NCBI RefSeq assembly: GCF_900109525.1 | Contig: NZ_FOAN01000005.1 | Location: 248,001-312,000 of the forward strand | Length of the DNA: 64,000 bases | Reading direction: 5' to 3' | Source: Allobosea lupini | Lineage (GTDB): Bacteria; Pseudomonadota; Alphaproteobacteria; Rhizobiales; Beijerinckiaceae | Shown here: positions 1-64,000 of the stretch, in pieces | Numbering within the stretch: position 1 is the stretch's first letter | Layout of the letters: every line of letters begins with the position of its first letter | The notes under the pieces: generated by a model | Told to the model about the DNA's origin: nothing | The model's database searches: none | The model's input: the letters and a program-made list of their open reading frames with translations, nothing else | Made by a program: the position numbers and the translations under genes

Positions 1-1139
1 CGGTCTACACCGGCTCCTATGACGAGACGCTGATCAAGACCCGCGCCGCGATGAAGGCCGGCAAGCCGCCGGCCGCCGTGATCATGTCGGCCAACTTCCT
101 GCTCGATCTCAAGATCGAGGGCGAGATCCAGAAGCTGGATGACCTCATCAAGGCCGACGGCAAGAGCAACGACGCCTATATGGGCCAGTTCTTCCGCGCA
201 CTGCACGGCAACGCCGTGCTCGACCGCTCGGTTTACGGCGTCCCCTTCCATAATTCGACGCCGCTGCTCTACGTCAACGCCGACCACTTCAAGGAAGTTG
301 GCCTCGATCCGGAGAAGCTGCCGACGAACTGGGAAGAGCTCGCCGCAGCCGCCAAGAAGCTGACCAGGCGCGAGGGCGACCGCGTCACCCGCTGGGGCAT
401 CATGGCGCCCTCGAACTACGATTACGGCGGCTGGATCCTGCAGGCCCTGACCCAGTCGAACGGCGGCCAGTGGTTCAATGTCGATTACGGCGGCGAGGTC
501 TACTATGACAGCCCGTCCATGCTCGGCGCCCTGACCTTCTGGTCGGACCTCGTCGCCAAGCACAAGGTCCACCCGGCCGGGGTCCAGGCGGGGGGCGCGG
601 TCTCGACCGCTTTCCTCTCCGGTCAGGCCTCGATGATACTGCTCTCGACCGGCTCGCTGACTCATATCCGCACCAACGCGAAGTTCCCCTACAAGGTCGC
701 GTTCGTGCCGAAGAACGTGAAGAACGAGGTGCCGATCGGTGGCGCCTCGCTTGTCATCCCGACTGGCGTCGAAGGCGAGCGCCGCAAGGCTGCCTGGACG
801 CTGATCAACTGGATGACCTCGCCGGAGAAGTCCGGCTGGTGGAGCCGCGCCACCGGCTACTTCGCGCCGAACATGGCCGCCTACGAGCTGCCGGAGATGA
901 AGGAGTTCATCGCCAAGAACCCGGATGCCGGCATCGCCGTCAGCCAGCTCGCCTATGCCAAGCCCTGGTTCGCGACCTATAAGACGGTTCCGGTCCGCAA
1001 GGCGATCGAGGACGAGCTCCAGGCCGTCCTCTCCGGCAAGAAGCAGCCGAAGGAAGCACTCGTCTCGGCCCAGAAGACCGCCGACGAGATCATGAAGCCC
1101 TATGTCGAGCAGACCGCCCTCAAGCTGCCGACGCAGTAA
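1..1139 (+). CDS. ABC transporter solute-binding protein, family 1 (UgpB-like), 5' end missing
   Basis: The reading frame is open from base 3, so the start and signal peptide lie outside the window; an internal ATG at 51 is not the true start. The visible ~379 residues have the pattern of family 1 extracellular solute-binding proteins of carbohydrate or glycerol-3-phosphate importers, including the segment around GGAS and the WLINWMTSPEKS-like helix typical of UgpB/MalE relatives. It would be periplasmic and deliver substrate to membrane partners encoded outside the window. The next gene is a phosphodiesterase, which fits an Ugp-type glycerophosphodiester or glycerol-3-phosphate system, but substrate is inference. 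Family call fairly firm, substrate weak. Confidence 0.8.
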   Translation, partial: VYTGSYDETLIKTRAAMKAGKPPAAVIMSANFLLDLKIEGEIQKLDDLIKADGKSNDAYMGQFFRALHGNAVLDRSVYGVPFHNSTPLLYVNADHFKEVGLDPEKLPTNWEELAAAAKKLTRREGDRVTRWGIMAPSNYDYGGWILQALTQSNGGQWFNVDYGGEVYYDSPSMLGALTFWSDLVAKHKVHPAGVQAGGAVSTAFLSGQASMILLSTGSLTHIRTNAKFPYKVAFVPKNVKNEVPIGGASLVIPTGVEGERRKAAWTLINWMTSPEKSGWWSRATGYFAPNMAAYELPEMKEFIAKNPDAGIAVSQLAYAKPWFATYKTVPVRKAIEDELQAVLSGKKQPKEALVSAQKTADEIMKPYVEQTALKLPTQ

Positions 1140-1155
1140 AGAGCGATCGCCATCT

Positions 1156-1243
1156 TCATGGTCGGGCTTGTCCCGACCATCCACGTCCTCCCTTCATCCA
1201 CGTCGCAAGACGTGGATGCTCGGCACAAGGCCGAGCATGACGG
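1156..1243. repeat. Intergenic palindromic repeat with three consecutive hairpins
   Basis: Three perfect inverted repeats follow one another: ATGGTCGGG/CCCGACCAT around the loop CTTGT (1158-1180), ATCCACGTC/GACGTGGAT (1196-1217) and GCTCGGC/GCCGAGC (1218-1236). The unit begins TCATG and ends CATGACGG. A second element of the same architecture, with different stem bases, is at 53069-53163. This resembles the dispersed palindromic repeats common between Rhizobiales genes. It may also end transcription after the binding-protein gene, although there is no T-run. Confidence 0.6.
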
Positions 1244-1269
1244 GGAACCAAGACTCGGATCGTAACGCC

Positions 1270-2100
1270 ATGCTGATCGCCCACATCACCGACCTTCACA
1301 TCCGCCCGCTCGGCAAGCCGGCCTATCGCGTCTCCGAGACCAATGCCCTGACCGAGCGCGCGCTCGACGTCGTCGCGGCCCTGCGCCCGCAGCCGGATGC
1401 GCTGGTGATCACCGGCGACCTCACCGATTGCGGCCTCGCCGAGGAATACGGGCTGCTGGCCAACCTGCTGGAACGGATCGAGGTGCCGGTGCTGCTGCTG
1501 CCGGGCAATCACGATCGCCGCGAGACCTTGACGACCGGCCTGACGCTCGGACCGCACGCCGTGCTCGACGACGGCTTCGTCCAGTTCAGCGCCGACCTCG
1601 GCGATGTCAGGCTGATCGGCCTCGACACCCTGCTGCCCGGCCAGAGCGCCGGCGCACTCTGCGACAAGCGCCTCGGCTTCCTGGAGAAGGCGCTCGCCGG
1701 TGCGAACTGCAAGCCGGTCGTCATCTTCATGCACCACCCGCCCTTCGACTGCGGCATCATCCACATGGACCGAATTCGCCTGCTCGAAGGCGCTGATGGC
1801 TTCCGCGAGATCGTCGCCCGTTATCCGAATGTCGAGCGCATTCTCTGCGGCCACCATCACCGGCCGATCACGACGCGCTTCGCCGGCACGATCGCGCAGA
1901 TCGCTCCGAGCGTGACGCATCAGGTCACGCTCGATCTCGCGCCCGAAGGTCCGGCGACCTTCCATATGGAGCCGCCGGCTTACTACCTGCACAGCTATCG
2001 CGCCGGCACCGGCCTCGTCAGCCACATGGCCTATGTCGAGCGCTATCCGGGTCCCTACCCCTTCGTGCTCGACGCCGATTATCCCGGCGCGCACGCCTGA
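1270..2100 (+). CDS. Metallophosphoesterase, CpdA/GpdQ-like phosphodiesterase
   Basis: A 276-residue calcineurin-like phosphoesterase. The two-metal motifs are complete: DLH at residues 8-10, GD at 49-50, GNHD at 79-82, HH at 155-156 and GHHH at 194-197. This arrangement is that of class III phosphodiesterases (CpdA cyclic-AMP and GpdQ glycerophosphodiesterases). ATG 1270 is chosen because it begins right at the conserved beta strand MLIAHITDLH; upstream in-frame codons run through the palindromic repeat. No signal peptide is seen, so it is cytoplasmic. Its place after a UgpB-like gene favours a glycerophosphodiester substrate (inference); cyclic nucleotides remain possible. Confidence 0.85.
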   Translation: MLIAHITDLHIRPLGKPAYRVSETNALTERALDVVAALRPQPDALVITGDLTDCGLAEEYGLLANLLERIEVPVLLLPGNHDRRETLTTGLTLGPHAVLDDGFVQFSADLGDVRLIGLDTLLPGQSAGALCDKRLGFLEKALAGANCKPVVIFMHHPPFDCGIIHMDRIRLLEGADGFREIVARYPNVERILCGHHHRPITTRFAGTIAQIAPSVTHQVTLDLAPEGPATFHMEPPAYYLHSYRAGTGLVSHMAYVERYPGPYPFVLDADYPGAHA

Positions 2101-2126
2101 TACCGCCTGCCTGTCGCCTCTTCCGG

Positions 2127-2155
2127 TTGACCCTGGGGACGCCAGGCCATACCAG
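2127..2155 (+). promoter_or_regulatory. Possible promoter of homospermidine synthase
   Basis: TTGACC (2127-2132), 17 bases, TACCAG (2150-2155), 42 bases before the hss start. The -35 is good and the -10 poor. No speF-like leader or other riboswitch was recognised in the 97-bp gap. Confidence 0.3.
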
Positions 2156-2197
2156 CGTCCGCTTATCCACCAAGGCACGACCCAGGAGTTGAAAAGA

Positions 2198-3634
2198 ATG
2201 ACGGATTGGCCCGTATACGGCGAGATCAGCGGCCCGATCGTGATGATCGGCTTCGGTTCGATCGGCCGCGGGACGCTGCCGCTGATCGAGCGGCATCTCA
2301 AATTCGACAAGAGCCGGTTCGTGGTGATCGCACCCGACGCCGACAACCGCGCTTTGCTGGACGAGCGCGGCATCCGCTTCATCCAGGAAGCCGTGACGCT
2401 CGAGAACTACAAGACCATGCTGGAGCCGCTGCTGACCGCGGGCGGTGGCCAGGGCTTCTGCGTCAACCTCTCCTGCGACACCGGCTCGCGCGACATCATG
2501 GAGCTCTGCTCCAGCCTCGGTGCGCTCTATATCGACACGGTCAACGAGCCCTGGCTCGGCTTCTATTTCGACGAGACGAAGGGTCCGGGCGAGCGCTCGA
2601 ATTATGCGCTGCGCGAGATGACTCTCGCTGCCAAGCGCGCCCGCGCGCCGGGCTCGACCACGGCCGTCTCCTGCTGCGGCGCCAACCCCGGCATGGCCTC
2701 CTGGCTGGCCAAGAAGGCTCTGCTGAACATCGCCTCCGACATGCGCCTCAACGTGCCGCAGCCGACCACCCGCGAGGAATGGGCCGGGCTGATGAAGCAG
2801 GTCGGCGTCAAGGGCATCCATATCGCCGAGCGCGACACGCAGCGCTCGAAGAACCCCAAGCCGCCGGGCGTCTTCGTCAACACCTGGTCGGTCGAAGGCT
2901 TCATCTCCGAGGGCGTGCAGCCGGCCGAGCTCGGCTGGGGCACCCATGAGAAGTGGATGCCGGACAATGCCCGCACCCACGAGACCGGTTCGCAGGCGGC
3001 GATCTACCTGATGCAGCCCGGCGCCGAGACGAAGGTACGCAGCTGGTGCCCGACCCCGGGTCCGCAATACGGCTTCCTGGTGACGCACAACGAGTCGATC
3101 TCGATCGCCGACTACTTCACCGTGCGTGACGAGGCCGGCAAGGCGATCTACCGGCCGACCTGCCACTACGCCTATCACCCGGCCAACGACGCCGTGCTTT
3201 CGCTGCACGAGATGTTCGGCAATGCCGGCCGGCCGCAGGAAGAGCACCACATCCTCGAGGAAAACGAGGTCATCGACGGCATCGACGAGCTCGGCGTGCT
3301 GCTCTACGGCCACGACAAGGGCGCCTACTGGTTCGGCTCGCAGCTCTCGACGGAGGAGGCGCGCAAGCTCGCTCCCTACCAGACCGCGACCGGCCTGCAG
3401 GTCACCTCCGCCGTGCTCGCCGGCATGGTCTGGGCGCTGGAGAACCCCAAGGCCGGCATCGTCGAGGTCGAGGAGATGGATCTCGACCGCTGCCTTTCGA
3501 TCCAGATGCCCTATCTCGGGCCGGTGCAGGGCTATTACACCGACTGGACGCCGCTCGACGGCCGCCCGGGCCTGTTCCCGGAGGATATCGACACCTCCGA
3601 CCCCTGGCAGTTCAAGAACATCCTGGTGCGCTGA
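2198..3634 (+). CDS. hss: Homospermidine synthase
   Basis: A 478-residue protein, the usual length of bacterial homospermidine synthase (EC 2.5.1.44), which joins two putrescines, or putrescine and spermidine, into sym-homospermidine with NAD as a bound hydride carrier. An N-terminal Rossmann motif GFGSIG lies at residues 18-23, and the sequence resembles the family throughout (for example the NLSCDTGS and SCCGANPGM segments). ATG 2198 has an AGGAG Shine-Dalgarno about 10 bases upstream; in-frame codons back to 2033 overlap the upstream gene and are rejected. Homospermidine is the main long polyamine of many Rhizobiales. It ends in a strong bidirectional terminator. Confidence 0.95.
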   Translation: MTDWPVYGEISGPIVMIGFGSIGRGTLPLIERHLKFDKSRFVVIAPDADNRALLDERGIRFIQEAVTLENYKTMLEPLLTAGGGQGFCVNLSCDTGSRDIMELCSSLGALYIDTVNEPWLGFYFDETKGPGERSNYALREMTLAAKRARAPGSTTAVSCCGANPGMASWLAKKALLNIASDMRLNVPQPTTREEWAGLMKQVGVKGIHIAERDTQRSKNPKPPGVFVNTWSVEGFISEGVQPAELGWGTHEKWMPDNARTHETGSQAAIYLMQPGAETKVRSWCPTPGPQYGFLVTHNESISIADYFTVRDEAGKAIYRPTCHYAYHPANDAVLSLHEMFGNAGRPQEEHHILEENEVIDGIDELGVLLYGHDKGAYWFGSQLSTEEARKLAPYQTATGLQVTSAVLAGMVWALENPKAGIVEVEEMDLDRCLSIQMPYLGPVQGYYTDWTPLDGRPGLFPEDIDTSDPWQFKNILVR

Positions 3635-3644
3635 TCGTCACAGC

Positions 3645-3673
3645 AAAAGGCCCGCCTCACGGCGGGCCTTTTT
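3645..3673. terminator. Bidirectional intrinsic terminator
   Basis: The stem AAAAGGCCCGCC / GGCGGGCCTTTT has a TCAC loop and A/T runs on both sides. It serves hss on the + strand and probably the convergent small secreted-protein gene on the - strand. Confidence 0.9.
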
Positions 3674-3690
3674 CATTTCGAACGCTGCGC

Positions 3691-3996
3691 TCAGAAACGC
3701 GGCGTCGAGAAGCTGTTGGCGAAGGGGTTGGCGCCCGAGCCGATGCGCGAGGGCAGCGTGCCCTCGCCATAGAGCTCGCCCGCAGCCGAATAGACCGGGC
3801 TCGCCACGAAATGCTGCGAGGCATAGCGGTTCATGCTGCCGACGGGTACGACATTGCCGGCGTCGAAATAGCTGCGCTTCTGGACGGTGACACGCAAAGG
3901 CTTGCGCTGTTGCTGCGCCTCGGCCACCGAGGCGGCAAAGGTGACCGCTGCGACCGACAGGGCGAGACCAGCGGCGAGACGGGAAAGCGAACGCAT
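3691..3996 (-). CDS. Small secreted protein of unknown function
   Basis: A 101-residue protein with a clear Sec signal peptide: the positive start MRSLSRLAAG, a hydrophobic core, and AEA-type cleavage near residues 24-27. The mature part is short, Gln/Ser/Ala-rich and has no recognisable domain; it ends GANPFANSFSTPRF. It has no cysteine and no lipobox, so it should be free in the periplasm or secreted. It stands alone and converges on hss. Similar short secreted proteins are frequent in Rhizobiales genomes but I know no function. Confidence 0.7.
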   Translation of the reverse strand: MRSLSRLAAGLALSVAAVTFAASVAEAQQQRKPLRVTVQKRSYFDAGNVVPVGSMNRYASQHFVASPVYSAAGELYGEGTLPSRIGSGANPFANSFSTPRF

Positions 3997-4119
3997 GACG
4001 ATCTCCTGAGGCGGTTGCCCCCGCCGAAGTTGCCGGCGGATCGGCTATCGCAGACGATACAATTCCCGAGTTAATGCTTTTGTTGCGCCTTGCCAGTGCA
4101 GGGCGGCCACACGAGGCCG

Positions 4120-5181
4120 TTACCGCGCTTGCGCCTGCTTGCTGCTGGTCGGCCGCAGCGCCGGGGCCTTGCCGTCGGCGTCGAGCCAGGAGCCCTTTCG
4201 GCCGGTCGCCGCAAGCCGCGGCACCGAGCAGCCCTGCCGGCGGTTGAGCTCGGTGCGGGCGAAATTGCTGCGCAGCTCGGGATCGTCGCCGGCGCTCAGG
4301 AGATCGATCCGGTCGATCAGGCAGATCAATTGCGCCCTGTCGGCCGGTCGCGCCTCGCTCCCGCACCACCAGCCGGAGAAGGACAGATGCGCCGCCCCGT
4401 CGAGATGGCGGAAGGCGATGCAGGCTCGCCCGGCTTTGCCGTCGCTCAGGCCGATATCGGCGGTCTCGACGGTGCCGAACTTGGTCTCGATCGTGGTCGC
4501 CGCACCGCTGCGCCCGACCGAGAGGCCACGCGCCGCACTCTCGCGCACCAGCGTGATCACGAAGGGTTGCGCCTGCCCGGCGAGTGCCTTCTGCACCTGT
4601 GCATCACGGTTGACCTGGAACTTGAGCGCCAGGAAGGATTTGCTGTCGCCGAATTCGCCGAAGCTCAGCATGTCCTCGCGGCGCTGGCCGTCCTGGCTGC
4701 GCCGCGCCTCATAGGCGCTGCGCTTGTCGAGCTCGGGCGACTCCAGGCCAAACAGCGCGATCGGACGACCGATCATCACCCAGCCGTCCTGTCCGGCGGC
4801 CATCGGTAGCGCCTGGAGGCGAACATCGCGTACCAGCGGAGCGGCTACGGCCTCCGTCGAGGCCAGATTGGCGAGCGCAGGTTCCGACGAACCGGAAGAA
4901 AGACCGGCAACGAGCATCGCAGTCAGGCTCACTCCGGTCAGCGCGGCGAGGCCGCGCCAGACGAGGCCGCCCGTCAAGCCGATCGCGCCGGAACGCAGCA
5001 AGCGCAGCACGGGCCGCATGATCCGCGCAAAGCCGGCTTCGGTCGCGTCGGCGAGATCGACCAGCCGGGCCGCGAGATCGAAGCGGCCCGGTGCGGCGTC
5101 GGCCAAGCCCTGCAGGCGCGGCAGAAGGCGTTGCCCGCTGTCCTGCAGGCGCAGCTTGAGGCGCTGCCAGATGGCGCTCAT
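4120..5181 (-). CDS. Membrane-anchored conserved protein of unknown function
   Basis: 353 residues from ATG 5181, which is preceded by GGGGACGAG as Shine-Dalgarno; the open frame runs on to 5322 but that part is low-complexity and lacks a better site. The N-terminal ~65 residues are basic and helical. One membrane segment lies about residues 72-96, followed by a soluble ~250-residue part carrying three cysteines near the C-terminus. The order cytoplasmic head, one membrane span, periplasmic domain is inferred. I recognise no catalytic motif. It lies alone between a secreted protein and asd. Confidence 0.65.
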   Translation of the reverse strand: MSAIWQRLKLRLQDSGQRLLPRLQGLADAAPGRFDLAARLVDLADATEAGFARIMRPVLRLLRSGAIGLTGGLVWRGLAALTGVSLTAMLVAGLSSGSSEPALANLASTEAVAAPLVRDVRLQALPMAAGQDGWVMIGRPIALFGLESPELDKRSAYEARRSQDGQRREDMLSFGEFGDSKSFLALKFQVNRDAQVQKALAGQAQPFVITLVRESAARGLSVGRSGAATTIETKFGTVETADIGLSDGKAGRACIAFRHLDGAAHLSFSGWWCGSEARPADRAQLICLIDRIDLLSAGDDPELRSNFARTELNRRQGCSVPRLAATGRKGSWLDADGKAPALRPTSSKQAQAR

Positions 5182-5645
5182 CTCGTCCCCGGACACGACA
5201 ATACCCAACCCGTTGGACGGCCCGCACTCCTGCAAGCCGCTTCGTCCCACTCGCAGGCGAGCTTTCGCCGGCCGTGATGAGCAGGCCGTTACCGGACGCG
5301 CTTCATCGCGAAACAGGGTCAATGGCGGGTAAGGAGGCAGGGTTAATGCCGGCGCTGCAGCAGGACGATTGACTTTTCACGGCAGCTTGTGTTTGGGATT
5401 GCGCGCCGGGCACTTATCTCCCGGCTTCGCGATGATGTTCAGGTTGGCTCTGTGACGTTCCGTCTGACGACGAAAACCACGACCAAAACGACGGCCGGGA
5501 AAACCCGGACGTCGCACTGACACGTCGCCTCGATTCCGGGATCTCCCCCCCGGCCGGGGTCAACCGGCCGAACCCGCGATCGAGATGAGCGGCGACGGCC
5601 TCCCCGGGGAGGCACAACCGGTTTCGCCAGAAGGAATTCATAGAG
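5182..5645. other. Gene-free interval before asd
   Basis: 464 bases without a convincing gene. Short open frames here have no family resemblance. A TTGACT at 5372-5377 could be a -35 for asd, but no good -10 follows at normal spacing. The part from about 5480 to 5630 is rich in CCGG/GGCC runs able to fold into hairpins and may be a long asd leader; I could not match it to a known riboswitch. GGAATTCATAGAG precedes the asd ATG. Confidence 0.4.
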
Positions 5646-6680
5646 ATGAGCTTCAAGGTCGCGGTCGTCGGCGCCACGGGCAATGTGGGCCATGAAATGC
5701 TCGACATCCTCGCCGAGCGCGCTTTCCCCGTCAGCGAGGTGGTGGCGCTCGCCTCCTCCCGCTCGGTCGGCACCGAGGTCTCCTTCGGTGACAAGACGCT
5801 GAAGGTGAAGGCGCTCGAGCATTACGATTTCTCCGACACCGATATCTGCCTGATGTCGGCGGGCGGCGCGGTCTCGAAGGAATGGTCGCCGAAGATCGGA
5901 GCGCAGGGCGCCGTCGTGATCGACAACTCCTCGACCTGGCGCATGCATCCCGACGTGCCGCTGGTCGTGCCGGAGGTGAACGCCGCCGCGGCCGCCGGCT
6001 TCAGCAAGATGAACATCATCGCCAACCCGAACTGCTCGACCGCGCAGCTCGTCGTGGCGCTGAAGCCGCTGCATGAGCGCTTCGGCGTCAAGCGCGTCGT
6101 CGTCTCGACCTATCAGTCGGTCTCCGGCGCCGGCAAGGAGGCGATGGACGAGCTCTTCAACCAGACCCGCTCGGTCTTTGCCGCCGGCGAAGTCCAGGCC
6201 AAGAAGTTCTCCAAGCGCATCGCCTTCAACGTCATCCCGCACATCGACGTCTTCATGGAAGACGGCTTCACCAAGGAAGAGTGGAAGATGATGGCGGAGA
6301 CCAAGAAGATCCTCGATCCGAAGATCAAGCTGACCGCCACCTGTGTACGCGTGCCGGTCTTCATCGGCCATTCCGAGAGCGTCAACATCGAGTGCGAGAA
6401 GCCGGTGACCGCCGACGAGGCGCGCGAGGTGCTGCGTACCGCTCCCGGCATCCTTGTCATCGACAAGCACGAGCCCGGCGGCTACATCACCCCGCACGAG
6501 GCAGCCGGCGAGGATGCGACCTACATCTCGCGCATCCGCGAGGACGCCACGGTCGAGAACGGCCTCGCCTTCTGGTGCGTCTCGGACAATCTGCGCAAGG
6601 GCGCCGCGCTCAACGCGGTCCAGATCGCCGAGGTGCTGGTTAACCGAAAGCTGATCCAGCCGCGCAAGCAAGCCGCCTGA
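5646..6680 (+). CDS. asd: Aspartate-semialdehyde dehydrogenase
   Basis: 344 residues, normal for the family. The enzyme reduces aspartyl phosphate to aspartate semialdehyde with NADPH, the branch point to lysine/diaminopimelate, threonine and methionine (EC 1.2.1.11). Visible features are the nucleotide motif GATGNVG at 9-15, SAGG at 71-74 and the catalytic cysteine Cys130 in NPNCSTAQ. An AAGGAATT Shine-Dalgarno precedes ATG 5646. It is a single-gene unit closed by a terminator, as often for this housekeeping gene in alphaproteobacteria. Confidence 0.97.
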   Translation: MSFKVAVVGATGNVGHEMLDILAERAFPVSEVVALASSRSVGTEVSFGDKTLKVKALEHYDFSDTDICLMSAGGAVSKEWSPKIGAQGAVVIDNSSTWRMHPDVPLVVPEVNAAAAAGFSKMNIIANPNCSTAQLVVALKPLHERFGVKRVVVSTYQSVSGAGKEAMDELFNQTRSVFAAGEVQAKKFSKRIAFNVIPHIDVFMEDGFTKEEWKMMAETKKILDPKIKLTATCVRVPVFIGHSESVNIECEKPVTADEAREVLRTAPGILVIDKHEPGGYITPHEAAGEDATYISRIREDATVENGLAFWCVSDNLRKGAALNAVQIAEVLVNRKLIQPRKQAA

Positions 6681-6710
6681 GTTCAGCGCGCTTCCTTTAA
6701 AGAAAATTTC

Positions 6711-6737
6711 AAGGCGGGCGTCATGCCCGCCTTTTTC
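6711..6737 (+). terminator. Intrinsic terminator of asd
   Basis: The stem AAGGCGGGC / GCCCGCCTT (6711-6719 and 6725-6733) is followed by a T-run to 6736, 30 bases after the asd stop. Confidence 0.9.
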
Positions 6738-6831
6738 TTGCGCGCACGCATGGCGGCCGTGCCGGATTTGCGCGAGGGATCGCCCCGATCATCGGCTAGG
6801 GTCGGCTTCTCCTAGAGATTCACCGAAGCCC

Positions 6832-7779
6832 TTGCCCGACACCCTGACCAGAGTGCCTCTGCCGGTCGAACCAGCCCCGGCCGAGCCGCCGCAACGTCCC
6901 GCTCCGCGACGTGACAACAGCCTGCGCGGCATCGGCCTGATGCTGCTCGGCAGCGTCTTTCTTTCGGCCGCCGACGTCGCCTCGAAATACCTCACTGCCA
7001 CGACGCCGGCGATCCAGGTCGTCTGGCTGCGCTATGCCGCCTTCGCCCTGATCATGCTGGCTGTCGCCGCTCCCGGCGGCTTCAAACAGCTGAAGCCGCG
7101 GCGCGCGGGCATGCAGATCCTGCGCGGCGTCGCCGTCACCGTCTCCTCGATCCTGTTCGTCTCGTCGCTGAGATACCTGCCGATCGCCGACGCGACCGCG
7201 ACGAGCTTCGTCTCGCCGCTCTTCGTCACTGCCTTGTCGATCCCGATCCTCGGCGAGAAGATCGGCTGGCGGCGCTGGACCGCGACCGCCGTCGGCCTGA
7301 TCGGCGTGCTGATCGTCGTGCGTCCCGGCGGCAGCGATTTCCAGGCAGCTTCGATACTGCCGGTCCTCTCGGCCGTGACCTGGGCCTTTGCGCTGATCGT
7401 CACCCGGATGATGAGCGCGACCGAGAACCCCGTGACGACGCTCGCCTGGTCGGCGGTCGTCGGCTGGATCGTGCTCTCGGCGCTCCAGCCTCTGACCTGG
7501 CAGCCACTCTCGACTGAAGCGCTGCTGGTCGGCCTGTTCATCGGCGTCTCGTCGACCGTCGGCCACTGGTTCGTGATCCAGGCCTTCCGGCATGCCGACG
7601 CCTCGCTGCTGGCGCCCTTCTCCTATGTGCAGCTGCTCTGGGCCTCGGCCTTCGGCTTCATCCTGTTCTCGGTGCTGCCCGACGCCGTGACCTGGTTCGG
7701 CTCGGCGATCATCATCGCATCAGGCCTTTATACCGCCCATCGCGAACGCATCAGGGCCCGCAGGGTGATCGGGCGCTGA
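6832..7779 (+). CDS. EamA-family (DMT) membrane transporter
   Basis: 315 residues with about ten hydrophobic segments from residue 31 on, arranged as two EamA repeats of five helices; the motif GEKIGWRRW at the middle and the second-repeat helix LLAPFSYVQLLWA are typical. Such proteins usually export amino acids or other small metabolites. The start is probably TTG 6832, since no in-frame ATG precedes the first membrane segment except within it; the N-terminal 28 residues are proline-rich and cytoplasmic. Substrate unknown. It ends 25 bases before the convergent tetR gene. Confidence 0.85.
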   Translation: MPDTLTRVPLPVEPAPAEPPQRPAPRRDNSLRGIGLMLLGSVFLSAADVASKYLTATTPAIQVVWLRYAAFALIMLAVAAPGGFKQLKPRRAGMQILRGVAVTVSSILFVSSLRYLPIADATATSFVSPLFVTALSIPILGEKIGWRRWTATAVGLIGVLIVVRPGGSDFQAASILPVLSAVTWAFALIVTRMMSATENPVTTLAWSAVVGWIVLSALQPLTWQPLSTEALLVGLFIGVSSTVGHWFVIQAFRHADASLLAPFSYVQLLWASAFGFILFSVLPDAVTWFGSAIIIASGLYTAHRERIRARRVIGR

Positions 7780-7804
7780 TTCCGGAGAGGCTCACGGAGC
7801 CGCC

Positions 7805-8473
7805 TCAGGCCTTCTTGGCCCCATAGCGCGCCATGAAGGTCGCTACCGCCTCGCCGACGACATAGGCGATCTCGTCCTCGCTCGGCGGCACGCGCTCGGC
7901 ATTGAACAGGCGTGGGCGCATCAGGGTCGACTGCGAGAGATCGACGAACTGTGCTGCCGCCAGGGCCGCATTTGCTATGGCCAACTCGCCCTGCTCGACG
8001 CGGCGGGCGAGGAAGGCGGCAAGCTGCTGTGCCCCCTGCATCGGGCCGCGCTCATAGAACTCGCGGCCGAGGTCGGGCATGCGCTCGGCGACCCCGAGCA
8101 CGATGCGATGGGCGCTCAGCGCGAAGGGATTGGTCAGCAGGCGAACCAGCCCGCTGCCAAAATTCGTCAGCGCGAGCGTGAGATCGGGCTCTTCGGCCAG
8201 GGCCGCATACATGCCCTGCTTCTGCTTCTCGCGCTCGCGCTCGATCAGCGCGACGAAGAGATGCTCCTTGTCCTCGAAATAGACATAGAGCGTGCCCTTG
8301 GAGACGTTCGCGGCCGAAGCGATGTCGTTCATGCTGGCGGCGTCGAAGCCGCGGGCCGTGAACACGGCATGCGCCCCTTCCAGGATCTGGTGACGCTTCT
8401 CGGGATCGGCACCCGCGACCCGCCGGTTGCGGGAGATCGCCTTGACATGTCGCGGCTCGAGCGTCGCGCTCAT
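7805..8473 (-). CDS. TetR-family repressor of the adjacent efflux pair
   Basis: 222 residues. The N-terminal ~65 residues form a TetR DNA-binding domain: helix-turn-helix around MNDIASAANVSKGTLYVYF and the next helix EDKEHLFVALIERER. The remainder is a variable ligand-binding domain with an AefR/TetR_C-like helical pattern. It is divergent from the EmrA gene across a 149-bp gap holding two identical palindromes, so it very probably represses both the pump and itself and is released by a pump substrate. The binding role is inference from layout; the family call is firm. Confidence 0.93.
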   Translation of the reverse strand: MSATLEPRHVKAISRNRRVAGADPEKRHQILEGAHAVFTARGFDAASMNDIASAANVSKGTLYVYFEDKEHLFVALIEREREKQKQGMYAALAEEPDLTLALTNFGSGLVRLLTNPFALSAHRIVLGVAERMPDLGREFYERGPMQGAQQLAAFLARRVEQGELAIANAALAAAQFVDLSQSTLMRPRLFNAERVPPSEDEIAYVVGEAVATFMARYGAKKA

Positions 8474-8516
8474 TATGTTCCATCCGTCCCGCGCATGTTC
8501 GCGCTTGCAAAAATAA

Positions 8517-8534
8517 TCGAACCGAGCGGTTCGA
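8517..8534. promoter_or_regulatory. TetR operator O1
   Basis: Perfect palindrome with arms TCGAACCG and CGGTTCGA around AG. An exact copy is at 8579-8596, 62 bases away, close to six helical turns. It lies 43 bases upstream of the tetR start and just upstream of the -35 of the pump promoter. Confidence 0.85.
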
Positions 8535-8541
8535 TTTCCTC

Positions 8542-8570
8542 TTGATATGCACCTCGTACGGCGCTATTTC
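8542..8570 (+). promoter_or_regulatory. Promoter of the EmrAB-type efflux operon
   Basis: TTGATA (8542-8547), 17 bases, TATTTC (8565-8570). It lies exactly between the two TetR operators; transcription would begin near 8577, inside or next to O2. Confidence 0.6.
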
Positions 8571-8578
8571 AAGCACAA

Positions 8579-8596
8579 TCGAACCGAGCGGTTCGA
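8579..8596. promoter_or_regulatory. TetR operator O2
   Basis: Second exact copy of the 18-bp palindrome (arms TCGAACCG / CGGTTCGA). It covers the expected transcription start of the pump operon and ends 26 bases before the EmrA start codon. Confidence 0.85.
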
Positions 8597-8622
8597 AACC
8601 AGATTGTCAGGGCATTGTCACC

Positions 8623-9828
8623 ATGACTGCCGAAACCACCGTTGAAAAGCGCCTGGCGCCACGCCGCGACCGTCTGAAGCTGGTCGATCCGGCGCTGGAA
8701 CAGACTCCCGCGCCCGTCGAAGGCCGCAAGGCGAGCGAGGACGTTGCCGCCCCGCCCCAGGCTGCCGAGAAGCCGGCGCGCAAGCGCAGCGGCGTCAAGC
8801 GCGTCGCGCTGATCCTCGTCGCTGGCACGGCGCTTGCCGCCGGCCTCTGGTACGGCATCGACTGGTGGCGCAATGGCCGCTTTATCGTCTCGACCGATGA
8901 CGCCTATGTCGGCGCAGAGATGGCGACGATCTCTGCCAAGCTGCCCGCCAACATCGCCGCGATCGCGGTGACGCAGAACCAGGAGATCAAGGCCGGTCAG
9001 CCTCTCGTCAAGCTCGACGATGGCGACCAGCGCATCGCGCTGGAGAGTGCCCAGGCCAAGAGCGCCACCGCCAAGGCCACGCTCTCGCGCATCGACGCGC
9101 AGATCGAGGCTGCCCGCGCCAGCCTGCAGCAGGCGCAGGCACAGCAGACCTCGGCCGAGGCCGCCGTCACCCGCACCACCGCCGATTTCGAGCGCGCCAG
9201 CAACCTCGCCGCCAAGTCCTATGGTTCGCAGGCGACGCTCGACGCCGCCACCGCCGCGCGCGACCAGGCCGTCGCCTCGCTCGCCAGCGCCAAGGCCGGC
9301 GTGGTGCAGGCGCAGGCCAATATCGAGGTGCTCAAAGCCCAGCGCGTCGAGGCCGCCCGCCAGATCGACGAGCTCAAGGTCGCCGAGGACAAGGCTGCGC
9401 GCGACCTCTCCTTCATGTCTATCTCGGCGCCGATCGATGGCCTCGTCGCCAATACCAACATGCAGCTCGGCGACCTCGTCAGTGCCGGCAAGCGCCTGAT
9501 GTCGATCGTGCCGCTCGACCAGGTCTATGTCGACGCCAATTTCAAGGAGACGCAGGTCGGCCCGCTGAAGATCGGCGACAAGGCGAAGATCACCGTCGAC
9601 GCCCTGCCCGGCCAGGTCTTCGACGGCACGGTCAGCGGCATCGCCGGCGGCACCGGCTCGGTCTTCACCCTGCTGCCGCCCGACAACGCCACCGGTAACT
9701 TCACCAAGATTGTTCAGCGCGTGCCCGTCCGCATCGCCCTGTCGCCGGAATCGGCCGGCAAGCACATTCTGCGCCCGGGCATGTCGGTCGTGGTCTCGAT
9801 CGACCCGCGCCCGAGCGCGCAGAAATAG
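8623..9828 (+). CDS. emrA: HlyD/EmrA-family periplasmic adaptor of a multidrug efflux system
   Basis: 401 residues. A cytoplasmic proline-rich head (1-55) is followed by one membrane segment (about 61-79), the first lipoyl half with DDAYVGAEMATISAK, a long alpha-helical hairpin rich in Ala/Gln (about 130-260), the second lipoyl half (LSFMSISAPIDGLV) and a beta-barrel domain. This is the EmrA layout, bridging an inner-membrane MFS pump to an outer-membrane channel such as TolC. ATG 8623 is chosen; the upstream in-frame extension would translate through operator O2. The MFS partner lies downstream; no TolC gene is in the window. Confidence 0.93.
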   Translation: MTAETTVEKRLAPRRDRLKLVDPALEQTPAPVEGRKASEDVAAPPQAAEKPARKRSGVKRVALILVAGTALAAGLWYGIDWWRNGRFIVSTDDAYVGAEMATISAKLPANIAAIAVTQNQEIKAGQPLVKLDDGDQRIALESAQAKSATAKATLSRIDAQIEAARASLQQAQAQQTSAEAAVTRTTADFERASNLAAKSYGSQATLDAATAARDQAVASLASAKAGVVQAQANIEVLKAQRVEAARQIDELKVAEDKAARDLSFMSISAPIDGLVANTNMQLGDLVSAGKRLMSIVPLDQVYVDANFKETQVGPLKIGDKAKITVDALPGQVFDGTVSGIAGGTGSVFTLLPPDNATGNFTKIVQRVPVRIALSPESAGKHILRPGMSVVVSIDPRPSAQK

Positions 9829-9856
9829 CCAGCCGTCCGGGCCCTCGACCCGAGGA

Positions 9857-9879
9857 GCCATTTCCGACCGGGAAATGGC
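9857..9879. other. Hairpin between emrA and emrB
   Basis: Perfect inverted repeat GCCATTTCC / GGAAATGGC with the loop GACCG, in the 169-bp gap between the two pump genes. It has no T-run, so it is not an ordinary terminator; it may affect mRNA stability or the ratio of the two proteins. Confidence 0.4.
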
Positions 9880-9997
9880 GATGTGCCAATGTTCAATCGC
9901 CCCTTCTGGGCCAAAGCGCACCGCGCCTCACGGCGCTCCTCGGGCCGGGGGCCCGGTTCCGCAGACCAGATTGAAATCCCCAGTCGAGGAGGCCGGC

Positions 9998-11587
9998 ATG
10001 GCCACCGCCACGACGACCATTCCGGCCGGCGCCGCGCCGGCGCCAGACGCCATTCCGCTGCGCCGGGTCTTCGCCTTCATGGCGATGGTCTTCGGCATGT
10101 TCATGGCGATCCTCGACATCCAGATCGTCTCGGCCTCGCTGGCGGAGATCCAGGCCGGCCTGTCCGCGTCGAGCGACGAGATCGCCTGGGTCCAGACCGC
10201 CTATCTGATCGCCGAAGTCATCATGATCCCCTTGTCCGGCTATCTCAGCCGGGCGCTCTCGACCCGCGTCTTCTTCTCGATCGCCGCCGCCGGCTTCACC
10301 ATTGCGAGCGTGCTCTGCGCCATGTCGAGCTCGATCAATGAGATGATCCTTTGGCGGGCGATCCAGGGCTTCATCGGCGGCGGCATGATCCCCGGCGTGT
10401 TCGCCGCGGCGTTTACCATCTTCCCGGCCTCGAAGCGGCCGATCGTCTCGCCGCTGATCGGCTTGATCGCGACGCTCGCCCCCACCATCGGCCCGACCGT
10501 CGGCGGCTATCTCAGCCACGCCTTCTCCTGGCACTGGCTCTTCTTGGTCAATCTCGTACCCGGCATCGCCGTCACCATCGCGGCCTGGAACCTGATCGAC
10601 TTCGACAAGCCGGACCACAGCCTCCTCAAGCGCTTCGACTGGGTCGGGCTCGGCGCCATGGCCGCCTTCCTCGGCAGCATGGAATACGTGCTCGAGGAAG
10701 GGACGCGGCTCGACTGGTTCGAGAGCCACGAGATCGTGCTCTTCACCTTCGTGATGATCATCGGTGCCGTGCTGTTCTTCTGGCGGGCGCTGACGCGGAA
10801 CGACCCGCTGGTCGATCTCTATGCCTTCAGGAACCGCAACTTCGCCTTCGGCTCGCTGTTCTCCTTCACCATGGGCATCGGCCTCTACGGACTGACCTAT
10901 CTCTACCCGGTCTATCTCGGGCGGATCCGCGGCTATGACGCGCTGATGATCGGAGAGACCATGTTCGTCACCGGCCTCGCCATGTTCCTGACGGCGCCGA
11001 TCGCCGGGCGCCTGTCGACCAAGCTCGACCCGCGCATCATGATGATGATCGGCTTTGGTGGCTTCGCACTCGGCACCTACCTCGCCTCGGCCATCACCGC
11101 CGATTGGGATTTCCACGAGCTGCTGGTGCCGCAGATCCTGCGCGGCTGCTCGCTGATGCTGTGCATGGTGCCGATCAACAACCTGGCGCTCGGGACCCTG
11201 CCGCCGCAGCAGCTCAAGAACGCCTCCGGCCTTTACAATCTCACCCGCAATCTCGGCGGTGCGGTTGGGCTCGCCGTCATCAACACCCTGCTCAACAACC
11301 GCACCGACCTGCACATCGCCCGGTTGCATGAGGCCGTCGCCGCCGGCCGCCAGATCGCCGAGGAGAATCTCGCCTCGATGACGCAGCGCTTCATCGAGTA
11401 TGGCGACGCCGCCCAGTCGATGGCACTGAAGCTGCTGACGCAGCGGGCCCACAAGCAGGCGCTGGTCATGGCCTTCGGCGACGTCTTCCTCGGCCTGACC
11501 GTGATCTTCGGCGCCCTAGTGCTGCTGTCCCTCTTCATGACCAAGCCGCCGGCTGCCAAGCCCGGAGCCGCAGGCGGTGGGCACTAA
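9998..11587 (+). CDS. emrB: DHA2-family MFS multidrug efflux pump (EmrB-like)
   Basis: 529 residues with the 14 membrane segments of the DHA2 drug:proton antiporters. Segment 1 carries the family motif D-x-x-IVSASLAEIQ (LDIQIVSASLA), and segment 5 the antiporter motif region APTIGPTVGGYLS. ATG 9998 has GAGGA about 10 bases upstream; the open frame further 5' overlaps emrA and is not coding. With the upstream adaptor it should form a tripartite pump expelling hydrophobic toxicants or fatty-acid-like compounds, controlled by the divergent TetR protein. Substrate unknown. Confidence 0.93.
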   Translation: MATATTTIPAGAAPAPDAIPLRRVFAFMAMVFGMFMAILDIQIVSASLAEIQAGLSASSDEIAWVQTAYLIAEVIMIPLSGYLSRALSTRVFFSIAAAGFTIASVLCAMSSSINEMILWRAIQGFIGGGMIPGVFAAAFTIFPASKRPIVSPLIGLIATLAPTIGPTVGGYLSHAFSWHWLFLVNLVPGIAVTIAAWNLIDFDKPDHSLLKRFDWVGLGAMAAFLGSMEYVLEEGTRLDWFESHEIVLFTFVMIIGAVLFFWRALTRNDPLVDLYAFRNRNFAFGSLFSFTMGIGLYGLTYLYPVYLGRIRGYDALMIGETMFVTGLAMFLTAPIAGRLSTKLDPRIMMMIGFGGFALGTYLASAITADWDFHELLVPQILRGCSLMLCMVPINNLALGTLPPQQLKNASGLYNLTRNLGGAVGLAVINTLLNNRTDLHIARLHEAVAAGRQIAEENLASMTQRFIEYGDAAQSMALKLLTQRAHKQALVMAFGDVFLGLTVIFGALVLLSLFMTKPPAAKPGAAGGGH

Positions 11588-11658
11588 AGACGCCCCAAAT
11601 TGCGGCCCCCTGCACCGTGGACAACCCCCTGATGCGTCTTGCCGCAGGTGCGAGGAGA

Positions 11659-11726
11659 TTGACAGCCGGTTTCGGAGAAGGCAAAAATATCAATAATATC
11701 AGTAGTTTAGATAAATTCTAAACTAC
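11659..11726 (+). promoter_or_regulatory. irr promoter region with Irr box (iron control element)
   Basis: TTGACA at 11659-11664 is a perfect -35, followed by an A/T-rich stretch that can supply a -10 near 11683-11688. At 11702-11726 is a perfect 25-bp palindrome, arms GTAGTTTAGA and TCTAAACTAC around TAAAT, which contains the Irr/ICE consensus TTTAGAAnnnTTCTAAA with one mismatch. The position just downstream of the promoter suggests Irr limits its own synthesis. Confidence 0.85.
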
Positions 11727-11758
11727 AATGACACCGATCTTCGAGTTGGAAGGCGTTC

Positions 11759-12292
11759 ATGAGCATTCTGTCCCTCAAGGATGGCATCCCGGCGCGGACC
11801 CAGGCGGAACAGATCCCCTGGCCCCAGAAGGCCCCGGCTGCTTGCCCCATCAGCGCGGTCAAGGCACGCCTGCGGAGCGTCGGCCTGCGCCCGACCCGCC
11901 AGCGCATGGCGCTGGGCTGGCTGCTCTTCGCCAAGGGCGACCGCCATGTCAGCGCCGAGATGCTCTACGAGGAGGCGCTGCGCGCCCGCGAGCCGCTCTC
12001 GCTCGCCACCGTCTACAACACGCTGCGTCAGTTCTCCGAGGCCGGCCTGCTGCGCCAGGTCTCGGTCTCCGGGCCGAAGACCTTCTTCGACACCAATGTC
12101 TCGGAGCATCACCACTTCTACAACGAGGACGACGAGACCGTCGTCGACATCCCCGGTTCCGAGATTCACGTCTCGGGCCTGCCGGTCGCGCCGGAAGGCA
12201 TGATGATCTCCTCGGTCGAGGTGATCGTGCGCCTGCGTCGCGCCGATGGCGAGGAGACGGTGACGAAGGTCGCCGGGGGTCACCGGGCGTGA
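11759..12292 (+). CDS. irr: Iron response regulator Irr (Fur family)
   Basis: 177 residues. Irr is the alphaproteobacterial Fur relative that binds DNA at low iron and is inactivated by heme. Two heme-associated features are visible: Cys29-Pro30 near the N-terminus, the position of the heme regulatory motif in Bradyrhizobium Irr, and three consecutive histidines at 117-119. The winged helix spans about residues 38-100 (SLATVYNTLRQFSEAGLL is the recognition region). The stop overlaps the start of the bfd-like gene (GTGA), so both are co-translated. An Irr box precedes this gene and another precedes bfr. The Cys-Pro motif suggests heme-dependent degradation is retained. Confidence 0.96.
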   Translation: MSILSLKDGIPARTQAEQIPWPQKAPAACPISAVKARLRSVGLRPTRQRMALGWLLFAKGDRHVSAEMLYEEALRAREPLSLATVYNTLRQFSEAGLLRQVSVSGPKTFFDTNVSEHHHFYNEDDETVVDIPGSEIHVSGLPVAPEGMMISSVEVIVRLRRADGEETVTKVAGGHRA

Positions 12293-12576
12293 TCGTCTGC
12301 TCCTGCAACGTCCTGTCCTGCCGGCAGATCAAGGGCACGATCGCCCCTGACGGCAGCGGTCCGCGCACGGCGGGCGAGGCCTATGACTGCCTCGGCTGCA
12401 GCCCGGATTGCGGACGTTGTGCCCGCGAGGTCCGCTCCTTGCTCGTCGAGGCGCGCGCCGCTTGCGCTAGCCAGTGCCATAGCTGCGCCAGCCACGATGT
12501 CGAATGCGCCGTGCATGTCTCGGTCGGCCTGATGATGGCCGGCATCGAGGAGAACGACGACCGCGTCGCCGCCTGA
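12289..12576 (+). CDS. bfd: Bacterioferritin-associated ferredoxin-like [2Fe-2S] protein
   Basis: 95 residues from GTG 12289, which overlaps the irr stop by 4 bases. Cys4 and Cys6 (VCSCN) and Cys41 and Cys44 (CGRC) have the C-x-C ... C-x2-C spacing of BFD-like [2Fe-2S] domains. Five further cysteines (11, 34, 37, 63, 66) make it unusually Cys-rich, and a ~40-residue C-terminal extension follows the domain. In the model system Bfd reduces bacterioferritin so that stored iron is released. Lying between irr and bfr, the same role is likely here. No independent promoter is seen. Confidence 0.88.
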   Translation: MIVCSCNVLSCRQIKGTIAPDGSGPRTAGEAYDCLGCSPDCGRCAREVRSLLVEARAACASQCHSCASHDVECAVHVSVGLMMAGIEENDDRVAA

Positions 12577-12641
12577 TCCGGCACGGCGCGTTTTCTCGCG
12601 CCTGGCGCGCAATCTCTCCTTCCCTTTCCGAGCGAGGCGCT

Positions 12642-12666
12642 CTACATTAGGATCATTCTAATGTAG
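12642..12666 (+). promoter_or_regulatory. Irr box in front of bacterioferritin
   Basis: 25-bp palindrome with perfect 9-base arms CTACATTAG / CTAATGTAG around GATCATT; its core ATTAGGAtcaTTCTAAT matches TTTAGAAnnnTTCTAAA in 14 defined positions except three. It ends 20 bases before the bfr start codon, so it must overlap the promoter or the transcript start, as expected for repression of iron storage at low iron. Confidence 0.85.
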
Positions 12667-12686
12667 TCGATTGCGAGGAGCGCGGC

Positions 12687-13175
12687 ATGAAGGGCGACAA
12701 GAAGGTCATCGAATACCTCAACAAGGGCCTGCGCTCCGAGCTCACGGCCATCAACCAGTACTGGCTGCACTACCGGATGCTCGATAATTGGGGGCTGAAG
12801 GACATGGCCAAGACCTGGAAGAAGGAATCGATCGAGGAGATGGTCCATGCCGACCGTTTCGTCGACCGCATCCTCTTCCTCGAAGGCTTCCCGAATCTCC
12901 AGACCCTCGACGCGCTGCGCATCGGCGAGAACGTCAAGGAAGTGATCGAATGCGACCTCAAGGCCGAGGTCGAGGCACGCTCCCTCTATCAGGAAGCGGC
13001 GAAGTATTGCCGCGACGTCGGCGACTACCCGTCCGAGGACCTGTTCAAGGCCCTGATGAAGGACGAGGAAGGCCATATCGACTTCCTCGAAACCCAGCTC
13101 GACCTGATCGGCCGCATCGGCCTCGAACTCTACACCCAGAAGCATGTCGGCGGGCTCGAGGGCGACGAGCACTGA
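12687..13175 (+). CDS. bfr: Bacterioferritin
   Basis: 162 residues forming a 24-mer iron-storage shell. All ferroxidase ligands are at standard positions: Glu18, Glu51, His54, Glu94, Glu127 and His130; Met52, which ligates heme at the subunit interface, is present. It is therefore a heme-containing, catalytically complete bacterioferritin. GAGGAG lies about 10 bases before ATG 12687. An Irr box overlaps its control region, and a bfd-like gene precedes it. A strong terminator follows. Confidence 0.97.
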
Positions 13176-13207
13176 CCTGCAGCAGCTGTTTCAAAAGGGG
13201 CGATCGA

Positions 13208-13238
13208 CCGGGCCTGGTGACAGGCCCGGTTTTTTTTT
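13208..13238 (+). terminator. Intrinsic terminator of bfr
   Basis: CCGGGCCTG / CAGGCCCGG stem with a GTGA loop (13208-13229) followed by nine T residues. Confidence 0.95.
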
Positions 13239-13302
13239 GCGCAGCTGCCTCCCCAAATACGGCAGCGCGTGTCAGAGAGCGGCGACCAGTAGGGAGGAAC
13301 GA

Positions 13303-13842
13303 ATGGCTGAGATCGTCGCCGTAGCTCGGGATGAAGGCCACCGCTTCAGCAAGCCGCTGCTGCCGGCGATTCGCCTGCTCGCCGGCCTCGGCGTCGAAGG
13401 CGACGCCCATTGCGGCGAGACGGTGAAGCATCGCTCGCGTGTCGCCGTCGATCCGACGCAGCCGAATCTGCGTCAGGTCCATCTGATCCAGGCAGAGCTG
13501 TTCGAGGAACTCGCGGCCCGCGGTTTCTCGCTGCAGCCTGGCGATATGGGCGAGAATGTCACCACGCGCGGGCTCGACCTGCTCGCTTTGCCCACCGGTG
13601 CCCAGCTGCGGCTCGGCCCCAACGCACTCGTCGAGATCACGGGCCTGCGCAATCCTTGCGTCCAGATCGAAGCCTTCCAGCCCGGCTTGCTAAAGGCCGT
13701 GCTCGGTCGCGATGCGAATGGCGGGCTGATCCGCAAAGCCGGAATCATGTCAATCGTGCTGGAGGGGGGAGAGGTCCGTCCCGGCGATTCAATCGAGATC
13801 AGCTTGCCCGCTTTGCCGCACCGGGCCCTCGAACGCGTTTGA
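13303..13842 (+). CDS. MOSC-domain protein
   Basis: 179 residues, a stand-alone MOSC domain as in YiiM-like and molybdenum-cofactor sulfurase C-terminal proteins. The conserved GDxGEN-like segment is at about residues 80-85 (GDMGENV) and the conserved cysteine is Cys119 in RNPCVQIE. MOSC proteins handle a sulfur bound to cysteine, often with molybdenum cofactor or N-hydroxylated substrates. AGGGAGGA precedes ATG 13303. It is a single gene between two hairpins; the substrate cannot be read from context. Confidence 0.88.
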   Translation: MAEIVAVARDEGHRFSKPLLPAIRLLAGLGVEGDAHCGETVKHRSRVAVDPTQPNLRQVHLIQAELFEELAARGFSLQPGDMGENVTTRGLDLLALPTGAQLRLGPNALVEITGLRNPCVQIEAFQPGLLKAVLGRDANGGLIRKAGIMSIVLEGGEVRPGDSIEISLPALPHRALERV

Positions 13843-13893
13843 GGCGGCGGAGCCTTTCGGCCCGCCGCCTCATCGAAGCGTGAAGATCACCGA

Positions 13894-13920
13894 CTGGTCA
13901 GGCTGAGGCAGCCTGACCAG
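13894..13920. terminator. Hairpin between convergent MOSC and cold-shock genes
   Basis: Perfect 11-base stem CTGGTCAGGCT / AGCCTGACCAG with a 5-base loop, 52 bases after the MOSC stop. A second stem, GAGGCGGCGG / CCGCCGCCTC (13841-13871), starts at the MOSC stop. Neither has a proper T-run, so the terminator call is tentative. Confidence 0.5.
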
Positions 13921-13943
13921 CGATATGCGCTCGCGACAGCTTC

Positions 13944-14603
13944 TCAGAGGAAGCTGATGTTCGCGGCTTCGGGGCCTTTCTTGCCGGCGCGGATCGAGAA
14001 GCGCACGCGCTGCCCGTCCATCGGCGGCTGCAGGCCGCTGCGGCTCAGCGACGAGACATGCAGGAACACGTCCGGCCCTCCCTTGTCGGGGGCGATAAAG
14101 CCGAAGCCGCGATCGGTATTGAAGAACTTCACGGCGCCGTCGAACGGACCTTCCATCGGGGCGCTGGCGCCACGATCGAAGCCGCCGCGATCGCCGCGGT
14201 CGAAGCCGCCACGGTCGCCGCGGTCATAGCCGCCGCCACCCCCATAGCCGCCACCAAAATCGTCGCGCGGCGGGCGCGGCGAGAACGGACGGCCACCGCC
14301 TCCCGGACCGCCGGCGCCACGCGGCGCGGCGGGGGCTGCGGTCGAGGCATCGATCTCGTGGACGGAGACGACCTGCAGGCCGCGCCGGCCTTCGCCGAGA
14401 TCGCAGATAATGGTCGCACCGGGCTGCAGATCCTGCGGATCCTGCGGGCCGATGGCCGAGATGTGGAGAAAAACGTCGCCGGAGCCGTCCGCCGGAGAGG
14501 CAAAGCCGAAGCCTTTCTCCGGATCGAACCACTTGACCTTGGCTTCGATATTCTCGTGGGTGACGAAGGGCGCCGGGGCGGCGGGCTTACGACGATCGAA
14601 CAT
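13944..14603 (-). CDS. Double cold-shock-domain RNA-binding protein
   Basis: 219 residues with two cold-shock domains. The first (about residues 15-80) has KWFDPEKGFGF and VFLHIS; the second (about 150-219) has KFFNTDRGFGF and VFLHVS, so both RNP1 and RNP2 strands are complete. The linker (about 85-145) is rich in Gly, Arg and Asp, with repeats of GGFDRGDR, like RGG-type RNA-binding linkers. Double-CSD proteins are typical of alphaproteobacteria and act as RNA chaperones. The upstream region on its strand can form two hairpins (14689-14749), perhaps a structured leader. Confidence 0.93.
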   Translation of the reverse strand: MFDRRKPAAPAPFVTHENIEAKVKWFDPEKGFGFASPADGSGDVFLHISAIGPQDPQDLQPGATIICDLGEGRRGLQVVSVHEIDASTAAPAAPRGAGGPGGGGRPFSPRPPRDDFGGGYGGGGGYDRGDRGGFDRGDRGGFDRGASAPMEGPFDGAVKFFNTDRGFGFIAPDKGGPDVFLHVSSLSRSGLQPPMDGQRVRFSIRAGKKGPEAANISFL

Positions 14604-14688
14604 GCAGCTTCAACGATAGTGACCGGGAGCGCGCAATCTAGCGCAAGCTTCTGGGTTCGTCATCGGTGCGGCGCAGCAAAAATGCTTG

Positions 14689-14749
14689 TCCGGCGAAATC
14701 ATGCCGGATTGCAAATTTTTTCCCCAGCGACCGCCGTTTCAAGCGGCGG
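14689..14749 (-). other. Two hairpins in the possible leader of the cold-shock gene
   Basis: TCCGGC / GCCGGA (14689-14708) and CCGCCG / CGGCGG (14731-14749) lie 86-146 bases upstream of the cold-shock start codon, and the second is also 34 bases after the carbonic anhydrase stop. They could be a cold-responsive leader or the carbonic anhydrase terminator; the sequence alone does not decide. Confidence 0.3.
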
Positions 14750-14782
14750 ATCGACTAAAACTCACCCGTTCCGGAGCAGACG

Positions 14783-15502
14783 TCAACCGTCCTGTCCAGG
14801 CTCCGCCTCCGAGCAGCGGATCATCTGCACTTTCTTGGGCATCTCGCCGACCGCCGGGACGAACTGTCCGGTCTGCGGATCGAGGAGCATCAGCGTGCCA
14901 GTAGCGACAGCGAAATAGGCGCCATGCAGGTGCAGTCTGCCCTTGCTCTCGAGGATGTTGATGCAGGGGAAGGTGCGCAGGTTCGCGAGCGATTGCTGGA
15001 CCGAGAGCAAAGCGAGGCGCTCGACATAATCGTCCAAGGTCTCGTTTCGGCCGCGCCCGCCCGAGCGCCTGGCCGCGGGTTCGACCAGCGTGATCCAGCG
15101 GCCGATGAAGTCGCCGGACGACAGCGGCCCCTGCGTATCGTCGGCGAAGGCTCTGATGCCTCCGCAGCGGCCATGGCCGAGCACGACGATATGTTCGACC
15201 TTGAGCGCCTGTACGCCGTATTCCAGCGCAGCTGAGGTCCCGTGCAGCTGGTCGTCGGGCGAGAAAGGCGGGATCAGATTGGCGATGTTGCGGACCACGA
15301 ACATCTCGCCTGGGCTCGCATCGAAGATCACCTCGGGCGAGACCCGCGAATCGCAGCAGCCGATCAGCATGATCTTCGGCGTCTGCCCACTCTCTGCGAG
15401 TTTTTGGTAACGACTCTGTTCGCGCACGAAGCGATCGTCGAGGAAGGCGCGATAGCCCTCCGTCAGGCGCTGCGGGAACGGCTCGGGAGCTTGCTGGTCC
15501 AT
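14783..15502 (-). CDS. Beta-class carbonic anhydrase
   Basis: 239 residues. The zinc site of beta carbonic anhydrases is complete: CxDxR at 49-53 (Cys49, Asp51, Arg53) and HxxC at 110-113 (His110, Cys113). The enzyme interconverts carbon dioxide and bicarbonate in the cytoplasm. ATG 15502 begins MDQQAPEPFP with the family helix soon after. Genes on either side on the same strand are unrelated housekeeping genes; there is no transporter or cyanase neighbour that would specialise it. Confidence 0.95.
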   Translation of the reverse strand: MDQQAPEPFPQRLTEGYRAFLDDRFVREQSRYQKLAESGQTPKIMLIGCCDSRVSPEVIFDASPGEMFVVRNIANLIPPFSPDDQLHGTSAALEYGVQALKVEHIVVLGHGRCGGIRAFADDTQGPLSSGDFIGRWITLVEPAARRSGGRGRNETLDDYVERLALLSVQQSLANLRTFPCINILESKGRLHLHGAYFAVATGTLMLLDPQTGQFVPAVGEMPKKVQMIRCSEAEPGQDG

Positions 15503-15572
15503 GCTTCAGTTGGGCCAGAAGCCGACGGCCTTCGTCAAGAGCCCGTCCAGCTGATTCTGCTGCAACGCAGCA

Positions 15573-15887
15573 TCAAATCTCGCAAAACTGCTTCTGCAGT
15601 TGCGCCGCCAGCGCCTGCGCGTCGCCGCGAATCAGAATGCGCTTCAATCGCGCACTCGCGCCTGCCGTCAGCGAAACCTGGGAGCGGGAGACCGACAACT
15701 CCTTGGCCAGCAACGCGATCAGCGCGGCATTGGCCTCGCCCTCGCTCGGAGCTGACCGGACCCTGGCCTTCAGCACGTCGCGCCCGTCGGCCAGCGTCTC
15801 GACGCCGTCGAGGCCATCGCGCCCGCCGCGCGGCGTCAGGCGGACGGAAAGCGCGAGCCCGTCCGGCGTGACCGACCAGGCGGCCAT
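15573..15887 (-). CDS. YggU/DUF167-family protein
   Basis: 104 residues matching the DUF167 (YggU) family: RLTPRGGRDG near residue 17-26 and the conserved EGEANAALIALLAK helix around 49-62. The role is unknown across bacteria. It starts 5 bases after the yggT-like stop, and the yggT-yggU order is a widely conserved pair, so the two are one operon. Confidence 0.9.
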   Translation of the reverse strand: MAAWSVTPDGLALSVRLTPRGGRDGLDGVETLADGRDVLKARVRSAPSEGEANAALIALLAKELSVSRSQVSLTAGASARLKRILIRGDAQALAAQLQKQFCEI

Positions 15888-15892
15888 CCAGC

Positions 15893-16183
15893 CTAGAAAA
15901 CGTTAGGGTAGATGTAGCGGGTGATCACGCTCTGGATGAAGAAGATCAGCAGCAACAGGATGATCGGCGAGATGTCGATGCCGCCGAGATTGGGCAGCAT
16001 GTTGCGGATCGGCCGCAGCGCCGGCTCGGTGATGCGGTAGAGGAAATCCCAGACCGTCGAGACGAACTGGTTGCGCGTGTTGACGACGTTGAAGGCGATC
16101 AGCCAGCTCAGCACGGCCGAGGCGATCAGGATCCAGACATAGAGGTTCAGCGCCAGCATCACGACGTCGAGAACGGCACGCAT
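15893..16183 (-). CDS. YggT-family integral membrane protein
   Basis: 96 residues from ATG 16183, with a CGGAG upstream. Two strongly hydrophobic segments (about 3-28 and 68-90) flank the conserved loop with [21 protein letters not shown], the signature of YggT/Ycf19 proteins. In other bacteria YggT-like proteins are linked to cell-division or osmotic stress tolerance, without a settled mechanism. The open frame extends to 16246 but that part is Cys/Ser-rich and unlike the family. Confidence 0.9.
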
Positions 16184-16292
16184 CGAGCAGCATCTCCGAG
16201 AAGGCCAGGCGCTCCGCGACGAGCACCCACAAAACTCCTGCCGCAAGCGATTGACAGGAGCGCAACGCAGGGCCTAGAAGGCCAGCGCCTTG

Positions 16293-16368
<76 letters not shown>

Positions 16369-16501
16369 GGCCTAACGACTGATCGTTGATCTCCCAAAAT
16401 CATGCCGCTGAAGCCGCTTGAGCGATGGCCTCGCCTTGGCTGCCGGCGCTCGCGCTGCCTAGTATCGGGCGACACGCCTCGAACCGCCCGGCAGCGCGAC
16501 G

Positions 16502-17359
16502 ATGACCCGCTACCCCATGTTCAACCCGCAGCTGCTGCAGAGCTTCGTCGCGGTCTGTGAGAGCATGAGCTTCACCCGCGCCGCCGAGCGGGTCTCGCTG
16601 TCGCAATCGACCGTCAGCCAGCAGGTCCGGCGGCTGGAGGAGATGCTGGGCAAGGCTCTGTTCGAGCGCAATCCGCATCAGGTGCAATTGACCGAGGAGG
16701 GCAGCCGGCTGCTCAGCTATGCAAGGCGCATCCTCGCTCTGCACGAAGAGGCACATGACGCGCTGACCGGCTTCTGGCGAGACGGTGTCCTGCGGCTGGG
16801 CATGCCCGAGGATTTCACCGTGCCGACCGCAGGCTTGCTCGCGCAGTTCAGTCTGGCGGAGCCGCATCTGCGGCTCGACGTCACCAGCGGCCTCAGCGCC
16901 GATCTCTACAGTGCCTATGAGCGCGAAGAGCTCGACCTCGTCCTGGTCAAGCAGCGCCGCCGCCAGCCACCGCGCGCCGCGCGACCCGAGCCGCTGCTCT
17001 GGCTCGACAGCCTGGCCCACCCCGCCATCGAGCGTGCGCCGGTGCCGCTGGCGGTCTTCCCGCTCAACGGGCTCTACCGCGAGGAACTGTGCGAGGCGCT
17101 GGACAGCCTCGGCATACGCTGGCGCGTCAGCTATGCCAGCACGAGCCTGGCAGCCCTCGTCGCCGCCTCCGCCGCCGGTCTCGGCCTGACCCTGCTTCCC
17201 GCGAGCTGCCGGCAGCAAGGCCACCGCGTGCTCGGAGCTGCTGAAGGCCTGCCGGAGGTGACCGGCTTCGAGTTGGCGCTCTACTATCGCGACAATGCCC
17301 CGAGTGCGACCGAGGCCCTCGCCGGGGCACTGGCTGGCTTCTGCGGCCTCCAGCCATAG
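16502..17359 (+). CDS. LysR-family transcriptional regulator
   Basis: 285 residues. The N-terminal helix-turn-helix (about residues 8-66) has the LysR pattern: FVAVCESMSFTRAAERVSLSQS, then VSQQVRRLEEMLGKALF. The rest is a periplasmic-binding-like effector domain, close to the group resembling IciA/ArgP-like and LrhA proteins. ATG 16502 is followed by MTRYPMFNPQLL; an internal ATG 18 bases later is an alternative. The Tat-exported amidohydrolase 150 bases downstream, with a palindrome between them, is a likely target, although LysR regulators more often face their target divergently. Confidence 0.92.
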   Translation: MTRYPMFNPQLLQSFVAVCESMSFTRAAERVSLSQSTVSQQVRRLEEMLGKALFERNPHQVQLTEEGSRLLSYARRILALHEEAHDALTGFWRDGVLRLGMPEDFTVPTAGLLAQFSLAEPHLRLDVTSGLSADLYSAYEREELDLVLVKQRRRQPPRAARPEPLLWLDSLAHPAIERAPVPLAVFPLNGLYREELCEALDSLGIRWRVSYASTSLAALVAASAAGLGLTLLPASCRQQGHRVLGAAEGLPEVTGFELALYYRDNAPSATEALAGALAGFCGLQP

Positions 17360-17402
17360 CGCGATCTCTGGCGCTCATTGCTGGCTATCGACTTGAACGC
17401 AT

Positions 17403-17427
17403 TGATCATTGCCGAATCGAATGATCA
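17403..17427. promoter_or_regulatory. Palindromic operator upstream of the amidohydrolase gene
   Basis: Perfect arms TGATCATT / AATGATCA separated by 9 bases, centred 95 bases before the amidohydrolase ATG. Size and symmetry suit a LysR-type site, and the only regulator gene nearby is the LysR gene just upstream. Confidence 0.5.
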
Positions 17428-17509
17428 TCATGGGCAAACATCGCTGCCAATGCTTGCCCTCGTCCCGTAGATCGGAGCCACAAGCTCACAGTCAGATCGG
17501 GGAAACACC

Positions 17510-18901
17510 ATGGGCAGCGTGCAGCACCAGAGCCGCAGGGGCTTTCTCATGCAGACCGGCCAGCTCACCACGTCAGCCGCGATTATCGGCCTGGCCGGTA
17601 GCGCAGAGGCAGCGCCCGCTAAGGCTGGGAAGGACGATGCCAAGACCGGCATCACCACATTGACGGACCGCCACTACTATCTCGGTGGCGTCCGGCTCGA
17701 AGACGGCTTCGACTATGACGGCGACATCGTGGTCGGCACCCGCACCGGGCTCTACACGCTGGAGATCAAGGACGGGGCGATCGCCGCCCTGCATCCGGCC
17801 GGCGCCACCCTTTCCGCCGCGCTGCCGCGCTACGATGCCGGCGGCCAGCTGGCGCTCCCGGCGATGCGCGACATGCACATCCACCTCGACAAGACCTTCT
17901 ATGGCGGCCCCTGGCAGGCGCCGCGCCCGCGCCAGGGCAAGACGATCATGGACATGATCGCGCTGGAGGAGAAGCTGATCCCGACCCTGCTGCCGACCTC
18001 GCAGGAGCGCGCCGAGGGCCTGATCGCGCTCCTGCAGTCGAAGGGCACGACCACCGCCCGCAGCCATTGCAACATCGATCCGGTCAGCGGGCTGAAGAGC
18101 CTGGAGCACCTGTTGCTCGCGCTCGAGAAGCACCGCGACGACTTCTCCTGCGAGATCGTCGCCTTCCCGCAGCACGGCCTGCTGCACTCCAAGGTCGACG
18201 GGCTGATGCGCGAGGCCATGCAAATGGGCGTGCACTATGTCGGCGGGCTCGATCCGACCAATGTCGACAAGGCGATGGAGAAATCGCTCGACGCGATGTT
18301 CCAGATCGCGCTCGACACCGGCAAGGGCGTCGACATCCACCTGCACGAGACCGGCGCGTCCGGCGCCGCGGCTGTCACCTACATGATCGACACGGTCGAG
18401 AAGAATCCGGCTTTGCGCGGCAAGGTGACGATCAGCCATGGCTTCGCTTTGGCGACAATGGCGCCCGGCCTGCAGGCGGAGACGATCCAGCGTCTCTCGG
18501 CCCAGAAAATGACGATCGCCTCGACCGTGCCGCTCGGCGCCCTGACGATGCCGCTGCCGCAATTGCAGGACAAGGGCGTCTTCGTGATGACCGGCACCGA
18601 CAGCGTCATCGACCACTGGTCGCCCTTCGGCAGCGGCGACATGCTGGAGCGGTCCTACCTTTACGCGCAGGTCTATCGGAACTCGGACGAATTCCGTCTG
18701 TCGCGCTCGCTCGCCATCGCGACCGGCGGCGTCCTGCCGCTCGACGACGAGGGCAAGCGCGCCTGGCCGAAGGTCGGCGACACCGCCGGCTTCACGCTGG
18801 TCGGCGCGAGTTGCTCCGCCGAGGCGGTCGCGCGCATTCCGGCGCGCAGCGCCACCTTCCACAAGGGCCGGATGGTCTATGGCAGCGTCGGCAAAGCCTG
18901 A
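17510..18901 (+). CDS. Tat-exported amidohydrolase, cytosine-deaminase-like
   Basis: 463 residues. The N-terminus has a twin-arginine signal (SRRGFL at 8-13, hydrophobic stretch to about 30, probable cleavage after SAEA). The mature part is a metal-dependent amidohydrolase barrel: an HxH in DMHIHLDKT, later SHCN, HLHE, SHGF and the metal Asp in GTDS, in the order used by cytosine deaminase and isoguanine/triazine hydrolases. Such enzymes remove amino groups from, or open, N-heterocycles. Export is unusual, since CodA relatives are normally cytoplasmic. The substrate is not deducible. No transporter is adjacent. Confidence 0.85.
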   Translation: MGSVQHQSRRGFLMQTGQLTTSAAIIGLAGSAEAAPAKAGKDDAKTGITTLTDRHYYLGGVRLEDGFDYDGDIVVGTRTGLYTLEIKDGAIAALHPAGATLSAALPRYDAGGQLALPAMRDMHIHLDKTFYGGPWQAPRPRQGKTIMDMIALEEKLIPTLLPTSQERAEGLIALLQSKGTTTARSHCNIDPVSGLKSLEHLLLALEKHRDDFSCEIVAFPQHGLLHSKVDGLMREAMQMGVHYVGGLDPTNVDKAMEKSLDAMFQIALDTGKGVDIHLHETGASGAAAVTYMIDTVEKNPALRGKVTISHGFALATMAPGLQAETIQRLSAQKMTIASTVPLGALTMPLPQLQDKGVFVMTGTDSVIDHWSPFGSGDMLERSYLYAQVYRNSDEFRLSRSLAIATGGVLPLDDEGKRAWPKVGDTAGFTLVGASCSAEAVARIPARSATFHKGRMVYGSVGKA

Positions 18902-18932
18902 GACGGCCCGGCACTCATAAAGTCGAGATGCA

Positions 18933-18957
18933 GGCGCGCCCGGAAATCGGGCGCGCC
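18933..18957. terminator. Hairpin between convergent genes
   Basis: Perfect 10-base stem GGCGCGCCCG / CGGGCGCGCC with loop GAAAT, 32 bases after the amidohydrolase stop and 15 before the stop of the opposing gene. It has no T-run but is the only candidate terminator for either gene. Confidence 0.5.
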
Positions 18958-18971
18958 ACGCTGATCTCTGC

Positions 18972-19427
18972 TCAGCCCTTCAGCTTGGCGTTGCACTGGC
19001 TCCAATAGCCGCCGCCCTTCTCGATCCACTTCAACTCGCCATTGGCGTTGGCGGCCTTGTTGGCGTTGTACTGGTCGGCGCAGGTCTTGAGGCGCGCGCG
19101 GCCGGCGGTCTCATCCGAATATTTCGTCGCGACGGCCTTCGGGAACACCGCGGCCTTGGCCTTGCCCGCGGGCTTCGCCGGGGTCGCCGCAGCTGGCGTC
19201 GCCGCCGGAGCGTCCGTCACCGCCGCGGCCGCATCGTTCTCGGAGGCGTCGTCGTCGGCGCAGTTGGCCTTGCGGAAATCGTTCCACTTCTGGCCCTTCA
19301 GCGTGTTCGCCTTCTTGGCGTCCTGATACTTTGCGCTGCACTCCTTCATCGTCAGGGCCGAGGCCGGCGCGCCGGCAAGGCCCATGGTCATCAGAGCAAG
19401 GGCGGTGGAGAACAGAAGCGTCTTCAT
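18972..19427 (-). CDS. Secreted protein with two Cys-containing PsiF-like repeats
   Basis: 151 residues from ATG 19427, preceded by AGGGAGACTGCAC. It has a Sec signal peptide (MKTLLFSTALALMTMGLAG, cleavage near ASA). Two related segments follow, each starting and ending with cysteine: one at about 29-55 (CSAKYQDAKKANTLKGQKW ... NCA) and one at about 115-150 (CADQYNANKAANANGELKW ... QCN). An Ala/Pro/Lys-rich linker joins them. The repeats resemble the PsiF phosphate-starvation repeat family, but I am not certain. Periplasmic; function unknown. Confidence 0.75.
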   Translation of the reverse strand: MKTLLFSTALALMTMGLAGAPASALTMKECSAKYQDAKKANTLKGQKWNDFRKANCADDDASENDAAAAVTDAPAATPAAATPAKPAGKAKAAVFPKAVATKYSDETAGRARLKTCADQYNANKAANANGELKWIEKGGGYWSQCNAKLKG

Positions 19428-19562
19428 GTGCAGTCTCCCTGGGCGATAAATCGAGCTCGCCGCAGCGAGCTTAACCAACGCCGGGAATCTCTGCCATTGC
19501 CTTGCGGCAACTTCTTGGCGTGTCGAGCGTTTACAGCCCGGTCATTTAAAGAGGATCAAGCC

Positions 19563-19769
19563 ATGAAGACATTCACTCTCGCCGCCCTTGCCGTCATGGC
19601 CATGGGTCTGGGCGCCTGCTCGACCACGGAAGAGCGTATCGGCGGCGCGGCCGTCGGTGCTGGAACCGGCGCGGTCGTCGCCGGGCCGGTCGGTGCCGTC
19701 GTGGGGGGGGCTGCCGGCGCCGTCACCGGCCCGACAGTGGCTCGCACCACGCGACGGGCGGTGCGCTAA
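19563..19769 (+). CDS. Small glycine-zipper lipoprotein
   Basis: 68 residues. The signal peptide ends in the lipobox LGAC, so Cys20 would be lipidated. The mature part is a glycine zipper (GGAAVGAGTGAVVAGPVGAVVGGAAG) like those of SmpA/17-kDa-type and entericidin-like small lipoproteins of alphaproteobacteria. AGAGGATCAAGCC precedes ATG 19563. It probably sits in the outer membrane, with a structural or stress-linked role. A G8 tract at 19703-19710 lies in the zipper codons and leaves the frame intact here. Confidence 0.8.
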   Translation: MKTFTLAALAVMAMGLGACSTTEERIGGAAVGAGTGAVVAGPVGAVVGGAAGAVTGPTVARTTRRAVR

Positions 19770-19845
19770 ACGCGATCGGCGGCGGAACCCTACCGCCGCT
19801 CCTTCGTTTCGACCATGAAGCCATTCGAGCCCATGGAGTCGAACG

Positions 19846-20487
19846 ATGGACAACGACAAGCGCCTGCCGCCGGACGTACCCTCGCACGAGGATGAGATCG
19901 ACCGTGCGACGGGTAGCGTCGCGGCTCGGGCCGCAGACCTCGCCAATCGCACGGCAGAAACCGTCAAGGACGGTTATGGACGGGCCAAGGAGAAGCTGGC
20001 CGAGATCGATCCCCGCGACACATTGCGCGACGCCGGCCGCTATGCCCAGGAAACCGGCGAAGCAGCAGTCGAGACGGTCAACCGCCACCCGCTCGCGGCC
20101 TTTGCCATCGGCGCGGTCAGCGTGGGCCTGCTCGCCTGGGCGATGACGCCACGCCGGTCGAGCTGGCAACCCGACACATCAGGCTGGACACGCATGCTGC
20201 GCGACTACAGCGACCAGGCGCTGCGCGCCGGGCGCGATCTCGTCGGCAGTGGCCGCGAACAGCTCGATCGCAGCCGAGATTATGCCAGCCGCGGGCAGGA
20301 ATATCTCGACATGGGCCGCGATTACGCCCGTGAAGGCGGCCAGATGCTCATGCGTCGCGGCGAGCGCGAGCCCCTTGCCGCTGTGGTCGGCGTCGGACTG
20401 GCGCTCTACGTGATCGGCTCTCTTCTGAGCAGCAGCGGCAGCAGCGGCCAGTCGCAACCTGCCGCCCGCCGCCGGGCCAAGCGGTAA
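19846..20487 (+). CDS. DUF883/ElaB-like membrane-anchored helical protein
   Basis: 213 residues: a charged amphipathic helical region (about 15-75) with AADLANRTAETVKDGYGRAKEKL, a membrane segment (about 86-104, AAFAIGAVSVGLLAWAM), a second charged helical region with repeats of the type RDYASRGQEYL, and a second short hydrophobic stretch (about 182-200). The pattern resembles the YqjD/ElaB (DUF883) and CsbD-like stress proteins, which anchor ribosomes or membranes in stationary phase in enteric bacteria. GGAGTCGAACG precedes the ATG. Homology is a loose judgement from composition. Confidence 0.7.
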   Translation: MDNDKRLPPDVPSHEDEIDRATGSVAARAADLANRTAETVKDGYGRAKEKLAEIDPRDTLRDAGRYAQETGEAAVETVNRHPLAAFAIGAVSVGLLAWAMTPRRSSWQPDTSGWTRMLRDYSDQALRAGRDLVGSGREQLDRSRDYASRGQEYLDMGRDYAREGGQMLMRRGEREPLAAVVGVGLALYVIGSLLSSSGSSGQSQPAARRRAKR

Positions 20488-20504
20488 CCGATCGACTGGG
20501 CGGC

Positions 20505-20780
20505 TCAGCCCCGGCGCGAGGCCTTCTCCGCCTGGCGAGCCGCCTGCTTCTCGGCATCGCCGGCCCGCACAACACTCCGGATCGTCAGCGGCGGCTTGCC
20601 CGACCTCTCGGCGATCACGCGGTCCTGCTCCTGAATTGCCTCCAGCGCGGGATCGTCGCCATCGATCCCGCCGAGCAGCTCGGTGGGGACACGGCGATTG
20701 GAGCTGCGCGAGCCGTCCTCATAGAACACGTCGAACAGTACGAAGGCCGCGTCGAGCGGCTTTGACTTCTTGCGGGCCAT
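20505..20780 (-). CDS. Small conserved protein of unknown function
   Basis: 91 residues from ATG 20780 (MARKKSKPLDAAFVLFDVFYEDGSRSSNR). The first half looks folded, with an alternating hydrophobic beta pattern; the C-terminal third is a basic, Ala/Lys/Arg-rich helix (EKQAARQAEKASRRG) suggestive of nucleic-acid binding. It has no signal peptide or cysteine. It converges on the DUF883-like gene. Such short proteins are conserved in Bosea and Methylobacterium relatives in my recollection, without assigned function. Confidence 0.65.
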   Translation of the reverse strand: MARKKSKPLDAAFVLFDVFYEDGSRSSNRRVPTELLGGIDGDDPALEAIQEQDRVIAERSGKPPLTIRSVVRAGDAEKQAARQAEKASRRG

Positions 20781-20939
20781 GTTCAGTCCTGTTGGTTGAG
20801 CGATCTGCCCGGCCGCAGCGCTCGATGGCGGGCCGAGAGATCGCGGAGCCGCGCGAGCGGCGGCAGAAAGCGATGGCCGCGAGGTAGACCTGTCAGGCCG
20901 GCAAGGCAAGCCGGAACGGCGCCAAGGACGAGATGCAGC

Positions 20940-21692
20940 CTATGCCAGACTCAGTGTCTCGACGATCTGCGAGTCGAGCACGAGGTCGTCGCTGGCCCCC
21001 ATCAGCCACAGGCTGTCGGCTGTGAAGCGCAGGATCGGCCTGTCCCACCAGCGCTCGATCAGACCGGCGAGCGCTGCAGTCTCGGCCACGTCGAGATCGT
21101 CGCTCAGGTTCCAGATGCCGACCACATAGAGATCACTGGTCGGCCGCCCGAGCGCCCGCTGGAGAAGGTGGAGCATGTTCTGCCCGTCGCGGCGTTCCGG
21201 GTACAGTCGCAGATAGAGCCGGCCGCGATTGACGTTGCCCGAGAACAAGCCGCGCAGTTCCATTGCGACAGGCCCGATGCGCGACAGCGCATCGAGCGCG
21301 GCAGGATCGATCACCGGCGGCGCACCGACCGACAGCGAGCTGCACACCGTCGCATGCAGCTTCGCCTGCCGCCGGCTGACGATGTCCCAGGCGATCTTGC
21401 CCGCGAACGGCGACGCGCGCAGCTCGCGCTCCAGCTCCTGGTAAGCCGGCGCCTCCTGCAAGCCCAGCGTCGGCACCACCAGTGAATAGATCGGCGGGTG
21501 CCGACCGTTGTCGTAATGCGTGCCGTCCTTGCGCGCGATCGCCCTGGGATGGGCAGGGTCGATCAGCGGCAGATGCGCCAGGCGGTAGCTATCGTCGAGC
21601 GCCATTCCGGCACCTGCAACGAAGGCCGTGCGGCTCCTGAGATAGGCGAGATCCTCGTCGCCGATCAGCTCGATCCCGGTCGCCTCGCTCAC
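20940..21692 (-). CDS. Unknown protein encoded at the end of the inositol operon
   Basis: About 250 residues from GTG 21692, which overlaps the iolB stop as GTGA; a GTG at 21707 is an alternative start overlapping iolB by 19 bases. There is no signal peptide. One HxT-type motif (HATV, in the segment KLHATVCSS) and a later RLYLRLYPE strand recall 2H phosphoesterases such as DUF1868/2'-5' RNA-ligase-like proteins, but the second HxT motif is not evident, so I do not assign a function. Coupling to iolB implies that it is made together with the inositol enzymes. Confidence 0.7.
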   Translation of the reverse strand: MSEATGIELIGDEDLAYLRSRTAFVAGAGMALDDSYRLAHLPLIDPAHPRAIARKDGTHYDNGRHPPIYSLVVPTLGLQEAPAYQELERELRASPFAGKIAWDIVSRRQAKLHATVCSSLSVGAPPVIDPAALDALSRIGPVAMELRGLFSGNVNRGRLYLRLYPERRDGQNMLHLLQRALGRPTSDLYVVGIWNLSDDLDVAETAALAGLIERWWDRPILRFTADSLWLMGASDDLVLDSQIVETLSLA

Positions 21693-22492
21693 GCCTTCAG
21701 CATCCACTCATGCGCAGGGTCGTTGTGGAACTTCCAGACCCGCTTTGGCCCGGCCATGACGTTGAGATAATACAGCTCGTAGCCATGCGGCGCGCCGACG
21801 GGGTGGTAGCCCTTCGGCACCAGAACGACGTCGCCATCCGAGAACGCCATGGTCTCGTCGAGCGAACGGTCGTCGGTATAGACGCGCTGGAAGCCGAAGC
21901 CCTGCGGCGGGTCGAGGCGATGGTAATAGGTCTCCTCCAGCAGCGATTCAGCCGGCAGATTGTCCTGATCATGCTTGTGCGGCGGATAGCTCGACCAGCA
22001 CCCCGAAGGCGTGATCACCTCGACGACGAGCAGGCCGTCGGCGGCTTCCGTCTCCGGCAGGATGTTGCGGACATGGCGGGTGTTGCTGCCCTCCCCGCGC
22101 GTCAGCGAACCGACATCGGCCGGGCCGATGATGCGGGCAGGCCGCGCCCCGGCCGCACCCGGCGCCGAGCAGATCGCAAGCTCGCATGGTCCCTGTGCGG
22201 TGAGGCTCCAGTTCGAGCCGGCCGGCACATAAAGCGACCAGGGATCGGGCTCGAACGGCGAGGAGCGCCCGCCGATCACGCCGAAATCCTGCCCCGCCGC
22301 GCTCGCCGCGACCTTGCCCGAGAGCAGCACGAGACAATGCTCCCTGTCCCCGGTCTCACGCGACAGGCTCTGCCCGGCGGCCAGCTTGTGCACGGCGAAT
22401 CCGACATGCTCCCAGCCGGCCGTCTCGGGCGTGACCTCATGGATGCGCCCCTCGGCATCGGGCGCCTGCGGCTTGACCAGCAGCTTCGACAT
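21689..22492 (-). CDS. iolB: 5-deoxy-glucuronate isomerase
   Basis: 267 residues, normal for IolB (EC 5.3.1.30), a bicupin metal enzyme that converts 5-deoxy-glucuronate to 2-deoxy-5-keto-gluconate in myo-inositol catabolism. The family sequence is recognisable throughout, including HKHD in the first metal site region and the HPVGAPHGYELYYLNVMAG segment near the C-terminus. ATG 22492 gives the usual MSKLLVKP start; ATG 22501 is possible. It follows iolE by 15 bases. Confidence 0.96.
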   Translation of the reverse strand: MSKLLVKPQAPDAEGRIHEVTPETAGWEHVGFAVHKLAAGQSLSRETGDREHCLVLLSGKVAASAAGQDFGVIGGRSSPFEPDPWSLYVPAGSNWSLTAQGPCELAICSAPGAAGARPARIIGPADVGSLTRGEGSNTRHVRNILPETEAADGLLVVEVITPSGCWSSYPPHKHDQDNLPAESLLEETYYHRLDPPQGFGFQRVYTDDRSLDETMAFSDGDVVLVPKGYHPVGAPHGYELYYLNVMAGPKRVWKFHNDPAHEWMLKA

Positions 22493-22507
22493 CGCTCGCA
22501 TCCAGGC

Positions 22508-23407
22508 TCAGGCGAGCCCGGCCTCCTTCAGGCTCTGCTTGAGATGGGCGACGCCCTTCTTGGCATAGGTCAACGGATGCGCCTTCTGCGGATCCTGCTC
22601 GGCCTCGACCACGACCCAGCCGGAATAGCCCGGCAGCGCCTTAAAGACGGCGGGGTAGTCGACCATGCCGTCGCCCGGTACGGTGTATACGCCAAGTTCC
22701 TGCCCCTTGCCGAGGATGGCGTCGAGGAAGCTCCAGTCCTCCTTGCGCGCCTGCTCCATCACGCCCTTGCGCACATCCTTGGCATGGACATGGCTGATGC
22801 GGGCACGGTAGCGCTGCGCGAGCTTGACCGGGTCGGCCCCGCCCCAGGTCGCATGGCCGGTATCGAGCAGGAGATGCGCCGCCTCGCCCGTCGCGGCCAT
22901 GAAGGCGTCGATATCGGCCTCGCTCTCGACGATGGTGCCCATATGGTGGTGGTAGACCAGCCGGACGCCCTCGGCGAGCGTGCGCTCGGCGACCTCGGTG
23001 ATCCTGCGGCCGAACTGCGCCCAATCGCCGGCTGCCATCACCGGCCGCTGCGACAAAGGCTTCGAGCGGTCGCCATGGATTGCGTTCGACGTCTCGGCAA
23101 AGACCAGCACGGTCGAGCCCATCGCCTTGAGCAGGTCGAGATGGGCACGCAAATGCTCCATCTCCTCATCAGCGTCGCGCTTCAGCAATTCGGCCGAATA
23201 CCAGCCGGAGATACAGGCCATGCCGAACGGATCGAGCGCCGCCTTCAGCGCATTGGGCTCGCGCGGGAATTTGTGGCCGAGTTCCATGCCGACGAAGCCG
23301 GCTTCGCGGGCCTCGGCCAGGCAGGTTTCGAGCGGCGTCGCGCCGCCGATGTCCTGCAGATCGTCATTCGACCAGCCGATGGGGTTGGCGCCGATACGGA
23401 TAGGCAT
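22508..23407 (-). CDS. iolE: Inosose dehydratase (2-keto-myo-inositol dehydratase)
   Basis: 299 residues of the xylose-isomerase-like TIM-barrel family. IolE removes water from 2-keto-myo-inositol to give the trihydroxycyclohexanedione substrate of IolD (EC 4.2.1.44). It begins with the characteristic IRIGANPIGWSNDD segment and carries the metal-site stretches MELGHKFP, YHHHMGT, LLDTGHATW and SHVHAKD. It sits between iolD and iolB with 14-15-base gaps, so all are one transcript. Confidence 0.96.
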   Translation of the reverse strand: MPIRIGANPIGWSNDDLQDIGGATPLETCLAEAREAGFVGMELGHKFPREPNALKAALDPFGMACISGWYSAELLKRDADEEMEHLRAHLDLLKAMGSTVLVFAETSNAIHGDRSKPLSQRPVMAAGDWAQFGRRITEVAERTLAEGVRLVYHHHMGTIVESEADIDAFMAATGEAAHLLLDTGHATWGGADPVKLAQRYRARISHVHAKDVRKGVMEQARKEDWSFLDAILGKGQELGVYTVPGDGMVDYPAVFKALPGYSGWVVVEAEQDPQKAHPLTYAKKGVAHLKQSLKEAGLA

Positions 23408-23421
23408 GTCGTCCTCTTTGA

Positions 23422-25263
23422 TCAGTTGTCGCGCGCGGCAAGCGCGCCGTCATAGCGCTTGCGCGCTGCCTTGACCTCGTCGCGTACCGAGACCGCGGGC
23501 ACCGCCACCTCCCACCAATGCCCGCCGGCATCGGTCGAGATCAGCGGATCGGTATCGATGACGATGACGCTGGTACGATCATGGCCGCGCGCCTCCGCCA
23601 GTGCGGTCTCGAGTTCAGCCAAACCGGCGACCTTGCGCGAGATCGCGCCCATCGCGCCGGCATGCGCGGCAAAATCGATCTCCGGCAGCGTCTCGTGGCG
23701 GGTATCGCGCAGGAGATTGTTGAAGGAGGCGCCGCCGGTCGCGTTCTGCAGACGGTTGATGCAGCCGAAGCCTCTGTTGTCGAGCACCACGATGGTCAGC
23801 TTGACCCCGAGCATCACCGAGGTCGCGATCTCCGAGTTCATCATCAGATAGGAGCCGTCGCCGACCATGACGAAGACCTCGCGCGCCGGGTCGGCGAGCT
23901 TGGCCCCCAAGCCCCCGGCGATCTCGTAGCCCATGCAGGAATAGCCGTATTCCATATGGTAGCCGCCGGGCGCGCCGGCCTGCCAGAGCTTGTGCAATTC
24001 TCCCGGCAGGCCGCCGGCGGCACAGAGCACGACATCGCTCGCCCGGCTCTGGCGCTGTACCGCGCCGACAACCTGCGCATCGCTCGGCAGGGCCTGATTG
24101 CTCATCGCTGTGTAACGCGCGGCGGTTTCAAGCCAGGCATCACGCGATGCCTGCACCTGCGCGCTCCAGCCTGCCGGCGCCTTCCACCCCGCCAGTGCGG
24201 CTTCCAGCTCGGCGAGCGCGGCCTTGGCATCGGCAACCAGCGGCTGCGCGCCATGCTTGCCGGCATCGAATCCTTGCGTGTTCAGCCCGATGATCCGGCA
24301 CTCCGGATCGGCGAAGAGCGCGCGCGAGCCGGTGGTGAAGTCCTGCAGGCGCGTGCCGACCGCGAGCACGACATCGGCATGCTTCGCGGCATCGTTGGCC
24401 GCGCCAGTGCCGGTGACGCCGATCGCGCCGAGATTGAGCGGGTTATCATGCGGCAAGGCGCTCTTGCCGGCTTGCGTCTCGGCGCTGGGGATGCCGTGCG
24501 CCAGGCAGAAGCGCGCGAGCTCGCCCTCGGCCTCGCTATAGAGCGTGCCGCCGCCGGCGACGACCAATGGTCGCTTCGCGCCCTTCAGCAGCGCGACCGC
24601 TTGCGCCAACTCCTGCTCGTCCGGACGCGTCCGGCGCGGTTGCCAGATCCGCTCGGCGAAGAAACTCTCCGGGTAGTCATAGGCTTCCGTCTGCACGTCC
24701 TGGCACAGCGCCAGCGTCACCGGCCCGCATTCCGACGGATCCGTCAGCACCTGCATCGCCCGCTCGAAGGCGGGGATGATTTGCTCCGGCCGGGTGATCC
24801 GATCGAAATAGCGCGAAACAGGGCGGAAGCAGTCATTGGCCGAGACGGTGCCGTCGCCGAAATCCTCGATCTGCTGCAGCACCGGATCGGGCCGGCGGCC
24901 GGCGAAGACATCGCCCGGCAGCAACAATAGCGGCAGGCGGTTGACATGCGCGACCGCGGCGGCCGTCACCATGTTCGTAGCGCCCGGCCCGATCGAGCTC
25001 GTCACTGCCATCATCCGACGCCGGCGCGAGGCCTTGGCGAAGGCGATCGCGGAATGCGCCATCGCCTGCTCGTTATGCGCGCGCAATGTCGGCAGGATGT
25101 CGCGCGCACCATGCAGCGCCTCGCCGAGCCCCGCGACATTGCCATGGCCGAAGATCGCCCAGACGCCGGCGAAGAGCGGCAATGTGCGGCCACCAACGAC
25201 CGTTTTCTGCGCGGCAAGCGCCGCCACCAGCGCCTGCGCCATGGTGAGCCTGATCGTGCTCAT
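23422..25263 (-). CDS. iolD: 3D-(3,5/4)-trihydroxycyclohexane-1,2-dione hydrolase
   Basis: 613 residues, a thiamin-diphosphate enzyme that opens the inositol-derived ring (EC 3.7.1.22). The N-terminal domain has FGHGNVAGLGEAL with the catalytic Glu region; the C-terminal ThDP/Mg motif is GDGSYLMMNSEI followed by the metal Asn region VVLDNRGFGC. Length and domain order (PYR, central, PP) are those of IolD rather than acetolactate synthase. It is the third gene of the leftward iol operon, 13 bases after iolC. Confidence 0.96.
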   Translation of the reverse strand: MSTIRLTMAQALVAALAAQKTVVGGRTLPLFAGVWAIFGHGNVAGLGEALHGARDILPTLRAHNEQAMAHSAIAFAKASRRRRMMAVTSSIGPGATNMVTAAAVAHVNRLPLLLLPGDVFAGRRPDPVLQQIEDFGDGTVSANDCFRPVSRYFDRITRPEQIIPAFERAMQVLTDPSECGPVTLALCQDVQTEAYDYPESFFAERIWQPRRTRPDEQELAQAVALLKGAKRPLVVAGGGTLYSEAEGELARFCLAHGIPSAETQAGKSALPHDNPLNLGAIGVTGTGAANDAAKHADVVLAVGTRLQDFTTGSRALFADPECRIIGLNTQGFDAGKHGAQPLVADAKAALAELEAALAGWKAPAGWSAQVQASRDAWLETAARYTAMSNQALPSDAQVVGAVQRQSRASDVVLCAAGGLPGELHKLWQAGAPGGYHMEYGYSCMGYEIAGGLGAKLADPAREVFVMVGDGSYLMMNSEIATSVMLGVKLTIVVLDNRGFGCINRLQNATGGASFNNLLRDTRHETLPEIDFAAHAGAMGAISRKVAGLAELETALAEARGHDRTSVIVIDTDPLISTDAGGHWWEVAVPAVSVRDEVKAARKRYDGALAARDN

Positions 25264-25276
25264 GATCGCAATCTCC

Positions 25277-27178
25277 TCAGCGGCCTTGCCAGGCGTCGAC
25301 CAGCCGGCCGAAGCGCTCGGCCATCATCGCGGTCGCGGCCTCGTCGTCGAGCTTGCCGGCGAGCCAGCCGCGCGCGGCCTCTCCGAAGATGCTGCGGCCG
25401 ACCGCGAAACCTTTCACCGTCCTGGCGGTCTGCGCCAGCCGGAACGCAGCCTCCAGCTCCGGCAGCGGCGCGTCGAGCCCGAGCAGCACGACGCCGCGGC
25501 AATAGGGATCGTTCTCGGCGATCGCGGCATCGACCGCCGCCCAGGCCGCTGCGCTCGGCTGCCCCTCGAGCTTCCACCAGTCCGGCTTGATCCCGATGTC
25601 GTAGAGCCGGCGCATGACTGACGCCACGGTGTCGTCGCCAACCGGACCGTTCTTCGAGCAGATGATCTCGACCAGCAGCTCGCGGCCGACCTGCCGGCAG
25701 GCGAGCGCGACGCGCTTCAAGGTCGCCTCCTGCTCGGCCTTCAGCGCCGCGTCGTCGTCGGGATGATAGAAGGCCAGCACCTTGGCGACATGGTCGACCG
25801 GCCACTCGTTCAGCGCGGCTCCGAGCGAACCGTCGGCATCGGTTTCGAGTCGCAACGGCCGCGAACCCGGCAGTTCCAGCGGCCGCGCCACCCAGAAGCC
25901 GTGATCGCCGGCCCGAAACAGCGCCTCGCGGCCATGGCTCCCGTCGAGCAGCATGCCAAAGCCCTCGGCACCCTTGGCGATCCGAGCCGCGGCATCGACG
26001 GCAAGCCGCTTGAACACCGCGATGCGCTCGCGCGGCACGCCGGCCTCGTCCGCCATCGCCTCGATCTGGGAGCGGTGGTCGATCGCGAGCGCCATCAGCG
26101 TCGCCGCCTGCGGCCGGCGCGTCGTCGCCCAATGGACATGGTTGATCGCCACGTCATGGCGTAGCGCCCGGTGCGGCGAGCCATGCTTCAGGAAGAACTG
26201 CAATTCGGCGAAGGTCGGGCTTTCCGGCGAGCAGAGCAGGCGCGAGACGGCAAAAGCGCCGCAGGCATTGGCCCATGTGCAGCAGGTCTCGATCGGCTCG
26301 TCGCTGAGATAGCCGCGCAGGAAGCCCGACATGAAGGCATCGCCGGCGCCCAGGACATTGTAGACCTCGACCGGGAAGCCCGGCCCCTTGATCCCGTCCT
26401 CGATCGAGGCAGGGATGGCTCCTGGGAAGACCACACAGCCCATCGGCCCGCGCTTGCAGACGATCGTCGCCTGGCTCAGCGCGCGGATGTTGCGGATCGC
26501 GGCGAGCGTATCCTCCGAGCCGCCGGCGGCGTGCAGTTCCTCCTCGGTGCCGACGATCAGGTCGCACTCCGGCAGGATCGCCTGGAGATGCTGGGTGACG
26601 CTGTCGGAACGGATATAGCGCTCCTCGCCGGCGCCATGCCCGGCAAGGCCCCAGAGATTGGGCCGGTAGTCGACGTCGAACACGACCTTGCGGCCATGCT
26701 TGCGGGCGAGCGCGATCGCCTTTCGCTGCGCCTTGGCGGCGTTCGGAATGGCGAAATGCGTGCCGGTGACAACCACCGCCTTGGCCGAGGCGATGAAGGC
26801 CTCGTCGATCTCGCTCTCGTCGAGCGCCGCATCGGCGCAATCGGTACGGTAGAAGATCAGCGGGAAGGTCTTCTCGTCGCGCACACCGAGGATCACGAGC
26901 GAGGTCAGGCGCTTGGGATCGACGACGACGCCCCTGGTTTCGACGCCCTCGCGCTGCAACTGCTCCAGGATGAAGCGGCCCATCTGCTCGTCGCCGACGC
27001 GGGTGATCACCGCCGATTTCAGGCCGAGCCGGGCGGTGCCGATCGCGATATTGGTCGGGCAGCCACCAACCGCCTTGGAGAACGAGGCCATGTCCTCGAG
27101 CCGGCCGCCGATCTGCTGGCCATAAAGGTCGACCGAGGAGCGGCCGATCGAGATCAGGTCGAGCACGGGTTCAGGCAT
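25277..27178 (-). CDS. iolC: 5-dehydro-2-deoxygluconokinase fused to a DUF2090 aldolase-like domain
   Basis: 633 residues, about twice the length of the kinase alone. Residues 1-325 are a PfkB sugar kinase with GGCPTNIAIG at 38-47 and the catalytic GAGD at 277-280; it phosphorylates 2-deoxy-5-keto-gluconate (EC 2.7.1.92). Residues about 335-633 are DUF2090, a class I aldolase-like barrel. This fusion is known in many proteobacteria that lack a separate iolJ, and none is seen in this window, so the second domain may carry out the aldolase step giving malonic semialdehyde and dihydroxyacetone phosphate (inference). It overlaps iolR by 8 bases. Confidence 0.95.
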   Translation of the reverse strand: MPEPVLDLISIGRSSVDLYGQQIGGRLEDMASFSKAVGGCPTNIAIGTARLGLKSAVITRVGDEQMGRFILEQLQREGVETRGVVVDPKRLTSLVILGVRDEKTFPLIFYRTDCADAALDESEIDEAFIASAKAVVVTGTHFAIPNAAKAQRKAIALARKHGRKVVFDVDYRPNLWGLAGHGAGEERYIRSDSVTQHLQAILPECDLIVGTEEELHAAGGSEDTLAAIRNIRALSQATIVCKRGPMGCVVFPGAIPASIEDGIKGPGFPVEVYNVLGAGDAFMSGFLRGYLSDEPIETCCTWANACGAFAVSRLLCSPESPTFAELQFFLKHGSPHRALRHDVAINHVHWATTRRPQAATLMALAIDHRSQIEAMADEAGVPRERIAVFKRLAVDAAARIAKGAEGFGMLLDGSHGREALFRAGDHGFWVARPLELPGSRPLRLETDADGSLGAALNEWPVDHVAKVLAFYHPDDDAALKAEQEATLKRVALACRQVGRELLVEIICSKNGPVGDDTVASVMRRLYDIGIKPDWWKLEGQPSAAAWAAVDAAIAENDPYCRGVVLLGLDAPLPELEAAFRLAQTARTVKGFAVGRSIFGEAARGWLAGKLDDEAATAMMAERFGRLVDAWQGR

Positions 27179-28019
27179 CGGGGCGGGCTTTCTCTGCGGT
27201 GCCGACGGCGAGCGTCATGGCGAGCGCGAAAGTGGCCGACATCGAGCGGAAGGCGCCGTAATCGGCCTCCTCGACCTCGAGCCACAGGGAGCAATGCTGG
27301 GCGAGCGGGCTGAGCGCGCTGTCGGTGATCGCGATCACCGGGATGCCCTTGGCATGGGCCTGCGCCGCGATTCCGACCGTCGTCGGCGTATAGGGCGCAC
27401 AGCTGACGGCGACGACAACGTCGCCCTCGCGCGCGATCGCCGCCTGCTCGGGGCCGAGCGCGGCGATGTTGTCGACCAGCACCGCCCGGATGCCGAGCTT
27501 GCCGAACGCATAGGCGAGATAGGACACCACCGCGAACATCCGGCGCGCGCCAACCAGGATGATCGTCTCCGCCCCGGCGAGCAGGTCGGTCGCCCGGTCG
27601 ACGTCATGGTATTTCACGGTCGATTGCAGCCGCGTCAGCGAGCTGCGGCTGGCCTCGACGAAGCCGTCCAGCAGCACCTGCGCCATGTTCGGCCCGGCCG
27701 CGCCTTCGTCGCGCAGCGCCGCCAGCCGGTCGCGATAATCCGGGAATTGCTGGCGCAGCCGCGAGCGGAAGAGCTGCTGCAATTCGCTGAACCCGGAATA
27801 GTTCAGCGCCTGGGCAAAGCGCACCAGCGTCGAAGCCTGCACGCCGGCCTGCTGTGCCACCTGCGCCGCCGTGCTCAGCGCCATGTCGTCGGGATTGGCG
27901 AGCGCATAATCTGCGACCTGCCGCAGCCGTTTCGGCAGGCTCGCCCCCCGCTCGCGCAGCAGGGCGACGAAGCCGTCGAAATCGTCCTTAGGCGTTTCCT
28001 GCTGCACTGGCGATGTCAT
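27171..28019 (-). CDS. iolR: RpiR/MurR-family repressor of inositol catabolism
   Basis: 282 residues. An N-terminal RpiR helix-turn-helix (about 20-95; LPKRLRQVADYALANPD, then QQAGVQASTLVRFAQALNYSGF) is joined to a SIS sugar-phosphate-binding domain (about 130-265; ILVGARRMFAVVSYLA and VVAVSCAPYTPTT). In Sinorhizobium the RpiR-type IolR represses the iol genes and is released by a phosphorylated inositol breakdown intermediate. Here it is the first gene of the leftward iol operon, and a GGAA-N6-TTCC palindrome lies 42 bases upstream, so autoregulation and control of both operons are likely. Confidence 0.93.
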   Translation of the reverse strand: MTSPVQQETPKDDFDGFVALLRERGASLPKRLRQVADYALANPDDMALSTAAQVAQQAGVQASTLVRFAQALNYSGFSELQQLFRSRLRQQFPDYRDRLAALRDEGAAGPNMAQVLLDGFVEASRSSLTRLQSTVKYHDVDRATDLLAGAETIILVGARRMFAVVSYLAYAFGKLGIRAVLVDNIAALGPEQAAIAREGDVVVAVSCAPYTPTTVGIAAQAHAKGIPVIAITDSALSPLAQHCSLWLEVEEADYGAFRSMSATFALAMTLAVGTAEKARPDA

Positions 28020-28042
28020 CGGGAACAGGGGCTCTCGCGGCC

Positions 28043-28071
28043 TTGACTTGCGCCGCCAGAGAATGGAATGT
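28043..28071 (+). promoter_or_regulatory. Promoter of the rightward inositol operon
   Basis: TTGACT (28043-28048), 17 bases, GAATGT (28066-28071). The -10 is covered by the IolR-type palindrome. A matching TTGACT on the opposite strand (28082-28087) could serve the leftward iol operon, so the operator sits between two divergent -35 elements. Confidence 0.5.
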
Positions 28072-28081
28072 TTGTTCCATT
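28062..28081. promoter_or_regulatory. IolR operator
   Basis: Perfect palindrome AATGGAA-N6-TTCCATT containing GGAA-N6-TTCC, the core I recall for Sinorhizobium IolR sites. It lies midway in the 123-bp gap between divergent iolR and the SDR gene. Confidence 0.8.
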
Positions 28082-28105
28082 AGTCAAGCGCAATAAAAAT
28101 AATGT

Positions 28106-28122
28106 GCCATTGTGACAATGGC
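28106..28122. promoter_or_regulatory. Second palindrome in the iol divergent region
   Basis: Perfect arms GCCATTGT / ACAATGGC around a single G, ending 20 bases before the SDR start codon. It differs from the IolR-type site, so it may bind another regulator or act as an mRNA hairpin near the ribosome binding site GGGAGA. Confidence 0.45.
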
Positions 28123-28142
28123 ATCGCAGGGAGAGACATACG

Positions 28143-28943
28143 TTGTCCGAGCCAACCGACTTTCGCCGCGACCTCGACGGCAAGGTCGCCGTCGTCACCG
28201 GCGGCAGCCAGGGCCTGGGCGAGGCGATCGCTCGCGAATTCGCCGCGCGCGGCGCTGCCGGCCTCGTCCTGACCGGCCGCAACCGCGAGCGTGGCGAGGC
28301 GGTTGCCAGCAACCTTAAGGCCTCCGGCTGCCACGCCCTCTTCCAAGCCGCCGATCTTGCCGATCTCGAAGCGGTCCGCGGGATCATCCCGGCCGCGGAG
28401 AAAGCTTTCGGGCGCCTCGACATCCTCGTCAACGCCGCCGGCGACACCGACCGCGGTACGATCTTCGATACCAGCCCCGAGCTCTATACCCGGATCATGG
28501 CGGTCAACCTGACCGCGCCGTTCTTCCTGATCCAGGACGCCGCGACCCTTATGCGCAGGCAGGATATCCGGGGTTCGATCGTCAACATCCAGTCGATGTC
28601 GGCCCATGGCGGCCAGCCCTTCCTGGCCGCCTACAGCGTCTCGAAGGGCGCGCTGGCGACGCTGACGAAGAACGCCGCCTACGGGCTGTTAGCCGACCGC
28701 ATCCGCGTCAACGGCCTCAATATCGGCTGGATGGCGACGCCCGGCGAAGACGCGATCATGCGCCTGCGTCACGATGCGCAGGATGGCTGGCTGGAGAAGG
28801 CTGAGGCCGGCCGCCCCTTCGGCCGCCTGATCGATCCGCGCGAGGTCGCCAAGGCAGTCGCCTATCTGGCGTCGGCCGAATCGGGACTGATGACGGGCGC
28901 CAATATCGACTTCGACCAGACCATTCTCGGCGCGCACGACTGA
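28143..28943 (+). CDS. Short-chain dehydrogenase/reductase in the inositol locus
   Basis: 266 residues of the classical SDR family: cofactor motif TGGSQGLG at 19-26, NAAG-type strand (ILVNAAGD), and the catalytic Ser ... Tyr-x-x-x-Lys (QSMSAHGG, then YSVSK). The start is TTG 28143 after a GGGAGAGAC Shine-Dalgarno; no in-frame ATG precedes the Rossmann fold. As first gene of the operon with iolG and a phosphatase it probably oxidises an inositol isomer, inosose or related polyol, but the exact substrate is unknown. Confidence 0.9.
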   Translation: MSEPTDFRRDLDGKVAVVTGGSQGLGEAIAREFAARGAAGLVLTGRNRERGEAVASNLKASGCHALFQAADLADLEAVRGIIPAAEKAFGRLDILVNAAGDTDRGTIFDTSPELYTRIMAVNLTAPFFLIQDAATLMRRQDIRGSIVNIQSMSAHGGQPFLAAYSVSKGALATLTKNAAYGLLADRIRVNGLNIGWMATPGEDAIMRLRHDAQDGWLEKAEAGRPFGRLIDPREVAKAVAYLASAESGLMTGANIDFDQTILGAHD

Positions 28944-28982
28944 GCCGCCGGAGCATTCTCGAACCGCAGGACGACGGACGTG

Positions 28983-29981
28983 ATGAGATTTGGATTGCTG
29001 GGCGCCGGCCGCATCGGGCGCATTCACGGGCTCAACGTCGCGGCGCGTGCCGATGCGCAGTTGGTCGCGCTCTCCGACGCGTCCGCCGAGGCAGCCGCCT
29101 CGCTCGCCCAGGCGTCCGGCGCCAAGGTCGCGAGCACGGAGGCGATCCTCGCCGATGGCGGCATCGACGCCGTGGTGATCTGCACGCCGACCGACACCCA
29201 TGCCGACCTGATCGAGGCCGCCGTCACCGCCGGCAAGGCCGTGTTCTGCGAAAAGCCGGTCGATCTCGACGCCGGGCGCATCCGCCGCTGCCTCGAGGTC
29301 GTCTCGAAGTCCGGCAAGCCGCTGATGATCGGCTTCAACCGTCGCTTCGACCCCAACTTCGCGGCTCTGGAGGGCCGGCTGCGCGCCGGCGAGGCCGGCG
29401 CGATCGAGATCGTAAGCGTCATCTCGCGCGATCCCGGCCCGCCGCCGGTCGAGTACGTCAAGCGCTCCGGCGGCCTGTTCCGCGACATGATGATCCATGA
29501 TTTCGACATTGCGCGCTTTCTCCTCGCCGAGGAGCCGGTCGAGGTCTTCGCGCTCGGCTCGGCTTTGGTCGATCCCGCGATCGGCCAGGCCGGCGACGTC
29601 GACACCGCCGCCGTGCTGATGCGCACCGCGAGCGGGCGCATCGCCCAGATCTCGAACTCGCGCCGCGCCACTTACGGCTACGACCAGCGCATCGAGGTCC
29701 ACGGCTCCAAGGGCATGCTGCGCGCCGGCAACATCCACGAGACCACGGTCGAGATCGCGACCGGCGCCGGCTTCCGCGCCGACCCCGTGCAGAACTTCTT
29801 CCTGGAGCGCTATGCCGCGGCCTATCGCGCCGAGCTCGACGCCTTCGTCAGCGCCTGCCGCGACAAGCGCGCGCCCTCTCCCTCCGGCCTCGACGGCTTG
29901 AAGGCCCAGATCCTGGCCGATGCTGCGACAGAATCCCGTCGCACCGGCAAGCCGGTCGCCGTCTCGCTGGAATCGCTGTGA
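28983..29981 (+). CDS. iolG: Inositol 2-dehydrogenase (Gfo/Idh/MocA family)
   Basis: 332 residues. The N-terminal Rossmann domain has GAGRIGRIH at about 7-15, and the family catalytic EKPVDLD lies near residue 95. It ends with the alpha/beta domain including GGLFRDMMIHDFD, whose Asp-x-x-x-His-type site resembles inositol dehydrogenases. It should oxidise myo-inositol (or scyllo/chiro isomers) to inosose with NAD, feeding IolE. ATG 28983 is preferred to the overlapping GTG 28980. Its stop overlaps the next start (TGATG). Confidence 0.92.
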   Translation: MRFGLLGAGRIGRIHGLNVAARADAQLVALSDASAEAAASLAQASGAKVASTEAILADGGIDAVVICTPTDTHADLIEAAVTAGKAVFCEKPVDLDAGRIRRCLEVVSKSGKPLMIGFNRRFDPNFAALEGRLRAGEAGAIEIVSVISRDPGPPPVEYVKRSGGLFRDMMIHDFDIARFLLAEEPVEVFALGSALVDPAIGQAGDVDTAAVLMRTASGRIAQISNSRRATYGYDQRIEVHGSKGMLRAGNIHETTVEIATGAGFRADPVQNFFLERYAAAYRAELDAFVSACRDKRAPSPSGLDGLKAQILADAATESRRTGKPVAVSLESL

Positions 29982-30781
29982 TGACGCCAGCCGAACTCGA
30001 CCTGCGCCAGTACGCTGTGCTCGGTCTCGTCGACGAGGCGAGCCGCCTGGCGCTCGACTATTTCGGCCGCAAGGACAGCCTCGGCATCAGCATGAAGGGC
30101 GCGCAGGATTGGCTCACTGTCGCCGACGGTGCGGTCGAGGTCTTCCTGCGTGAGCGCCTTGCCGTGCTCTTCCCGAGCGATGCGGTGATCGGCGAGGAAG
30201 GCGGCGGCGAAACAGCCGATGCGGTCTGGATCATCGACCCGATCGACGGCACCTCGAACTTCGCCCGCGGCGATCGCACCTGGTGCATCTCGATCGGCCT
30301 GCTGCTCAACGGCATTCCCGAGATCGGCATCATCTCGGCCCCGGCGCTGGGCGAGGTCTATCTCGGCCGCCGCGGCCGTGGCGCGACCATGAACGGCGAG
30401 CCGATCAAGGTCTCCGGCACCGCCGACATCCGCCGCGCCTATCTCGAATTCGGCTGGTCGACCCGCATCCCCACCGAGGATTATCTCGCCACGGTCGGCC
30501 GCGGCTTCGCCGCCGGCGCCTCGGTCAAGCGCTCGGGTTCCGGCGCGCTCGGCCTCTGCCATGTCGCGATCGGCCGTACCGAAGCCTATGCCGAACTGCA
30601 CATCAATGCCTGGGACGTCGCTGCCGGACTGGTGATCGCGACCGAGGCCGGCGCCGACGCCAACGACTTCTTCGCGGGCGATGCGATCAAGGCCGGCAAC
30701 CCGGTGCTATGCTGCACCCCGGAGCTGACGGGCGAGCTGGAACGCATCACCGGAATAGTAAGCCGGCACAATAGCCGTTGA
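29981..30781 (+). CDS. Inositol-monophosphatase-family phosphatase
   Basis: 266 residues with the complete lithium-sensitive phosphatase signature: GEEGG at 71-75, DPIDGTSNF at 86-94 and the late NAWDVAAG motif that binds the third metal position. Known members hydrolyse inositol 1-phosphate, histidinol phosphate or other phosphate monoesters. Its coupling to iolG upstream and an ABC importer downstream suggests that it dephosphorylates imported inositol phosphate (or a related polyol phosphate) before oxidation; this is inference. It is not the usual stand-alone suhB context. Confidence 0.92.
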   Translation: MTPAELDLRQYAVLGLVDEASRLALDYFGRKDSLGISMKGAQDWLTVADGAVEVFLRERLAVLFPSDAVIGEEGGGETADAVWIIDPIDGTSNFARGDRTWCISIGLLLNGIPEIGIISAPALGEVYLGRRGRGATMNGEPIKVSGTADIRRAYLEFGWSTRIPTEDYLATVGRGFAAGASVKRSGSGALGLCHVAIGRTEAYAELHINAWDVAAGLVIATEAGADANDFFAGDAIKAGNPVLCCTPELTGELERITGIVSRHNSR

Positions 30782-30849
30782 TCTTTGCCGACGACCGGTC
30801 ACTATCGACCCAACAAGAACAGACAGAACCAGATATCGGGAGGAAGACC

Positions 30850-31887
30850 ATGCAGAAACACCACTGGCTTCGCGCCGGACTTTTCGCCGCCGCCGCGAGC
30901 GCGGCCTTCGCCGCCGCTCCGGCCCAGGCCCAGGGCTCGCTCGTCATGTATTGCGGCGTGCAGGAGGAATGGTGCCGCGCCATGAGCGGCGCCTTCGAGA
31001 AGGAAACCGGCATCAAGGTCGCGATGACCCGCAAGTCCGCCGGCGAGATCTACGCCCAGCTCAAGGCGGAATCGTCCAATCCGCGCGGCGACATCTGGTG
31101 GGGCGGCACCGGCGACCCGCATCTGCAGGCGGCCGAGGAAGGCCTGACCCAGGAATACGAATCGCCCGCCAACAAGGACCTGCACGAATGGGCGCTGGCC
31201 CAGTGGGAGGCCGCCAAGAAGCGTTCGGTCGGCATCTATGCCGGTGCTCTCGGCTTCGGCTACAACACCCAGCAGATCAAGGCCAAGGGCCTCAACGAGC
31301 CCAAATGCTGGGCCGACCTGCTCGATCCCAAGCTGAAGGACGACGTCCAGGTCGCAGACCCCAACTCCTCGGGCACCGCCTACAACCTGCTCGCCACGGT
31401 CGTGCAGCTGATGGGCGAGGACAAGGGCTTCGACTATCTCAGGGCCCTGCACAAGAACATCAGCCAGTACACCAAGTCGGGCGCCGCCCCTGCCAAGGCG
31501 GCGAGCCTCGGCGAGACCGCCGTCGGCATCGTGTTCATCCATGACGCCGTCGTCTTCGCCGTGCAGGGCGACCCGATCAAGGCCGTCGCCCCCTGCGAGG
31601 GCACCGGCTACGAGATCGGCTCGATGTCGATCGTCAAGGGCGCGCGCAATCTCGACAACGCCAAGAAGTTCTACGATTGGGCCCTGACCCCGGCCGCCCA
31701 GGCGCTTGCCGCACCGGCCAAGTCCTATCAGGTGCCGTCGAACAAGAACGCGCCCGTTCCGGCCCAGGCTCCGAAGATGTCGGACATGAAGCTGATCAAG
31801 TACGACTTCGTCAAATACGGCTCCTCGGCCGAGCGGGTCCGGCTGCTGACCAAGTGGGACAAGGAGATCAAGGCGCTGCCGAAGTGA
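30850..31887 (+). CDS. ABC importer solute-binding protein, FbpA/AfuA-like
   Basis: 345 residues with a Sec signal peptide ending in AQAQ (about residue 25). The mature protein belongs to the family 1 ferric-type binding proteins (SLVMYCGVQEEWCRAMSGAF, then GDIWWGGTGDPHLQAAE). It lacks the tyrosine pair placement that I would expect for a ferric-iron site, and the relatives AfuA/PhnS bind phosphorylated organic compounds. CGGGAGGAAG precedes ATG 30850. It is followed by its permease and ATPase. Given the phosphatase upstream, an organophosphate such as inositol phosphate is the best guess. Confidence 0.85.
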   Translation: MQKHHWLRAGLFAAAASAAFAAAPAQAQGSLVMYCGVQEEWCRAMSGAFEKETGIKVAMTRKSAGEIYAQLKAESSNPRGDIWWGGTGDPHLQAAEEGLTQEYESPANKDLHEWALAQWEAAKKRSVGIYAGALGFGYNTQQIKAKGLNEPKCWADLLDPKLKDDVQVADPNSSGTAYNLLATVVQLMGEDKGFDYLRALHKNISQYTKSGAAPAKAASLGETAVGIVFIHDAVVFAVQGDPIKAVAPCEGTGYEIGSMSIVKGARNLDNAKKFYDWALTPAAQALAAPAKSYQVPSNKNAPVPAQAPKMSDMKLIKYDFVKYGSSAERVRLLTKWDKEIKALPK

Positions 31888-31942
31888 TCGTGCAAGTGAG
31901 CGCACGCTGACCTCTGACATCTGAGACGAGAGGCGAGAGACG

Positions 31943-34129
31943 ATGCGTCCCGCGACGAGGCTTGCGCTGCTGGCCGGCTGGCTCGGCTATGCGCTCATCC
32001 CTTGGTATCTGCCCGAGGGGATGAGCCTGTCCGGCTATCCGTTCGGCAAGTCCGGCACGGCGCTGGCGCTCGTGCTCTCGGGGGCTGCGCCCTGGCTCCT
32101 GCCCGTCGGCATCGCCCTTCTCCTCGCGAGCCTGCTCAGCCTCCGGCAGGAAAATGCCGCCACCGGCAAGCTCCTGGCCTGGATCGGCTTTGCCGGCCTC
32201 GCAGTCTTCTTCGCCCAGGGCTTCGCCGTCACGCTCAAGGACCAGGGCATGCCGGCGCTGGCCGCCCTGCTCGGCGGGGCTGGCGCATCGCAACCCGGCA
32301 TGGGCTTCGGCGCGCTCGTCACGCTTGTCTCGCTGCTCCTGCTGCTCTGCCACGGCCTTGCCTATCGCGGCCTGTGCCGTGGCGACCTCTTCACCACGTC
32401 CTCGATCGGCATCGTCATCATGCTGATCGTCACCTTCATCTTCCTGCCGGTCGCAGTGATCCTGCGCAGCGCTTTGGTCGATTCCAGCGGCGCCATCGTC
32501 CTCGGCAAGTTCGTCGAGCGCCTGTTCTCTTCGACGATCTGGGGGCTGGGCTGCCTGTCCGCCAACACCAATTGCGGCGTCGCCTGGAACACGCTGATCC
32601 TGGCGGTGCTGACCGGGCTGATCACCACCCTGCTCGGGCTCGCCTGCGCCCTTCTGATCCTGCGCACCGGCATGCCCGGCAAGCGGGCGATGCGCCTGCT
32701 CACCGTGCTGCCGATCATCACGCCGCCCTTCGTCATCGGCCTGGCGCTGATCCTGCTCTTCGGCCGCTCCGGCCTGTTCTCGACATTCCTGTTCGACTGG
32801 TTCGGCATTCCGCGCTCGCGCTGGATCTACGGCCTGCCCGGCGTGCTGCTCGCCCAGGTCCTCGCCTTCGCACCGATCGCCTTCCTGGTGCTGATCGGCG
32901 TCGTGCAGGGCATCGCGCCGAGCCTGGAAGAGGCCTCGCAGACGCTCGGCGCCAAGCGCTGGACCACCTTCCGCACCGTGACCTGGCCCCTGCTGCGCCC
33001 TGGCCTCGCCAACGCCTTCCTGCTCGGCTTCGTCGAGAGCATGGCCGATTTCGGCAATCCGCTAGTGCTCGGCGGCAATTTCGAGGTGCTCTCGACCAAG
33101 ATCTTCTTCGCCGTGGTCGGCGCCGCACATAACCAGGGCCAGGCGGCGGTGCTCGCCATCGTCCTGCTCGGCTTCACGCTCGCCGCCTTCTGGGCGCAGC
33201 AATACTGGCTCGGTGGAAAATCCTACACCACCGTCACCGGCAAGGGCGATTCCGGCCTGCCGACGCCATTGCCGCGCCGGATCACCTGGATTTCGGCCCT
33301 CGTGATCGGGCCCTGGGTGGCGCTGACCGCTGTGATCTACGTCGTCATCCTGATGGGCGGCTTCGTCAAGACGATGGGGCGCGACCACACCCCGACGCTG
33401 CAGCACTACATCACCGGCTTCTCGATCGACTTCAGCCGCGGGCTCTATTTCGACGGCTCGGCCTGGCCGTCCTTCTTCACCACGCTGAAGCTCGCGGCGA
33501 TCTCGGCGCCGCTGACCGCGATCATTGGCCTGCTCACCGCCTATCTCCTGACGCGCCAGCGTTTCGCCGGACGTGGCGCGCTCGAATTTGCGACCATGCT
33601 GAGCTTCGCCATTCCCGGCACCGTGCTCGGCGTCGCCTATATCCTCGCCTTCAACGTGCCGCCGGTCGAGATCACGGGCACCGGGTTGATCCTGGTCATC
33701 GCCTTCGTCTTCCGCAACATGCCGGTCGGCGTGCGCTCCGGCATCGCCGGGCTGTCGCAGATCGACAAGAGCCTGGACGAGGCTTCGGCGACGCTGTCGG
33801 CCCGCAGCTTCACCACGCTCTGGCGGGTGGTGCTGCCGCTGCTGCGCCCGGCCCTCGTCGCCGCGCTGATCTACAGCTTCGTGCGCAGCATGACGACGGT
33901 GAGCGCCGTGATCTTCCTGGTCTCGGCCGAGTACAATCTCGCCACCGCCTATATCGTCGGCCGCGTCGAAGCCGGCGAGTTCGGTCTCGCCATCGCCTAT
34001 TCCTCGGTGCTGATCGTGGTGATGGCCCTCGGCATCAGCCTGATCCAGCTCGGCGTCGGCGAGCGCAAGCTCGGCCGGCGCAGCACCCCGCCCGCCCTCG
34101 CCTCCTCCGCGGCCGAGCCGATCAAGTAA
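31943..34129 (+). CDS. ABC importer permease, FbpB-type double permease
   Basis: 728 residues containing two permease modules in one chain, plus a ~150-residue N-terminal extension with about four membrane segments. Each module has an EAA loop: LEEASQTLGAKRW about residue 330 and LDEASATLSARSF about residue 612. This is the fused FbpB/AfuB/PhnV-like arrangement, so one polypeptide should form the whole channel. The hydrophobic N-terminal extension (WLGYALIPWYLPEG) also occurs in AfuB-type permeases. It lies 55 bases after the binding protein and 15 before the ATPase. Confidence 0.92.
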   Translation: MRPATRLALLAGWLGYALIPWYLPEGMSLSGYPFGKSGTALALVLSGAAPWLLPVGIALLLASLLSLRQENAATGKLLAWIGFAGLAVFFAQGFAVTLKDQGMPALAALLGGAGASQPGMGFGALVTLVSLLLLLCHGLAYRGLCRGDLFTTSSIGIVIMLIVTFIFLPVAVILRSALVDSSGAIVLGKFVERLFSSTIWGLGCLSANTNCGVAWNTLILAVLTGLITTLLGLACALLILRTGMPGKRAMRLLTVLPIITPPFVIGLALILLFGRSGLFSTFLFDWFGIPRSRWIYGLPGVLLAQVLAFAPIAFLVLIGVVQGIAPSLEEASQTLGAKRWTTFRTVTWPLLRPGLANAFLLGFVESMADFGNPLVLGGNFEVLSTKIFFAVVGAAHNQGQAAVLAIVLLGFTLAAFWAQQYWLGGKSYTTVTGKGDSGLPTPLPRRITWISALVIGPWVALTAVIYVVILMGGFVKTMGRDHTPTLQHYITGFSIDFSRGLYFDGSAWPSFFTTLKLAAISAPLTAIIGLLTAYLLTRQRFAGRGALEFATMLSFAIPGTVLGVAYILAFNVPPVEITGTGLILVIAFVFRNMPVGVRSGIAGLSQIDKSLDEASATLSARSFTTLWRVVLPLLRPALVAALIYSFVRSMTTVSAVIFLVSAEYNLATAYIVGRVEAGEFGLAIAYSSVLIVVMALGISLIQLGVGERKLGRRSTPPALASSAAEPIK

Positions 34130-34144
34130 GGATACGTTGCAGCC

Positions 34145-35206
34145 ATGCCCAAGGCCGGCCCCGCCTCAGTCGCGTTCCGCAATGTCAGCATGCGCTACGG
34201 CGCGGTGACGGCGGTCGACAATGTCAGCTTCTCGATCGAGGCCGGCAAGCTCGTCACGCTGCTCGGTCCCTCCGGCTGCGGCAAGACCACGACGCTGCGC
34301 ATGATCGCCGGGCTGGAGATCGCCAGCGAGGGCCAGATCCTGATCGGCGACAAGGACGTCACCCGGCTCTCCGCCGCCGATCGCGACGTCAGCATGGTCT
34401 TCCAGTCCTATGCACTCTTCCCGCATATGAACGTGCTCGAGAATGCCGCCTACGGCCCGACCGTGAAGGGCCTGCCCAAGGCCAAGGCGCAGGAGATGGC
34501 GCTGGAGAAGCTGGCGCTGGTCGGCCTCAAGGGCTTCGAGAAGCGTTTTCCCTCGGAGCTCTCAGGCGGTCAGCAGCAGCGCGTCGCGGTGGCCCGCGCC
34601 CTCGTGCTGGAGCCACAGGTCCTGCTCTTCGATGAGCCGCTCTCAAATCTCGATGCCAAATTGCGCCGGCGCGTGCGCGAGGAGATTCGCGAACTGCAGC
34701 AGACGCTCAACCTCACCGTCGCCTATGTCACACACGATCAGGAGGAGGCGCTCGCCGTCTCCGACCGCATCATCGTGATGTCGAATTCCCGCATCGCCCA
34801 GGAAGGCACGCCGCGCCAGCTCTATGAGGAACCCGCCGACGCCTTCGTGGCCGACTTCATCGGCGACGCCAACATGGTCGACGTCACCGTGAAATCAGTC
34901 GCCGACGGGCGGGCTGCCGTCGCGATCGGTCCGGCGAACGTCTCATTGGCGGCGCGCGGCCTGCAGCCGGGCCCCGCGAAGGCAGCCATCCGGCCGCAGA
35001 GCCTGCTGGTTTCGCGCCATGAAAGCCAGGGCACACTGCCGGGCAGCGTCCGCAAATGCGCTTATCTCGGCAACCATCTCGACCTGATGATCGAGACCGC
35101 GGTCGGGGAACTCTTCGTCATCAGCCACGATGTCGACGACATGCTGCTGCCGGGCACGCCTGTCTGGCTCTCCTTCGCCAGCTCGGGCGTGATCCTGGTG
35201 CCCTGA
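34145..35206 (+). CDS. ABC importer ATP-binding protein, FbpC/PotA-like
   Basis: 353 residues. Walker A is GPSGCGKT at 41-48, the signature is LSGGQQQRVAVARAL about 140, and Walker B is LLFDEPLSNLDAK about 162, with the switch His in VTHDQEEAL. The last ~110 residues form a TOBE regulatory domain. It drives the permease immediately upstream. Last gene of the rightward inositol operon; the convergent MipA-like gene starts its stop 8 bases later, leaving no room for a terminator. Confidence 0.95.
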   Translation: MPKAGPASVAFRNVSMRYGAVTAVDNVSFSIEAGKLVTLLGPSGCGKTTTLRMIAGLEIASEGQILIGDKDVTRLSAADRDVSMVFQSYALFPHMNVLENAAYGPTVKGLPKAKAQEMALEKLALVGLKGFEKRFPSELSGGQQQRVAVARALVLEPQVLLFDEPLSNLDAKLRRRVREEIRELQQTLNLTVAYVTHDQEEALAVSDRIIVMSNSRIAQEGTPRQLYEEPADAFVADFIGDANMVDVTVKSVADGRAAVAIGPANVSLAARGLQPGPAKAAIRPQSLLVSRHESQGTLPGSVRKCAYLGNHLDLMIETAVGELFVISHDVDDMLLPGTPVWLSFASSGVILVP

Positions 35207-35214
35207 GTGTCTAC

Positions 35215-36105
35215 TCAACCGCCGATGTTGAAGGAATAGCTCGCGCCGATGCCGACCGAGAACTGGTTGCGCTGCCCCAGCCTGTCGACCAGAGGCGAGT
35301 TGCCGGCGTCCCCGACCAGCCGGTCGTAGCGGGCGAACAGCGTGGTCGAGAAGCTCGGCGACCACGCATATTCCAGCGACGAGGCGAGACCGACCGATTT
35401 GGCGCCGGCACCGGGCTTGTAGGCGGAAATCGTGCCGTTGAGCGCAGCCTCTCCCGGCAGCACGCCGAAATTCCGGCGCATATAGGAAGCGCTGCCGAGC
35501 GAGGCACGTGGACCGACGGCGAAGGTGAAGGCGCCGAAGCGCTCGACCCAGTCGGCCGAGAAGTCGGCGACCACGCCATGATGCCCGTTGAAGCCCTGGC
35601 GGACTTCGACACGGGTGCGCAACCGCTCGGGGATGACCCAGTACTCGGCGAAGACGCCGGCCTCGATCGCCCAGGGCACGTCGCGCATGCCGAGCAGCCG
35701 GATATTAGAGCCTGAGTAACGACCGGAGCGATAGGCGCCGACCACGCCGACATCGAAGCGATCAGTGTCGTAGATGGCGTAGTCCAGGCTGTCGTCGGGG
35801 GCGCTGAACCCGGCCGGCTCCCCGGCGCGGCGCCAGGACAGGGACGGCATGAAAGACGGCCCGGCGGAGTTTGCTCCGTCATATTTCGGGCCGACCTGGA
35901 ACGAGCCGCCCAGCGTGACGATCCAGCCCTTGGCCGGAGTCGGATCGGTCAGGATCTTCTTGGTGTCGTCATCGTCGTCGTCGTCATCGTCGTTCGCGCG
36001 CACCACCCCGTTGGAGAGGACGAGCAGCGCGGCGATCCCGGCCAGGACGGCGACGTGCCGGCGCCGGCCGCGGGCTGGACGTTCGTGACGTACGAGAGAA
36101 AGCAT
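35215..36105 (-). CDS. MipA/OmpV-family outer-membrane protein with an Asp9 tract
   Basis: 296 residues. A long signal peptide (to about residue 37, VVRA) is followed directly by a run of nine aspartates (about 39-48) and then a beta-barrel of the MipA/OmpV family, ending in alternating strands and SYSFNIGG. The D9 run is encoded by a GAC/GAT trinucleotide repeat (35967-35996), so its length may vary between strains. An acidic, surface- or periplasm-facing tail could bind cations. It follows the response-regulator gene by 23 bases on the same strand and is probably part of its operon. Confidence 0.87.
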   Translation of the reverse strand: MLSLVRHERPARGRRRHVAVLAGIAALLVLSNGVVRANDDDDDDDDDTKKILTDPTPAKGWIVTLGGSFQVGPKYDGANSAGPSFMPSLSWRRAGEPAGFSAPDDSLDYAIYDTDRFDVGVVGAYRSGRYSGSNIRLLGMRDVPWAIEAGVFAEYWVIPERLRTRVEVRQGFNGHHGVVADFSADWVERFGAFTFAVGPRASLGSASYMRRNFGVLPGEAALNGTISAYKPGAGAKSVGLASSLEYAWSPSFSTTLFARYDRLVGDAGNSPLVDRLGQRNQFSVGIGASYSFNIGG

Positions 36106-36128
36106 GGAGAGGGTCGTCCCATGGGTCG

Positions 36129-37501
<1,373 letters not shown>

Positions 37502-37505
<4 letters not shown>

Positions 37506-39228
37506 GCCGGTGCTCCCGGTTTCGCCCGCGGCAGGGTGATGGTGAAGGCTGCGCCCCGCCCCGGTTCGCAGACGCAGGTGGCGCTGCCGCCATGGGCCTC
37601 CGCCACGGTCTGCACCTTTGCGAGCCCGAGCCCTGAGCCCTTGGCCTTGGTGGTGAAGAACGGGTTGAAGATCTCCGGCCGGATCGCATCCGGCACGCCG
37701 GCGCCCTCGTCGCTGATCGTCAGCGAGACCCCCTCCCCGGTGGCGCGCAGGCTGGCCTGGATCGTGCCGCCCTCGGGCATCGCGTCGATCGCGTTGAGGA
37801 CGAGGTTGAGACAGGCCTGGTAGAGTTGATCGGGGTCGCCGAGGACGGTCCCCCCCCGCTCGTATCCTCGACGGTCAGCTTAATCTTCCGGCGAGAGAAC
37901 TCGGGCGCCGCGATGTCCGCGACGCGATCGATCACTGCACGCAAGGGGATCTCGATCTTCACCGGCGGCTTGGGCTGCGCGAAATCGAGAAAGTCGCGGA
38001 CCAGCGTCTCGATGCGGCGCACCTCGTCGATAACGTAGCCCAGCATCTTCTCTTCAGCATTGCCGAGCTTGGCGCGGTTGCGGACGACCTCCGTCGAGGT
38101 CTTGATGATACCGAGCGGGTTGCGCACCTCATGGGCGATCACCATTGCCGCCTGCCCGAGCGCCGAGAGCCGGTCCTTTCGCCGGAGCTCCGCCTCGAGC
38201 TCCTGCAGCTTGCCGAGCTGCTCGGCCATGCCGTTGAAGCCGGTGGCGAGCTCGACGATCTCGCGCCCGCCGCCCGCCGAGACGCGCTGGCCGAAATCCC
38301 CGGCCGCGATCGCGCGCACGCCATGGGTCAAAGCGCGCAGCGGCCGCACCAGCAGGTCCGAGGTCAGGATACCGACGACGATCGAGATCGCGCTGCCGAG
38401 CAGGAAGATGCCGAGGAACAGGCTCTCGCGGCCAAGCTGCTCGAAGAACCCCGCCTCGCTGCGCATGCCGATGAAGCTGATCGCCGCGAGCTGGCCGTCG
38501 ATGCCGCGCAGTCCCGCATAGACAGCGCGGTAGGCGCCGCCATCGGCATCGGGATCGAAGATCTCGTCCTCCCCGGCCTCCAATCTCGCCCGTATGGCCG
38601 CAGGTATGACGGCCGTGCGATCGGAATGCGTCTGCATGATCAGTTCGGGCTTGCCGTCGAACAGGGCGAAGAAGCGGATCTCCAGCGCCGTCACCACCTT
38701 GATGCCACCGAAGGAGCTTTCGTCGAGCCAGGTCCCGACCAGGAGATTGGCCGGCTGGCCGCCGATCTGCACGGCCTGGACGGCGCCTGCCATGATCCAG
38801 CGCTTGCCGTCGGTCTCGATGCGGAACAGGCCGAGGCTGGTCTCGGTCGGCAACGGGGTGAGGCTGCTGAAATCTCGCGTCTTGAACAGCACTTCGCCGC
38901 CCGGGCGATAGATCGCGATCAGGTCGTAGCCGACCGAGTTCAGGACCGCAAACTCGCGCTCGACGGTCTTCTGCATCTTCTGGTCGCTGCTCGATTGCTC
39001 GAGCCGGTGACCGATCACGCCGGCGACGCGCTGCGCCTCCTGCGTCGCCTCGGCGATCTCGAGCGCGAAGAAGCGCGAGGTGTCGCCGAGCCATTGCTCG
39101 ACATTGTCCTCGAAGGCATCGGAGATCAGCCTGGCGGCGATGAAGGCGGAGGCAAGCATCGCCGGCACGCTGACCAGCATGAATCCGATCACCAGCCTGA
39201 ACCTGAGCGATGCCATCCGCGTCGACAT
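37502..39228 (-). pseudogene. Sensor histidine kinase gene with a frameshift at a G8 tract
   Basis: Read with one base added, the gene encodes 575 residues: a membrane segment (about 9-30), a periplasmic sensor region, a second membrane segment (about 270-290), HAMP (RPLRALTHGVRAI), HisKA with H-box VIAHEVRNPLG, and an ATPase with N-box NLVLNAIDA, G1 DEGAGVP and GSGLGLAK. As sequenced, the frame breaks at eight G on the coding strand (37850-37857): upstream it ends EDTSGGG, and the continuation TVLGDPDQLYQ is in another frame. One missing G restores the protein exactly. It may be a sequencing error, a real null or a phase switch. The 3' end overlaps the regulator gene (ATGA), so the pair is cognate. 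Confidence 0.88.
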
Positions 39229-39268
39229 GCCGGATCTCGTTTCCCTCACCTCCGGCCGCCGGCCACCG

Positions 39269-39703
39269 TCATGGCTGCCGCGACCAGGTGTCGTCGTCGC
39301 AGATCAGACCGCCGAGTACGCAGCCGCGCATGACGAGGCTCCCGGAGGAAGCCAGTTCGAGCGTCGTGCGATAGGTCTTGCCATCGGCGGGATTATAGCC
39401 CTCGCCCTCGAGGCCGCCTTTCGCAGCCGGCTTGAAGCCGGAGAGCACCTGGATTCCCATCAGCGAGCGCTTCCGCAGCCCCTCATTGGGATTGTAGATG
39501 TCGAAGCGCTCCTCTTTCAGCCAGACGATCTTGCCGCACAGTGCCGGGCCGCAGCGGCTGATCGCGATCTCGGATTCCCCGTCGGAATCGCGCCAGCGCC
39601 CGACGATCTCGGTCATCGGATCGGCCAGGGCCGGCAGCGCCGCCATCCACGCAGTCGCAACCAGCACGATCAGGCCGAGTCCAAGGCCAGCTCCACGTTT
39701 CAT
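39269..39703 (-). CDS. DUF2147-family periplasmic protein
   Basis: 144 residues with a signal peptide (MKRGAGLGLGLIVLVATAW, cleavage near ALA about residue 27). The mature part has the DUF2147 pattern: VGRWRDSDGESEIAISRCG, LCGKIVWL, MGIQVLSGFK and the closing LGGLICDDDTW, with conserved cysteines. Fold is lipocalin-like in this family; function is unknown. Its start overlaps the stop of the small transporter gene (ATGA), so it is the last coupled member of the leftward biosynthesis-type operon. Confidence 0.85.
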   Translation of the reverse strand: MKRGAGLGLGLIVLVATAWMAALPALADPMTEIVGRWRDSDGESEIAISRCGPALCGKIVWLKEERFDIYNPNEGLRKRSLMGIQVLSGFKPAAKGGLEGEGYNPADGKTYRTTLELASSGSLVMRGCVLGGLICDDDTWSRQP

Positions 39704-40092
39704 TCGTCCCCTCCGAGCAGGAACACGCCCGCGATGATCAGCGCGATTCCGCCTGCACGAACCAGGTCGATATGTTCGTCGAAGGTGAACCAGGCGAACA
39801 GCGGAACTGTGACATAGACCAATCCCGTCATCGGGAAGGCGCGGCTGAGCGGCGTGTCGCGCAGGATGACCATCCAGACGACGAAGACGCCGATATAGCC
39901 GAGCGTCGCCAGCCAGACGCCCGGCAGCGACACCGCCTTCGCCATCATGGCGAGGCCGAAGTCCATGTCGCCGAGCCCGTCGGCGCCCCATTTGAAGGCG
40001 AGCTGGGTACCGGTGTCGAGCACGATGAAGGTGAGCCAGATCGCCAGCTGACGGCCCCATGCACTGCTTGCCGGTGGCGAGATGCTGCTCAT
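39700..40092 (-). CDS. Small DMT/EamA-type membrane transporter (half-size)
   Basis: 130 residues with four hydrophobic segments (about 13-30, 47-70, 78-97 and 105-127). It is of SMR or half-EamA type, likely to act as a dimer. ATG 40092 overlaps the stop of the acyltransferase gene (ATGA). A second half-size transporter lies in the same operon at 42105; the two could form a heterodimeric exporter. Substrate unknown, presumably the product of the neighbouring enzymes. Confidence 0.85.
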   Translation of the reverse strand: MSSISPPASSAWGRQLAIWLTFIVLDTGTQLAFKWGADGLGDMDFGLAMMAKAVSLPGVWLATLGYIGVFVVWMVILRDTPLSRAFPMTGLVYVTVPLFAWFTFDEHIDLVRAGGIALIIAGVFLLGGDE

Positions 40093-41249
40093 GCGGCCTT
40101 CTTTCGGGCGATTGCGGCGAGATCGGGGTCGAAGCGCTCGAAGCCGAGCCAGGGACTCAAGGACCGCAGCGCCCATTGCAGCGGCGCGAGCCGGTGGCGG
40201 ACATGCAGGGTCGAGGGCACCAGCCGGCTGCCGAAGCGCAGCTTCGCGGCATAGGCGGTCTGGCCGCTCTGGAGCTTGTCGATGCCGCGCTCCAGACAGA
40301 AGCGGACATTCGCCATCCAGCTCACGGCGTAGAGATTGTGCTCGCGGGCCAGCGGGTAGCGCATGCCCAGGAACTTGTCGATCACCCGGTCGGGCTCGAC
40401 CAGCAGCAGGTTGAAGGCGGCGAGCTCCTCGCCGATCCAGTAGAGCACGAACACCGCCCGCTCGCCGAGCGCACGCGAGACCGCGCCGAAATAGCCGGGC
40501 GGCAGCACTTCGAGATCGCCATAATCCAGCCCGCTCTGGGCTCGCGTCGCCGCATAGAGCGCGTCGATCGTCGGCTCCAGCCCGGTGATGTCGGTATGGA
40601 AGGCGATGCGGACCTCGCTCGCCTTGGCGAGCTTGCGCTTGATGTCCTTGCGCGTCGCCGCGGAGAGCGAGGCGAGATAGGCGGCTTCATCCTTGAAGGG
40701 CAGGTCGAGCAGCGCGATCGGCAGGCTGCCGAGCCGGGCGAAGCCCGCCTGCTTCAGGGCGCCGCCGAAGCCCTTTTCCTCGGCTGGGGCCAGGTCCTTC
40801 CAGACCACCAGATGCGCCTTCTCCTCGGCAGCCTGCCGCTCCAGCGCGGCGGCAAGCGCCTGGAAGGCCGCAGCGCGCCCAGCGGCGTCGAGCTTCGGCG
40901 AGAAGCCGAGATGGCAGCGCTCGGCATAGGGCGAGCCGATGCAGAGCACCTTCAGCGTGACCAGTCCCGGCACATGGCGGAACAGGGCGTCGCCGAAGCC
41001 CCTGAGCTTGCCCTGCAGCGGCGTGTCGAGCCGATAGCTCAGCCGGAAGAACGGCACCACCGCGACGATCTCGCCGTCGGATCCCGCACAGGCGGCCGCC
41101 ATGCGCAGGCCGACACCGGCCTGCGCGGCGACCGCGTCGCAGGCAGTGTAATAGGCATGGCACTCGGCCTCGCCGGGCAGGCAGCCGTCCCAGGCGGCAG
41201 CGGAGACATCCGCGATGCCGGCCAGGATATGGCCTTCGGGCGCGCTCAT
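40089..41249 (-). CDS. GNAT-type N-acyltransferase (BioF2/FemAB-like)
   Basis: 386 residues of the BioF2-like/acetyltransferase-6 group: two tandem GNAT folds, with the segment FGDALFRHVPGLVTLKVLCIGSP in the first half and KFLGMRYPLAREHNLYAVSW in the second. Relatives transfer acyl or aminoacyl groups to amines in capsule, lipid and natural-product pathways. Both ends overlap neighbours by 4 bases (ATGA), so it is translated with the hydrolase and transporter. Substrates cannot be read from the sequence. Confidence 0.8.
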   Translation of the reverse strand: MSAPEGHILAGIADVSAAAWDGCLPGEAECHAYYTACDAVAAQAGVGLRMAAACAGSDGEIVAVVPFFRLSYRLDTPLQGKLRGFGDALFRHVPGLVTLKVLCIGSPYAERCHLGFSPKLDAAGRAAAFQALAAALERQAAEEKAHLVVWKDLAPAEEKGFGGALKQAGFARLGSLPIALLDLPFKDEAAYLASLSAATRKDIKRKLAKASEVRIAFHTDITGLEPTIDALYAATRAQSGLDYGDLEVLPPGYFGAVSRALGERAVFVLYWIGEELAAFNLLLVEPDRVIDKFLGMRYPLAREHNLYAVSWMANVRFCLERGIDKLQSGQTAYAAKLRFGSRLVPSTLHVRHRLAPLQWALRSLSPWLGFERFDPDLAAIARKKAA

Positions 41250-42091
41250 TCGGCTGCCACGACACGCAGCGGCGTCACCGGGCGGTGGGCCTTGGCAAGC
41301 CGCGCAGCCAGCGCCAGTGAGCGCTCGATCACGATGTCATGCTGCTGGTCGATGGTGACGAGGTGATAGCTGTCGTCGAGGATCACCGCATCGACCAGCC
41401 CGCCGAGCTTGCGCTGGATCTCGAAGGCGTTCCTGAGGTCGGCGATATCGTCTTCGCGCGGATGGACCAGCAGGGCCGGGCATTTGACCTGCGGGAGCTC
41501 GCGGCGAGTGACCGCGATCAGGTCCCACATCTGCTTCAGCGCGCCGGACGGCGTGCCGAGCAGGCCGGCGGTCGAGCTGTCGCCGCTCGTCAGCGAGGAG
41601 ACCACGAGGGCCCGGGAGCGCGTGTCCTTCAGCCCATAGGGCTCGCGCTCGACGAAACTGTAGCGCCGCCCGAACGGCGTGTTGATGAACCATTTCAGCA
41701 GGAAGGCATAGCGCGGGATCGACCAGCCATCATACCAGAAGGTCGGTGCGTAGAGCGCGAGCCCATCGACCTCTTTCGGGCGCTGGGCGGCCACATGCAT
41801 CGCCAGCACCGCGCCCATGGATAGGCCGCCGACGATGACCGTATCGCAGATCTCGCGCATGCGCTCGAGCTCGTCAAAGACGCTCTGCGTCCAGTCGCGC
41901 CAGCCGGTGGCGAGGATCTCCGCCTCCCCGGCGCAATGCCCGGCGAGCTGCGGGCAGTGCACGGTATGGCCGGCCCGGTGCAGCGCACGGGCGACGAAGC
42001 GCAGCTCGACCGGGGTGCCGCCGAGGCCGTGGATGAGCAGGAAGCCGGTGCGGTCCCCGGCGAGGCGGACACTGAAATCGCGCTTGGTCAT
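41246..42091 (-). CDS. Alpha/beta-hydrolase, carboxylesterase-like
   Basis: 281 residues with HGLGGTP at 21-27 (oxyanion region), nucleophile Ser91 in GLSMG, an Asp in HPREDDIAD and a late His in SYHLVTID, a complete triad in the order of Est30/monoacylglycerol-lipase-like esterases. Cytoplasmic, no signal peptide. In an operon with an acyltransferase it may act as a thioesterase, an amide/ester hydrolase or a ring-closing enzyme. It ends on the acyltransferase start (ATGA). Confidence 0.88.
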   Translation of the reverse strand: MTKRDFSVRLAGDRTGFLLIHGLGGTPVELRFVARALHRAGHTVHCPQLAGHCAGEAEILATGWRDWTQSVFDELERMREICDTVIVGGLSMGAVLAMHVAAQRPKEVDGLALYAPTFWYDGWSIPRYAFLLKWFINTPFGRRYSFVEREPYGLKDTRSRALVVSSLTSGDSSTAGLLGTPSGALKQMWDLIAVTRRELPQVKCPALLVHPREDDIADLRNAFEIQRKLGGLVDAVILDDSYHLVTIDQQHDIVIERSLALAARLAKAHRPVTPLRVVAAE

Positions 42092-42104
42092 CGGAACATG
42101 TCCG

Positions 42105-42467
42105 TCAGGCTGTTCTGGCGACGATGATGACGCCGCAAGTGATCAGGAAGGAGCCGAGCCATTGCCGCCGGCCGACGCGCTCGCCGAGGACGACGGCGCT
42201 GGCCAGGGTGATGGCGAGGAAATTGGCGCTCGCGATCGGAAAAGCGATCGAGAGCGGCACTTCGGCGAGAATGCGCAGCCAGATGAAGAACTCGGCGACA
42301 TAGGTCGCGAGCCCGGCGGTGATCCAGCCGCAGCGCGCCACTGCCGCCGCCGTGGCCCGGAAATCGGCGCCCTGCGGCAGCCGGTCGGCGCCGATCTTGA
42401 AGAGGATCTGGCCGGCGACGTCGCAGATGATCGACGCCACGAACCAGAGGATGATCGTCGTGTTCAT
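42105..42467 (-). CDS. Small multidrug-resistance-like / half-EamA transporter
   Basis: 120 residues with four membrane segments and the conserved Glu-less SMR-like start MNTTIILWFVASIICDVAGQILFKIGA. It is close to the small EamA proteins related to ArnE/ArnF undecaprenyl-phosphate-aminoarabinose flippases. Its start overlaps the arginase-fold gene stop (ATGA); the hydrolase begins 13 bases after its stop. With the second half-size transporter downstream it may form a two-subunit flippase or exporter. Confidence 0.85.
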   Translation of the reverse strand: MNTTIILWFVASIICDVAGQILFKIGADRLPQGADFRATAAAVARCGWITAGLATYVAEFFIWLRILAEVPLSIAFPIASANFLAITLASAVVLGERVGRRQWLGSFLITCGVIIVARTA

Positions 42468-43387
42468 GACAGCACCCGCTGGAAGCAGTCGATCAGGCTC
42501 GCATTGATGCGGGCATTGACGCAGAGTTGCTCGGGCGTCGGCCTGAAGCGCGGCGGATGGTCAAAATAGGCGAGCGTCGCACGGAAGGGGTCGCTGAAGC
42601 GCGGCTCCGACCAGTCGCCGCAGACATCGGCACCGACGATCCGGCGCTCGCTTGCCAGCCGCTCCACAGCCGCCAGCAGATGGCGCAACGGCAATTCGCC
42701 CTGGTCCCAGTTGGTGCAGGCGTCGCCCGGCCCGAGCACGTCCTTGTCGATCGTCAGCCAGACCGACGAGGTCGGGATCGCCGTGATCAGCTCGTCGAGG
42801 AAATCCGACCAGTCCTCGTCGGCGAGGTTGCGCCAATGCAGATGGCCGCTCTCCTGGCGATAGCTCGCGGTCTTGCCATAGCGTCCCCACACCCGCGAGG
42901 GCTCGTGCCGCCAGGGATAGAGCGCGATCCGCCCCTCGGCCACGGCCCGCAAGTTTGCGAACTGCCATTCGGGACGCACGAGATCGTCGCTGCACGGGCC
43001 GATCGTCACGACCTTGTGGACTTGCGGCAGCTCCAGCGCCCGGTTGACCCAGGCGCCGCAATTCACCGTGGCGGGAAAGCTGACCCAGTCGGGATGGTTG
43101 TCGAAGTGCACGACCGTGACCGGCTCCTCGACACGGCCCAGCAGCACCGAGGTGACGTGATGGAAATCACCCGAGCCGTAGAAGAAGACGGGCACGCTCT
43201 TTCCCTCGCCGTCACATTGGCCAAGGCGTTGTAGCAGCTCGGCCTTGGCCCGGCGGCTCGCGACGATGCGCATGGCGCCGGCAAGGTCGGCGGCCTCGAT
43301 GCACGCGGCCGTGCCGGCATCGATGCGCCGGCGCAGCGGCTCCTGCGCCGCCACGCTACCGTCGAGGTCGATCACGCGCAGGCGCAA
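42464..43387 (-). CDS. Arginase/ureohydrolase-fold protein
   Basis: 307 residues. The two-metal ureohydrolase motifs are recognisable in order: GSGDFHH at 71-77, DNHPD at 96-100 (the arginase DxHxD) and DKD at 214-216 (arginase DxD). So the metal site looks complete, but the sequence is otherwise far from arginase, agmatinase and formiminoglutamase. It should hydrolyse a guanidino, amidino or N-acyl bond, or may be a deacetylase-like relative. It lies 16 bases after the aminotransferase gene. Confidence 0.8.
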   Translation of the reverse strand: MRLRVIDLDGSVAAQEPLRRRIDAGTAACIEAADLAGAMRIVASRRAKAELLQRLGQCDGEGKSVPVFFYGSGDFHHVTSVLLGRVEEPVTVVHFDNHPDWVSFPATVNCGAWVNRALELPQVHKVVTIGPCSDDLVRPEWQFANLRAVAEGRIALYPWRHEPSRVWGRYGKTASYRQESGHLHWRNLADEDWSDFLDELITAIPTSSVWLTIDKDVLGPGDACTNWDQGELPLRHLLAAVERLASERRIVGADVCGDWSEPRFSDPFRATLAYFDHPPRFRPTPEQLCVNARINASLIDCFQRVLS

Positions 43388-43403
43388 GGCCCGTCTCCGC
43401 TGC

Positions 43404-44852
43404 TCAGGCGCCGGCGACGCGGGCGAAGAGCTGGTCGAGCAGCTCGATCGCGAGGTCGATCTCGGCGTAGCTCATGGTCAATGCCGGCGCGAGGGTGATG
43501 ACGTTCTTGTAGTAGCCGCCGATATCGAGCACGAGGCCGTAGCGCTTGCCGCCGACCTCGAGGTCGGCCTTCATGCCCTCGTCGCACATCAGGTCGACCA
43601 GCCGCTTCGACGGGGTGAAGCTGTCATGCGGCTCGCAGATCTCGATCCGCAGCGCCATGCCGAGCCCGTCGACCTCGCCGACGATCCTGTGGCGGCGCTT
43701 CAGCCCCTGCAGCCCGTCGAGGAAATACTTGCCCTTGGCCATGACCATGGTCTCGTAGTCCTCTTCCTGCATCATCTTCATCGCCTCCAGCGCGACGGCG
43801 GTGCCGAGCGGGTTGGCGTTGAAGGTGGAGTGGGTCGAGCCCGGCGGGAACACGGTCGGGTTGATCAGCTCTTCCTTGGCCCAGATGCCGGAGAGCGGGT
43901 TCAGGCCGTTGGTCACCGCCTTGCCGAAGACGATCACGTCCGGTTGCACGCCGAAATGCTCGATCGACCAGAGCTTGCCGGTCCGGTAGAAGCCCATCTG
44001 GATCTCGTCGACCACCAGCAGGATGCCGTGCTGGTCGAGCACCTTCTTGAGCTCGCTGAAGAAGTTCGGCGGCGGGATGACGTAGCCGCCGGTGCCCTGC
44101 AGCGGCTCGACATAGAACGCCGCGTACTCGGCCTCGCCGACCTTGGGATCCCAGACGCCGTTGTATTCGCTCTCGAACAGCCGGGCGAATTGCTGCACGC
44201 AGTGATGCCCGTACTCCTCCTTGCTCATCCCCTTGGGGCCGCGGAAATGGTAGGGGAAAGGGATGAAATGCGCGCGCTCGCCGAAATGGCCGAAGCGGCG
44301 GCGATAGCGATAGGACGAGGTGATCGCCGAGGCGCCGAGCGTGCGGCCGTGATAGCCGCCCTCGAAGGCGAACATCAGGCTCTTGCCCTTCTTGGCATTG
44401 CGCACGAGCTTCAGTGAATCCTCGACCGCCTGGGCGCCGCCGACATTGAAATGGACGCGCCCCTTGGCGCCGAACTTGCGCTGCGCATCTTGCGCGATCA
44501 TCGCCGCAAGCTCGATCTTCTCGCGGTGCAGATACTGGCTCGCCACCTGCGGCAGCGTATCGATCTGGCGCTTCAGCGCAGTGTTCAGGCGCGGATTGGC
44601 GTAGCCGAAATTGACGGCCGAGTACCACATCTGCAGGTCGAGGAAGCGGTTGCCCGCCGCATCGAGCATGAACGAGCCCTCGCAGCCCGAGAAGATCTTC
44701 GGGAACTGCGTGTAGTGGACGGTGTCGCCATGCGAGCAGTACTGCGCCTCGAGCGCGAGAAGGCGGGCTTCCTCCTCGGCCAGCGTCGCTGCCGGCGCGG
44801 AGGAAATATCGACCTGCTCGGCGCGGTCGAGCAGGGTGAAGCCGTCATCCAT
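43404..44852 (-). CDS. Class III (PLP) aminotransferase
   Basis: 482 residues of the ornithine/4-aminobutyrate-type aminotransferase family. The PLP lysine is Lys311 in VFGKAVTNG; VDEIQ at 281-285 holds the cofactor Asp; GGAQAVEDSLKL (138-149) binds the phosphate. The specificity loop (CEGSFMLDAAGNRFLDLQM) is not diagnostic. It would move an amino group between an omega-amine and a keto acid or aldehyde, making or using the amine handled by the downstream acyltransferase. It overlaps the phosphatase gene by 8 bases. Confidence 0.9.
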   Translation of the reverse strand: MDDGFTLLDRAEQVDISSAPAATLAEEEARLLALEAQYCSHGDTVHYTQFPKIFSGCEGSFMLDAAGNRFLDLQMWYSAVNFGYANPRLNTALKRQIDTLPQVASQYLHREKIELAAMIAQDAQRKFGAKGRVHFNVGGAQAVEDSLKLVRNAKKGKSLMFAFEGGYHGRTLGASAITSSYRYRRRFGHFGERAHFIPFPYHFRGPKGMSKEEYGHHCVQQFARLFESEYNGVWDPKVGEAEYAAFYVEPLQGTGGYVIPPPNFFSELKKVLDQHGILLVVDEIQMGFYRTGKLWSIEHFGVQPDVIVFGKAVTNGLNPLSGIWAKEELINPTVFPPGSTHSTFNANPLGTAVALEAMKMMQEEDYETMVMAKGKYFLDGLQGLKRRHRIVGEVDGLGMALRIEICEPHDSFTPSKRLVDLMCDEGMKADLEVGGKRYGLVLDIGGYYKNVITLAPALTMSYAEIDLAIELLDQLFARVAGA

Positions 44853-45537
44853 TGATCATGTCCTTGCGTGCAGGGGCCGCCGGTTCGCTCGTGGTTTCCG
44901 ACAGCAGGGTTTCGAGGAGGCCGACGGCCTCCGAGAAGGTGTTGAACGGGCGGTAGCCGATGCCGTTCTCGCGGCAATGCGCGATCAGGCTCTTCTTGGC
45001 GAAGACGAGGTCGGCCTGGCCGGCGACGCAGAAATCCGAGCGACCATCGCCGACCAGGAGGGTCAGCGGCCGGGAAAGGCTGCTGGCGACGCGGCACTTG
45101 CAGGTGCCGCTGGCGCAGCCGCCTGAAGGGTCGGCATGCGGCGAGGTCAGCCGCCAGCGATCGCCGGGCAGCTGCTCGATATGGTTCGCGACGACGGTCA
45201 GGCCGCTGAGGCCGGCACGGCCCAAAAGCGCATGAATCGTGCGGTCGAGCCCGTCGGAGACAACCGTCACCGGAATCCCGGCGCGCTGGCACAGCCGCAC
45301 GAAGGCAGCGAAGCCCCAGTCGATCGCCAGCGAGGAGACGAAGGTGTCGAACACGTCGGGCGAGGCATGCAGCAGCGCGACCTGGCGCTGCATGCATTCG
45401 CGCGAGCCGATCTTGCCGGCGACCCAGTCCGCCTCGATCTCTTCCCAGCCCGGTTCCGCGAAACGCTGCAGCACGCGGTCGGTCGTATCCTCGCGCGAGA
45501 TGGTCCCGTCGAAATCGACGATTGCCTGCCAATTCAT
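44845..45537 (-). CDS. HAD-IB phosphatase, MtnX/SerB-like
   Basis: 230 residues. HAD motif I is DFDGT at 8-12 (Asp8 nucleophile, Asp10 acid); motif II Ser/Thr lies in TVVSDGLDRT; motif III/IV is GDGRSDFCVA. Overall it resembles MtnX (methionine salvage phosphatase) and phosphoserine phosphatase relatives, but no other methionine-salvage gene is here. It is the first gene of the leftward operon, so it probably dephosphorylates a precursor that the aminotransferase then uses. Its start lies 124 bases downstream of an IclR-type operator. Confidence 0.85.
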   Translation of the reverse strand: MNWQAIVDFDGTISREDTTDRVLQRFAEPGWEEIEADWVAGKIGSRECMQRQVALLHASPDVFDTFVSSLAIDWGFAAFVRLCQRAGIPVTVVSDGLDRTIHALLGRAGLSGLTVVANHIEQLPGDRWRLTSPHADPSGGCASGTCKCRVASSLSRPLTLLVGDGRSDFCVAGQADLVFAKKSLIAHCRENGIGYRPFNTFSEAVGLLETLLSETTSEPAAPARKDMING

Positions 45538-45660
45538 TCCCGCTGCGCTCCAGCCAGTCCGCGCGCCGCCTCAGCAACCCTCATGCCACACACTAAGCCC
45601 TTGAAATATCGAGAAGAAGAGAGTCGCTATTCTGGTTCGCGGCCCTCGCCTTTTGAAGGA

Positions 45661-45679
45661 GGCTCCATTTTCTGGAGCC
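45661..45679. promoter_or_regulatory. IclR-type operator, leftward side
   Basis: Perfect arms GGCTCCA / TGGAGCC around TTTTC. It shares the pattern TCCA-TTTTn-TGGA with the site at 45909-45927, in a plausible position for control of the leftward operon. Confidence 0.65.
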
Positions 45680-45862
45680 TCGCATCCAGTCTATAGGCGG
45701 TGAGCTTGCCCGAGGATTGCGTCTCATACGGCGGGCAGAGCAGGTCGCAGGACCACAGCCTCTCGCGAAAGACGCCCCGCATCTAGGGTCCCGCAGGACC
45801 GATCTCGCCTCCCCGCGCGAACGATTCGAACCGCCTGATATCCATCGCCGACACAAACGGTC

Positions 45863-45890
45863 TTGACTCACCGTCAAGCCGGCGTAATGT
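45863..45890 (+). promoter_or_regulatory. Promoter of the iclR-hyuAB operon
   Basis: TTGACT (45863-45868), 16 bases, TAATGT (45885-45890). Predicted start near 45897 puts the palindrome 45909-45927 at about +12 to +30, where a bound protein would block transcription. Confidence 0.65.
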
Positions 45891-45908
45891 TCCTTTTATT
45901 GAAACTTG

Positions 45909-45927
45909 AGTTCCATTTTTTGGAACT
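45909..45927. promoter_or_regulatory. IclR-type operator, rightward side
   Basis: Perfect arms AGTTCCA / TGGAACT around TTTTT, 18 bases before the iclR ATG. Same arm length, spacer length and inner sequence as the site at 45661. Confidence 0.7.
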
Positions 45928-45945
45928 TCTTTGGAAGCGATCCGG

Positions 45946-46731
45946 ATGTCCATTCTGACGGCAGCCGCAGACGTGCTTCGTTGCTTCTCCAGCACGCGTC
46001 ACGACGTGACCGTGACCGACCTCGTGACTCTCCTGGGCATGCCAAAGAGCAACGCCTCGCGCCTGCTCAGGGCGATGCGCGACGAGGGACTTCTCGAGAC
46101 GGTCGGCGACAGCAAGCGCTATCGCCCGGCGCTGCTGCTCGCCCAGATCGGCCAGCTCTATCGCTTCGCCGCTTCGCTGATCGACCGCGCCGACGCCGTG
46201 GTCGGACGCGTCTCCGATGAGATCGGCCACACCGGCTATATCAGCGTGCGCCGCGGCACCGAGATCATCGGCGTCACCGCTCATCCCGGCCGGCACGCGC
46301 TCAGGGTCGTCACGTCGATCGGCGACCGCATCCCCGCCTTCGCCTCCAGCACCGGCCGCGCTCTGCTCGCCAGGCTTCCCGACGCCGAGGTCCGCGCGCT
46401 CTACCCTGAGGGCTTCGTCGCGCCGTCCGAGACCGCGCCCCGCGACATGGACGAGCTTTTGGCGCGGCTGGCCGAGACCCGCCGCAACGGCTTTGCTGAG
46501 TCCCACGACGAGGCGGTGCGCGGCGTGCGCGCCATCTCGGTCGGCCTCGGCGATCCCGCCACCGGCGACGAGGTCGCGCTCTGCATCTCCTTCCCGGCTG
46601 CGACGGTCGAGCCGAGTGAGCGCCTTTCCATCATCCGTTCCCTGGCCGAAGGCGCCGCCGAGATCGCGGCCTTGACCCAGGACAAGCGCTTCTTCCCCTT
46701 GAACCTCTCATCTTCGGAGACCGCTCCATGA
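45946..46731 (+). CDS. IclR-family transcriptional regulator
   Basis: 261 residues: an N-terminal winged helix (about 1-65; DLVTLLGMPKSNASRLLRAM is the recognition region) and the IclR GAF-like effector domain (about 75-245; HTGYISVRRGTEIIGV, FASSTGRALLA). ATG 45946 is preferred to the TTG at 45931. GGAAGCGAT lies upstream. Its stop overlaps the hyuAB start (ATGA), so regulator and enzyme are co-translated. It probably binds the two matching palindromes in the divergent region and responds to the oxoprolinase/hydantoinase substrate. Confidence 0.92.
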   Translation: MSILTAAADVLRCFSSTRHDVTVTDLVTLLGMPKSNASRLLRAMRDEGLLETVGDSKRYRPALLLAQIGQLYRFAASLIDRADAVVGRVSDEIGHTGYISVRRGTEIIGVTAHPGRHALRVVTSIGDRIPAFASSTGRALLARLPDAEVRALYPEGFVAPSETAPRDMDELLARLAETRRNGFAESHDEAVRGVRAISVGLGDPATGDEVALCISFPAATVEPSERLSIIRSLAEGAAEIAALTQDKRFFPLNLSSSETAP

Positions 46732-49700
46732 GCAATCGCTGGCGCATCGGCTTCGACATCGGCGGCACCTTCACCGACTTCATCCTCTATGACGGTGAGA
46801 AGCGCTCGGTCCTTCTGCACAAGCGCCTGACCACTCCGCACGATCCGTCCGAGGCAGCGCTGATCGGCCTTGGGGAACTCGTCGAGATGGCCGGGATCAC
46901 GCTCGCCGATGTCGGCGACATCGTCCACGGCACGACCCTCGTCACCAACGCCGTGATCGAGCGCAAGGGCTCCAGGCTCGGCCTGATCACCACGAAGGGC
47001 TTCCGCGACATCCTCGAAATGGGGACCGAGCAGCGCTACGACATCTACGATCTCTTCCTGACCTTCCCCGATCCGCTGGTCTCGCGCGAGCATCGCCTTG
47101 AAGTGCCCGAGCGCATGGACCGCGACGGCAAGGTCGTGACCGCGCTCGACGCCGAAGCGGTGCGCAAGGCCGCCCGCGAGCTCGCCGCCGCCGGCTGCGA
47201 GGCGATCGCGATCTGCTTCCTCAACAGCTACCGCAACCCCGCCCATGAGCAGGAAGCGGGGCGCATCGTGCGAGAGACCTGCCCGGAACTCACGGTCTCG
47301 CTGTCGAGCGAGGTCGTCGCCGAGATCTGGGAATACCAGCGCTTCGTCACCACCGCCGCCAACGCCTATGTCCAGCCGCTGATGCGGCGCTATCTCGAGC
47401 GGCTTGAGCGCGAGCTTGCCGCCCGCTCCTTCACCGGCGCGCTCCGGCTGATGCATTCGGCCGGCGGCCTGGTCTCGCCCGAGACGGCCCGCACCTTCCC
47501 GATCCGCCTGCTCGAGAGCGGTCCGGCCGGCGGCGGCCTCGCCACGGCCCTGTTCGGCGAGCTCGCCGGCCACAAGGACGTGATCTCCTTCGACATGGGC
47601 GGCACCACTGCCAAGGCCTGCATGATCGAGGACGGCCGCGCCGAGATCGCGCCGATGCTGGAAGCCGGCCGCGTCAACCGCTTCGCCAAGGGCTCTGGCC
47701 TGCCGATCAAGGCGCCGGTGATCGACATGATCGAGATCGGTGCTGGCGGCGGCTCGATCGCGGCGATCGACGAGGTCGGCCTGCTCAAGGTCGGCCCGCA
47801 TTCGGCCGGCTCCGATCCCGGCCCGGCCTGCTATGGCATGGGCGGCACGAAGCCGACCGTGACCGACGCCAATCTCGTGCTCGGCTACTACGATCCCGGC
47901 TTCTTCCTCGGCGGGCGCATGGCGCTCGATCTCGACGCAGCGCGCAAGGCCGTCGCCACCGTCGCCGAGCCGCTCGGCCTCTCCATCGAGGAAGCGGCCT
48001 GGGGCATCCACAAGGTCGTGGTCGAGAGCATGGGCGCCGCCGCCCGCGTCCATCTCGTCGAGAAGGGCAAGGACCCCCGCCATTACGCCATGGTCGGCTT
48101 CGGCGGCGCCGGCCCCGCCCATGCCGTCGATGTCGCCCGCGTGCTCGGCGTCAGGCAGGTCATCATCCCGCCGGCCTCGGGCGCTGCCTCGGCGCTCGGC
48201 TTCCTCGCCGCGCCGCTGTCCTTCGACATGGTGCGCTCGCTGCCGGTCGAGTTCTCCGAAGGCTTCGACGCCGCCGCGGTCAACCGCGTGCTGACCGAGC
48301 TGGAGGAAGAAGGCCGCAAGCACCTGATCGAGGCCGGGGTGAAGCCCGCCGATGTCACTGTCGAGCGCACGGCCGATATGCGTCTCGTCGGCCAGATGCA
48401 CGACATCTCCGTGCCGCTGCCCTCCGGCGCGATCGATGCGTCGAGCCTGGAGGCGATCCGCACCGCCTTCAGCAAGGCCTATTCGGCCCGCTACACCTCG
48501 GTCTATGAGGGCGCCCGTCTGGAAGCGATCAACTTCCGCGTCCGCTGTGCCGGCCCGGTGCCGACGCTCTCGCTCTCCGGCGCTGCCGGCGGCGGCGACG
48601 CCACGAACAAGGTCAAGGGCAGCCGCCGTGCCTGGTTCGAGGGCGGCTGGAGCGAGGCGGAGGTCTATGACCGCTACGCCCTGCGCGCCGGAGACACGAT
48701 CAAGGGCCCGGCGATCATCGAGGAGCGCGAGGCGACCACGATCGTGCCGCCCGGCGACAGCGTCACGATCGACGAGGTCCTGAACCTGATCATCCATGTC
48801 GGCCAGGCCAATGCGGCCGAGACCACGATCACCGCCGACATGCCCCTCGCCGAGGCCGCGCGCCGCATCGAGGCCGATCCGATCTCGCTGGAGATCATGT
48901 GGAGCCGGATGATCAACGTCGTCGAGGAGATGTGGCTGACCGTCTGCCGCACCGCCTTCTCGCTGGTGATCTCGGAGGCCCAGGACTTCGCCTGCGAACT
49001 GCTCGACCCCGAAGGCGAGACGCTGGCGCACAGCCCACGCGCCATGCCGGTCTTCAACCTGACGCTGCCGCGCGCGGTCAAGGCGCTGCTGGAGCGCTAT
49101 CCGGCGCAGACGCTGAAGCCCGGTGACGTGCTGATCACCAACGACCCCTGGCTCTGCGCCGGTCATCTCTTCGACATCGCCATCGTCACCCCGGTCTTCC
49201 TGGGGAACCGCGTCGTCGGCCTGATGGGTACCGTTGGCCATGTCTCCGACATCGGCGGCACCAAGGATTCGTTGCGCGCCCGCGAGATCTACGAGGAAGG
49301 CTTCCAGATCCCGCCGATGAAGCTCTACGAAGCCGGCAGGATCAACGAGACGCTGGTCCGCCTGCTCGCCGAGAACGTGCGCAATTCCGAGCAGGTGCTC
49401 GGCGACCTGCACTCCTTCGTCGCCGCCAACGCCATCGGCACCGAGCGGCTGCAGTCCTTCCTCACCGACTACGGCATGCAGGACCTGCGCGCCCTCGCCC
49501 ATGTCGTGCAGAGCCGTTCCGAGAAGGCGATGCGCGAGGCGATCCGCGCGCTGCCTGACGGCACCTATCACGGCACCGTCTCGAACAACCCGCTCGGCAC
49601 GCCGATGACCTATCCGCTGGCGCTGACGGTGAAGGACGACACCATCCATCTCGACTTTGCCGGCGCGCCGCCACAGCTGCCGCAGGGCGGGCTGAACTGC

Positions 49701-50576
49701 ACGCTCAACTACACGATGGCGCACGCCACCTACCCGCTGAAATGCATGCTGACGCCGTCGGTGCGCGGCAATGCCGGCTGCTACCGCGCCTTCTCGATCG
49801 ATGCGCCCAAGGGCTCGATCCTGAACTGCGACAAGCCGCTGGCGGTCAACCTGCGCACCCGCACCGGCTGGTACCTGGCGCCGAATATTTTCCGCGCCCT
49901 GTCGCAGGCGGCGCCCAAGCAGGTGCAGGCCTTCACCGGCCTGCCGGTGGCGGCGAGCGTCTATGGCCGCGACCAGGCCGGCGACACCTATTCCGACATG
50001 CTCTTCGTCGGCGGCGGCCAGGGCGGCTCGGCCCATGGCGACGGCAAGTCCGGCCTGCTCTACCCGACCTCGGCGGCCAACACCTCGATCGAGACCTTCG
50101 AATCGCGGGTGCCGGTGCTGGTGGTCGAGAAGACCTATCTGACCGACTCCGGCGGCGCTGGCCGCCAGCGCGGCGGCCTCGGCCAGCGCGTGCGCCTGCG
50201 CAAGCTCTCCGATGACGGCCTGCCGACCCTGGTCTCGCTCTATCCGGAAGGGGTCAACAACCCGATCCCGGGCCTGTTCGAGGGCAAGGCCGGCGGCGGC
50301 GCCTCCGGCCGGATCATCGACGAGCAGGGCCATGTGCTGAAGGACGTCGGCACCGGCGACCTCGTCCAGGTCAGGCAGCCGCACGAGATCGTCGAGCTCG
50401 TGCTCGCCGGCGGCGCCGGCTACGGCCCGGCCTCGGAACGCTCCCGCGAGGCGATCGCCCGCGACATCGCGCTCGGCCTCGTCTCACCGGAAGCGGCCAG
50501 GCGCGATTACGGCATGCATGCCGCCCATGCCTCCCAGGATGTCGGCGAAGCCAAGACCGGCATCCTTGTTGCCTGA
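46728..50576 (+). CDS. Fused hydantoinase A / hydantoinase B (5-oxoprolinase-type ATP-dependent amidohydrolase)
   Basis: 1282 residues. Residues 1 to about 690 are HyuA, an ASKHA-type ATPase (GFDIGGTFTDF at 8-18, GGTTAK about 288, PLQGTG-like GAGGGSIA near 340); residues about 715-1282 are HyuB (PISLEIMWSRM start, then TNDPWLCAGHLFD and SVYGRDQAG). This is the fusion found in 5-oxoprolinase and in ATP-dependent N-methylhydantoinases, which open a lactam or hydantoin ring with ATP. The substrate is a cyclic amide by family; whether 5-oxoproline, hydantoin or another is open. It is coupled to iclR and followed by an OPT transporter. Confidence 0.93.
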   Translation: MSNRWRIGFDIGGTFTDFILYDGEKRSVLLHKRLTTPHDPSEAALIGLGELVEMAGITLADVGDIVHGTTLVTNAVIERKGSRLGLITTKGFRDILEMGTEQRYDIYDLFLTFPDPLVSREHRLEVPERMDRDGKVVTALDAEAVRKAARELAAAGCEAIAICFLNSYRNPAHEQEAGRIVRETCPELTVSLSSEVVAEIWEYQRFVTTAANAYVQPLMRRYLERLERELAARSFTGALRLMHSAGGLVSPETARTFPIRLLESGPAGGGLATALFGELAGHKDVISFDMGGTTAKACMIEDGRAEIAPMLEAGRVNRFAKGSGLPIKAPVIDMIEIGAGGGSIAAIDEVGLLKVGPHSAGSDPGPACYGMGGTKPTVTDANLVLGYYDPGFFLGGRMALDLDAARKAVATVAEPLGLSIEEAAWGIHKVVVESMGAAARVHLVEKGKDPRHYAMVGFGGAGPAHAVDVARVLGVRQVIIPPASGAASALGFLAAPLSFDMVRSLPVEFSEGFDAAAVNRVLTELEEEGRKHLIEAGVKPADVTVERTADMRLVGQMHDISVPLPSGAIDASSLEAIRTAFSKAYSARYTSVYEGARLEAINFRVRCAGPVPTLSLSGAAGGGDATNKVKGSRRAWFEGGWSEAEVYDRYALRAGDTIKGPAIIEEREATTIVPPGDSVTIDEVLNLIIHVGQANAAETTITADMPLAEAARRIEADPISLEIMWSRMINVVEEMWLTVCRTAFSLVISEAQDFACELLDPEGETLAHSPRAMPVFNLTLPRAVKALLERYPAQTLKPGDVLITNDPWLCAGHLFDIAIVTPVFLGNRVVGLMGTVGHVSDIGGTKDSLRAREIYEEGFQIPPMKLYEAGRINETLVRLLAENVRNSEQVLGDLHSFVAANAIGTERLQSFLTDYGMQDLRALAHVVQSRSEKAMREAIRALPDGTYHGTVSNNPLGTPMTYPLALTVKDDTIHLDFAGAPPQLPQGGLNCTLNYTMAHATYPLKCMLTPSVRGNAGCYRAFSIDAPKGSILNCDKPLAVNLRTRTGWYLAPNIFRALSQAAPKQVQAFTGLPVAASVYGRDQAGDTYSDMLFVGGGQGGSAHGDGKSGLLYPTSAANTSIETFESRVPVLVVEKTYLTDSGGAGRQRGGLGQRVRLRKLSDDGLPTLVSLYPEGVNNPIPGLFEGKAGGGASGRIIDEQGHVLKDVGTGDLVQVRQPHEIVELVLAGGAGYGPASERSREAIARDIALGLVSPEAARRDYGMHAAHASQDVGEAKTGILVA

Positions 50577-50625
50577 CCGATCAAGCGAAAGACGCCCGCT
50601 GAGGGCCAATAAGGGGACGTAAGGC

Positions 50626-52299
50626 ATGACGACGCAGAATGACGGAGTGCCTCAGCGGCACCCCAGCCTGTTCGAGCCGGCGACGCTGGCGCTGATCGCG
50701 ATCCTCTGCGTCTTCGGCGCGATCATCGGGATGCAGCTGCTGGTATCGCTCGGCATCACAGCCAACACCTCGCTGATCGGCGCGCTCGCCGCCATGGCTC
50801 TGGCGCGCGTGCCGCTCGCGATCTTCGCGCGCTATCGCTCGATCCACGTCCAGAACCTGGCCCAGAGCGCTATCTCCTCGGCCACCTTCGGCGCCGCGAA
50901 CAGCCTCTTGCTGCCGGTCGGCATCCCCTGGCTGCTCGGCCGGCCGGACCTCGTCCTGCCGATGCTGGCCGGCGCCTTCTTCGCCATGCTGCTCGACGGC
51001 TACCTGCTGTACCGGATGTTCGATTCCCGCGTCTTCCCGGCAACCGGCGCGTGGCCGCCGGGCGTCGCCGCCGCCGAGGCGATCAAGGCCGGCGACGAGG
51101 GCGGGCGCAAGGCGGTGCTGATGGGCGTCGGCTTCGTCACGGCGATCCTCGTCGGCTTCGTCAAGGTGCCGCTGGCCTGGATCGGCTTCGCCGGCTCGGC
51201 GGCGATGTCGAGCATTCCGATGTCGGCCTTCGGCGTTGCCTTCATCGGCAACATCTGGGCGCTGGCTATGTTCGGCGTCGGTCTGTTGCTGCGTGGCTAT
51301 TCCAGCCCGATCTTCGGCGGCCCGCTCTTCGAGACGATCATCCCCAAGGGCGACCTGATGGCCGCCTATATCCCGCACGGCTTCATGATCGGCGCCGGCC
51401 TCGTCGCACTGCTCCAGGTCGGCCTGCTGCTCTTCCGCCGCAATGAGGCGCAGAGGCAGGCCGAAGCCGCCTCCGGCACCACCGATGCCGAAGTGAAGCG
51501 CGCTCTCGGGCTCGGCACCATCGGCTATCTCGTCATCGCCGTCTTCCTTGCTCTGGTCGGTGGGCTCATGACCGACATGTCGATCGGCATGCTGATCCTG
51601 TTCGTGCTCTACGCAGCCTTCGCGGCCTATGTGCACGAATTGATCGTCGGCCTCGCCGCCATGCATTCCGGCTGGTTCCCAGCCTTCGCGGTGGCGCTGA
51701 TCACCCTGATCATCGGCATGCTGCTCGGCTTCCCGATGCCGGCGCTGGCGCTGCTCGTCGGCTTTTCGGCCGCGACCGGCCCCGCCTTCGCCGACATGGG
51801 CTACGACCTCAAGGCCGGCTATCTCCTGCGCGGCAATGGCGTCGATCCCGCCTTCGAGCGCGAAGGCCGCCGCCAGCAGCTCTTCGCCGCCATGTTCGCC
51901 TTCGTCATCGCCGGCGCGGTCGTGCTGGTCTCCTACCAGTCCTTCTTCGACCGGAACCTCGTCGCCCCCGTCGACAAGGTCTATGCCGCGACGATCAAGG
52001 CCGGCGTCGCGCCCGGCGTCGCCTGGCAGCTCTTCCTCTGGGCGATCCCCGGCGCGATCCTGCAATTCATCGGCGGGCCGAAGCGCCAGATCGGCGTGCT
52101 CTTCGCCACCGGCCTCCTGATCAACTTCCCGATGGCGGGCTGGGCGGTGCTGGCCGGTATCCTCTGCCGTCTCATCTGGGAGAAGTTGCGCGGCGCCGAT
52201 GGCGACGGCGACATGGAGGTCTTCGCCGCAGGCGTCATCGCCGGCGATGCGATCTTCTCCTTCTTCGACTCCGTCCTGAAGAACTTCAACAAGCCATGA
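50626..52299 (+). CDS. OPT-family oligopeptide/small-peptide transporter
   Basis: 557 residues, nearly all membrane: about 14-16 hydrophobic helices. The OPT family is indicated by the early ALARVPLAIFARYRSIHVQN region, the glycine-rich FGAANSLLLPVGIPWLLG stretch, and GYDLKAGYLL near residue 395. OPT proteins take up peptides or metal chelates with protons. AGGGGACGTAAGGC precedes the ATG. Placement after HyuAB suggests import of the cyclic amide, a peptide containing pyroglutamate, or a peptide-derived cyclic compound. Confidence 0.88.
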   Translation: MTTQNDGVPQRHPSLFEPATLALIAILCVFGAIIGMQLLVSLGITANTSLIGALAAMALARVPLAIFARYRSIHVQNLAQSAISSATFGAANSLLLPVGIPWLLGRPDLVLPMLAGAFFAMLLDGYLLYRMFDSRVFPATGAWPPGVAAAEAIKAGDEGGRKAVLMGVGFVTAILVGFVKVPLAWIGFAGSAAMSSIPMSAFGVAFIGNIWALAMFGVGLLLRGYSSPIFGGPLFETIIPKGDLMAAYIPHGFMIGAGLVALLQVGLLLFRRNEAQRQAEAASGTTDAEVKRALGLGTIGYLVIAVFLALVGGLMTDMSIGMLILFVLYAAFAAYVHELIVGLAAMHSGWFPAFAVALITLIIGMLLGFPMPALALLVGFSAATGPAFADMGYDLKAGYLLRGNGVDPAFEREGRRQQLFAAMFAFVIAGAVVLVSYQSFFDRNLVAPVDKVYAATIKAGVAPGVAWQLFLWAIPGAILQFIGGPKRQIGVLFATGLLINFPMAGWAVLAGILCRLIWEKLRGADGDGDMEVFAAGVIAGDAIFSFFDSVLKNFNKP

Positions 52300-52307
52300 G
52301 GGCTTAA

Positions 52308-52333
52308 GGCTCGGGCCGGCACCGGCCCGAGCC
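52308..52333 (+). other. Strong hairpin between the OPT and AroM genes
   Basis: 12-base perfect stem GGCTCGGGCCGG / CCGGCCCGAGCC with a 2-base centre, 25 bases before the aroM start. It has no T-run. It may attenuate, or stabilise the upstream message and lower AroM output. Confidence 0.5.
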
Positions 52334-52357
52334 GCTTCACATCAGGAAGGAAGCGCC

Positions 52358-53029
52358 ATGGCTAAGCTCGGCACTCTCACCATCGGCCAGGCGCCGCGCG
52401 CCGACATCACGCCGATCCTCGATGCCGTGCTGGGCTCGGAGCTGCCGCGCCAGCATGCCGGCGTGCTCGACGGCCTGTCGCGCGCAGAGATCGACCGCGA
52501 CTTCGCGCCCGAGCCAGATGGCGCGCTCCTGATCACCAGGCTGCTCGACGGGACCTCCGTCGTCATCGACCGGGAGCGTACCGAGCAGGCGGCGCAGGCC
52601 AAGCTCCGCGCGCTCGAAGCCACCGGCTGCAGCACGATCCTGATGCTCTGCACCGGCCATTTCGCCAGCCTGCGCACGAAGCGCGCCCGGCTGATCGAGC
52701 CCGATCGCATCCTGCCGCCGACGGTCGCGGCACTGGTCCAGGATGCCCAGCTCGGCATCATCGTGCCGCTCGCCGAGCAGATCGCCTCCGAGGCCGGGAA
52801 ATGGGCGCCGCTCGCCCGTCCGCCGATCTACGCCGCCGCCTCGCCCTATGGCGGCGACGGCGCCTCCGTTGCGGAGGCGGCCGAAGCCCTCGCCGAGCGC
52901 GGCGCCGACATCCTGCTGATGGACTGCATGGGCTTCGTCGAGCGGCATCGCCAGGAGGCGGCCGCGGGGGGCCTCCCCGTCATCCTGTCGAACGCGCTGA
53001 TCGCCAAGATCGTCTCGGAAGTGGTGTGA
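52358..53029 (+). CDS. AroM-family protein (Asp/Glu-racemase superfamily)
   Basis: 223 residues matching AroM, a family of unassigned activity named after a gene next to aroL in enteric bacteria. The fold is that of the Asp/Glu/hydantoin racemases, and the two cysteines used by that superfamily as acid and base are present: Cys98 in LMLCTGH and Cys190 in LLMDCMG. AGGAAGGAAGC precedes ATG 52358. Behind a hydantoinase fusion and transporter it is a reasonable candidate for racemising the cyclic amide or its amino-acid product; this is inference. Confidence 0.88.
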   Translation: MAKLGTLTIGQAPRADITPILDAVLGSELPRQHAGVLDGLSRAEIDRDFAPEPDGALLITRLLDGTSVVIDRERTEQAAQAKLRALEATGCSTILMLCTGHFASLRTKRARLIEPDRILPPTVAALVQDAQLGIIVPLAEQIASEAGKWAPLARPPIYAAASPYGGDGASVAEAAEALAERGADILLMDCMGFVERHRQEAAAGGLPVILSNALIAKIVSEVV

Positions 53030-53068
53030 TCGTCCCCAAGCCTGCTGAGCTCTCACGGAAAAACGCTG

Positions 53069-53163
53069 TCATCCCGGGCTTGACCCGGGATCCATTCCGG
53101 AGCCTATCCGAAAGAGGTTCCGGAATGGGTCCCGGGTCTTCGCTTCGCTACGCCCGGGACGAC
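53069..53163. repeat. Intergenic palindromic repeat, second copy type
   Basis: Three nested or consecutive inverted repeats: ATCCCGGG/CCCGGGAT around CTTGA (53071-53091), CCATTCCGG/CCGGAATGG (53092-53128) and GTCCCGGG/CCCGGGAC (53129-53160). The architecture and the loop CTT-G-A/T match the element at 1156-1243. It lies between two convergent operons and may end both transcripts. Confidence 0.65.
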
Positions 53164-53189
53164 TCGCGTTAAATAACATAGCGCGCGCC

Positions 53190-54149
53190 CTACCCCTTCG
53201 CCGAGGGCGGCGTGCCGTGGGTGTGGAAACTCTCGATCGTCTTCAGCCCCCAGGCCTGGCCCTTCTTCCGCTCCTCTTCCGTCCAGGTCACGGTCTGCCA
53301 GTCGGGATCGAGGATCAGGCGCGCGCCGGCATTGGCGATCTCGACGCGGTTTCCGGCGGGTTCATAGACATAGAGGAAGAAGGTTTGCTGCACCGCGTGC
53401 TTGTGCGGCCCGGTTTCGATGAAAACGCCGTTCTCGAGAAAGAGATCGGCCGCCTCCAATATGTGCTCGCGCTGGTCGACGGCATAGGTGACATGGTGGA
53501 AGCGCCCGCGCGCCGGGGTGTGGTCGCGGGTATAGGCGATGTCGTAGCTCTTGTTGTTGACGGTGAACCAGCAGCCGCCGACCTCGCCGGAATCGAGCAC
53601 GATCTGCTCGGTCACCCGGCTGCCCAGCGCCTTCGGCATGAAGTCGCGGATCGCCGCGACGTCCTGCGCCAGCAGGTTGAGATGGTCGAGCCGGCGCACG
53701 GCACAGCCCCGGCCATGGTTGCGCTGCGCCTGGTTCTTCAGGGCAGGCCGTTCCTTTTCAGGAGCGGCATACTTATTGGTCTCGAAATAGATCTCGAAGA
53801 CATGATCGTCCGGATCGCGGAAGCGATAGGCCCGGCCATGGCCGAGATCGCCCTCGCTCCAGCCGATGCCGCAGCCCATCGCCTCGATCGCCGCGACGCG
53901 GCGCAGGAGCGCCGCCTCGCTTGAGGCGCGATAGCCGATATGGCCGACACCGGTCGTCTCCGCCGCGGTGAGCTTCAGCGTGTGGAATTCGTAATCGTCC
54001 CAGGCACGCAGGTAGACGCTGTCGCCCTCGCGCCCGCTCTCCGTCAGCCCGAAGATCTCGACGAAGAAGTCGAGGCTCTCCTGCGGCTTGTTGGTGAAGA
54101 GCTCGACATGGCCGAGATGGGCGATGTCGAAGCAGGGCTCGCTGCTCAT
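53190..54149 (-). CDS. Two-domain VOC extradiol ring-cleavage dioxygenase
   Basis: 319 residues with the two vicinal-oxygen-chelate domains of type I extradiol dioxygenases. The C-terminal domain keeps the iron triad: His156 (LDHLNL), His218 or 219 (RFHHVTY) and Glu270 (NRVEI), with His251 and Tyr260 in place as the acid/base and substrate residues of catechol 2,3-dioxygenase. So an iron(II)-dependent ring opening is expected. It ends the operon containing GalB-, GalD- and LigK-like enzymes; no LigAB- or GalA-type dioxygenase is in the window, which makes this the candidate ring-cleaving enzyme. ATG 54149 overlaps the upstream stop (ATGA). Confidence 0.88.
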   Translation of the reverse strand: MSSEPCFDIAHLGHVELFTNKPQESLDFFVEIFGLTESGREGDSVYLRAWDDYEFHTLKLTAAETTGVGHIGYRASSEAALLRRVAAIEAMGCGIGWSEGDLGHGRAYRFRDPDDHVFEIYFETNKYAAPEKERPALKNQAQRNHGRGCAVRRLDHLNLLAQDVAAIRDFMPKALGSRVTEQIVLDSGEVGGCWFTVNNKSYDIAYTRDHTPARGRFHHVTYAVDQREHILEAADLFLENGVFIETGPHKHAVQQTFFLYVYEPAGNRVEIANAGARLILDPDWQTVTWTEEERKKGQAWGLKTIESFHTHGTPPSAKG

Positions 54150-55255
54150 CCCCAGACTTCCTTGGCAACTTCGAGGATGCGCGAGAGCTTGGCCCATTGC
54201 TCGTCCTCGGCCAGGACATTGCCTTCCTCGGTCGAGGCGAAGCCGCATTGCGGCGACAGGCAGAGCTGCTCGAGCGGCGCGTATTTGGACGCCGACTCGA
54301 TCCGGCGCTTGAGATTGTCCTTGCTTTCGATCTCGCCGAACTTCGAGGTCACCAGCCCGAGCACGACCTGCTTGTCCCCCTTGGGCAGGAAGCGCAGCGG
54401 CTCGAAGCCACCCGAGCGGTCATCGTCCCACTCCATGAAATAGCCGTCGACATTGATCTCGTTGAAGACCATCTCGGCGACCGGCTCGTAGCCGCCAGAG
54501 GCGATGAAGGTCGACTTGAAATTGCCGCGGCAGGTATGGGTGGTGATCTGCATGTCGGCGGGCTTCGCCTTCAGCGCCGCGTTGAGCACGTCGCGATAGA
54601 TGAAGACCAGCTGTTCCGGGTCGTCGCCGCGCTCGGCCAGCATCTTGCGCTGCTCGGGATCGCAGAAATAGGACAGGCTGGTATCGTCGAGCTGCAGATA
54701 GCGGCAGCCGGCATCGTAGAAGGCCTTGATCGCCTTGGCGTAGACCTTGCCGAGATCCTCGTAATAGTCCTCGATCCGCAGATAGGCACTCGGATCGATC
54801 GCCTTCCGGCCGCCGCGATAGTGCAGCATGGACGGGCTCGGGATCGTCATCTTCGGCACCCGGCTGGTCGTCGAGGCGAGGAACTTGAAATGGGCGAGAT
54901 GCGGATGATCGTCCGGGAAGTCGAGCTTGCCGGTGACGCGGACGGCATGGCCCTTGGTCGTGACGCCCTTGAACTGGATGCCTGAATCGGTCTCGAAGCT
55001 GGTGACGCCGGAGAGTCCGTCGAGGAAGTCGAAATGCCAGAAGGCGCGGCGGAACTCGCCATCGGTCACAGCCTGCAGGCCGACCTCCTCCTGCTTGCGC
55101 ACGAGCTTCCTGATTTCCTCGTCCTCGATCGCGGTCAGTTCGGCCTGACCGATCTCACCGGCGGCGAGCTTGGCGCGGGCTTCCTTGACCGGCGCGCTGC
55201 GCAGCAGGCTGCCGACCATGTCGCCCCGGAACGGCGGCTTCTGTCTCTGGCTCAT
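54146..55255 (-). CDS. Cobalamin-independent methionine-synthase-like methyltransferase (MetE C-terminal type)
   Basis: 369 residues, corresponding to the catalytic half of MetE only. The zinc ligands are retained: His240 and Cys242 (THTC), a Glu near 266-275 and Cys337 (SPQCG). Family members transfer a methyl group to a thiol, usually homocysteine, from methylfolate or other donors. It lacks the N-terminal half of true MetE, and stands in an aromatic-acid operon, so a role linked to methyl groups taken from methoxylated aromatics is conceivable (inference). AAAGGAAACGCC precedes ATG 55255. Confidence 0.87.
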   Translation of the reverse strand: MSQRQKPPFRGDMVGSLLRSAPVKEARAKLAAGEIGQAELTAIEDEEIRKLVRKQEEVGLQAVTDGEFRRAFWHFDFLDGLSGVTSFETDSGIQFKGVTTKGHAVRVTGKLDFPDDHPHLAHFKFLASTTSRVPKMTIPSPSMLHYRGGRKAIDPSAYLRIEDYYEDLGKVYAKAIKAFYDAGCRYLQLDDTSLSYFCDPEQRKMLAERGDDPEQLVFIYRDVLNAALKAKPADMQITTHTCRGNFKSTFIASGGYEPVAEMVFNEINVDGYFMEWDDDRSGGFEPLRFLPKGDKQVVLGLVTSKFGEIESKDNLKRRIESASKYAPLEQLCLSPQCGFASTEEGNVLAEDEQWAKLSRILEVAKEVWG

Positions 55256-55286
55256 GGCGTTTCCTTTCACTGGTTCTGTCGTTGGT

Positions 55287-55994
55287 TCAGGCGGCTGCGA
55301 GGCCGAGATGGCGCTCCAGCCGTGACGGGTCGGCGAGGAGCTCGGCGCTCCCCGCGGCGAGGACGATGCGGCCGCGCTCGAGCACGATCGCCTCGTCGGT
55401 GAGCTCGAGGATCTTGCGGGCGTGCTGCTCGATCACGATCGCCGACAGCCCTTCGTCGCGGACGAGCCGCTTCAGTGCGCGCAGCAATTCCTCGACGATG
55501 ATCGGCGCCAGCCCCTCGGTCGGCTCGTCCAGGAGCAGCAGCTTCGGATTGAGCATCAGCGCCCGGCCGATCGCCAGCATCTGCTGCTCGCCGCCGGAGA
55601 GCTGGTTGCCGAGATTGGCCTTGCGCTCGGCGAGGCGCGGGAACATCGAAAAGACGCGCTCGGTCGTCCAGGCGCCCGGCGTCGCGACGGCAGTCAGGTT
55701 CTCCAGCACGGTCAGCGACTTGAAGATGTTGCGCTCCTGCGGCACCCAGCCGATGCCGGCATGGGCACGCTGCTCGGGCGTCGCCGTGGTGAGATCGCGC
55801 CCTGCAAGCACAATCCGACCGCCGCGGCGGCGGGTGACGCCGATGATACTGTTGACCAGGGTGGTCTTGCCGACGCCATTGCGGCCGAGCAGCGCCAGCG
55901 AGCGCCCCTCGGCGAGCGAAAGATCGATGTCGAACAGCACCTGGGCCTCGCCATAGCCGGCACTGAGGCGTTCGACTTCGAGGAGCTCAGCCAT
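55287..55994 (-). CDS. livF: Branched-chain-amino-acid-type ABC transporter ATPase (LivF-like)
   Basis: 235 residues. Walker A GRNGVGKTT is about residue 37, the signature LSGGEQQMLAIGRAL about 137, and Walker B LLLDEPTEGLAP about 157; short N-terminus and lack of a TOBE domain are LivF features. It overlaps livG by 8 bases. In this operon the HAAT-type transporter most likely imports an aromatic acid rather than an amino acid, as often in Rhizobiales (inference). Confidence 0.93.
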   Translation of the reverse strand: MAELLEVERLSAGYGEAQVLFDIDLSLAEGRSLALLGRNGVGKTTLVNSIIGVTRRRGGRIVLAGRDLTTATPEQRAHAGIGWVPQERNIFKSLTVLENLTAVATPGAWTTERVFSMFPRLAERKANLGNQLSGGEQQMLAIGRALMLNPKLLLLDEPTEGLAPIIVEELLRALKRLVRDEGLSAIVIEQHARKILELTDEAIVLERGRIVLAAGSAELLADPSRLERHLGLAAA

Positions 55995-56739
55995 GGCTAT
56001 GCTCCCCGAGATAGGCGGCGCGAACGGCCGGATCATTGGCGATCTCGCTCGGCGTGCCGTCGGCGAGCAGGCGGCCATTGACCAGCACCGTGATGCGCGT
56101 CGCGAAGCGGAAGACGAGGTCCATGTCGTGCTCGATCAGCAGGACCGAGACGTCCTCCGGCAGTCCGGCGACCATCGCCATCAGCTCGCGTCGCTCGGCC
56201 TCGGGCACGCCCGCCGCCGGTTCGTCGAGCAGCAGCACGCTCGGCCTCGCCGCGAAGGCGGCGGCGATCTCGATCTGCCTTTGCTTGCCATAGGGCAAGG
56301 TCGCGATCCGCTCGTCCATGATGTCGTCGAGCCTGAAGCGGGCAAGGATCTCGGCCGTCTCGGCGACGAGTTCCTTGTCCCTGTCGAGGGCACGCAAGGG
56401 CTGCCGGCCGCGGCCGAGCCGCTCCGAGGTGACGAGCGCGATCATCTCGACAGGCGTCATCGTTCCGAAGAGCTGGTTGATCTGGAAGGTGCGCGCCAGC
56501 CCGCGCCCGACCCGCGCCTCGCGGGGCAGCGTGGTGATGTCCTCGCCCATCAGCTCGACCCGGCCGGAACTCGGGCGCAGCACCCCGGTCAACTGGTTGA
56601 CGAAGGTGGTCTTGCCGGCGCCGTTCGGACCGATCAGCGCGTGGCGCGCGCCCTTTGCCAGCGTGAAGTCGACATGGTCGGTCGCGGTGATGCCACCGAA
56701 GCTCTTGCAGAGATCGAAGGTCTGGAGCGCCACGCTCAT
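55987..56739 (-). CDS. livG: Branched-chain-amino-acid-type ABC transporter ATPase (LivG-like)
   Basis: 250 residues. Walker A GPNGAGKTT is about residue 37, the switch region has LPYGKQRQIEIAAAF as a LivG-type signature (LSYGxQR variant), and Walker B is LLLDEPAAGVPEAE; the C-terminus EIANDPAVRAAYLGE is typical of LivG. It pairs with LivF to power LivH-LivM. It overlaps livM (ATGA) and livF (8 bases). Confidence 0.94.
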   Translation of the reverse strand: MSVALQTFDLCKSFGGITATDHVDFTLAKGARHALIGPNGAGKTTFVNQLTGVLRPSSGRVELMGEDITTLPREARVGRGLARTFQINQLFGTMTPVEMIALVTSERLGRGRQPLRALDRDKELVAETAEILARFRLDDIMDERIATLPYGKQRQIEIAAAFAARPSVLLLDEPAAGVPEAERRELMAMVAGLPEDVSVLLIEHDMDLVFRFATRITVLVNGRLLADGTPSEIANDPAVRAAYLGEHSHG

Positions 56740-57743
56740 GTCGACGCCCTCCGGCCGAGGCGCGCGACACGGCCGACAACCGCCTTGATCCCGCCATGGA
56801 TCAGTTCGCGGCCGCCGAGGACGAAGAGGACAAGGAACAGCCCGATCCAGAACATCCAGTATTGCGGCGTGAAGCTCGCGATCACGTCCTGCAGCAGCTT
56901 GAAGGCAACCGCGCCGATCAGCCCGCCATAGAGATAGCCGGCGCCGCCGATGATCAGCACCAGCATCAGGTCGGCCGAGCGATGGAAGGCGAGCACGTCG
57001 AGCGAGACGAATTGCGTGGTCTGGGCGAGCAGCGCCCCCGCCGCCCCGGCATAGGCGGCCGCGAGCGTATAGACCGCGACGAGCCGCCAGTGCAGCGGCA
57101 CGCCCGAGGCGGCAGCGCGCAGCGGGTTGTCGCGGATCGCCCGCAGCGAAAGGCCGAAGGGCGAGCCGACGATGCGGCGCGCCAGCACGAACAGCACGAA
57201 TAGCACGGTAAGCGAATAGAGATAGGCGACGCTGCCGAAGATATCGAACTCGAACAGGCCGAGCACCGGCCCCATCATGATGCCCTGCAACCCGTCTGCG
57301 CCGCCGGTGAGCCAGCCGAGCGAGTTGGCCAATTCCCCAAGGATCAGCGCGACACCGAGCGTCACCATCAGACGTGTCAGGTCGCTGCCGCGCAGGATCA
57401 GCGGACTGCTGATCAGCCCGAGCAGGCCGGCGGCTCCCATTCCGACCGCGAGCCCCGCCAGCGGATCGGCGCTGGCATGCTTGGCGAAGAGCCCGGCCGC
57501 ATAGGCGCCGAAGCCGAAGAAGGCGGCATGCCCGAGCGAGACGACGCCGGCATAGCCGAGGATCAGGTCGAGCGAGAGCGCGAACAGCCCGAGGATCGCG
57601 ATCTCGTTGAGGATCAGGAGCTGGCGCGGCAGCAGGAAGAAGGCCGCCAGCGCCAGGACCCAGAACACGATCTCGGCCGGATGCCAGCGCCGTGCGCCAT
57701 AGAGCGAGCGCCGGACGCGCGCCTCGATGCTGTCGGCCTTCAT
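56736..57743 (-). CDS. livM: Branched-chain-amino-acid-type ABC transporter permease (LivM-like)
   Basis: 335 residues with about nine to ten membrane helices; the LivM motif GYAGVVSLGHAAFFGFGAYAAG lies near residues 64-85 and the ATPase-contact segment with AIRDNPLRAAASGV near 205-218. It starts on the stop of livH (ATGA). Hydrophilic ends MKADSIEARVRRSLYG and VGRVARLGRRAST are cytoplasmic. Confidence 0.94.
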   Translation of the reverse strand: MKADSIEARVRRSLYGARRWHPAEIVFWVLALAAFFLLPRQLLILNEIAILGLFALSLDLILGYAGVVSLGHAAFFGFGAYAAGLFAKHASADPLAGLAVGMGAAGLLGLISSPLILRGSDLTRLMVTLGVALILGELANSLGWLTGGADGLQGIMMGPVLGLFEFDIFGSVAYLYSLTVLFVLFVLARRIVGSPFGLSLRAIRDNPLRAAASGVPLHWRLVAVYTLAAAYAGAAGALLAQTTQFVSLDVLAFHRSADLMLVLIIGGAGYLYGGLIGAVAFKLLQDVIASFTPQYWMFWIGLFLVLFVLGGRELIHGGIKAVVGRVARLGRRAST

Positions 57744-58597
57744 GCCCGGCTCCTCGTGAAGAGCCCGTGCGGCCTTGTGATCAGCAGGACGACCATCAGC
57801 GCGTAGATGATGAAGGCGCCGAGCTGCGGCACGAGATACTTGCCGCCGACATCGGCGACCCCCAGCAGCATCGCCGCGAAGAACGGACCGGAGATGGTCG
57901 AGGTCCCGCCGACGGTCACGACGATCAGGAAGTAGATCATGAACTTCAGCGGGAAGGTCGGATCGAGCCCCATCAATTCAATGCCGAGCGCGCCGCCGAG
58001 GCCAGCAAGACCGGAGCCGAAGGCAAAGGTCAGCGCGAACAGCCGGTTGACCGGGATGCCGAGGCCGCGCGCCACCCTGGCATCATCGACCGCGGCGCGT
58101 AGCCGGCTGCCGAAGCGTGTGCGGGTGAAGCCCCATTGCATCGCGAAGGCGAGCGCGCCGCAGAGCAGGATGATGAAGAGCCGGTAGCGGCCGACGCCGA
58201 TGCCGGCGAGATCGAAGCGCCCGCTCAGCCAGGCCGGCAGCTGCACGAATTGCTGGCTCGAGCCCATCAGGTAGTCGGCACCGGCGACGGCCATGAATAC
58301 CAGCCCGATCGAGAACATCACCTGGTCGAGATGGCTCTTGGCGTACATCGGCCGGTAGACCAGCCGCTCCAGCAGCAAGCCCGCGAGCGCAGCGGCGAGG
58401 AAGGCCGCCGGCAGCGCCCACAGGAACGGCAGGCCGAGCCGCTGCATCGCCAGCACGGTGACATAGCCGCCGAACATGGCAAAGGCGCCGTGGGCGAGGT
58501 TGACGAAGTTCATCAACCCCATGGTCACGGACAGCCCGCAGGCCAGCACGAACAGGATCATGCCGTAGGCGACGCCGTCAAACAGGATGGTGAGCAC
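57740..58597 (-). CDS. livH: Branched-chain-amino-acid-type ABC transporter permease (LivH-like)
   Basis: 285 residues with about eight membrane helices. The LivH signature is near the N-terminus (GLMNFVNLAHGAFAMFGGY, residues 27-45), and the cytoplasmic loop ARVARGLGIPVNRLFALTF is near 170-190. It lies 21 bases after the binding-protein stop and overlaps livM. Confidence 0.94.
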   Translation of the reverse strand: MLTILFDGVAYGMILFVLACGLSVTMGLMNFVNLAHGAFAMFGGYVTVLAMQRLGLPFLWALPAAFLAAALAGLLLERLVYRPMYAKSHLDQVMFSIGLVFMAVAGADYLMGSSQQFVQLPAWLSGRFDLAGIGVGRYRLFIILLCGALAFAMQWGFTRTRFGSRLRAAVDDARVARGLGIPVNRLFALTFAFGSGLAGLGGALGIELMGLDPTFPLKFMIYFLIVVTVGGTSTISGPFFAAMLLGVADVGGKYLVPQLGAFIIYALMVVLLITRPHGLFTRSRA

Positions 58598-58618
58598 GTC
58601 GGGTCCGCCCTGCCAGGC

Positions 58619-59791
58619 TTACTTCTTCGCCTTGGTCGGATCCTTGACGTTGGGGATCGTCTCGAACTCCTGATTGTAGAGCTCGCCGTTCACGCGCTCG
58701 ACCTTGCGGATGTAGACGTTCTGGATGATGTCGCGGGTCTCGGGATCGATCGAGATCGGCCCGCGCGGGCTCGTCCAGCTCATCCCCTTCATCGCGTCGA
58801 CCAGCGCCTGACCGCCCTCGCCCTTGGTCTTCTTCAGTCCCTCATAGAGCGCGTGCATGCCGTCATAGCCGCCGACCGCCATGAAGTTCGGGCGCAGGCC
58901 CGGATTGGCCTTCTTGAAGCCCTCGACAAAGGCCTTGTTCTCGGGGCTGTCATGCGAGGCGGAATAGTGCTGGGCGGTGATGACGCCGAGCGCGACATCG
59001 CCCATGCCGTTGAGAATATCGTCATCGGTCAGATCGCCGGTGCCGATCAGCTTGATCCCGCTCTTGTCGAGGCCGCGCTCGACGAACTGCTTCATGAACT
59101 GGGCACCGACGCCGGATGGCACGAAGACCAGCAGCGCTTCGGGCTTGGCGTCGGCGACGCGCTGCAGGAAGGGCGAGAAATCGGGGTTCTGCAGGGGCAC
59201 GCGGATGTTCTCGACCTGGCCGCCGCCGGCCTTGAACGCCTCCGAGAACGAGCTCTCGACGTCATGGCCCGGGCCGAAGTCCGAGACGATGGTGATGACG
59301 CGCTTGGTGCCCTGCTTGGCGATCCAGGTCCCGAAAGGCGCCGCGATCTGCGGCACGACCTGGCTGGTGCGCACGATGAAGGGCGAGCGCTCGGTGATGA
59401 TCGCGGTCGCCGCCGCCATCACCACCATCGGCGTCTTCGCCTGCGTCGCCAGCGGCGCGGTCGCGAGCGCCAGCGGCGTCAGGCCGAAGCCGGCTATCGC
59501 GGTGACCTTGTCGTTGACGATCAGCTCCTGCGCGATGCGGCGGGTGACGTCGGCCGTGCCGGTGTCGTCCTTGACGATGAGCTCGACCTTCTTGCCGGCG
59601 ACGGTCGCGCCCTTCTCCTGGATATAGAGATTGGCCGCCGCGGCGATCTGCCGTCCGGTCGAGGCGAAGGGGCCGGTCATCGGCAGGATCAGGCCGATCT
59701 TGACCGCGTCCTGCGCCAGAGCCGCGCCGCTGCCCGAGGCGGCCAGAGCCAGGCCGAGCATTCCTTTAAGAACCGTCCTGCGAATGGTCAT
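58619..59791 (-). CDS. HAAT-family ABC transporter solute-binding protein (LivK-like)
   Basis: 390 residues. The start MTIRRTVLKGMLGLALAASG carries a twin-arginine-like RRTVLKG and cleaves near AQD (about 27), so export may be by Tat. The mature part is a type I periplasmic binding fold (KIGLILPMTGPFASTGRQIAA). Relatives in Rhizobiales often bind benzoate-like aromatic acids. It lies 51 bases after the RraA/LigK-type gene and ahead of livHMGF. Confidence 0.93.
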   Translation of the reverse strand: MTIRRTVLKGMLGLALAASGSGAALAQDAVKIGLILPMTGPFASTGRQIAAAANLYIQEKGATVAGKKVELIVKDDTGTADVTRRIAQELIVNDKVTAIAGFGLTPLALATAPLATQAKTPMVVMAAATAIITERSPFIVRTSQVVPQIAAPFGTWIAKQGTKRVITIVSDFGPGHDVESSFSEAFKAGGGQVENIRVPLQNPDFSPFLQRVADAKPEALLVFVPSGVGAQFMKQFVERGLDKSGIKLIGTGDLTDDDILNGMGDVALGVITAQHYSASHDSPENKAFVEGFKKANPGLRPNFMAVGGYDGMHALYEGLKKTKGEGGQALVDAMKGMSWTSPRGPISIDPETRDIIQNVYIRKVERVNGELYNQEFETIPNVKDPTKAKK

Positions 59792-59842
59792 GTCGTTCCT
59801 CCCGAGTGTTTGGCCAATCCCCTTGCCGGGGCTTTCGTTGGA

Positions 59843-60532
59843 TTATTCGCCGTCATCGTCGCGATAGACGAGGCCCGCTTTGGCGAGGCCGTCGCGCATA
59901 GCGTACATGTCCAGGCCGAGTTCGCCAGCAGCCAGGCGTCTACGCTTTTCGTCTTCATTGGCCTCGCGCTTGCGGCCGGCGGCGGCGACCGCCTCGGCAT
60001 CGCGCCTGGGCACGACAACAACCCCGTCGTCATCGGCGACTATCACGTCCCCGGGATGGATCAGCGCCCCGGCGCAGACCACCGGAACGTTGACGCTCCC
60101 CAGCGTCGCCTTGACCGTGCCCTTGGCCGAGATCGCTCGCGACCAGACCGGAAAGCCCATCTCGGTCAGCGTCCGAACATCGCGGACACCGGCATCGATG
60201 ACGAGGCCGACGCCGCCCCGCGCCTTCAGCGAGGTCGCCAGCAGGTCGCCGAACATCCCGTCGGTATTGTCGGTCGTGCAGGCGACGACGAGCACGTCGC
60301 CCGGCTGCACCTGCTCGATCGCGACATGGATCATCCAGTTGTCGCCGGGCTGGGCCAGCACCGTCACCGCCCCACCGGCGATCTGCGCGCCGGCATAGAT
60401 CGGCCGCATATAGGGCTTCAGCAGCCCGCTCCGGCCCATCGCCTCATGGGTGGTGGAGACGCCGAGCGCGGCGAGATCGGCGATCGCCGCGGCGGGCGCA
60501 CGCTTGCTGGTGCGGATGACGACGGGATTCAT
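59843..60532 (-). CDS. 4-carboxy-4-hydroxy-2-oxoadipate aldolase-like protein (LigK/GalC, RraA fold)
   Basis: 229 residues of the RraA/HMG-aldolase family. The catalytic Arg-Asp pair is Arg117-Asp118 (DAGVRDV), and the glycine loop [12 protein letters not shown] (about 95-106) that holds the metal and substrate is complete; length and C-terminal extension are those of LigK/GalC rather than the RNase E regulator RraA. The enzyme splits 4-carboxy-4-hydroxy-2-oxoadipate to pyruvate and oxaloacetate. Its GalB-like neighbour, overlapping by ATGA, makes exactly that substrate. Confidence 0.9.
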
Positions 60533-61251
60533 GCCAGCGTCTCCAGCGCTTCCGGGAAGAGGCGCTGATAGGCCTCGCCATAGGTCATCGCCTTGCCGGA
60601 GTTGCGCCCGCCCTGCATGCCGCGGTTGAGCGCGACGCGGGTGTAGTATTCCCAAAGATGCTTCTGCGCCGCGAGGATCTCGAACGCCTTGCGTTTCTGC
60701 TCCCAGACCTCGTCGATGTTGAGGATGACGTTCGGCTTGAAATTGCACTGCTCGGGCTGATGCGGCTCGAACAGGAAGACCGGCGGCGCGGCATAGGTGC
60801 GATTGGGATCGGGCTTGTGGCCGGCGGCCTGGGCGATGATGCGTGCTTCCTGGGCGAAGCGCGTCGCCTCGGGATGGTCGACATTATAGGGGTCTTCGAG
60901 CGCATGGGTCAGCACGAAGCTCGGATTGAGTTCATGGAAGATGTCGATCGCTCGGTCGAGCATCTCCGGCGTTGTCCGCAGCGGATAGTCGCCGGCATCC
61001 ATGAACTCGATCTCGGCGCCGAGCGCTGCCGCAGCAGCTTCCGCCTCTTCGCGGCGCTGCGCCTTGACCTCCGCCATCTGCACGCCCGCCTTCTTCCAGG
61101 CAAACTGGCTCTCGCCGCGCTCGCCATAGGACAGGCAGAGGATCTTGACGCGCATGCCGCGCCCGGCGTGCAGCGCGATAGCTCCGCCGGCGCGCCAGAC
61201 GAAATCGCCGGGATGGGCGGTGATCACCAGGCCTGTCTTCTGGGCGCTCAT
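60529..61251 (-). CDS. PIG-L-family hydratase, GalB-like (4-oxalomesaconate hydratase)
   Basis: 240 residues of the PIG-L/LmbE fold. GalB of Pseudomonas putida is the member known to hydrate 4-oxalomesaconate instead of deacetylating sugars. The zinc motif reads AHPGD (His13, Asp16), where deacetylases have AHPDD, so the first Asp (the deacetylase base position) is Gly here; a downstream His is in NVDHPEA. Placement between GalD- and LigK/GalC-like genes with 4-bp overlaps on both sides strongly supports the hydratase role. Confidence 0.88.
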
Positions 61252-62348
61252 GGCATGCGCTCCTCTTGCACTCTATCGGCCGGCACGAAGGCCTGCCCTG
61301 CCATCAGGATGCGGGCGGTGCGCAGCAGCCCGGCCCGCTCGACCACCGGCTGCTCTGCGGTTCCACCGACCGTCAGCGTCACCGTGAACTCGCCGGTGGG
61401 ATGCTCGACCGAAAGCGTCCGCTCGCGTCCCTCCGGCATCACGACGACCGAAGCCGCAGGCGAGCCCGGCAAGACGGCCGCGGTGGCGACCGTCACGGCT
61501 GCGAAGACGCCGATCGAGGCATGGCACTCATGCGGGATGAAACTGCGGGTCGAGATCGCCCCGCCGGCTTGCGGCGGCGCGACCAGCGCGATCTTCGGCA
61601 CGACCTTCCTGGCGACGTCGCCGAGATTCATCAGCGGCCCGGCAGCGAGGCGGATGGCCTCGATCCGGGCCTTGAGCTCGGCATCCTCGTTGAGCTGGTC
61701 GCGCGGCTCGTAGCCGGTGCGCCCGACATCCTCCGCCCGCATGACGATGACCGGCATGCCGTTGTCGATCAGGGTGCAAGGCACGCCCTCGATCACGTCG
61801 ACGACATTGCCGGTCGGCAAGAGCGCGCCGCAGACCGAGCCCTCGGCATCGAGAAAGCCGATATCGATCGGCGCCGAGGTTCCCGGCACGCCGTCGATGC
61901 GCGCTGCCCCCTCGGCGCTCGCCTGCCCGTCCGGCGTATCCATGCTGAGGTCGGCGATCGTGCCGGTGTTGATCGTCCGGACCCGGACGGTGGTTCGCGC
62001 GCCACCAGCCTTCACCAGCCCGCGCGCCAGCGCGAACGGACCGATCCCGGCGAGGATATTGCCGCAGTTCGGGGTGGTATCGACCGAAGCCGTCTCGATA
62101 CCGACCTGCGCGAACAGGAAGTCGATGTCGCATCCCGGCTCGTCCGAGGGCGAGACGATCGCGACCTTACTGGTCAGGGGATGGGCGCCGCCGAGCCCGT
62201 CGACCTGGCGCTTGTCGGGCGAGCCCATCACCGCAAGGAGGACAGCGTCGCGTGCGGCGATATCGGCCGGCAGATCATCGCGCAGGAAATAGGCGCCCTT
62301 GGAGGTGCCGCCGCGGATCAGCATACAGGGGACGGCGAGCTGGCCCAT
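61248..62348 (-). CDS. PrpF-family isomerase, GalD-like (4-oxalomesaconate tautomerase)
   Basis: 366 residues of the PrpF fold, related to diaminopimelate epimerase. RGGTSKG at 12-18 and NCGN at 94-97 mark the active site; the fold's second half carries SFIPHECHASIGVF with the other catalytic residue region. GalD converts the keto form of 4-oxalomesaconate to the enol form used by GalB. The adjacent GalB-like gene makes this assignment likelier than aconitate isomerase (PrpF proper). Confidence 0.9.
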   Translation of the reverse strand: MGQLAVPCMLIRGGTSKGAYFLRDDLPADIAARDAVLLAVMGSPDKRQVDGLGGAHPLTSKVAIVSPSDEPGCDIDFLFAQVGIETASVDTTPNCGNILAGIGPFALARGLVKAGGARTTVRVRTINTGTIADLSMDTPDGQASAEGAARIDGVPGTSAPIDIGFLDAEGSVCGALLPTGNVVDVIEGVPCTLIDNGMPVIVMRAEDVGRTGYEPRDQLNEDAELKARIEAIRLAAGPLMNLGDVARKVVPKIALVAPPQAGGAISTRSFIPHECHASIGVFAAVTVATAAVLPGSPAASVVVMPEGRERTLSVEHPTGEFTVTLTVGGTAEQPVVERAGLLRTARILMAGQAFVPADRVQEERMP

Positions 62349-62351
62349 CGC

Positions 62352-63338
62352 TCACTCCGCCGCCTTGATGCCGGAACGGGTGATGACCTCGCGCCAGAGC
62401 ACGAGTTCGGAGGCGATCAGCTTGCCGAAGCCTTCCGGCGTCTCAGGCCGGGCGATGGCACCGTCCTTGGCCAGCGCCGCGGCGAAATCGAGCTGGCTGA
62501 GCAGCGTATTGATCTCGCGATTGAGCCGCTCGACGACGGGACGTGGCGTGCGCGCCGGCGCCACGATCCCGTACCATTGCACCGCCTCGAAATCCGGCAG
62601 GCCGCCCTCGGACAGCGTCGGCAGGTCCGGTGCGAAGCCCACGCGCTCGCGCGCGGCGACGCCGAGCACCCTGAGCTGACCACCTTCCGCCAAGGGTAGA
62701 ACCGCCGGCCCGCCCGTCAGCGTGAACTGGATGTTGCCGGCGACGAGATCGTTCACCGAAGGCGCCGTGCCGCGATAGGGCACATGCGTCGCCTCGATGC
62801 CGGCGCGATGGCAGAAATAGGCGGTGGCGATATGGGCGGCGCTGCCCTGGCCACCGGACGAATAGTTCAGCTTGCCCGGATTGGCCTTGGCGTAGGCGAT
62901 GAACTCGCTGAGCGTCTTCGCCGGCAGCTTCGGATTGATCGCCAGGATGTTCGGCAGCATGGCGACGAGCGCCACCGGCTGGAAATCCTTGACCGGGTCA
63001 TAGGGCACGTTCGGATAGAGCGAGGGCGCGAAGGCGAGCGTGCCGATATGCCCCATCATCAGCGTGTGCCCATCGGGATCGGATTTGGCGACCTGCCCCG
63101 AGGCCGTCATGCCGCCGGCGCCCGGCCGGTTCTCGATCACAAAGCCCTTGCCGGGAATGCTGCGCTCGAGCTTGCTGGCGATCAATCGCGCTAGCACGTC
63201 GGTGCTGCCGCCGGGTGTGAACGGCACGACGATCCGGATCAGCTGGCTCGGCCACTCCGGCTGGGCGCGCACCGACGTAAGCCCGGCGAAGCCAGTGAGC
63301 CCTATGCCGGCAAGGACGGAGCGACGATCCAGCATCAT
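62352..63338 (-). CDS. TctC/Bug-family tripartite tricarboxylate-type solute-binding protein
   Basis: 328 residues. The signal sequence LDRRSVLAGIGLTGF has a twin arginine and ends near VRAQ (about 26). The mature part has Bug motifs IRIVVPFTPGGSTDVLARLI (34-53) and the FVIENRPGAGG stretch. No TctA/TctB membrane genes are present in the window, so it is an orphan binding protein, common in this family; it could also act as a sensor. Start 63338 overlaps the stop of the upstream dehydrogenase (ATGA). Confidence 0.92.
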   Translation of the reverse strand: MMLDRRSVLAGIGLTGFAGLTSVRAQPEWPSQLIRIVVPFTPGGSTDVLARLIASKLERSIPGKGFVIENRPGAGGMTASGQVAKSDPDGHTLMMGHIGTLAFAPSLYPNVPYDPVKDFQPVALVAMLPNILAINPKLPAKTLSEFIAYAKANPGKLNYSSGGQGSAAHIATAYFCHRAGIEATHVPYRGTAPSVNDLVAGNIQFTLTGGPAVLPLAEGGQLRVLGVAARERVGFAPDLPTLSEGGLPDFEAVQWYGIVAPARTPRPVVERLNREINTLLSQLDFAAALAKDGAIARPETPEGFGKLIASELVLWREVITRSGIKAAE

Positions 63339-64000
63339 CGCGTCCCCTCCTTTCGCCGAGCCCCGCGCAGCTGCGCGTCGGCGACCGCCTGGGCAACGCC
63401 GGGATGCAGCCCCGCCGCAGCCAGCATCTCCGCCGCCTCGCGCATCTCGGCCGAGCGGCGCACGCCATGGGTGGCGACGCGCTCGCGCATGTCGGCGGCG
63501 AGCGCATGGAAATCGATCGACGGGAAGGTCGCGTTGAGGCTGGCGAAGACTGGGTCCTTGACGTCCCAGGCCTCGCAGGCGGCGGCGCAGTCGACCATCA
63601 GCGCCTCCAGCCCCTTGATCACGATCGAGCGGCAGAGCTTCATCGCCGAGGCCCGGCCATAGACCTCCGAGACCGGCGTCAGGTTCATGCCGAGCTCATT
63701 CAGAGCCTCGGACGCAGCCTGCGCCTGCGGCCCTCCGGAAAGGATCGCCACCTTGAGGCCAGGCTTCAGCACCGGCGCCATCACCGCGGCCTCGAGATAG
63801 TCGGCACCACTTGCGGTCACCGCCTGCGCCGCCCGCTGCTTGGTCGAGGGCGCGGCCGAATTGACATCGACGAAGACCTGGCCCGGTTTCAGCCAGACCG
63901 CAGCTTCGGTAGCCACCGCCTCGGCGCGGTCGGCAGTGACGGCCGAGAAGACGAAAGTCGCGTTTGAGCAGGCCTCCTGCGCCGAGGGTGCGCGGACGAC
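63335..64000 (-). CDS. NAD(P)-dependent dehydrogenase, DUF1932 type, 5' end missing
   Basis: The frame stays open to the window edge, so about 222 C-terminal residues are visible; the GTG at 63914-63916 is not the true start. It belongs to the 6-phosphogluconate/3-hydroxyisobutyrate dehydrogenase superfamily: FVDVNSAAPSTKQRAA holds the substrate-site Ser region, and the conserved Lys is expected in the helix LCRSIVIKGLEALMVDC. The C-terminal part is DUF1932. Such genes often accompany gallate/protocatechuate pathway genes; the substrate is unknown. First visible gene of the leftward aromatic operon. Confidence 0.88.
   Translation of the reverse strand, partial: VVRAPSAQEACSNATFVFSAVTADRAEAVATEAAVWLKPGQVFVDVNSAAPSTKQRAAQAVTASGADYLEAAVMAPVLKPGLKVAILSGGPQAQAASEALNELGMNLTPVSEVYGRASAMKLCRSIVIKGLEALMVDCAAACEAWDVKDPVFASLNATFPSIDFHALAADMRERVATHGVRRSAEMREAAEMLAAAGLHPGVAQAVADAQLRGARRKEGTR

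What the first reader, a model, noticed from the sequence alone, without database searches (positions are those of the whole stretch)
39269..45537. Eight-gene coupled operon of unknown pathway: phosphatase, aminotransferase, arginase-fold enzyme, hydrolase, acyltransferase and two half-size exporters
The sequence shows a strictly leftward run in which nearly every junction is a 4- or 8-base overlap: HAD-IB phosphatase, class III aminotransferase, ureohydrolase-fold protein, SMR/half-EamA protein, serine hydrolase, BioF2-like GNAT, second half-EamA protein and DUF2147 protein. Each fold is known, but I know no pathway with this set. The logic dephosphorylate, transaminate, cleave or remove an amidino/acyl group, acylate, export fits a small N-acylated amine or guanidine-derived metabolite, or a lipid headgroup flipped by an ArnE/F-like pair. 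The coupling implies the proteins are needed together. This is my best candidate for an undescribed system in the window.
Basis: partly seen in the sequence, partly recalled or inferred. Interest (0 to 1): 0.85.

Follow-up and report, generated by a model that had tools for sequence, protein, structure and literature searches.

The report
Conserved operon, probably making an aminolipid
A block of genes that many soil and plant-associated bacteria carry as one unit looks like a pathway that builds an amine-bearing, fat-like molecule and moves it out through the cell envelope; its product is unknown.

Summary
The eight genes are real and in order; 5 of 7 junctions overlap by 4 or 8 bases, two are gaps of 16 and 13. 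The unit is longer than reported: a histidine kinase (frame broken here), a response regulator and a MipA/OmpV protein follow. It is a conserved module. In 67 genomes of the genus, 23 have aminotransferase, phosphatase, arginase-fold and GNAT genes together, 42 have none of the four, and the 2 mixed cases have cluster genes at contig starts. The set recurs, often reshuffled, in Pseudomonas, Mesorhizobium, Agrobacterium, Rhizobium, Xanthomonas and others; all six core functions are in 83 of 113 fetched loci. Counter-examples exist: the arginase-fold gene stands alone in four loci. Neighbours recurring in a minority of loci (ketosynthase, acyl carrier protein, desaturase, CFA synthase, DevC-like ABC plus TolC) point to a lipid or lipid-like amphiphile. 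HAD-aminotransferase and hydrolase-GNAT fusions suggest two sub-steps: make a small amine, then acylate it. My best reading is an amine-headgroup lipid pathway with an ArnE/F-like SMR pair as flippase. No product is shown. Ten open-library searches, seven aimed at the set or its product class, found no description.

The parts
44845..45537 (-). HAD-IB phosphatase, MtnX-like subfamily (230 aa)
   Evidence: PF12710 2e-13; TIGR01489 93 bits above its cut-off 81.6, MtnX equivalog TIGR03333 91 of 303 not reached; profile hits 2fea 2.4e-32
43404..44852 (-). Class III aminotransferase 'AT3' (482 aa); matches 55-98% identical in other genomes
   Evidence: PF00202 1e-75; none of the 25 listed NCBIfam models reaches its cut-off; alignment A2
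42464..43387 (-). Arginase/ureohydrolase-fold metallohydrolase 'ARG' (307 aa, TTG start)
42105..42467 (-). SMR1, half-size EamA/SMR protein (120 aa), ArnE/ArnF-like
   Evidence: PF00892 9e-7; ArnE model 56 bits of cut-off 92
41246..42091 (-). alpha/beta hydrolase 'ABH' (281 aa)
   Evidence: PF12146 1e-17; nucleophile Ser in 97, Cys in 5 of 102 sequences
40089..41249 (-). Tandem-GNAT / FemX-fold acyl- or aminoacyl-transferase 'GNAT' (386 aa)
39700..40092 (-). SMR2, second half-size EamA/SMR protein (130 aa from the ATG at 40092)
   Evidence: PF00892 8e-6, just under its gathering score; ArnF model 50 bits of cut-off 99; start chosen by the 4-base overlap
39269..39703 (-). DUF2147 protein (144 aa) with one hydrophobic N-terminal stretch; accessory
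   Evidence: PF09917 2e-28; stretch 9-27; 19 of 113 loci
37502..39249 (-). Sensor histidine kinase, reading frame broken once near 37850 in this window
   Evidence: HAMP + HisKA; tblastn of the relative's kinase gives two pieces in frames -1 and -3
36129..37505 (-). Response regulator (458 aa), NtrC-type by its GAFTGA-like motif (recalled; no domain scan was run on it)
   Evidence: ORF; homologue beside the cluster in many loci
35215..36105 (-). MipA/OmpV family protein (296 aa)
   Evidence: PF06629 3e-43; recurrent neighbour

Best explanation
An accessory, envelope-regulated pathway that makes and exports an amine-bearing lipid or lipid-like amphiphile. Proposed steps, all inferred: (1) AT3 aminates a small phosphorylated keto compound and the HAD phosphatase removes the phosphate (or the reverse order), giving a small amino-alcohol headgroup; the known parallel is dihydroxyacetone phosphate to serinol phosphate, with a HAD phosphatase acting later. 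(2) The tandem-GNAT protein forms an amide on that amine, using an acyl-ACP or possibly an aminoacyl-tRNA donor, together with the alpha/beta hydrolase, which I read as an acyl-transferring or thioester-releasing Ser/Cys enzyme. Where present, a dedicated ketosynthase, ACP and (one locus) MaoC dehydratase supply the acyl chain, and a desaturase and CFA synthase adjust it. (3) The arginase-fold enzyme hydrolyses a C-N bond (deacylation or deamidination) of an intermediate. (4) The SMR pair, as an ArnE/F-like heterodimer, moves the product across the inner membrane; three loci without SMR genes instead have a related set of ABC exporters (TIGR01194 in the one scanned). A DevC-like ABC with HlyD and TolC, in some loci, and MipA/OmpV or DUF2147 in others, serve the outer envelope. 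(5) A two-component system switches it on. Shown: the gene set, its conservation as a unit, the predicted folds, the conserved active-site residues and the fusions. Not shown: any substrate, product or phenotype.
For: All-or-none inheritance in 67 genomes of one genus (23 with all four marker genes, 42 with none, 2 mixed with cluster genes at contig starts; one-sided Fisher p of 6e-16 or below for the four of six pairs computed, not corrected for relatedness). Conserved set in shuffled orders in distant lineages: all six core functions in 83 of 113 loci. Fusions: HAD-AT3 in L043, ABH-GNAT in L151 and L154 of one genus. Lipid-type neighbours: KAS and ACP each in 6 of 25 chosen loci against 0 of 40 control regions (Pfam/NCBIfam identity), a MaoC-type gene directly after the ketosynthase gene in L052, desaturase between SMR1 and ABH plus a CFA synthase directly after SMR2 in Rhizobium and Phyllobacterium, DevC-like permease in 8 of 25. 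AT3 is replaced by a GSA-aminotransferase-like enzyme (AT3b) in five of the six loci that have HAD, ARG, ABH and GNAT but no full AT3; the sixth, L049, has an AT3 fragment. Inner-membrane exporter apparently replaced in Chelatococcus/Xanthobacter-type loci. Precedent: passages of PMC11800397 (aminotransferase Cj1437 makes serinol phosphate, HAD phosphatase Cj1435 acts after amide formation) and of PMC3222319 (RtxA).
Against: No substrate is shown for any enzyme. Lipid-type neighbours are a minority feature (KAS/ACP 6, CFA 5, desaturase 2 of 25 loci) and none was noticed beside the operon in the window; the profiles were built from the same loci, so the controls test specificity, not generic relatives. 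Kinase genes are common anyway (8 of 40 controls). AT3 has lost the glutamate gate of GABA aminotransferase (E211 to T254, R398 to T453), so its donor and reaction type are open. The arginase-fold gene occurs alone in L023-L025 and L050, and its remote relatives sit by other genes in Parabacteroides and Lachnospira. Some loci lack ARG, GNAT or SMR (L145, L149, L151, L156, L159, L160), L110 has only AT3, GNAT and ARG, and L161 only AT3. The FemX/MprF-like fold of the GNAT fits aminoacyl transfer as well as acylation. In the Campylobacter precedent the phosphatase acts after the amide is made, not directly after the aminotransferase.
Confidence: 0.5

Rival explanations
1. A diffusible small N-acylated amine (a signal, toxin or metallophore-like metabolite), not a membrane lipid, made by the same enzymes and secreted by the SMR pair or ABC-TolC.
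For: SMR pairs and TolC-linked ABC pumps also export small molecules (recalled); KAS+ACP with an aminotransferase is a common secondary-metabolite logic (recalled); patchy, partly plasmid-borne distribution; the TIGR01194 family is named for cyclic peptide export.
Against: Desaturase and CFA synthase in the gene line are expected to act on acyl chains of lipids; DevC-like permeases belong to the kind that exports heterocyst glycolipids (recalled).
Confidence: 0.25
2. An Arn-like covalent decoration of lipid A/LPS or another surface glycan: an aminated unit is made, trimmed by the arginase-fold enzyme as ArnD trims a formyl group, flipped by the ArnE/F-like pair and transferred outside.
For: Aminotransferase + amidohydrolase-type enzyme + ArnE/F-like SMR pair; a DegT/ArnB-family aminotransferase beside the cluster in 8 of 25 loci; control by two-component systems.
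Against: I recognised no ArnC- or ArnT-like glycosyltransferase among the 45 neighbour clusters listed (read by eye, only some scanned); the KAS/ACP/CFA/desaturase neighbours are not explained.
Confidence: 0.12
3. An MprF-like system: the FemX-fold GNAT transfers an amino acid from aminoacyl-tRNA to a lipid or to the amine made by HAD/AT3.
Confidence: 0.08
4. A catabolic or detoxifying operon: the enzymes degrade an external amine and the SMR proteins export a toxic amine.
For: Class III aminotransferases and ureohydrolases are common in amine catabolism and SMR proteins export cationic drugs (recalled).
Against: KAS/ACP, CFA and desaturase neighbours. Amino-acid-type ABC importer genes do recur, but only far upstream of the cluster in Pseudomonas (clusters 8, 14 and 18), so I read them as local neighbours.
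Confidence: 0.05

Closest known systems
Campylobacter jejuni Cj1437 + Cj1435 (serinol phosphate aminotransferase + HAD phosphatase)
   Same: An aminotransferase and a HAD phosphatase serve one small phosphorylated compound; here the two are neighbours and once fused.
   Different: There the amine is first linked to capsule glucuronate by a separate amide-forming domain and dephosphorylated afterwards (PMC11800397, passages); here a GNAT, hydrolase, arginase-fold protein and SMR pair follow. Whether the aminotransferases are related was not tested.
Arn pathway (ArnB, ArnD, ArnE/ArnF)
   Same: Aminotransferase, amide-hydrolysing enzyme and a two-protein SMR flippase (pathway recalled).
   Different: AT3 is class III, not DegT; no sugar-nucleotide enzymes, ArnC or ArnT in the operon; SMR scores are below the Arn cut-offs.
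Ornithine-lipid type aminolipids (OlsB/OlsA, OlsF)
   Same: Proposed end product is an N-acylated amine lipid.
   Different: OlsB is a Pfam 13444 protein (PMC11631085, passages); the GNAT here is PF13480/PF04339 with FemX fold; no PlsC-type OlsA among the operon proteins scanned.
Bacterial ceramide pathway of Caulobacter (Spt, AcpR, CerR, AasR, CerS)
   Same: ACP plus N-acyltransferase forming an amide lipid that matters to polymyxin response (PMC11324152, passages).
   Different: No serine palmitoyltransferase in the operon; amine proposed to come from HAD/AT3 instead. Relationship of CerS to this GNAT was not tested.
DevBCA-TolC heterocyst glycolipid exporter
   Same: ABC permease/ATPase/HlyD + TolC next to the cluster in several loci.
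   Different: DevC model scores 58-64 bits against a cut-off of 290; not seen beside the operon in the window.

Membership tests
Arginase/agmatinase (ureohydrolase) superfamily | Ureohydrolase fold with six metal ligands (H; D-x-H-x-D; D-x-D) | tested here: met
Agmatinase or other guanidino-hydrolase | Curated equivalog score (TIGR01230 cut-off 174) | tested here: not met
   22 bits
Agmatinase or other guanidino-hydrolase | Acts on a guanidino substrate (acid/base His141, substrate Glu277 of arginase) | tested here: inconclusive
   By my motif reading Cys110 (95 of 95) stands in the place of His141; an acidic D/E258 is kept (94 of 95, one gap) but one residue off the agmatinase Glu; no assay, no coordinates inspected
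MtnX (methionine salvage phosphatase) | Curated equivalog score (TIGR03333 cut-off 303) | tested here: not met
   91 bits; subfamily TIGR01489 is met
GABA/ornithine-type class III aminotransferase | Glutamate gate E211/R398 and R141 of E. coli GABA-AT (roles recalled) | tested here: not met
   R141 kept as R170; E211 is T254 and R398 is T453; T254 in 92 and T453 in 91 of 98 rows, the five AT3b rows having N and S, the rest gaps
ArnE/ArnF flippase | Curated equivalog score (cut-offs 92 and 99) | tested here: not met
   56 and 45 bits for SMR1, 34 and 50 for SMR2; working like ArnE/F is not excluded
Ornithine-lipid OlsB N-acyltransferase | PF13444 domain | tested here: not met
   No PF13444 match at E 0.1; PF13480/PF04339 instead
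FemX/MprF aminoacyl-tRNA transferase | Tandem-GNAT FemX fold | tested here: met
FemX/MprF aminoacyl-tRNA transferase | Uses aminoacyl-tRNA | not testable with these tools
   -
DevBCA exporter (flanking, not in the window) | DevC equivalog score 290 | tested here: not met
   57.6, 58.3 and 63.7 bits for L041, L108, L149; DevC is the only family listed at E 1e-10

The most novel reading that the evidence does not exclude
A previously undescribed class of bacterial envelope lipid: a small amino-alcohol headgroup, made from a phosphorylated keto precursor by an aminotransferase-phosphatase pair, N-acylated by a FemX-fold acyltransferase with a Ser/Cys hydrolase partner, trimmed by a Cys-for-His arginase-fold enzyme, flipped by a dedicated SMR heterodimer and in some lineages delivered outward by a DevC-like ABC-TolC pump, all under envelope-sensing two-component control and spread across Alpha- and Gammaproteobacteria.
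Probability: 0.35. Interest if true: 0.82.

Novelty: new variant of a known kind. Interest (0 to 1): 0.62.

Why it matters
If right, a new amine lipid or amphiphile is made by common plant-associated bacteria (Pseudomonas, Rhizobium, Agrobacterium, Mesorhizobium, Bosea). Amine lipids can change surface charge and so the response to cationic peptides, phages and hosts. The marker genes are all-or-none within a genus, so gene-to-product matching by comparing carriers and non-carriers is directly possible.

Tried and rejected
Guanidine or polyamine pathway on the strength of the arginase fold: not adopted, because the agmatinase score is far below its cut-off and, by my motif reading, the His141 place is Cys.

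Methionine salvage on the strength of the MtnX-like phosphatase: rejected as a label (cut-off not met). The solo arginase-fold genes of L023-L025 lie near an MtnA-type gene (one homologous cluster; IF-2B family for L024), left unexplained.

The hydantoinase-type gene and the IclR regulator to the right (45931-50576) as part of the unit: rejected, because of the 80 loci they accompany the cluster only in L028 and L030-L033 (L050 has a 28% IclR hit; L029 and others are cut short).

Elongation factor P, EpmA, FAD-oxidase and redoxin genes beside the cluster in L159/L160 (those of L159 scanned): treated as unrelated neighbours.

Literature: ten searches gave no paper on the set; others were aimed at parallels (serinol, ceramide), and 35 and 77 returned nothing at all. 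Otherwise listings and abstracts' starts were seen. Passages were read in PMC3222319, PMC11800397, PMC11324152, PMC11631085 and PMC5817063; the last (Pantoea accessory regions with mipA, eamA and agmatinase entries) did not match the set in the passages seen. bioRxiv and most subscription papers are not held.

First gene calls by longest ORF were spoiled by shadow ORFs in these G+C-rich genomes and were replaced by codon-scored calls and profile searches on six-frame ORFs. Organism names behind G handles were not available.
Full report
WHAT IS THERE. The window holds a leftward run from 45537 to 35215. Junctions: HAD/AT3 overlap 8, AT3/ARG gap 16, ARG/SMR1 overlap 4, SMR1/ABH gap 13, ABH/GNAT overlap 4, GNAT/SMR2 overlap 4 when SMR2 starts at 40092, SMR2/DUF2147 overlap 4. 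Three more genes continue the run: a sensor histidine kinase 19 bases on, whose frame is broken once near 37850 in this genome, a response regulator overlapping the kinase's end by 4 bases (NtrC-type by a recalled motif; not scanned), and a MipA/OmpV protein 23 bases further. The nearest named relatives fetched are Bosea, so the window is probably Bosea (inference).

IS IT A UNIT. Three kinds of test. (a) Copy number: profiles of the HAD and arginase-fold families each give one hit, and that of the GNAT family one strong hit, in the whole 6.1 Mb genome, all in this operon (the GNAT profile also has one weak hit at E 6e-7). AT3 has eight weaker class III relatives elsewhere, best 32% identical. 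(b) Phyletic profile in 67 genomes of the genus: AT3 in 23, ARG in 25, GNAT in 25, HAD in 24. All four are in 23 genomes and none in 42. Two are mixed: G718 lacks only AT3, with ARG at a contig start and HAD on another contig; G659 has GNAT and two ARG fragments at contig starts, no HAD or AT3. Both look like assembly breaks (inference). (c) Synteny elsewhere: ARG occurs in 11 of 297 genomes drawn from the order and AT3 at E 1e-130 in 25 of 398 drawn from the phylum, own genome counted in both. I searched 113 loci with profiles. Of the 113, an aminotransferase (AT3 or AT3b) is in 104, ABH in 104, ARG in 103, HAD in 101, GNAT in 94 and SMR in 93; all six are in 83. These counts lean on the search anchors (ARG for L017-L107, AT3 for L108-L110 and L143-L161), many contigs are cut short, a few loci are the same place fetched twice, and Bosea-type and Pseudomonas loci make up most of the set. 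An earlier table of 86 chosen loci gave 73 with all six; it left out 27 loci, among them the solo-ARG loci, L027 and L049. The order differs between lineages: Pseudomonas has ARG-SMR1-SMR2-...-HAD-AT3-ABH-GNAT-HK-RR, and Xanthomonas sacchari has the genes on both strands. Conservation through rearrangement is stronger evidence than conserved order. Controls: 40 regions of 19.9 kb from 10 of the same genomes held none of ARG, GNAT, ABH, HAD, AT3, AT3b, SMR, MipA, KAS, DegT, ACP, DESAT, DUF2147, DevC or TolC at the same thresholds; CFA appeared in 1, RR in 1, HK in 8. As the profiles come from the cluster loci, this control shows specificity of these subfamilies and does not count generic relatives.

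COUNTER-EXAMPLES. ARG stands alone in L023-L025 and L050. L110 (a Bartonella plasmid) has only AT3, GNAT and ARG and L161 only AT3 at the thresholds used. L049 has an AT3 fragment only. L145, L149, L151, L156, L159 and L160 lack ARG and one or both of full GNAT and SMR near AT3 (L151 has a GNAT piece). L041, L043, L045 and L047 lack SMR. Remote ARG relatives (29 and 23% identical) lie beside methylglyoxal synthase in Parabacteroides and beside PlsX and fatty-acid genes in Lachnospira. So HAD+AT+ABH is the tightest core, and ARG has a life outside it.

WHAT THE NEIGHBOURS SAY. Clustering codon-scored gene calls of 59 loci, naming some clusters by domain scans and others by annotation in plasmid records, and counting in 25 loci chosen to spread over lineages (two share a genus) gave: FabF-like ketosynthase and a dedicated acyl carrier protein (each 6 of 25; also X. 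sacchari); a MaoC-type gene directly after the ketosynthase gene in L052; a DegT/ArnB-family aminotransferase (8 of 25); a CFA synthase (5 of 25), in Rhizobium directly after SMR2 with its start at SMR2's last base; a fatty-acid desaturase (2 of 25), in Rhizobium and Phyllobacterium between SMR1 and ABH and in 11 of 38 tabulated Pseudomonas loci; a DevC-like ABC permease (8 of 25) with TolC (5 of 25); and MipA/OmpV (7 of 25). L041, L045 and L047 lack the SMR pair and share a further ABC exporter (one cluster); the one scanned, L047, is TIGR01194, 484 bits against a cut-off of 286. Many other clusters are plainly local neighbours, such as amino-acid ABC importers in Pseudomonas. I read the recurring set as the profile of a lipid or lipid-like product that is exported (inference).

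MECHANISM. Putting these together: HAD and AT3 make a small amine; GNAT and ABH acylate it; ARG hydrolyses a C-N bond at some stage; the SMR pair or an ABC exporter takes the product across the inner membrane; DevC-like/TolC or MipA-type proteins handle the outer envelope; a two-component system controls it. In Campylobacter an aminotransferase makes serinol phosphate from dihydroxyacetone phosphate and a HAD phosphatase removes the phosphate after the amide is formed (PMC11800397, passages); RtxA also aminates dihydroxyacetone phosphate (PMC3222319, passages). I would give a C3 amino-alcohol such as serinol about 0.2 as the actual headgroup. The general lipid reading gets 0.5; rivals are a diffusible N-acyl amine, an Arn-like decoration, an MprF-like aminoacylation and a catabolic role.

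KNOWN OR NEW. Of the NCBIfam matches listed for the operon proteins, only the MtnX-like and HAD-IB subfamilies reach their cut-offs; no equivalog listed does. The aminolipid review PMC11631085 names OlsB/OlsA/OlsF routes and, in a term search of its main text, has no occurrence of aminotransferase, phosphatase, arginase or flippase (passages). Seven paper searches aimed at the set or its product class in the open-licence library found nothing on it. It may be described in papers not held. I file it as a new variant of a known kind (a lipid-type biosynthesis and export operon with an unknown product).

Noticed in passing
window 37502-39249: The sensor kinase of the operon is split between two reading frames near 37850, while relatives L028, L030 and L031 have one open frame; a recent mutation or a sequencing error.
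   Followed up: partly
window 45931-50576: Divergent IclR regulator and a 1282-residue protein that looks like a fused hydantoinase/oxoprolinase (not scanned) sit next to the operon in five close relatives only.
   Followed up: partly
window 30778-35206: What looks like an iron-type ABC importer set (binding protein, two-domain permease, ATPase; not scanned) lies just left of the operon on the other strand.
   Followed up: no
L023-L025, around 9400-12700: The arginase-fold gene occurs without the rest of the set and close to an MtnA-type (IF-2B family) gene in all three fetched loci of one genus (L024 scanned).
   Followed up: partly
L027, 9374-10298: The arginase-fold gene is broken by a stop/frame change in this locus; ABH beside it is open.
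   Followed up: no
L108, L109, L022, L026, L151 ABH genes: The alpha/beta hydrolase nucleophile is Cys in place of Ser in five of 102 sequences.
   Followed up: partly
G692 (same genus) contigs C5, C22 and C31: One genome carries a second set of the marker genes, 73% identical to the window in AT3; G292 also has two copies.
   Followed up: no
L102, 11207-12460 and 17359-18483: A Pseudomonas locus with two GNAT genes of this family in one cluster.
   Followed up: no
L049, 7148-7588: An aminotransferase gene reduced to a fragment between intact-looking HAD and ARG genes.
   Followed up: no
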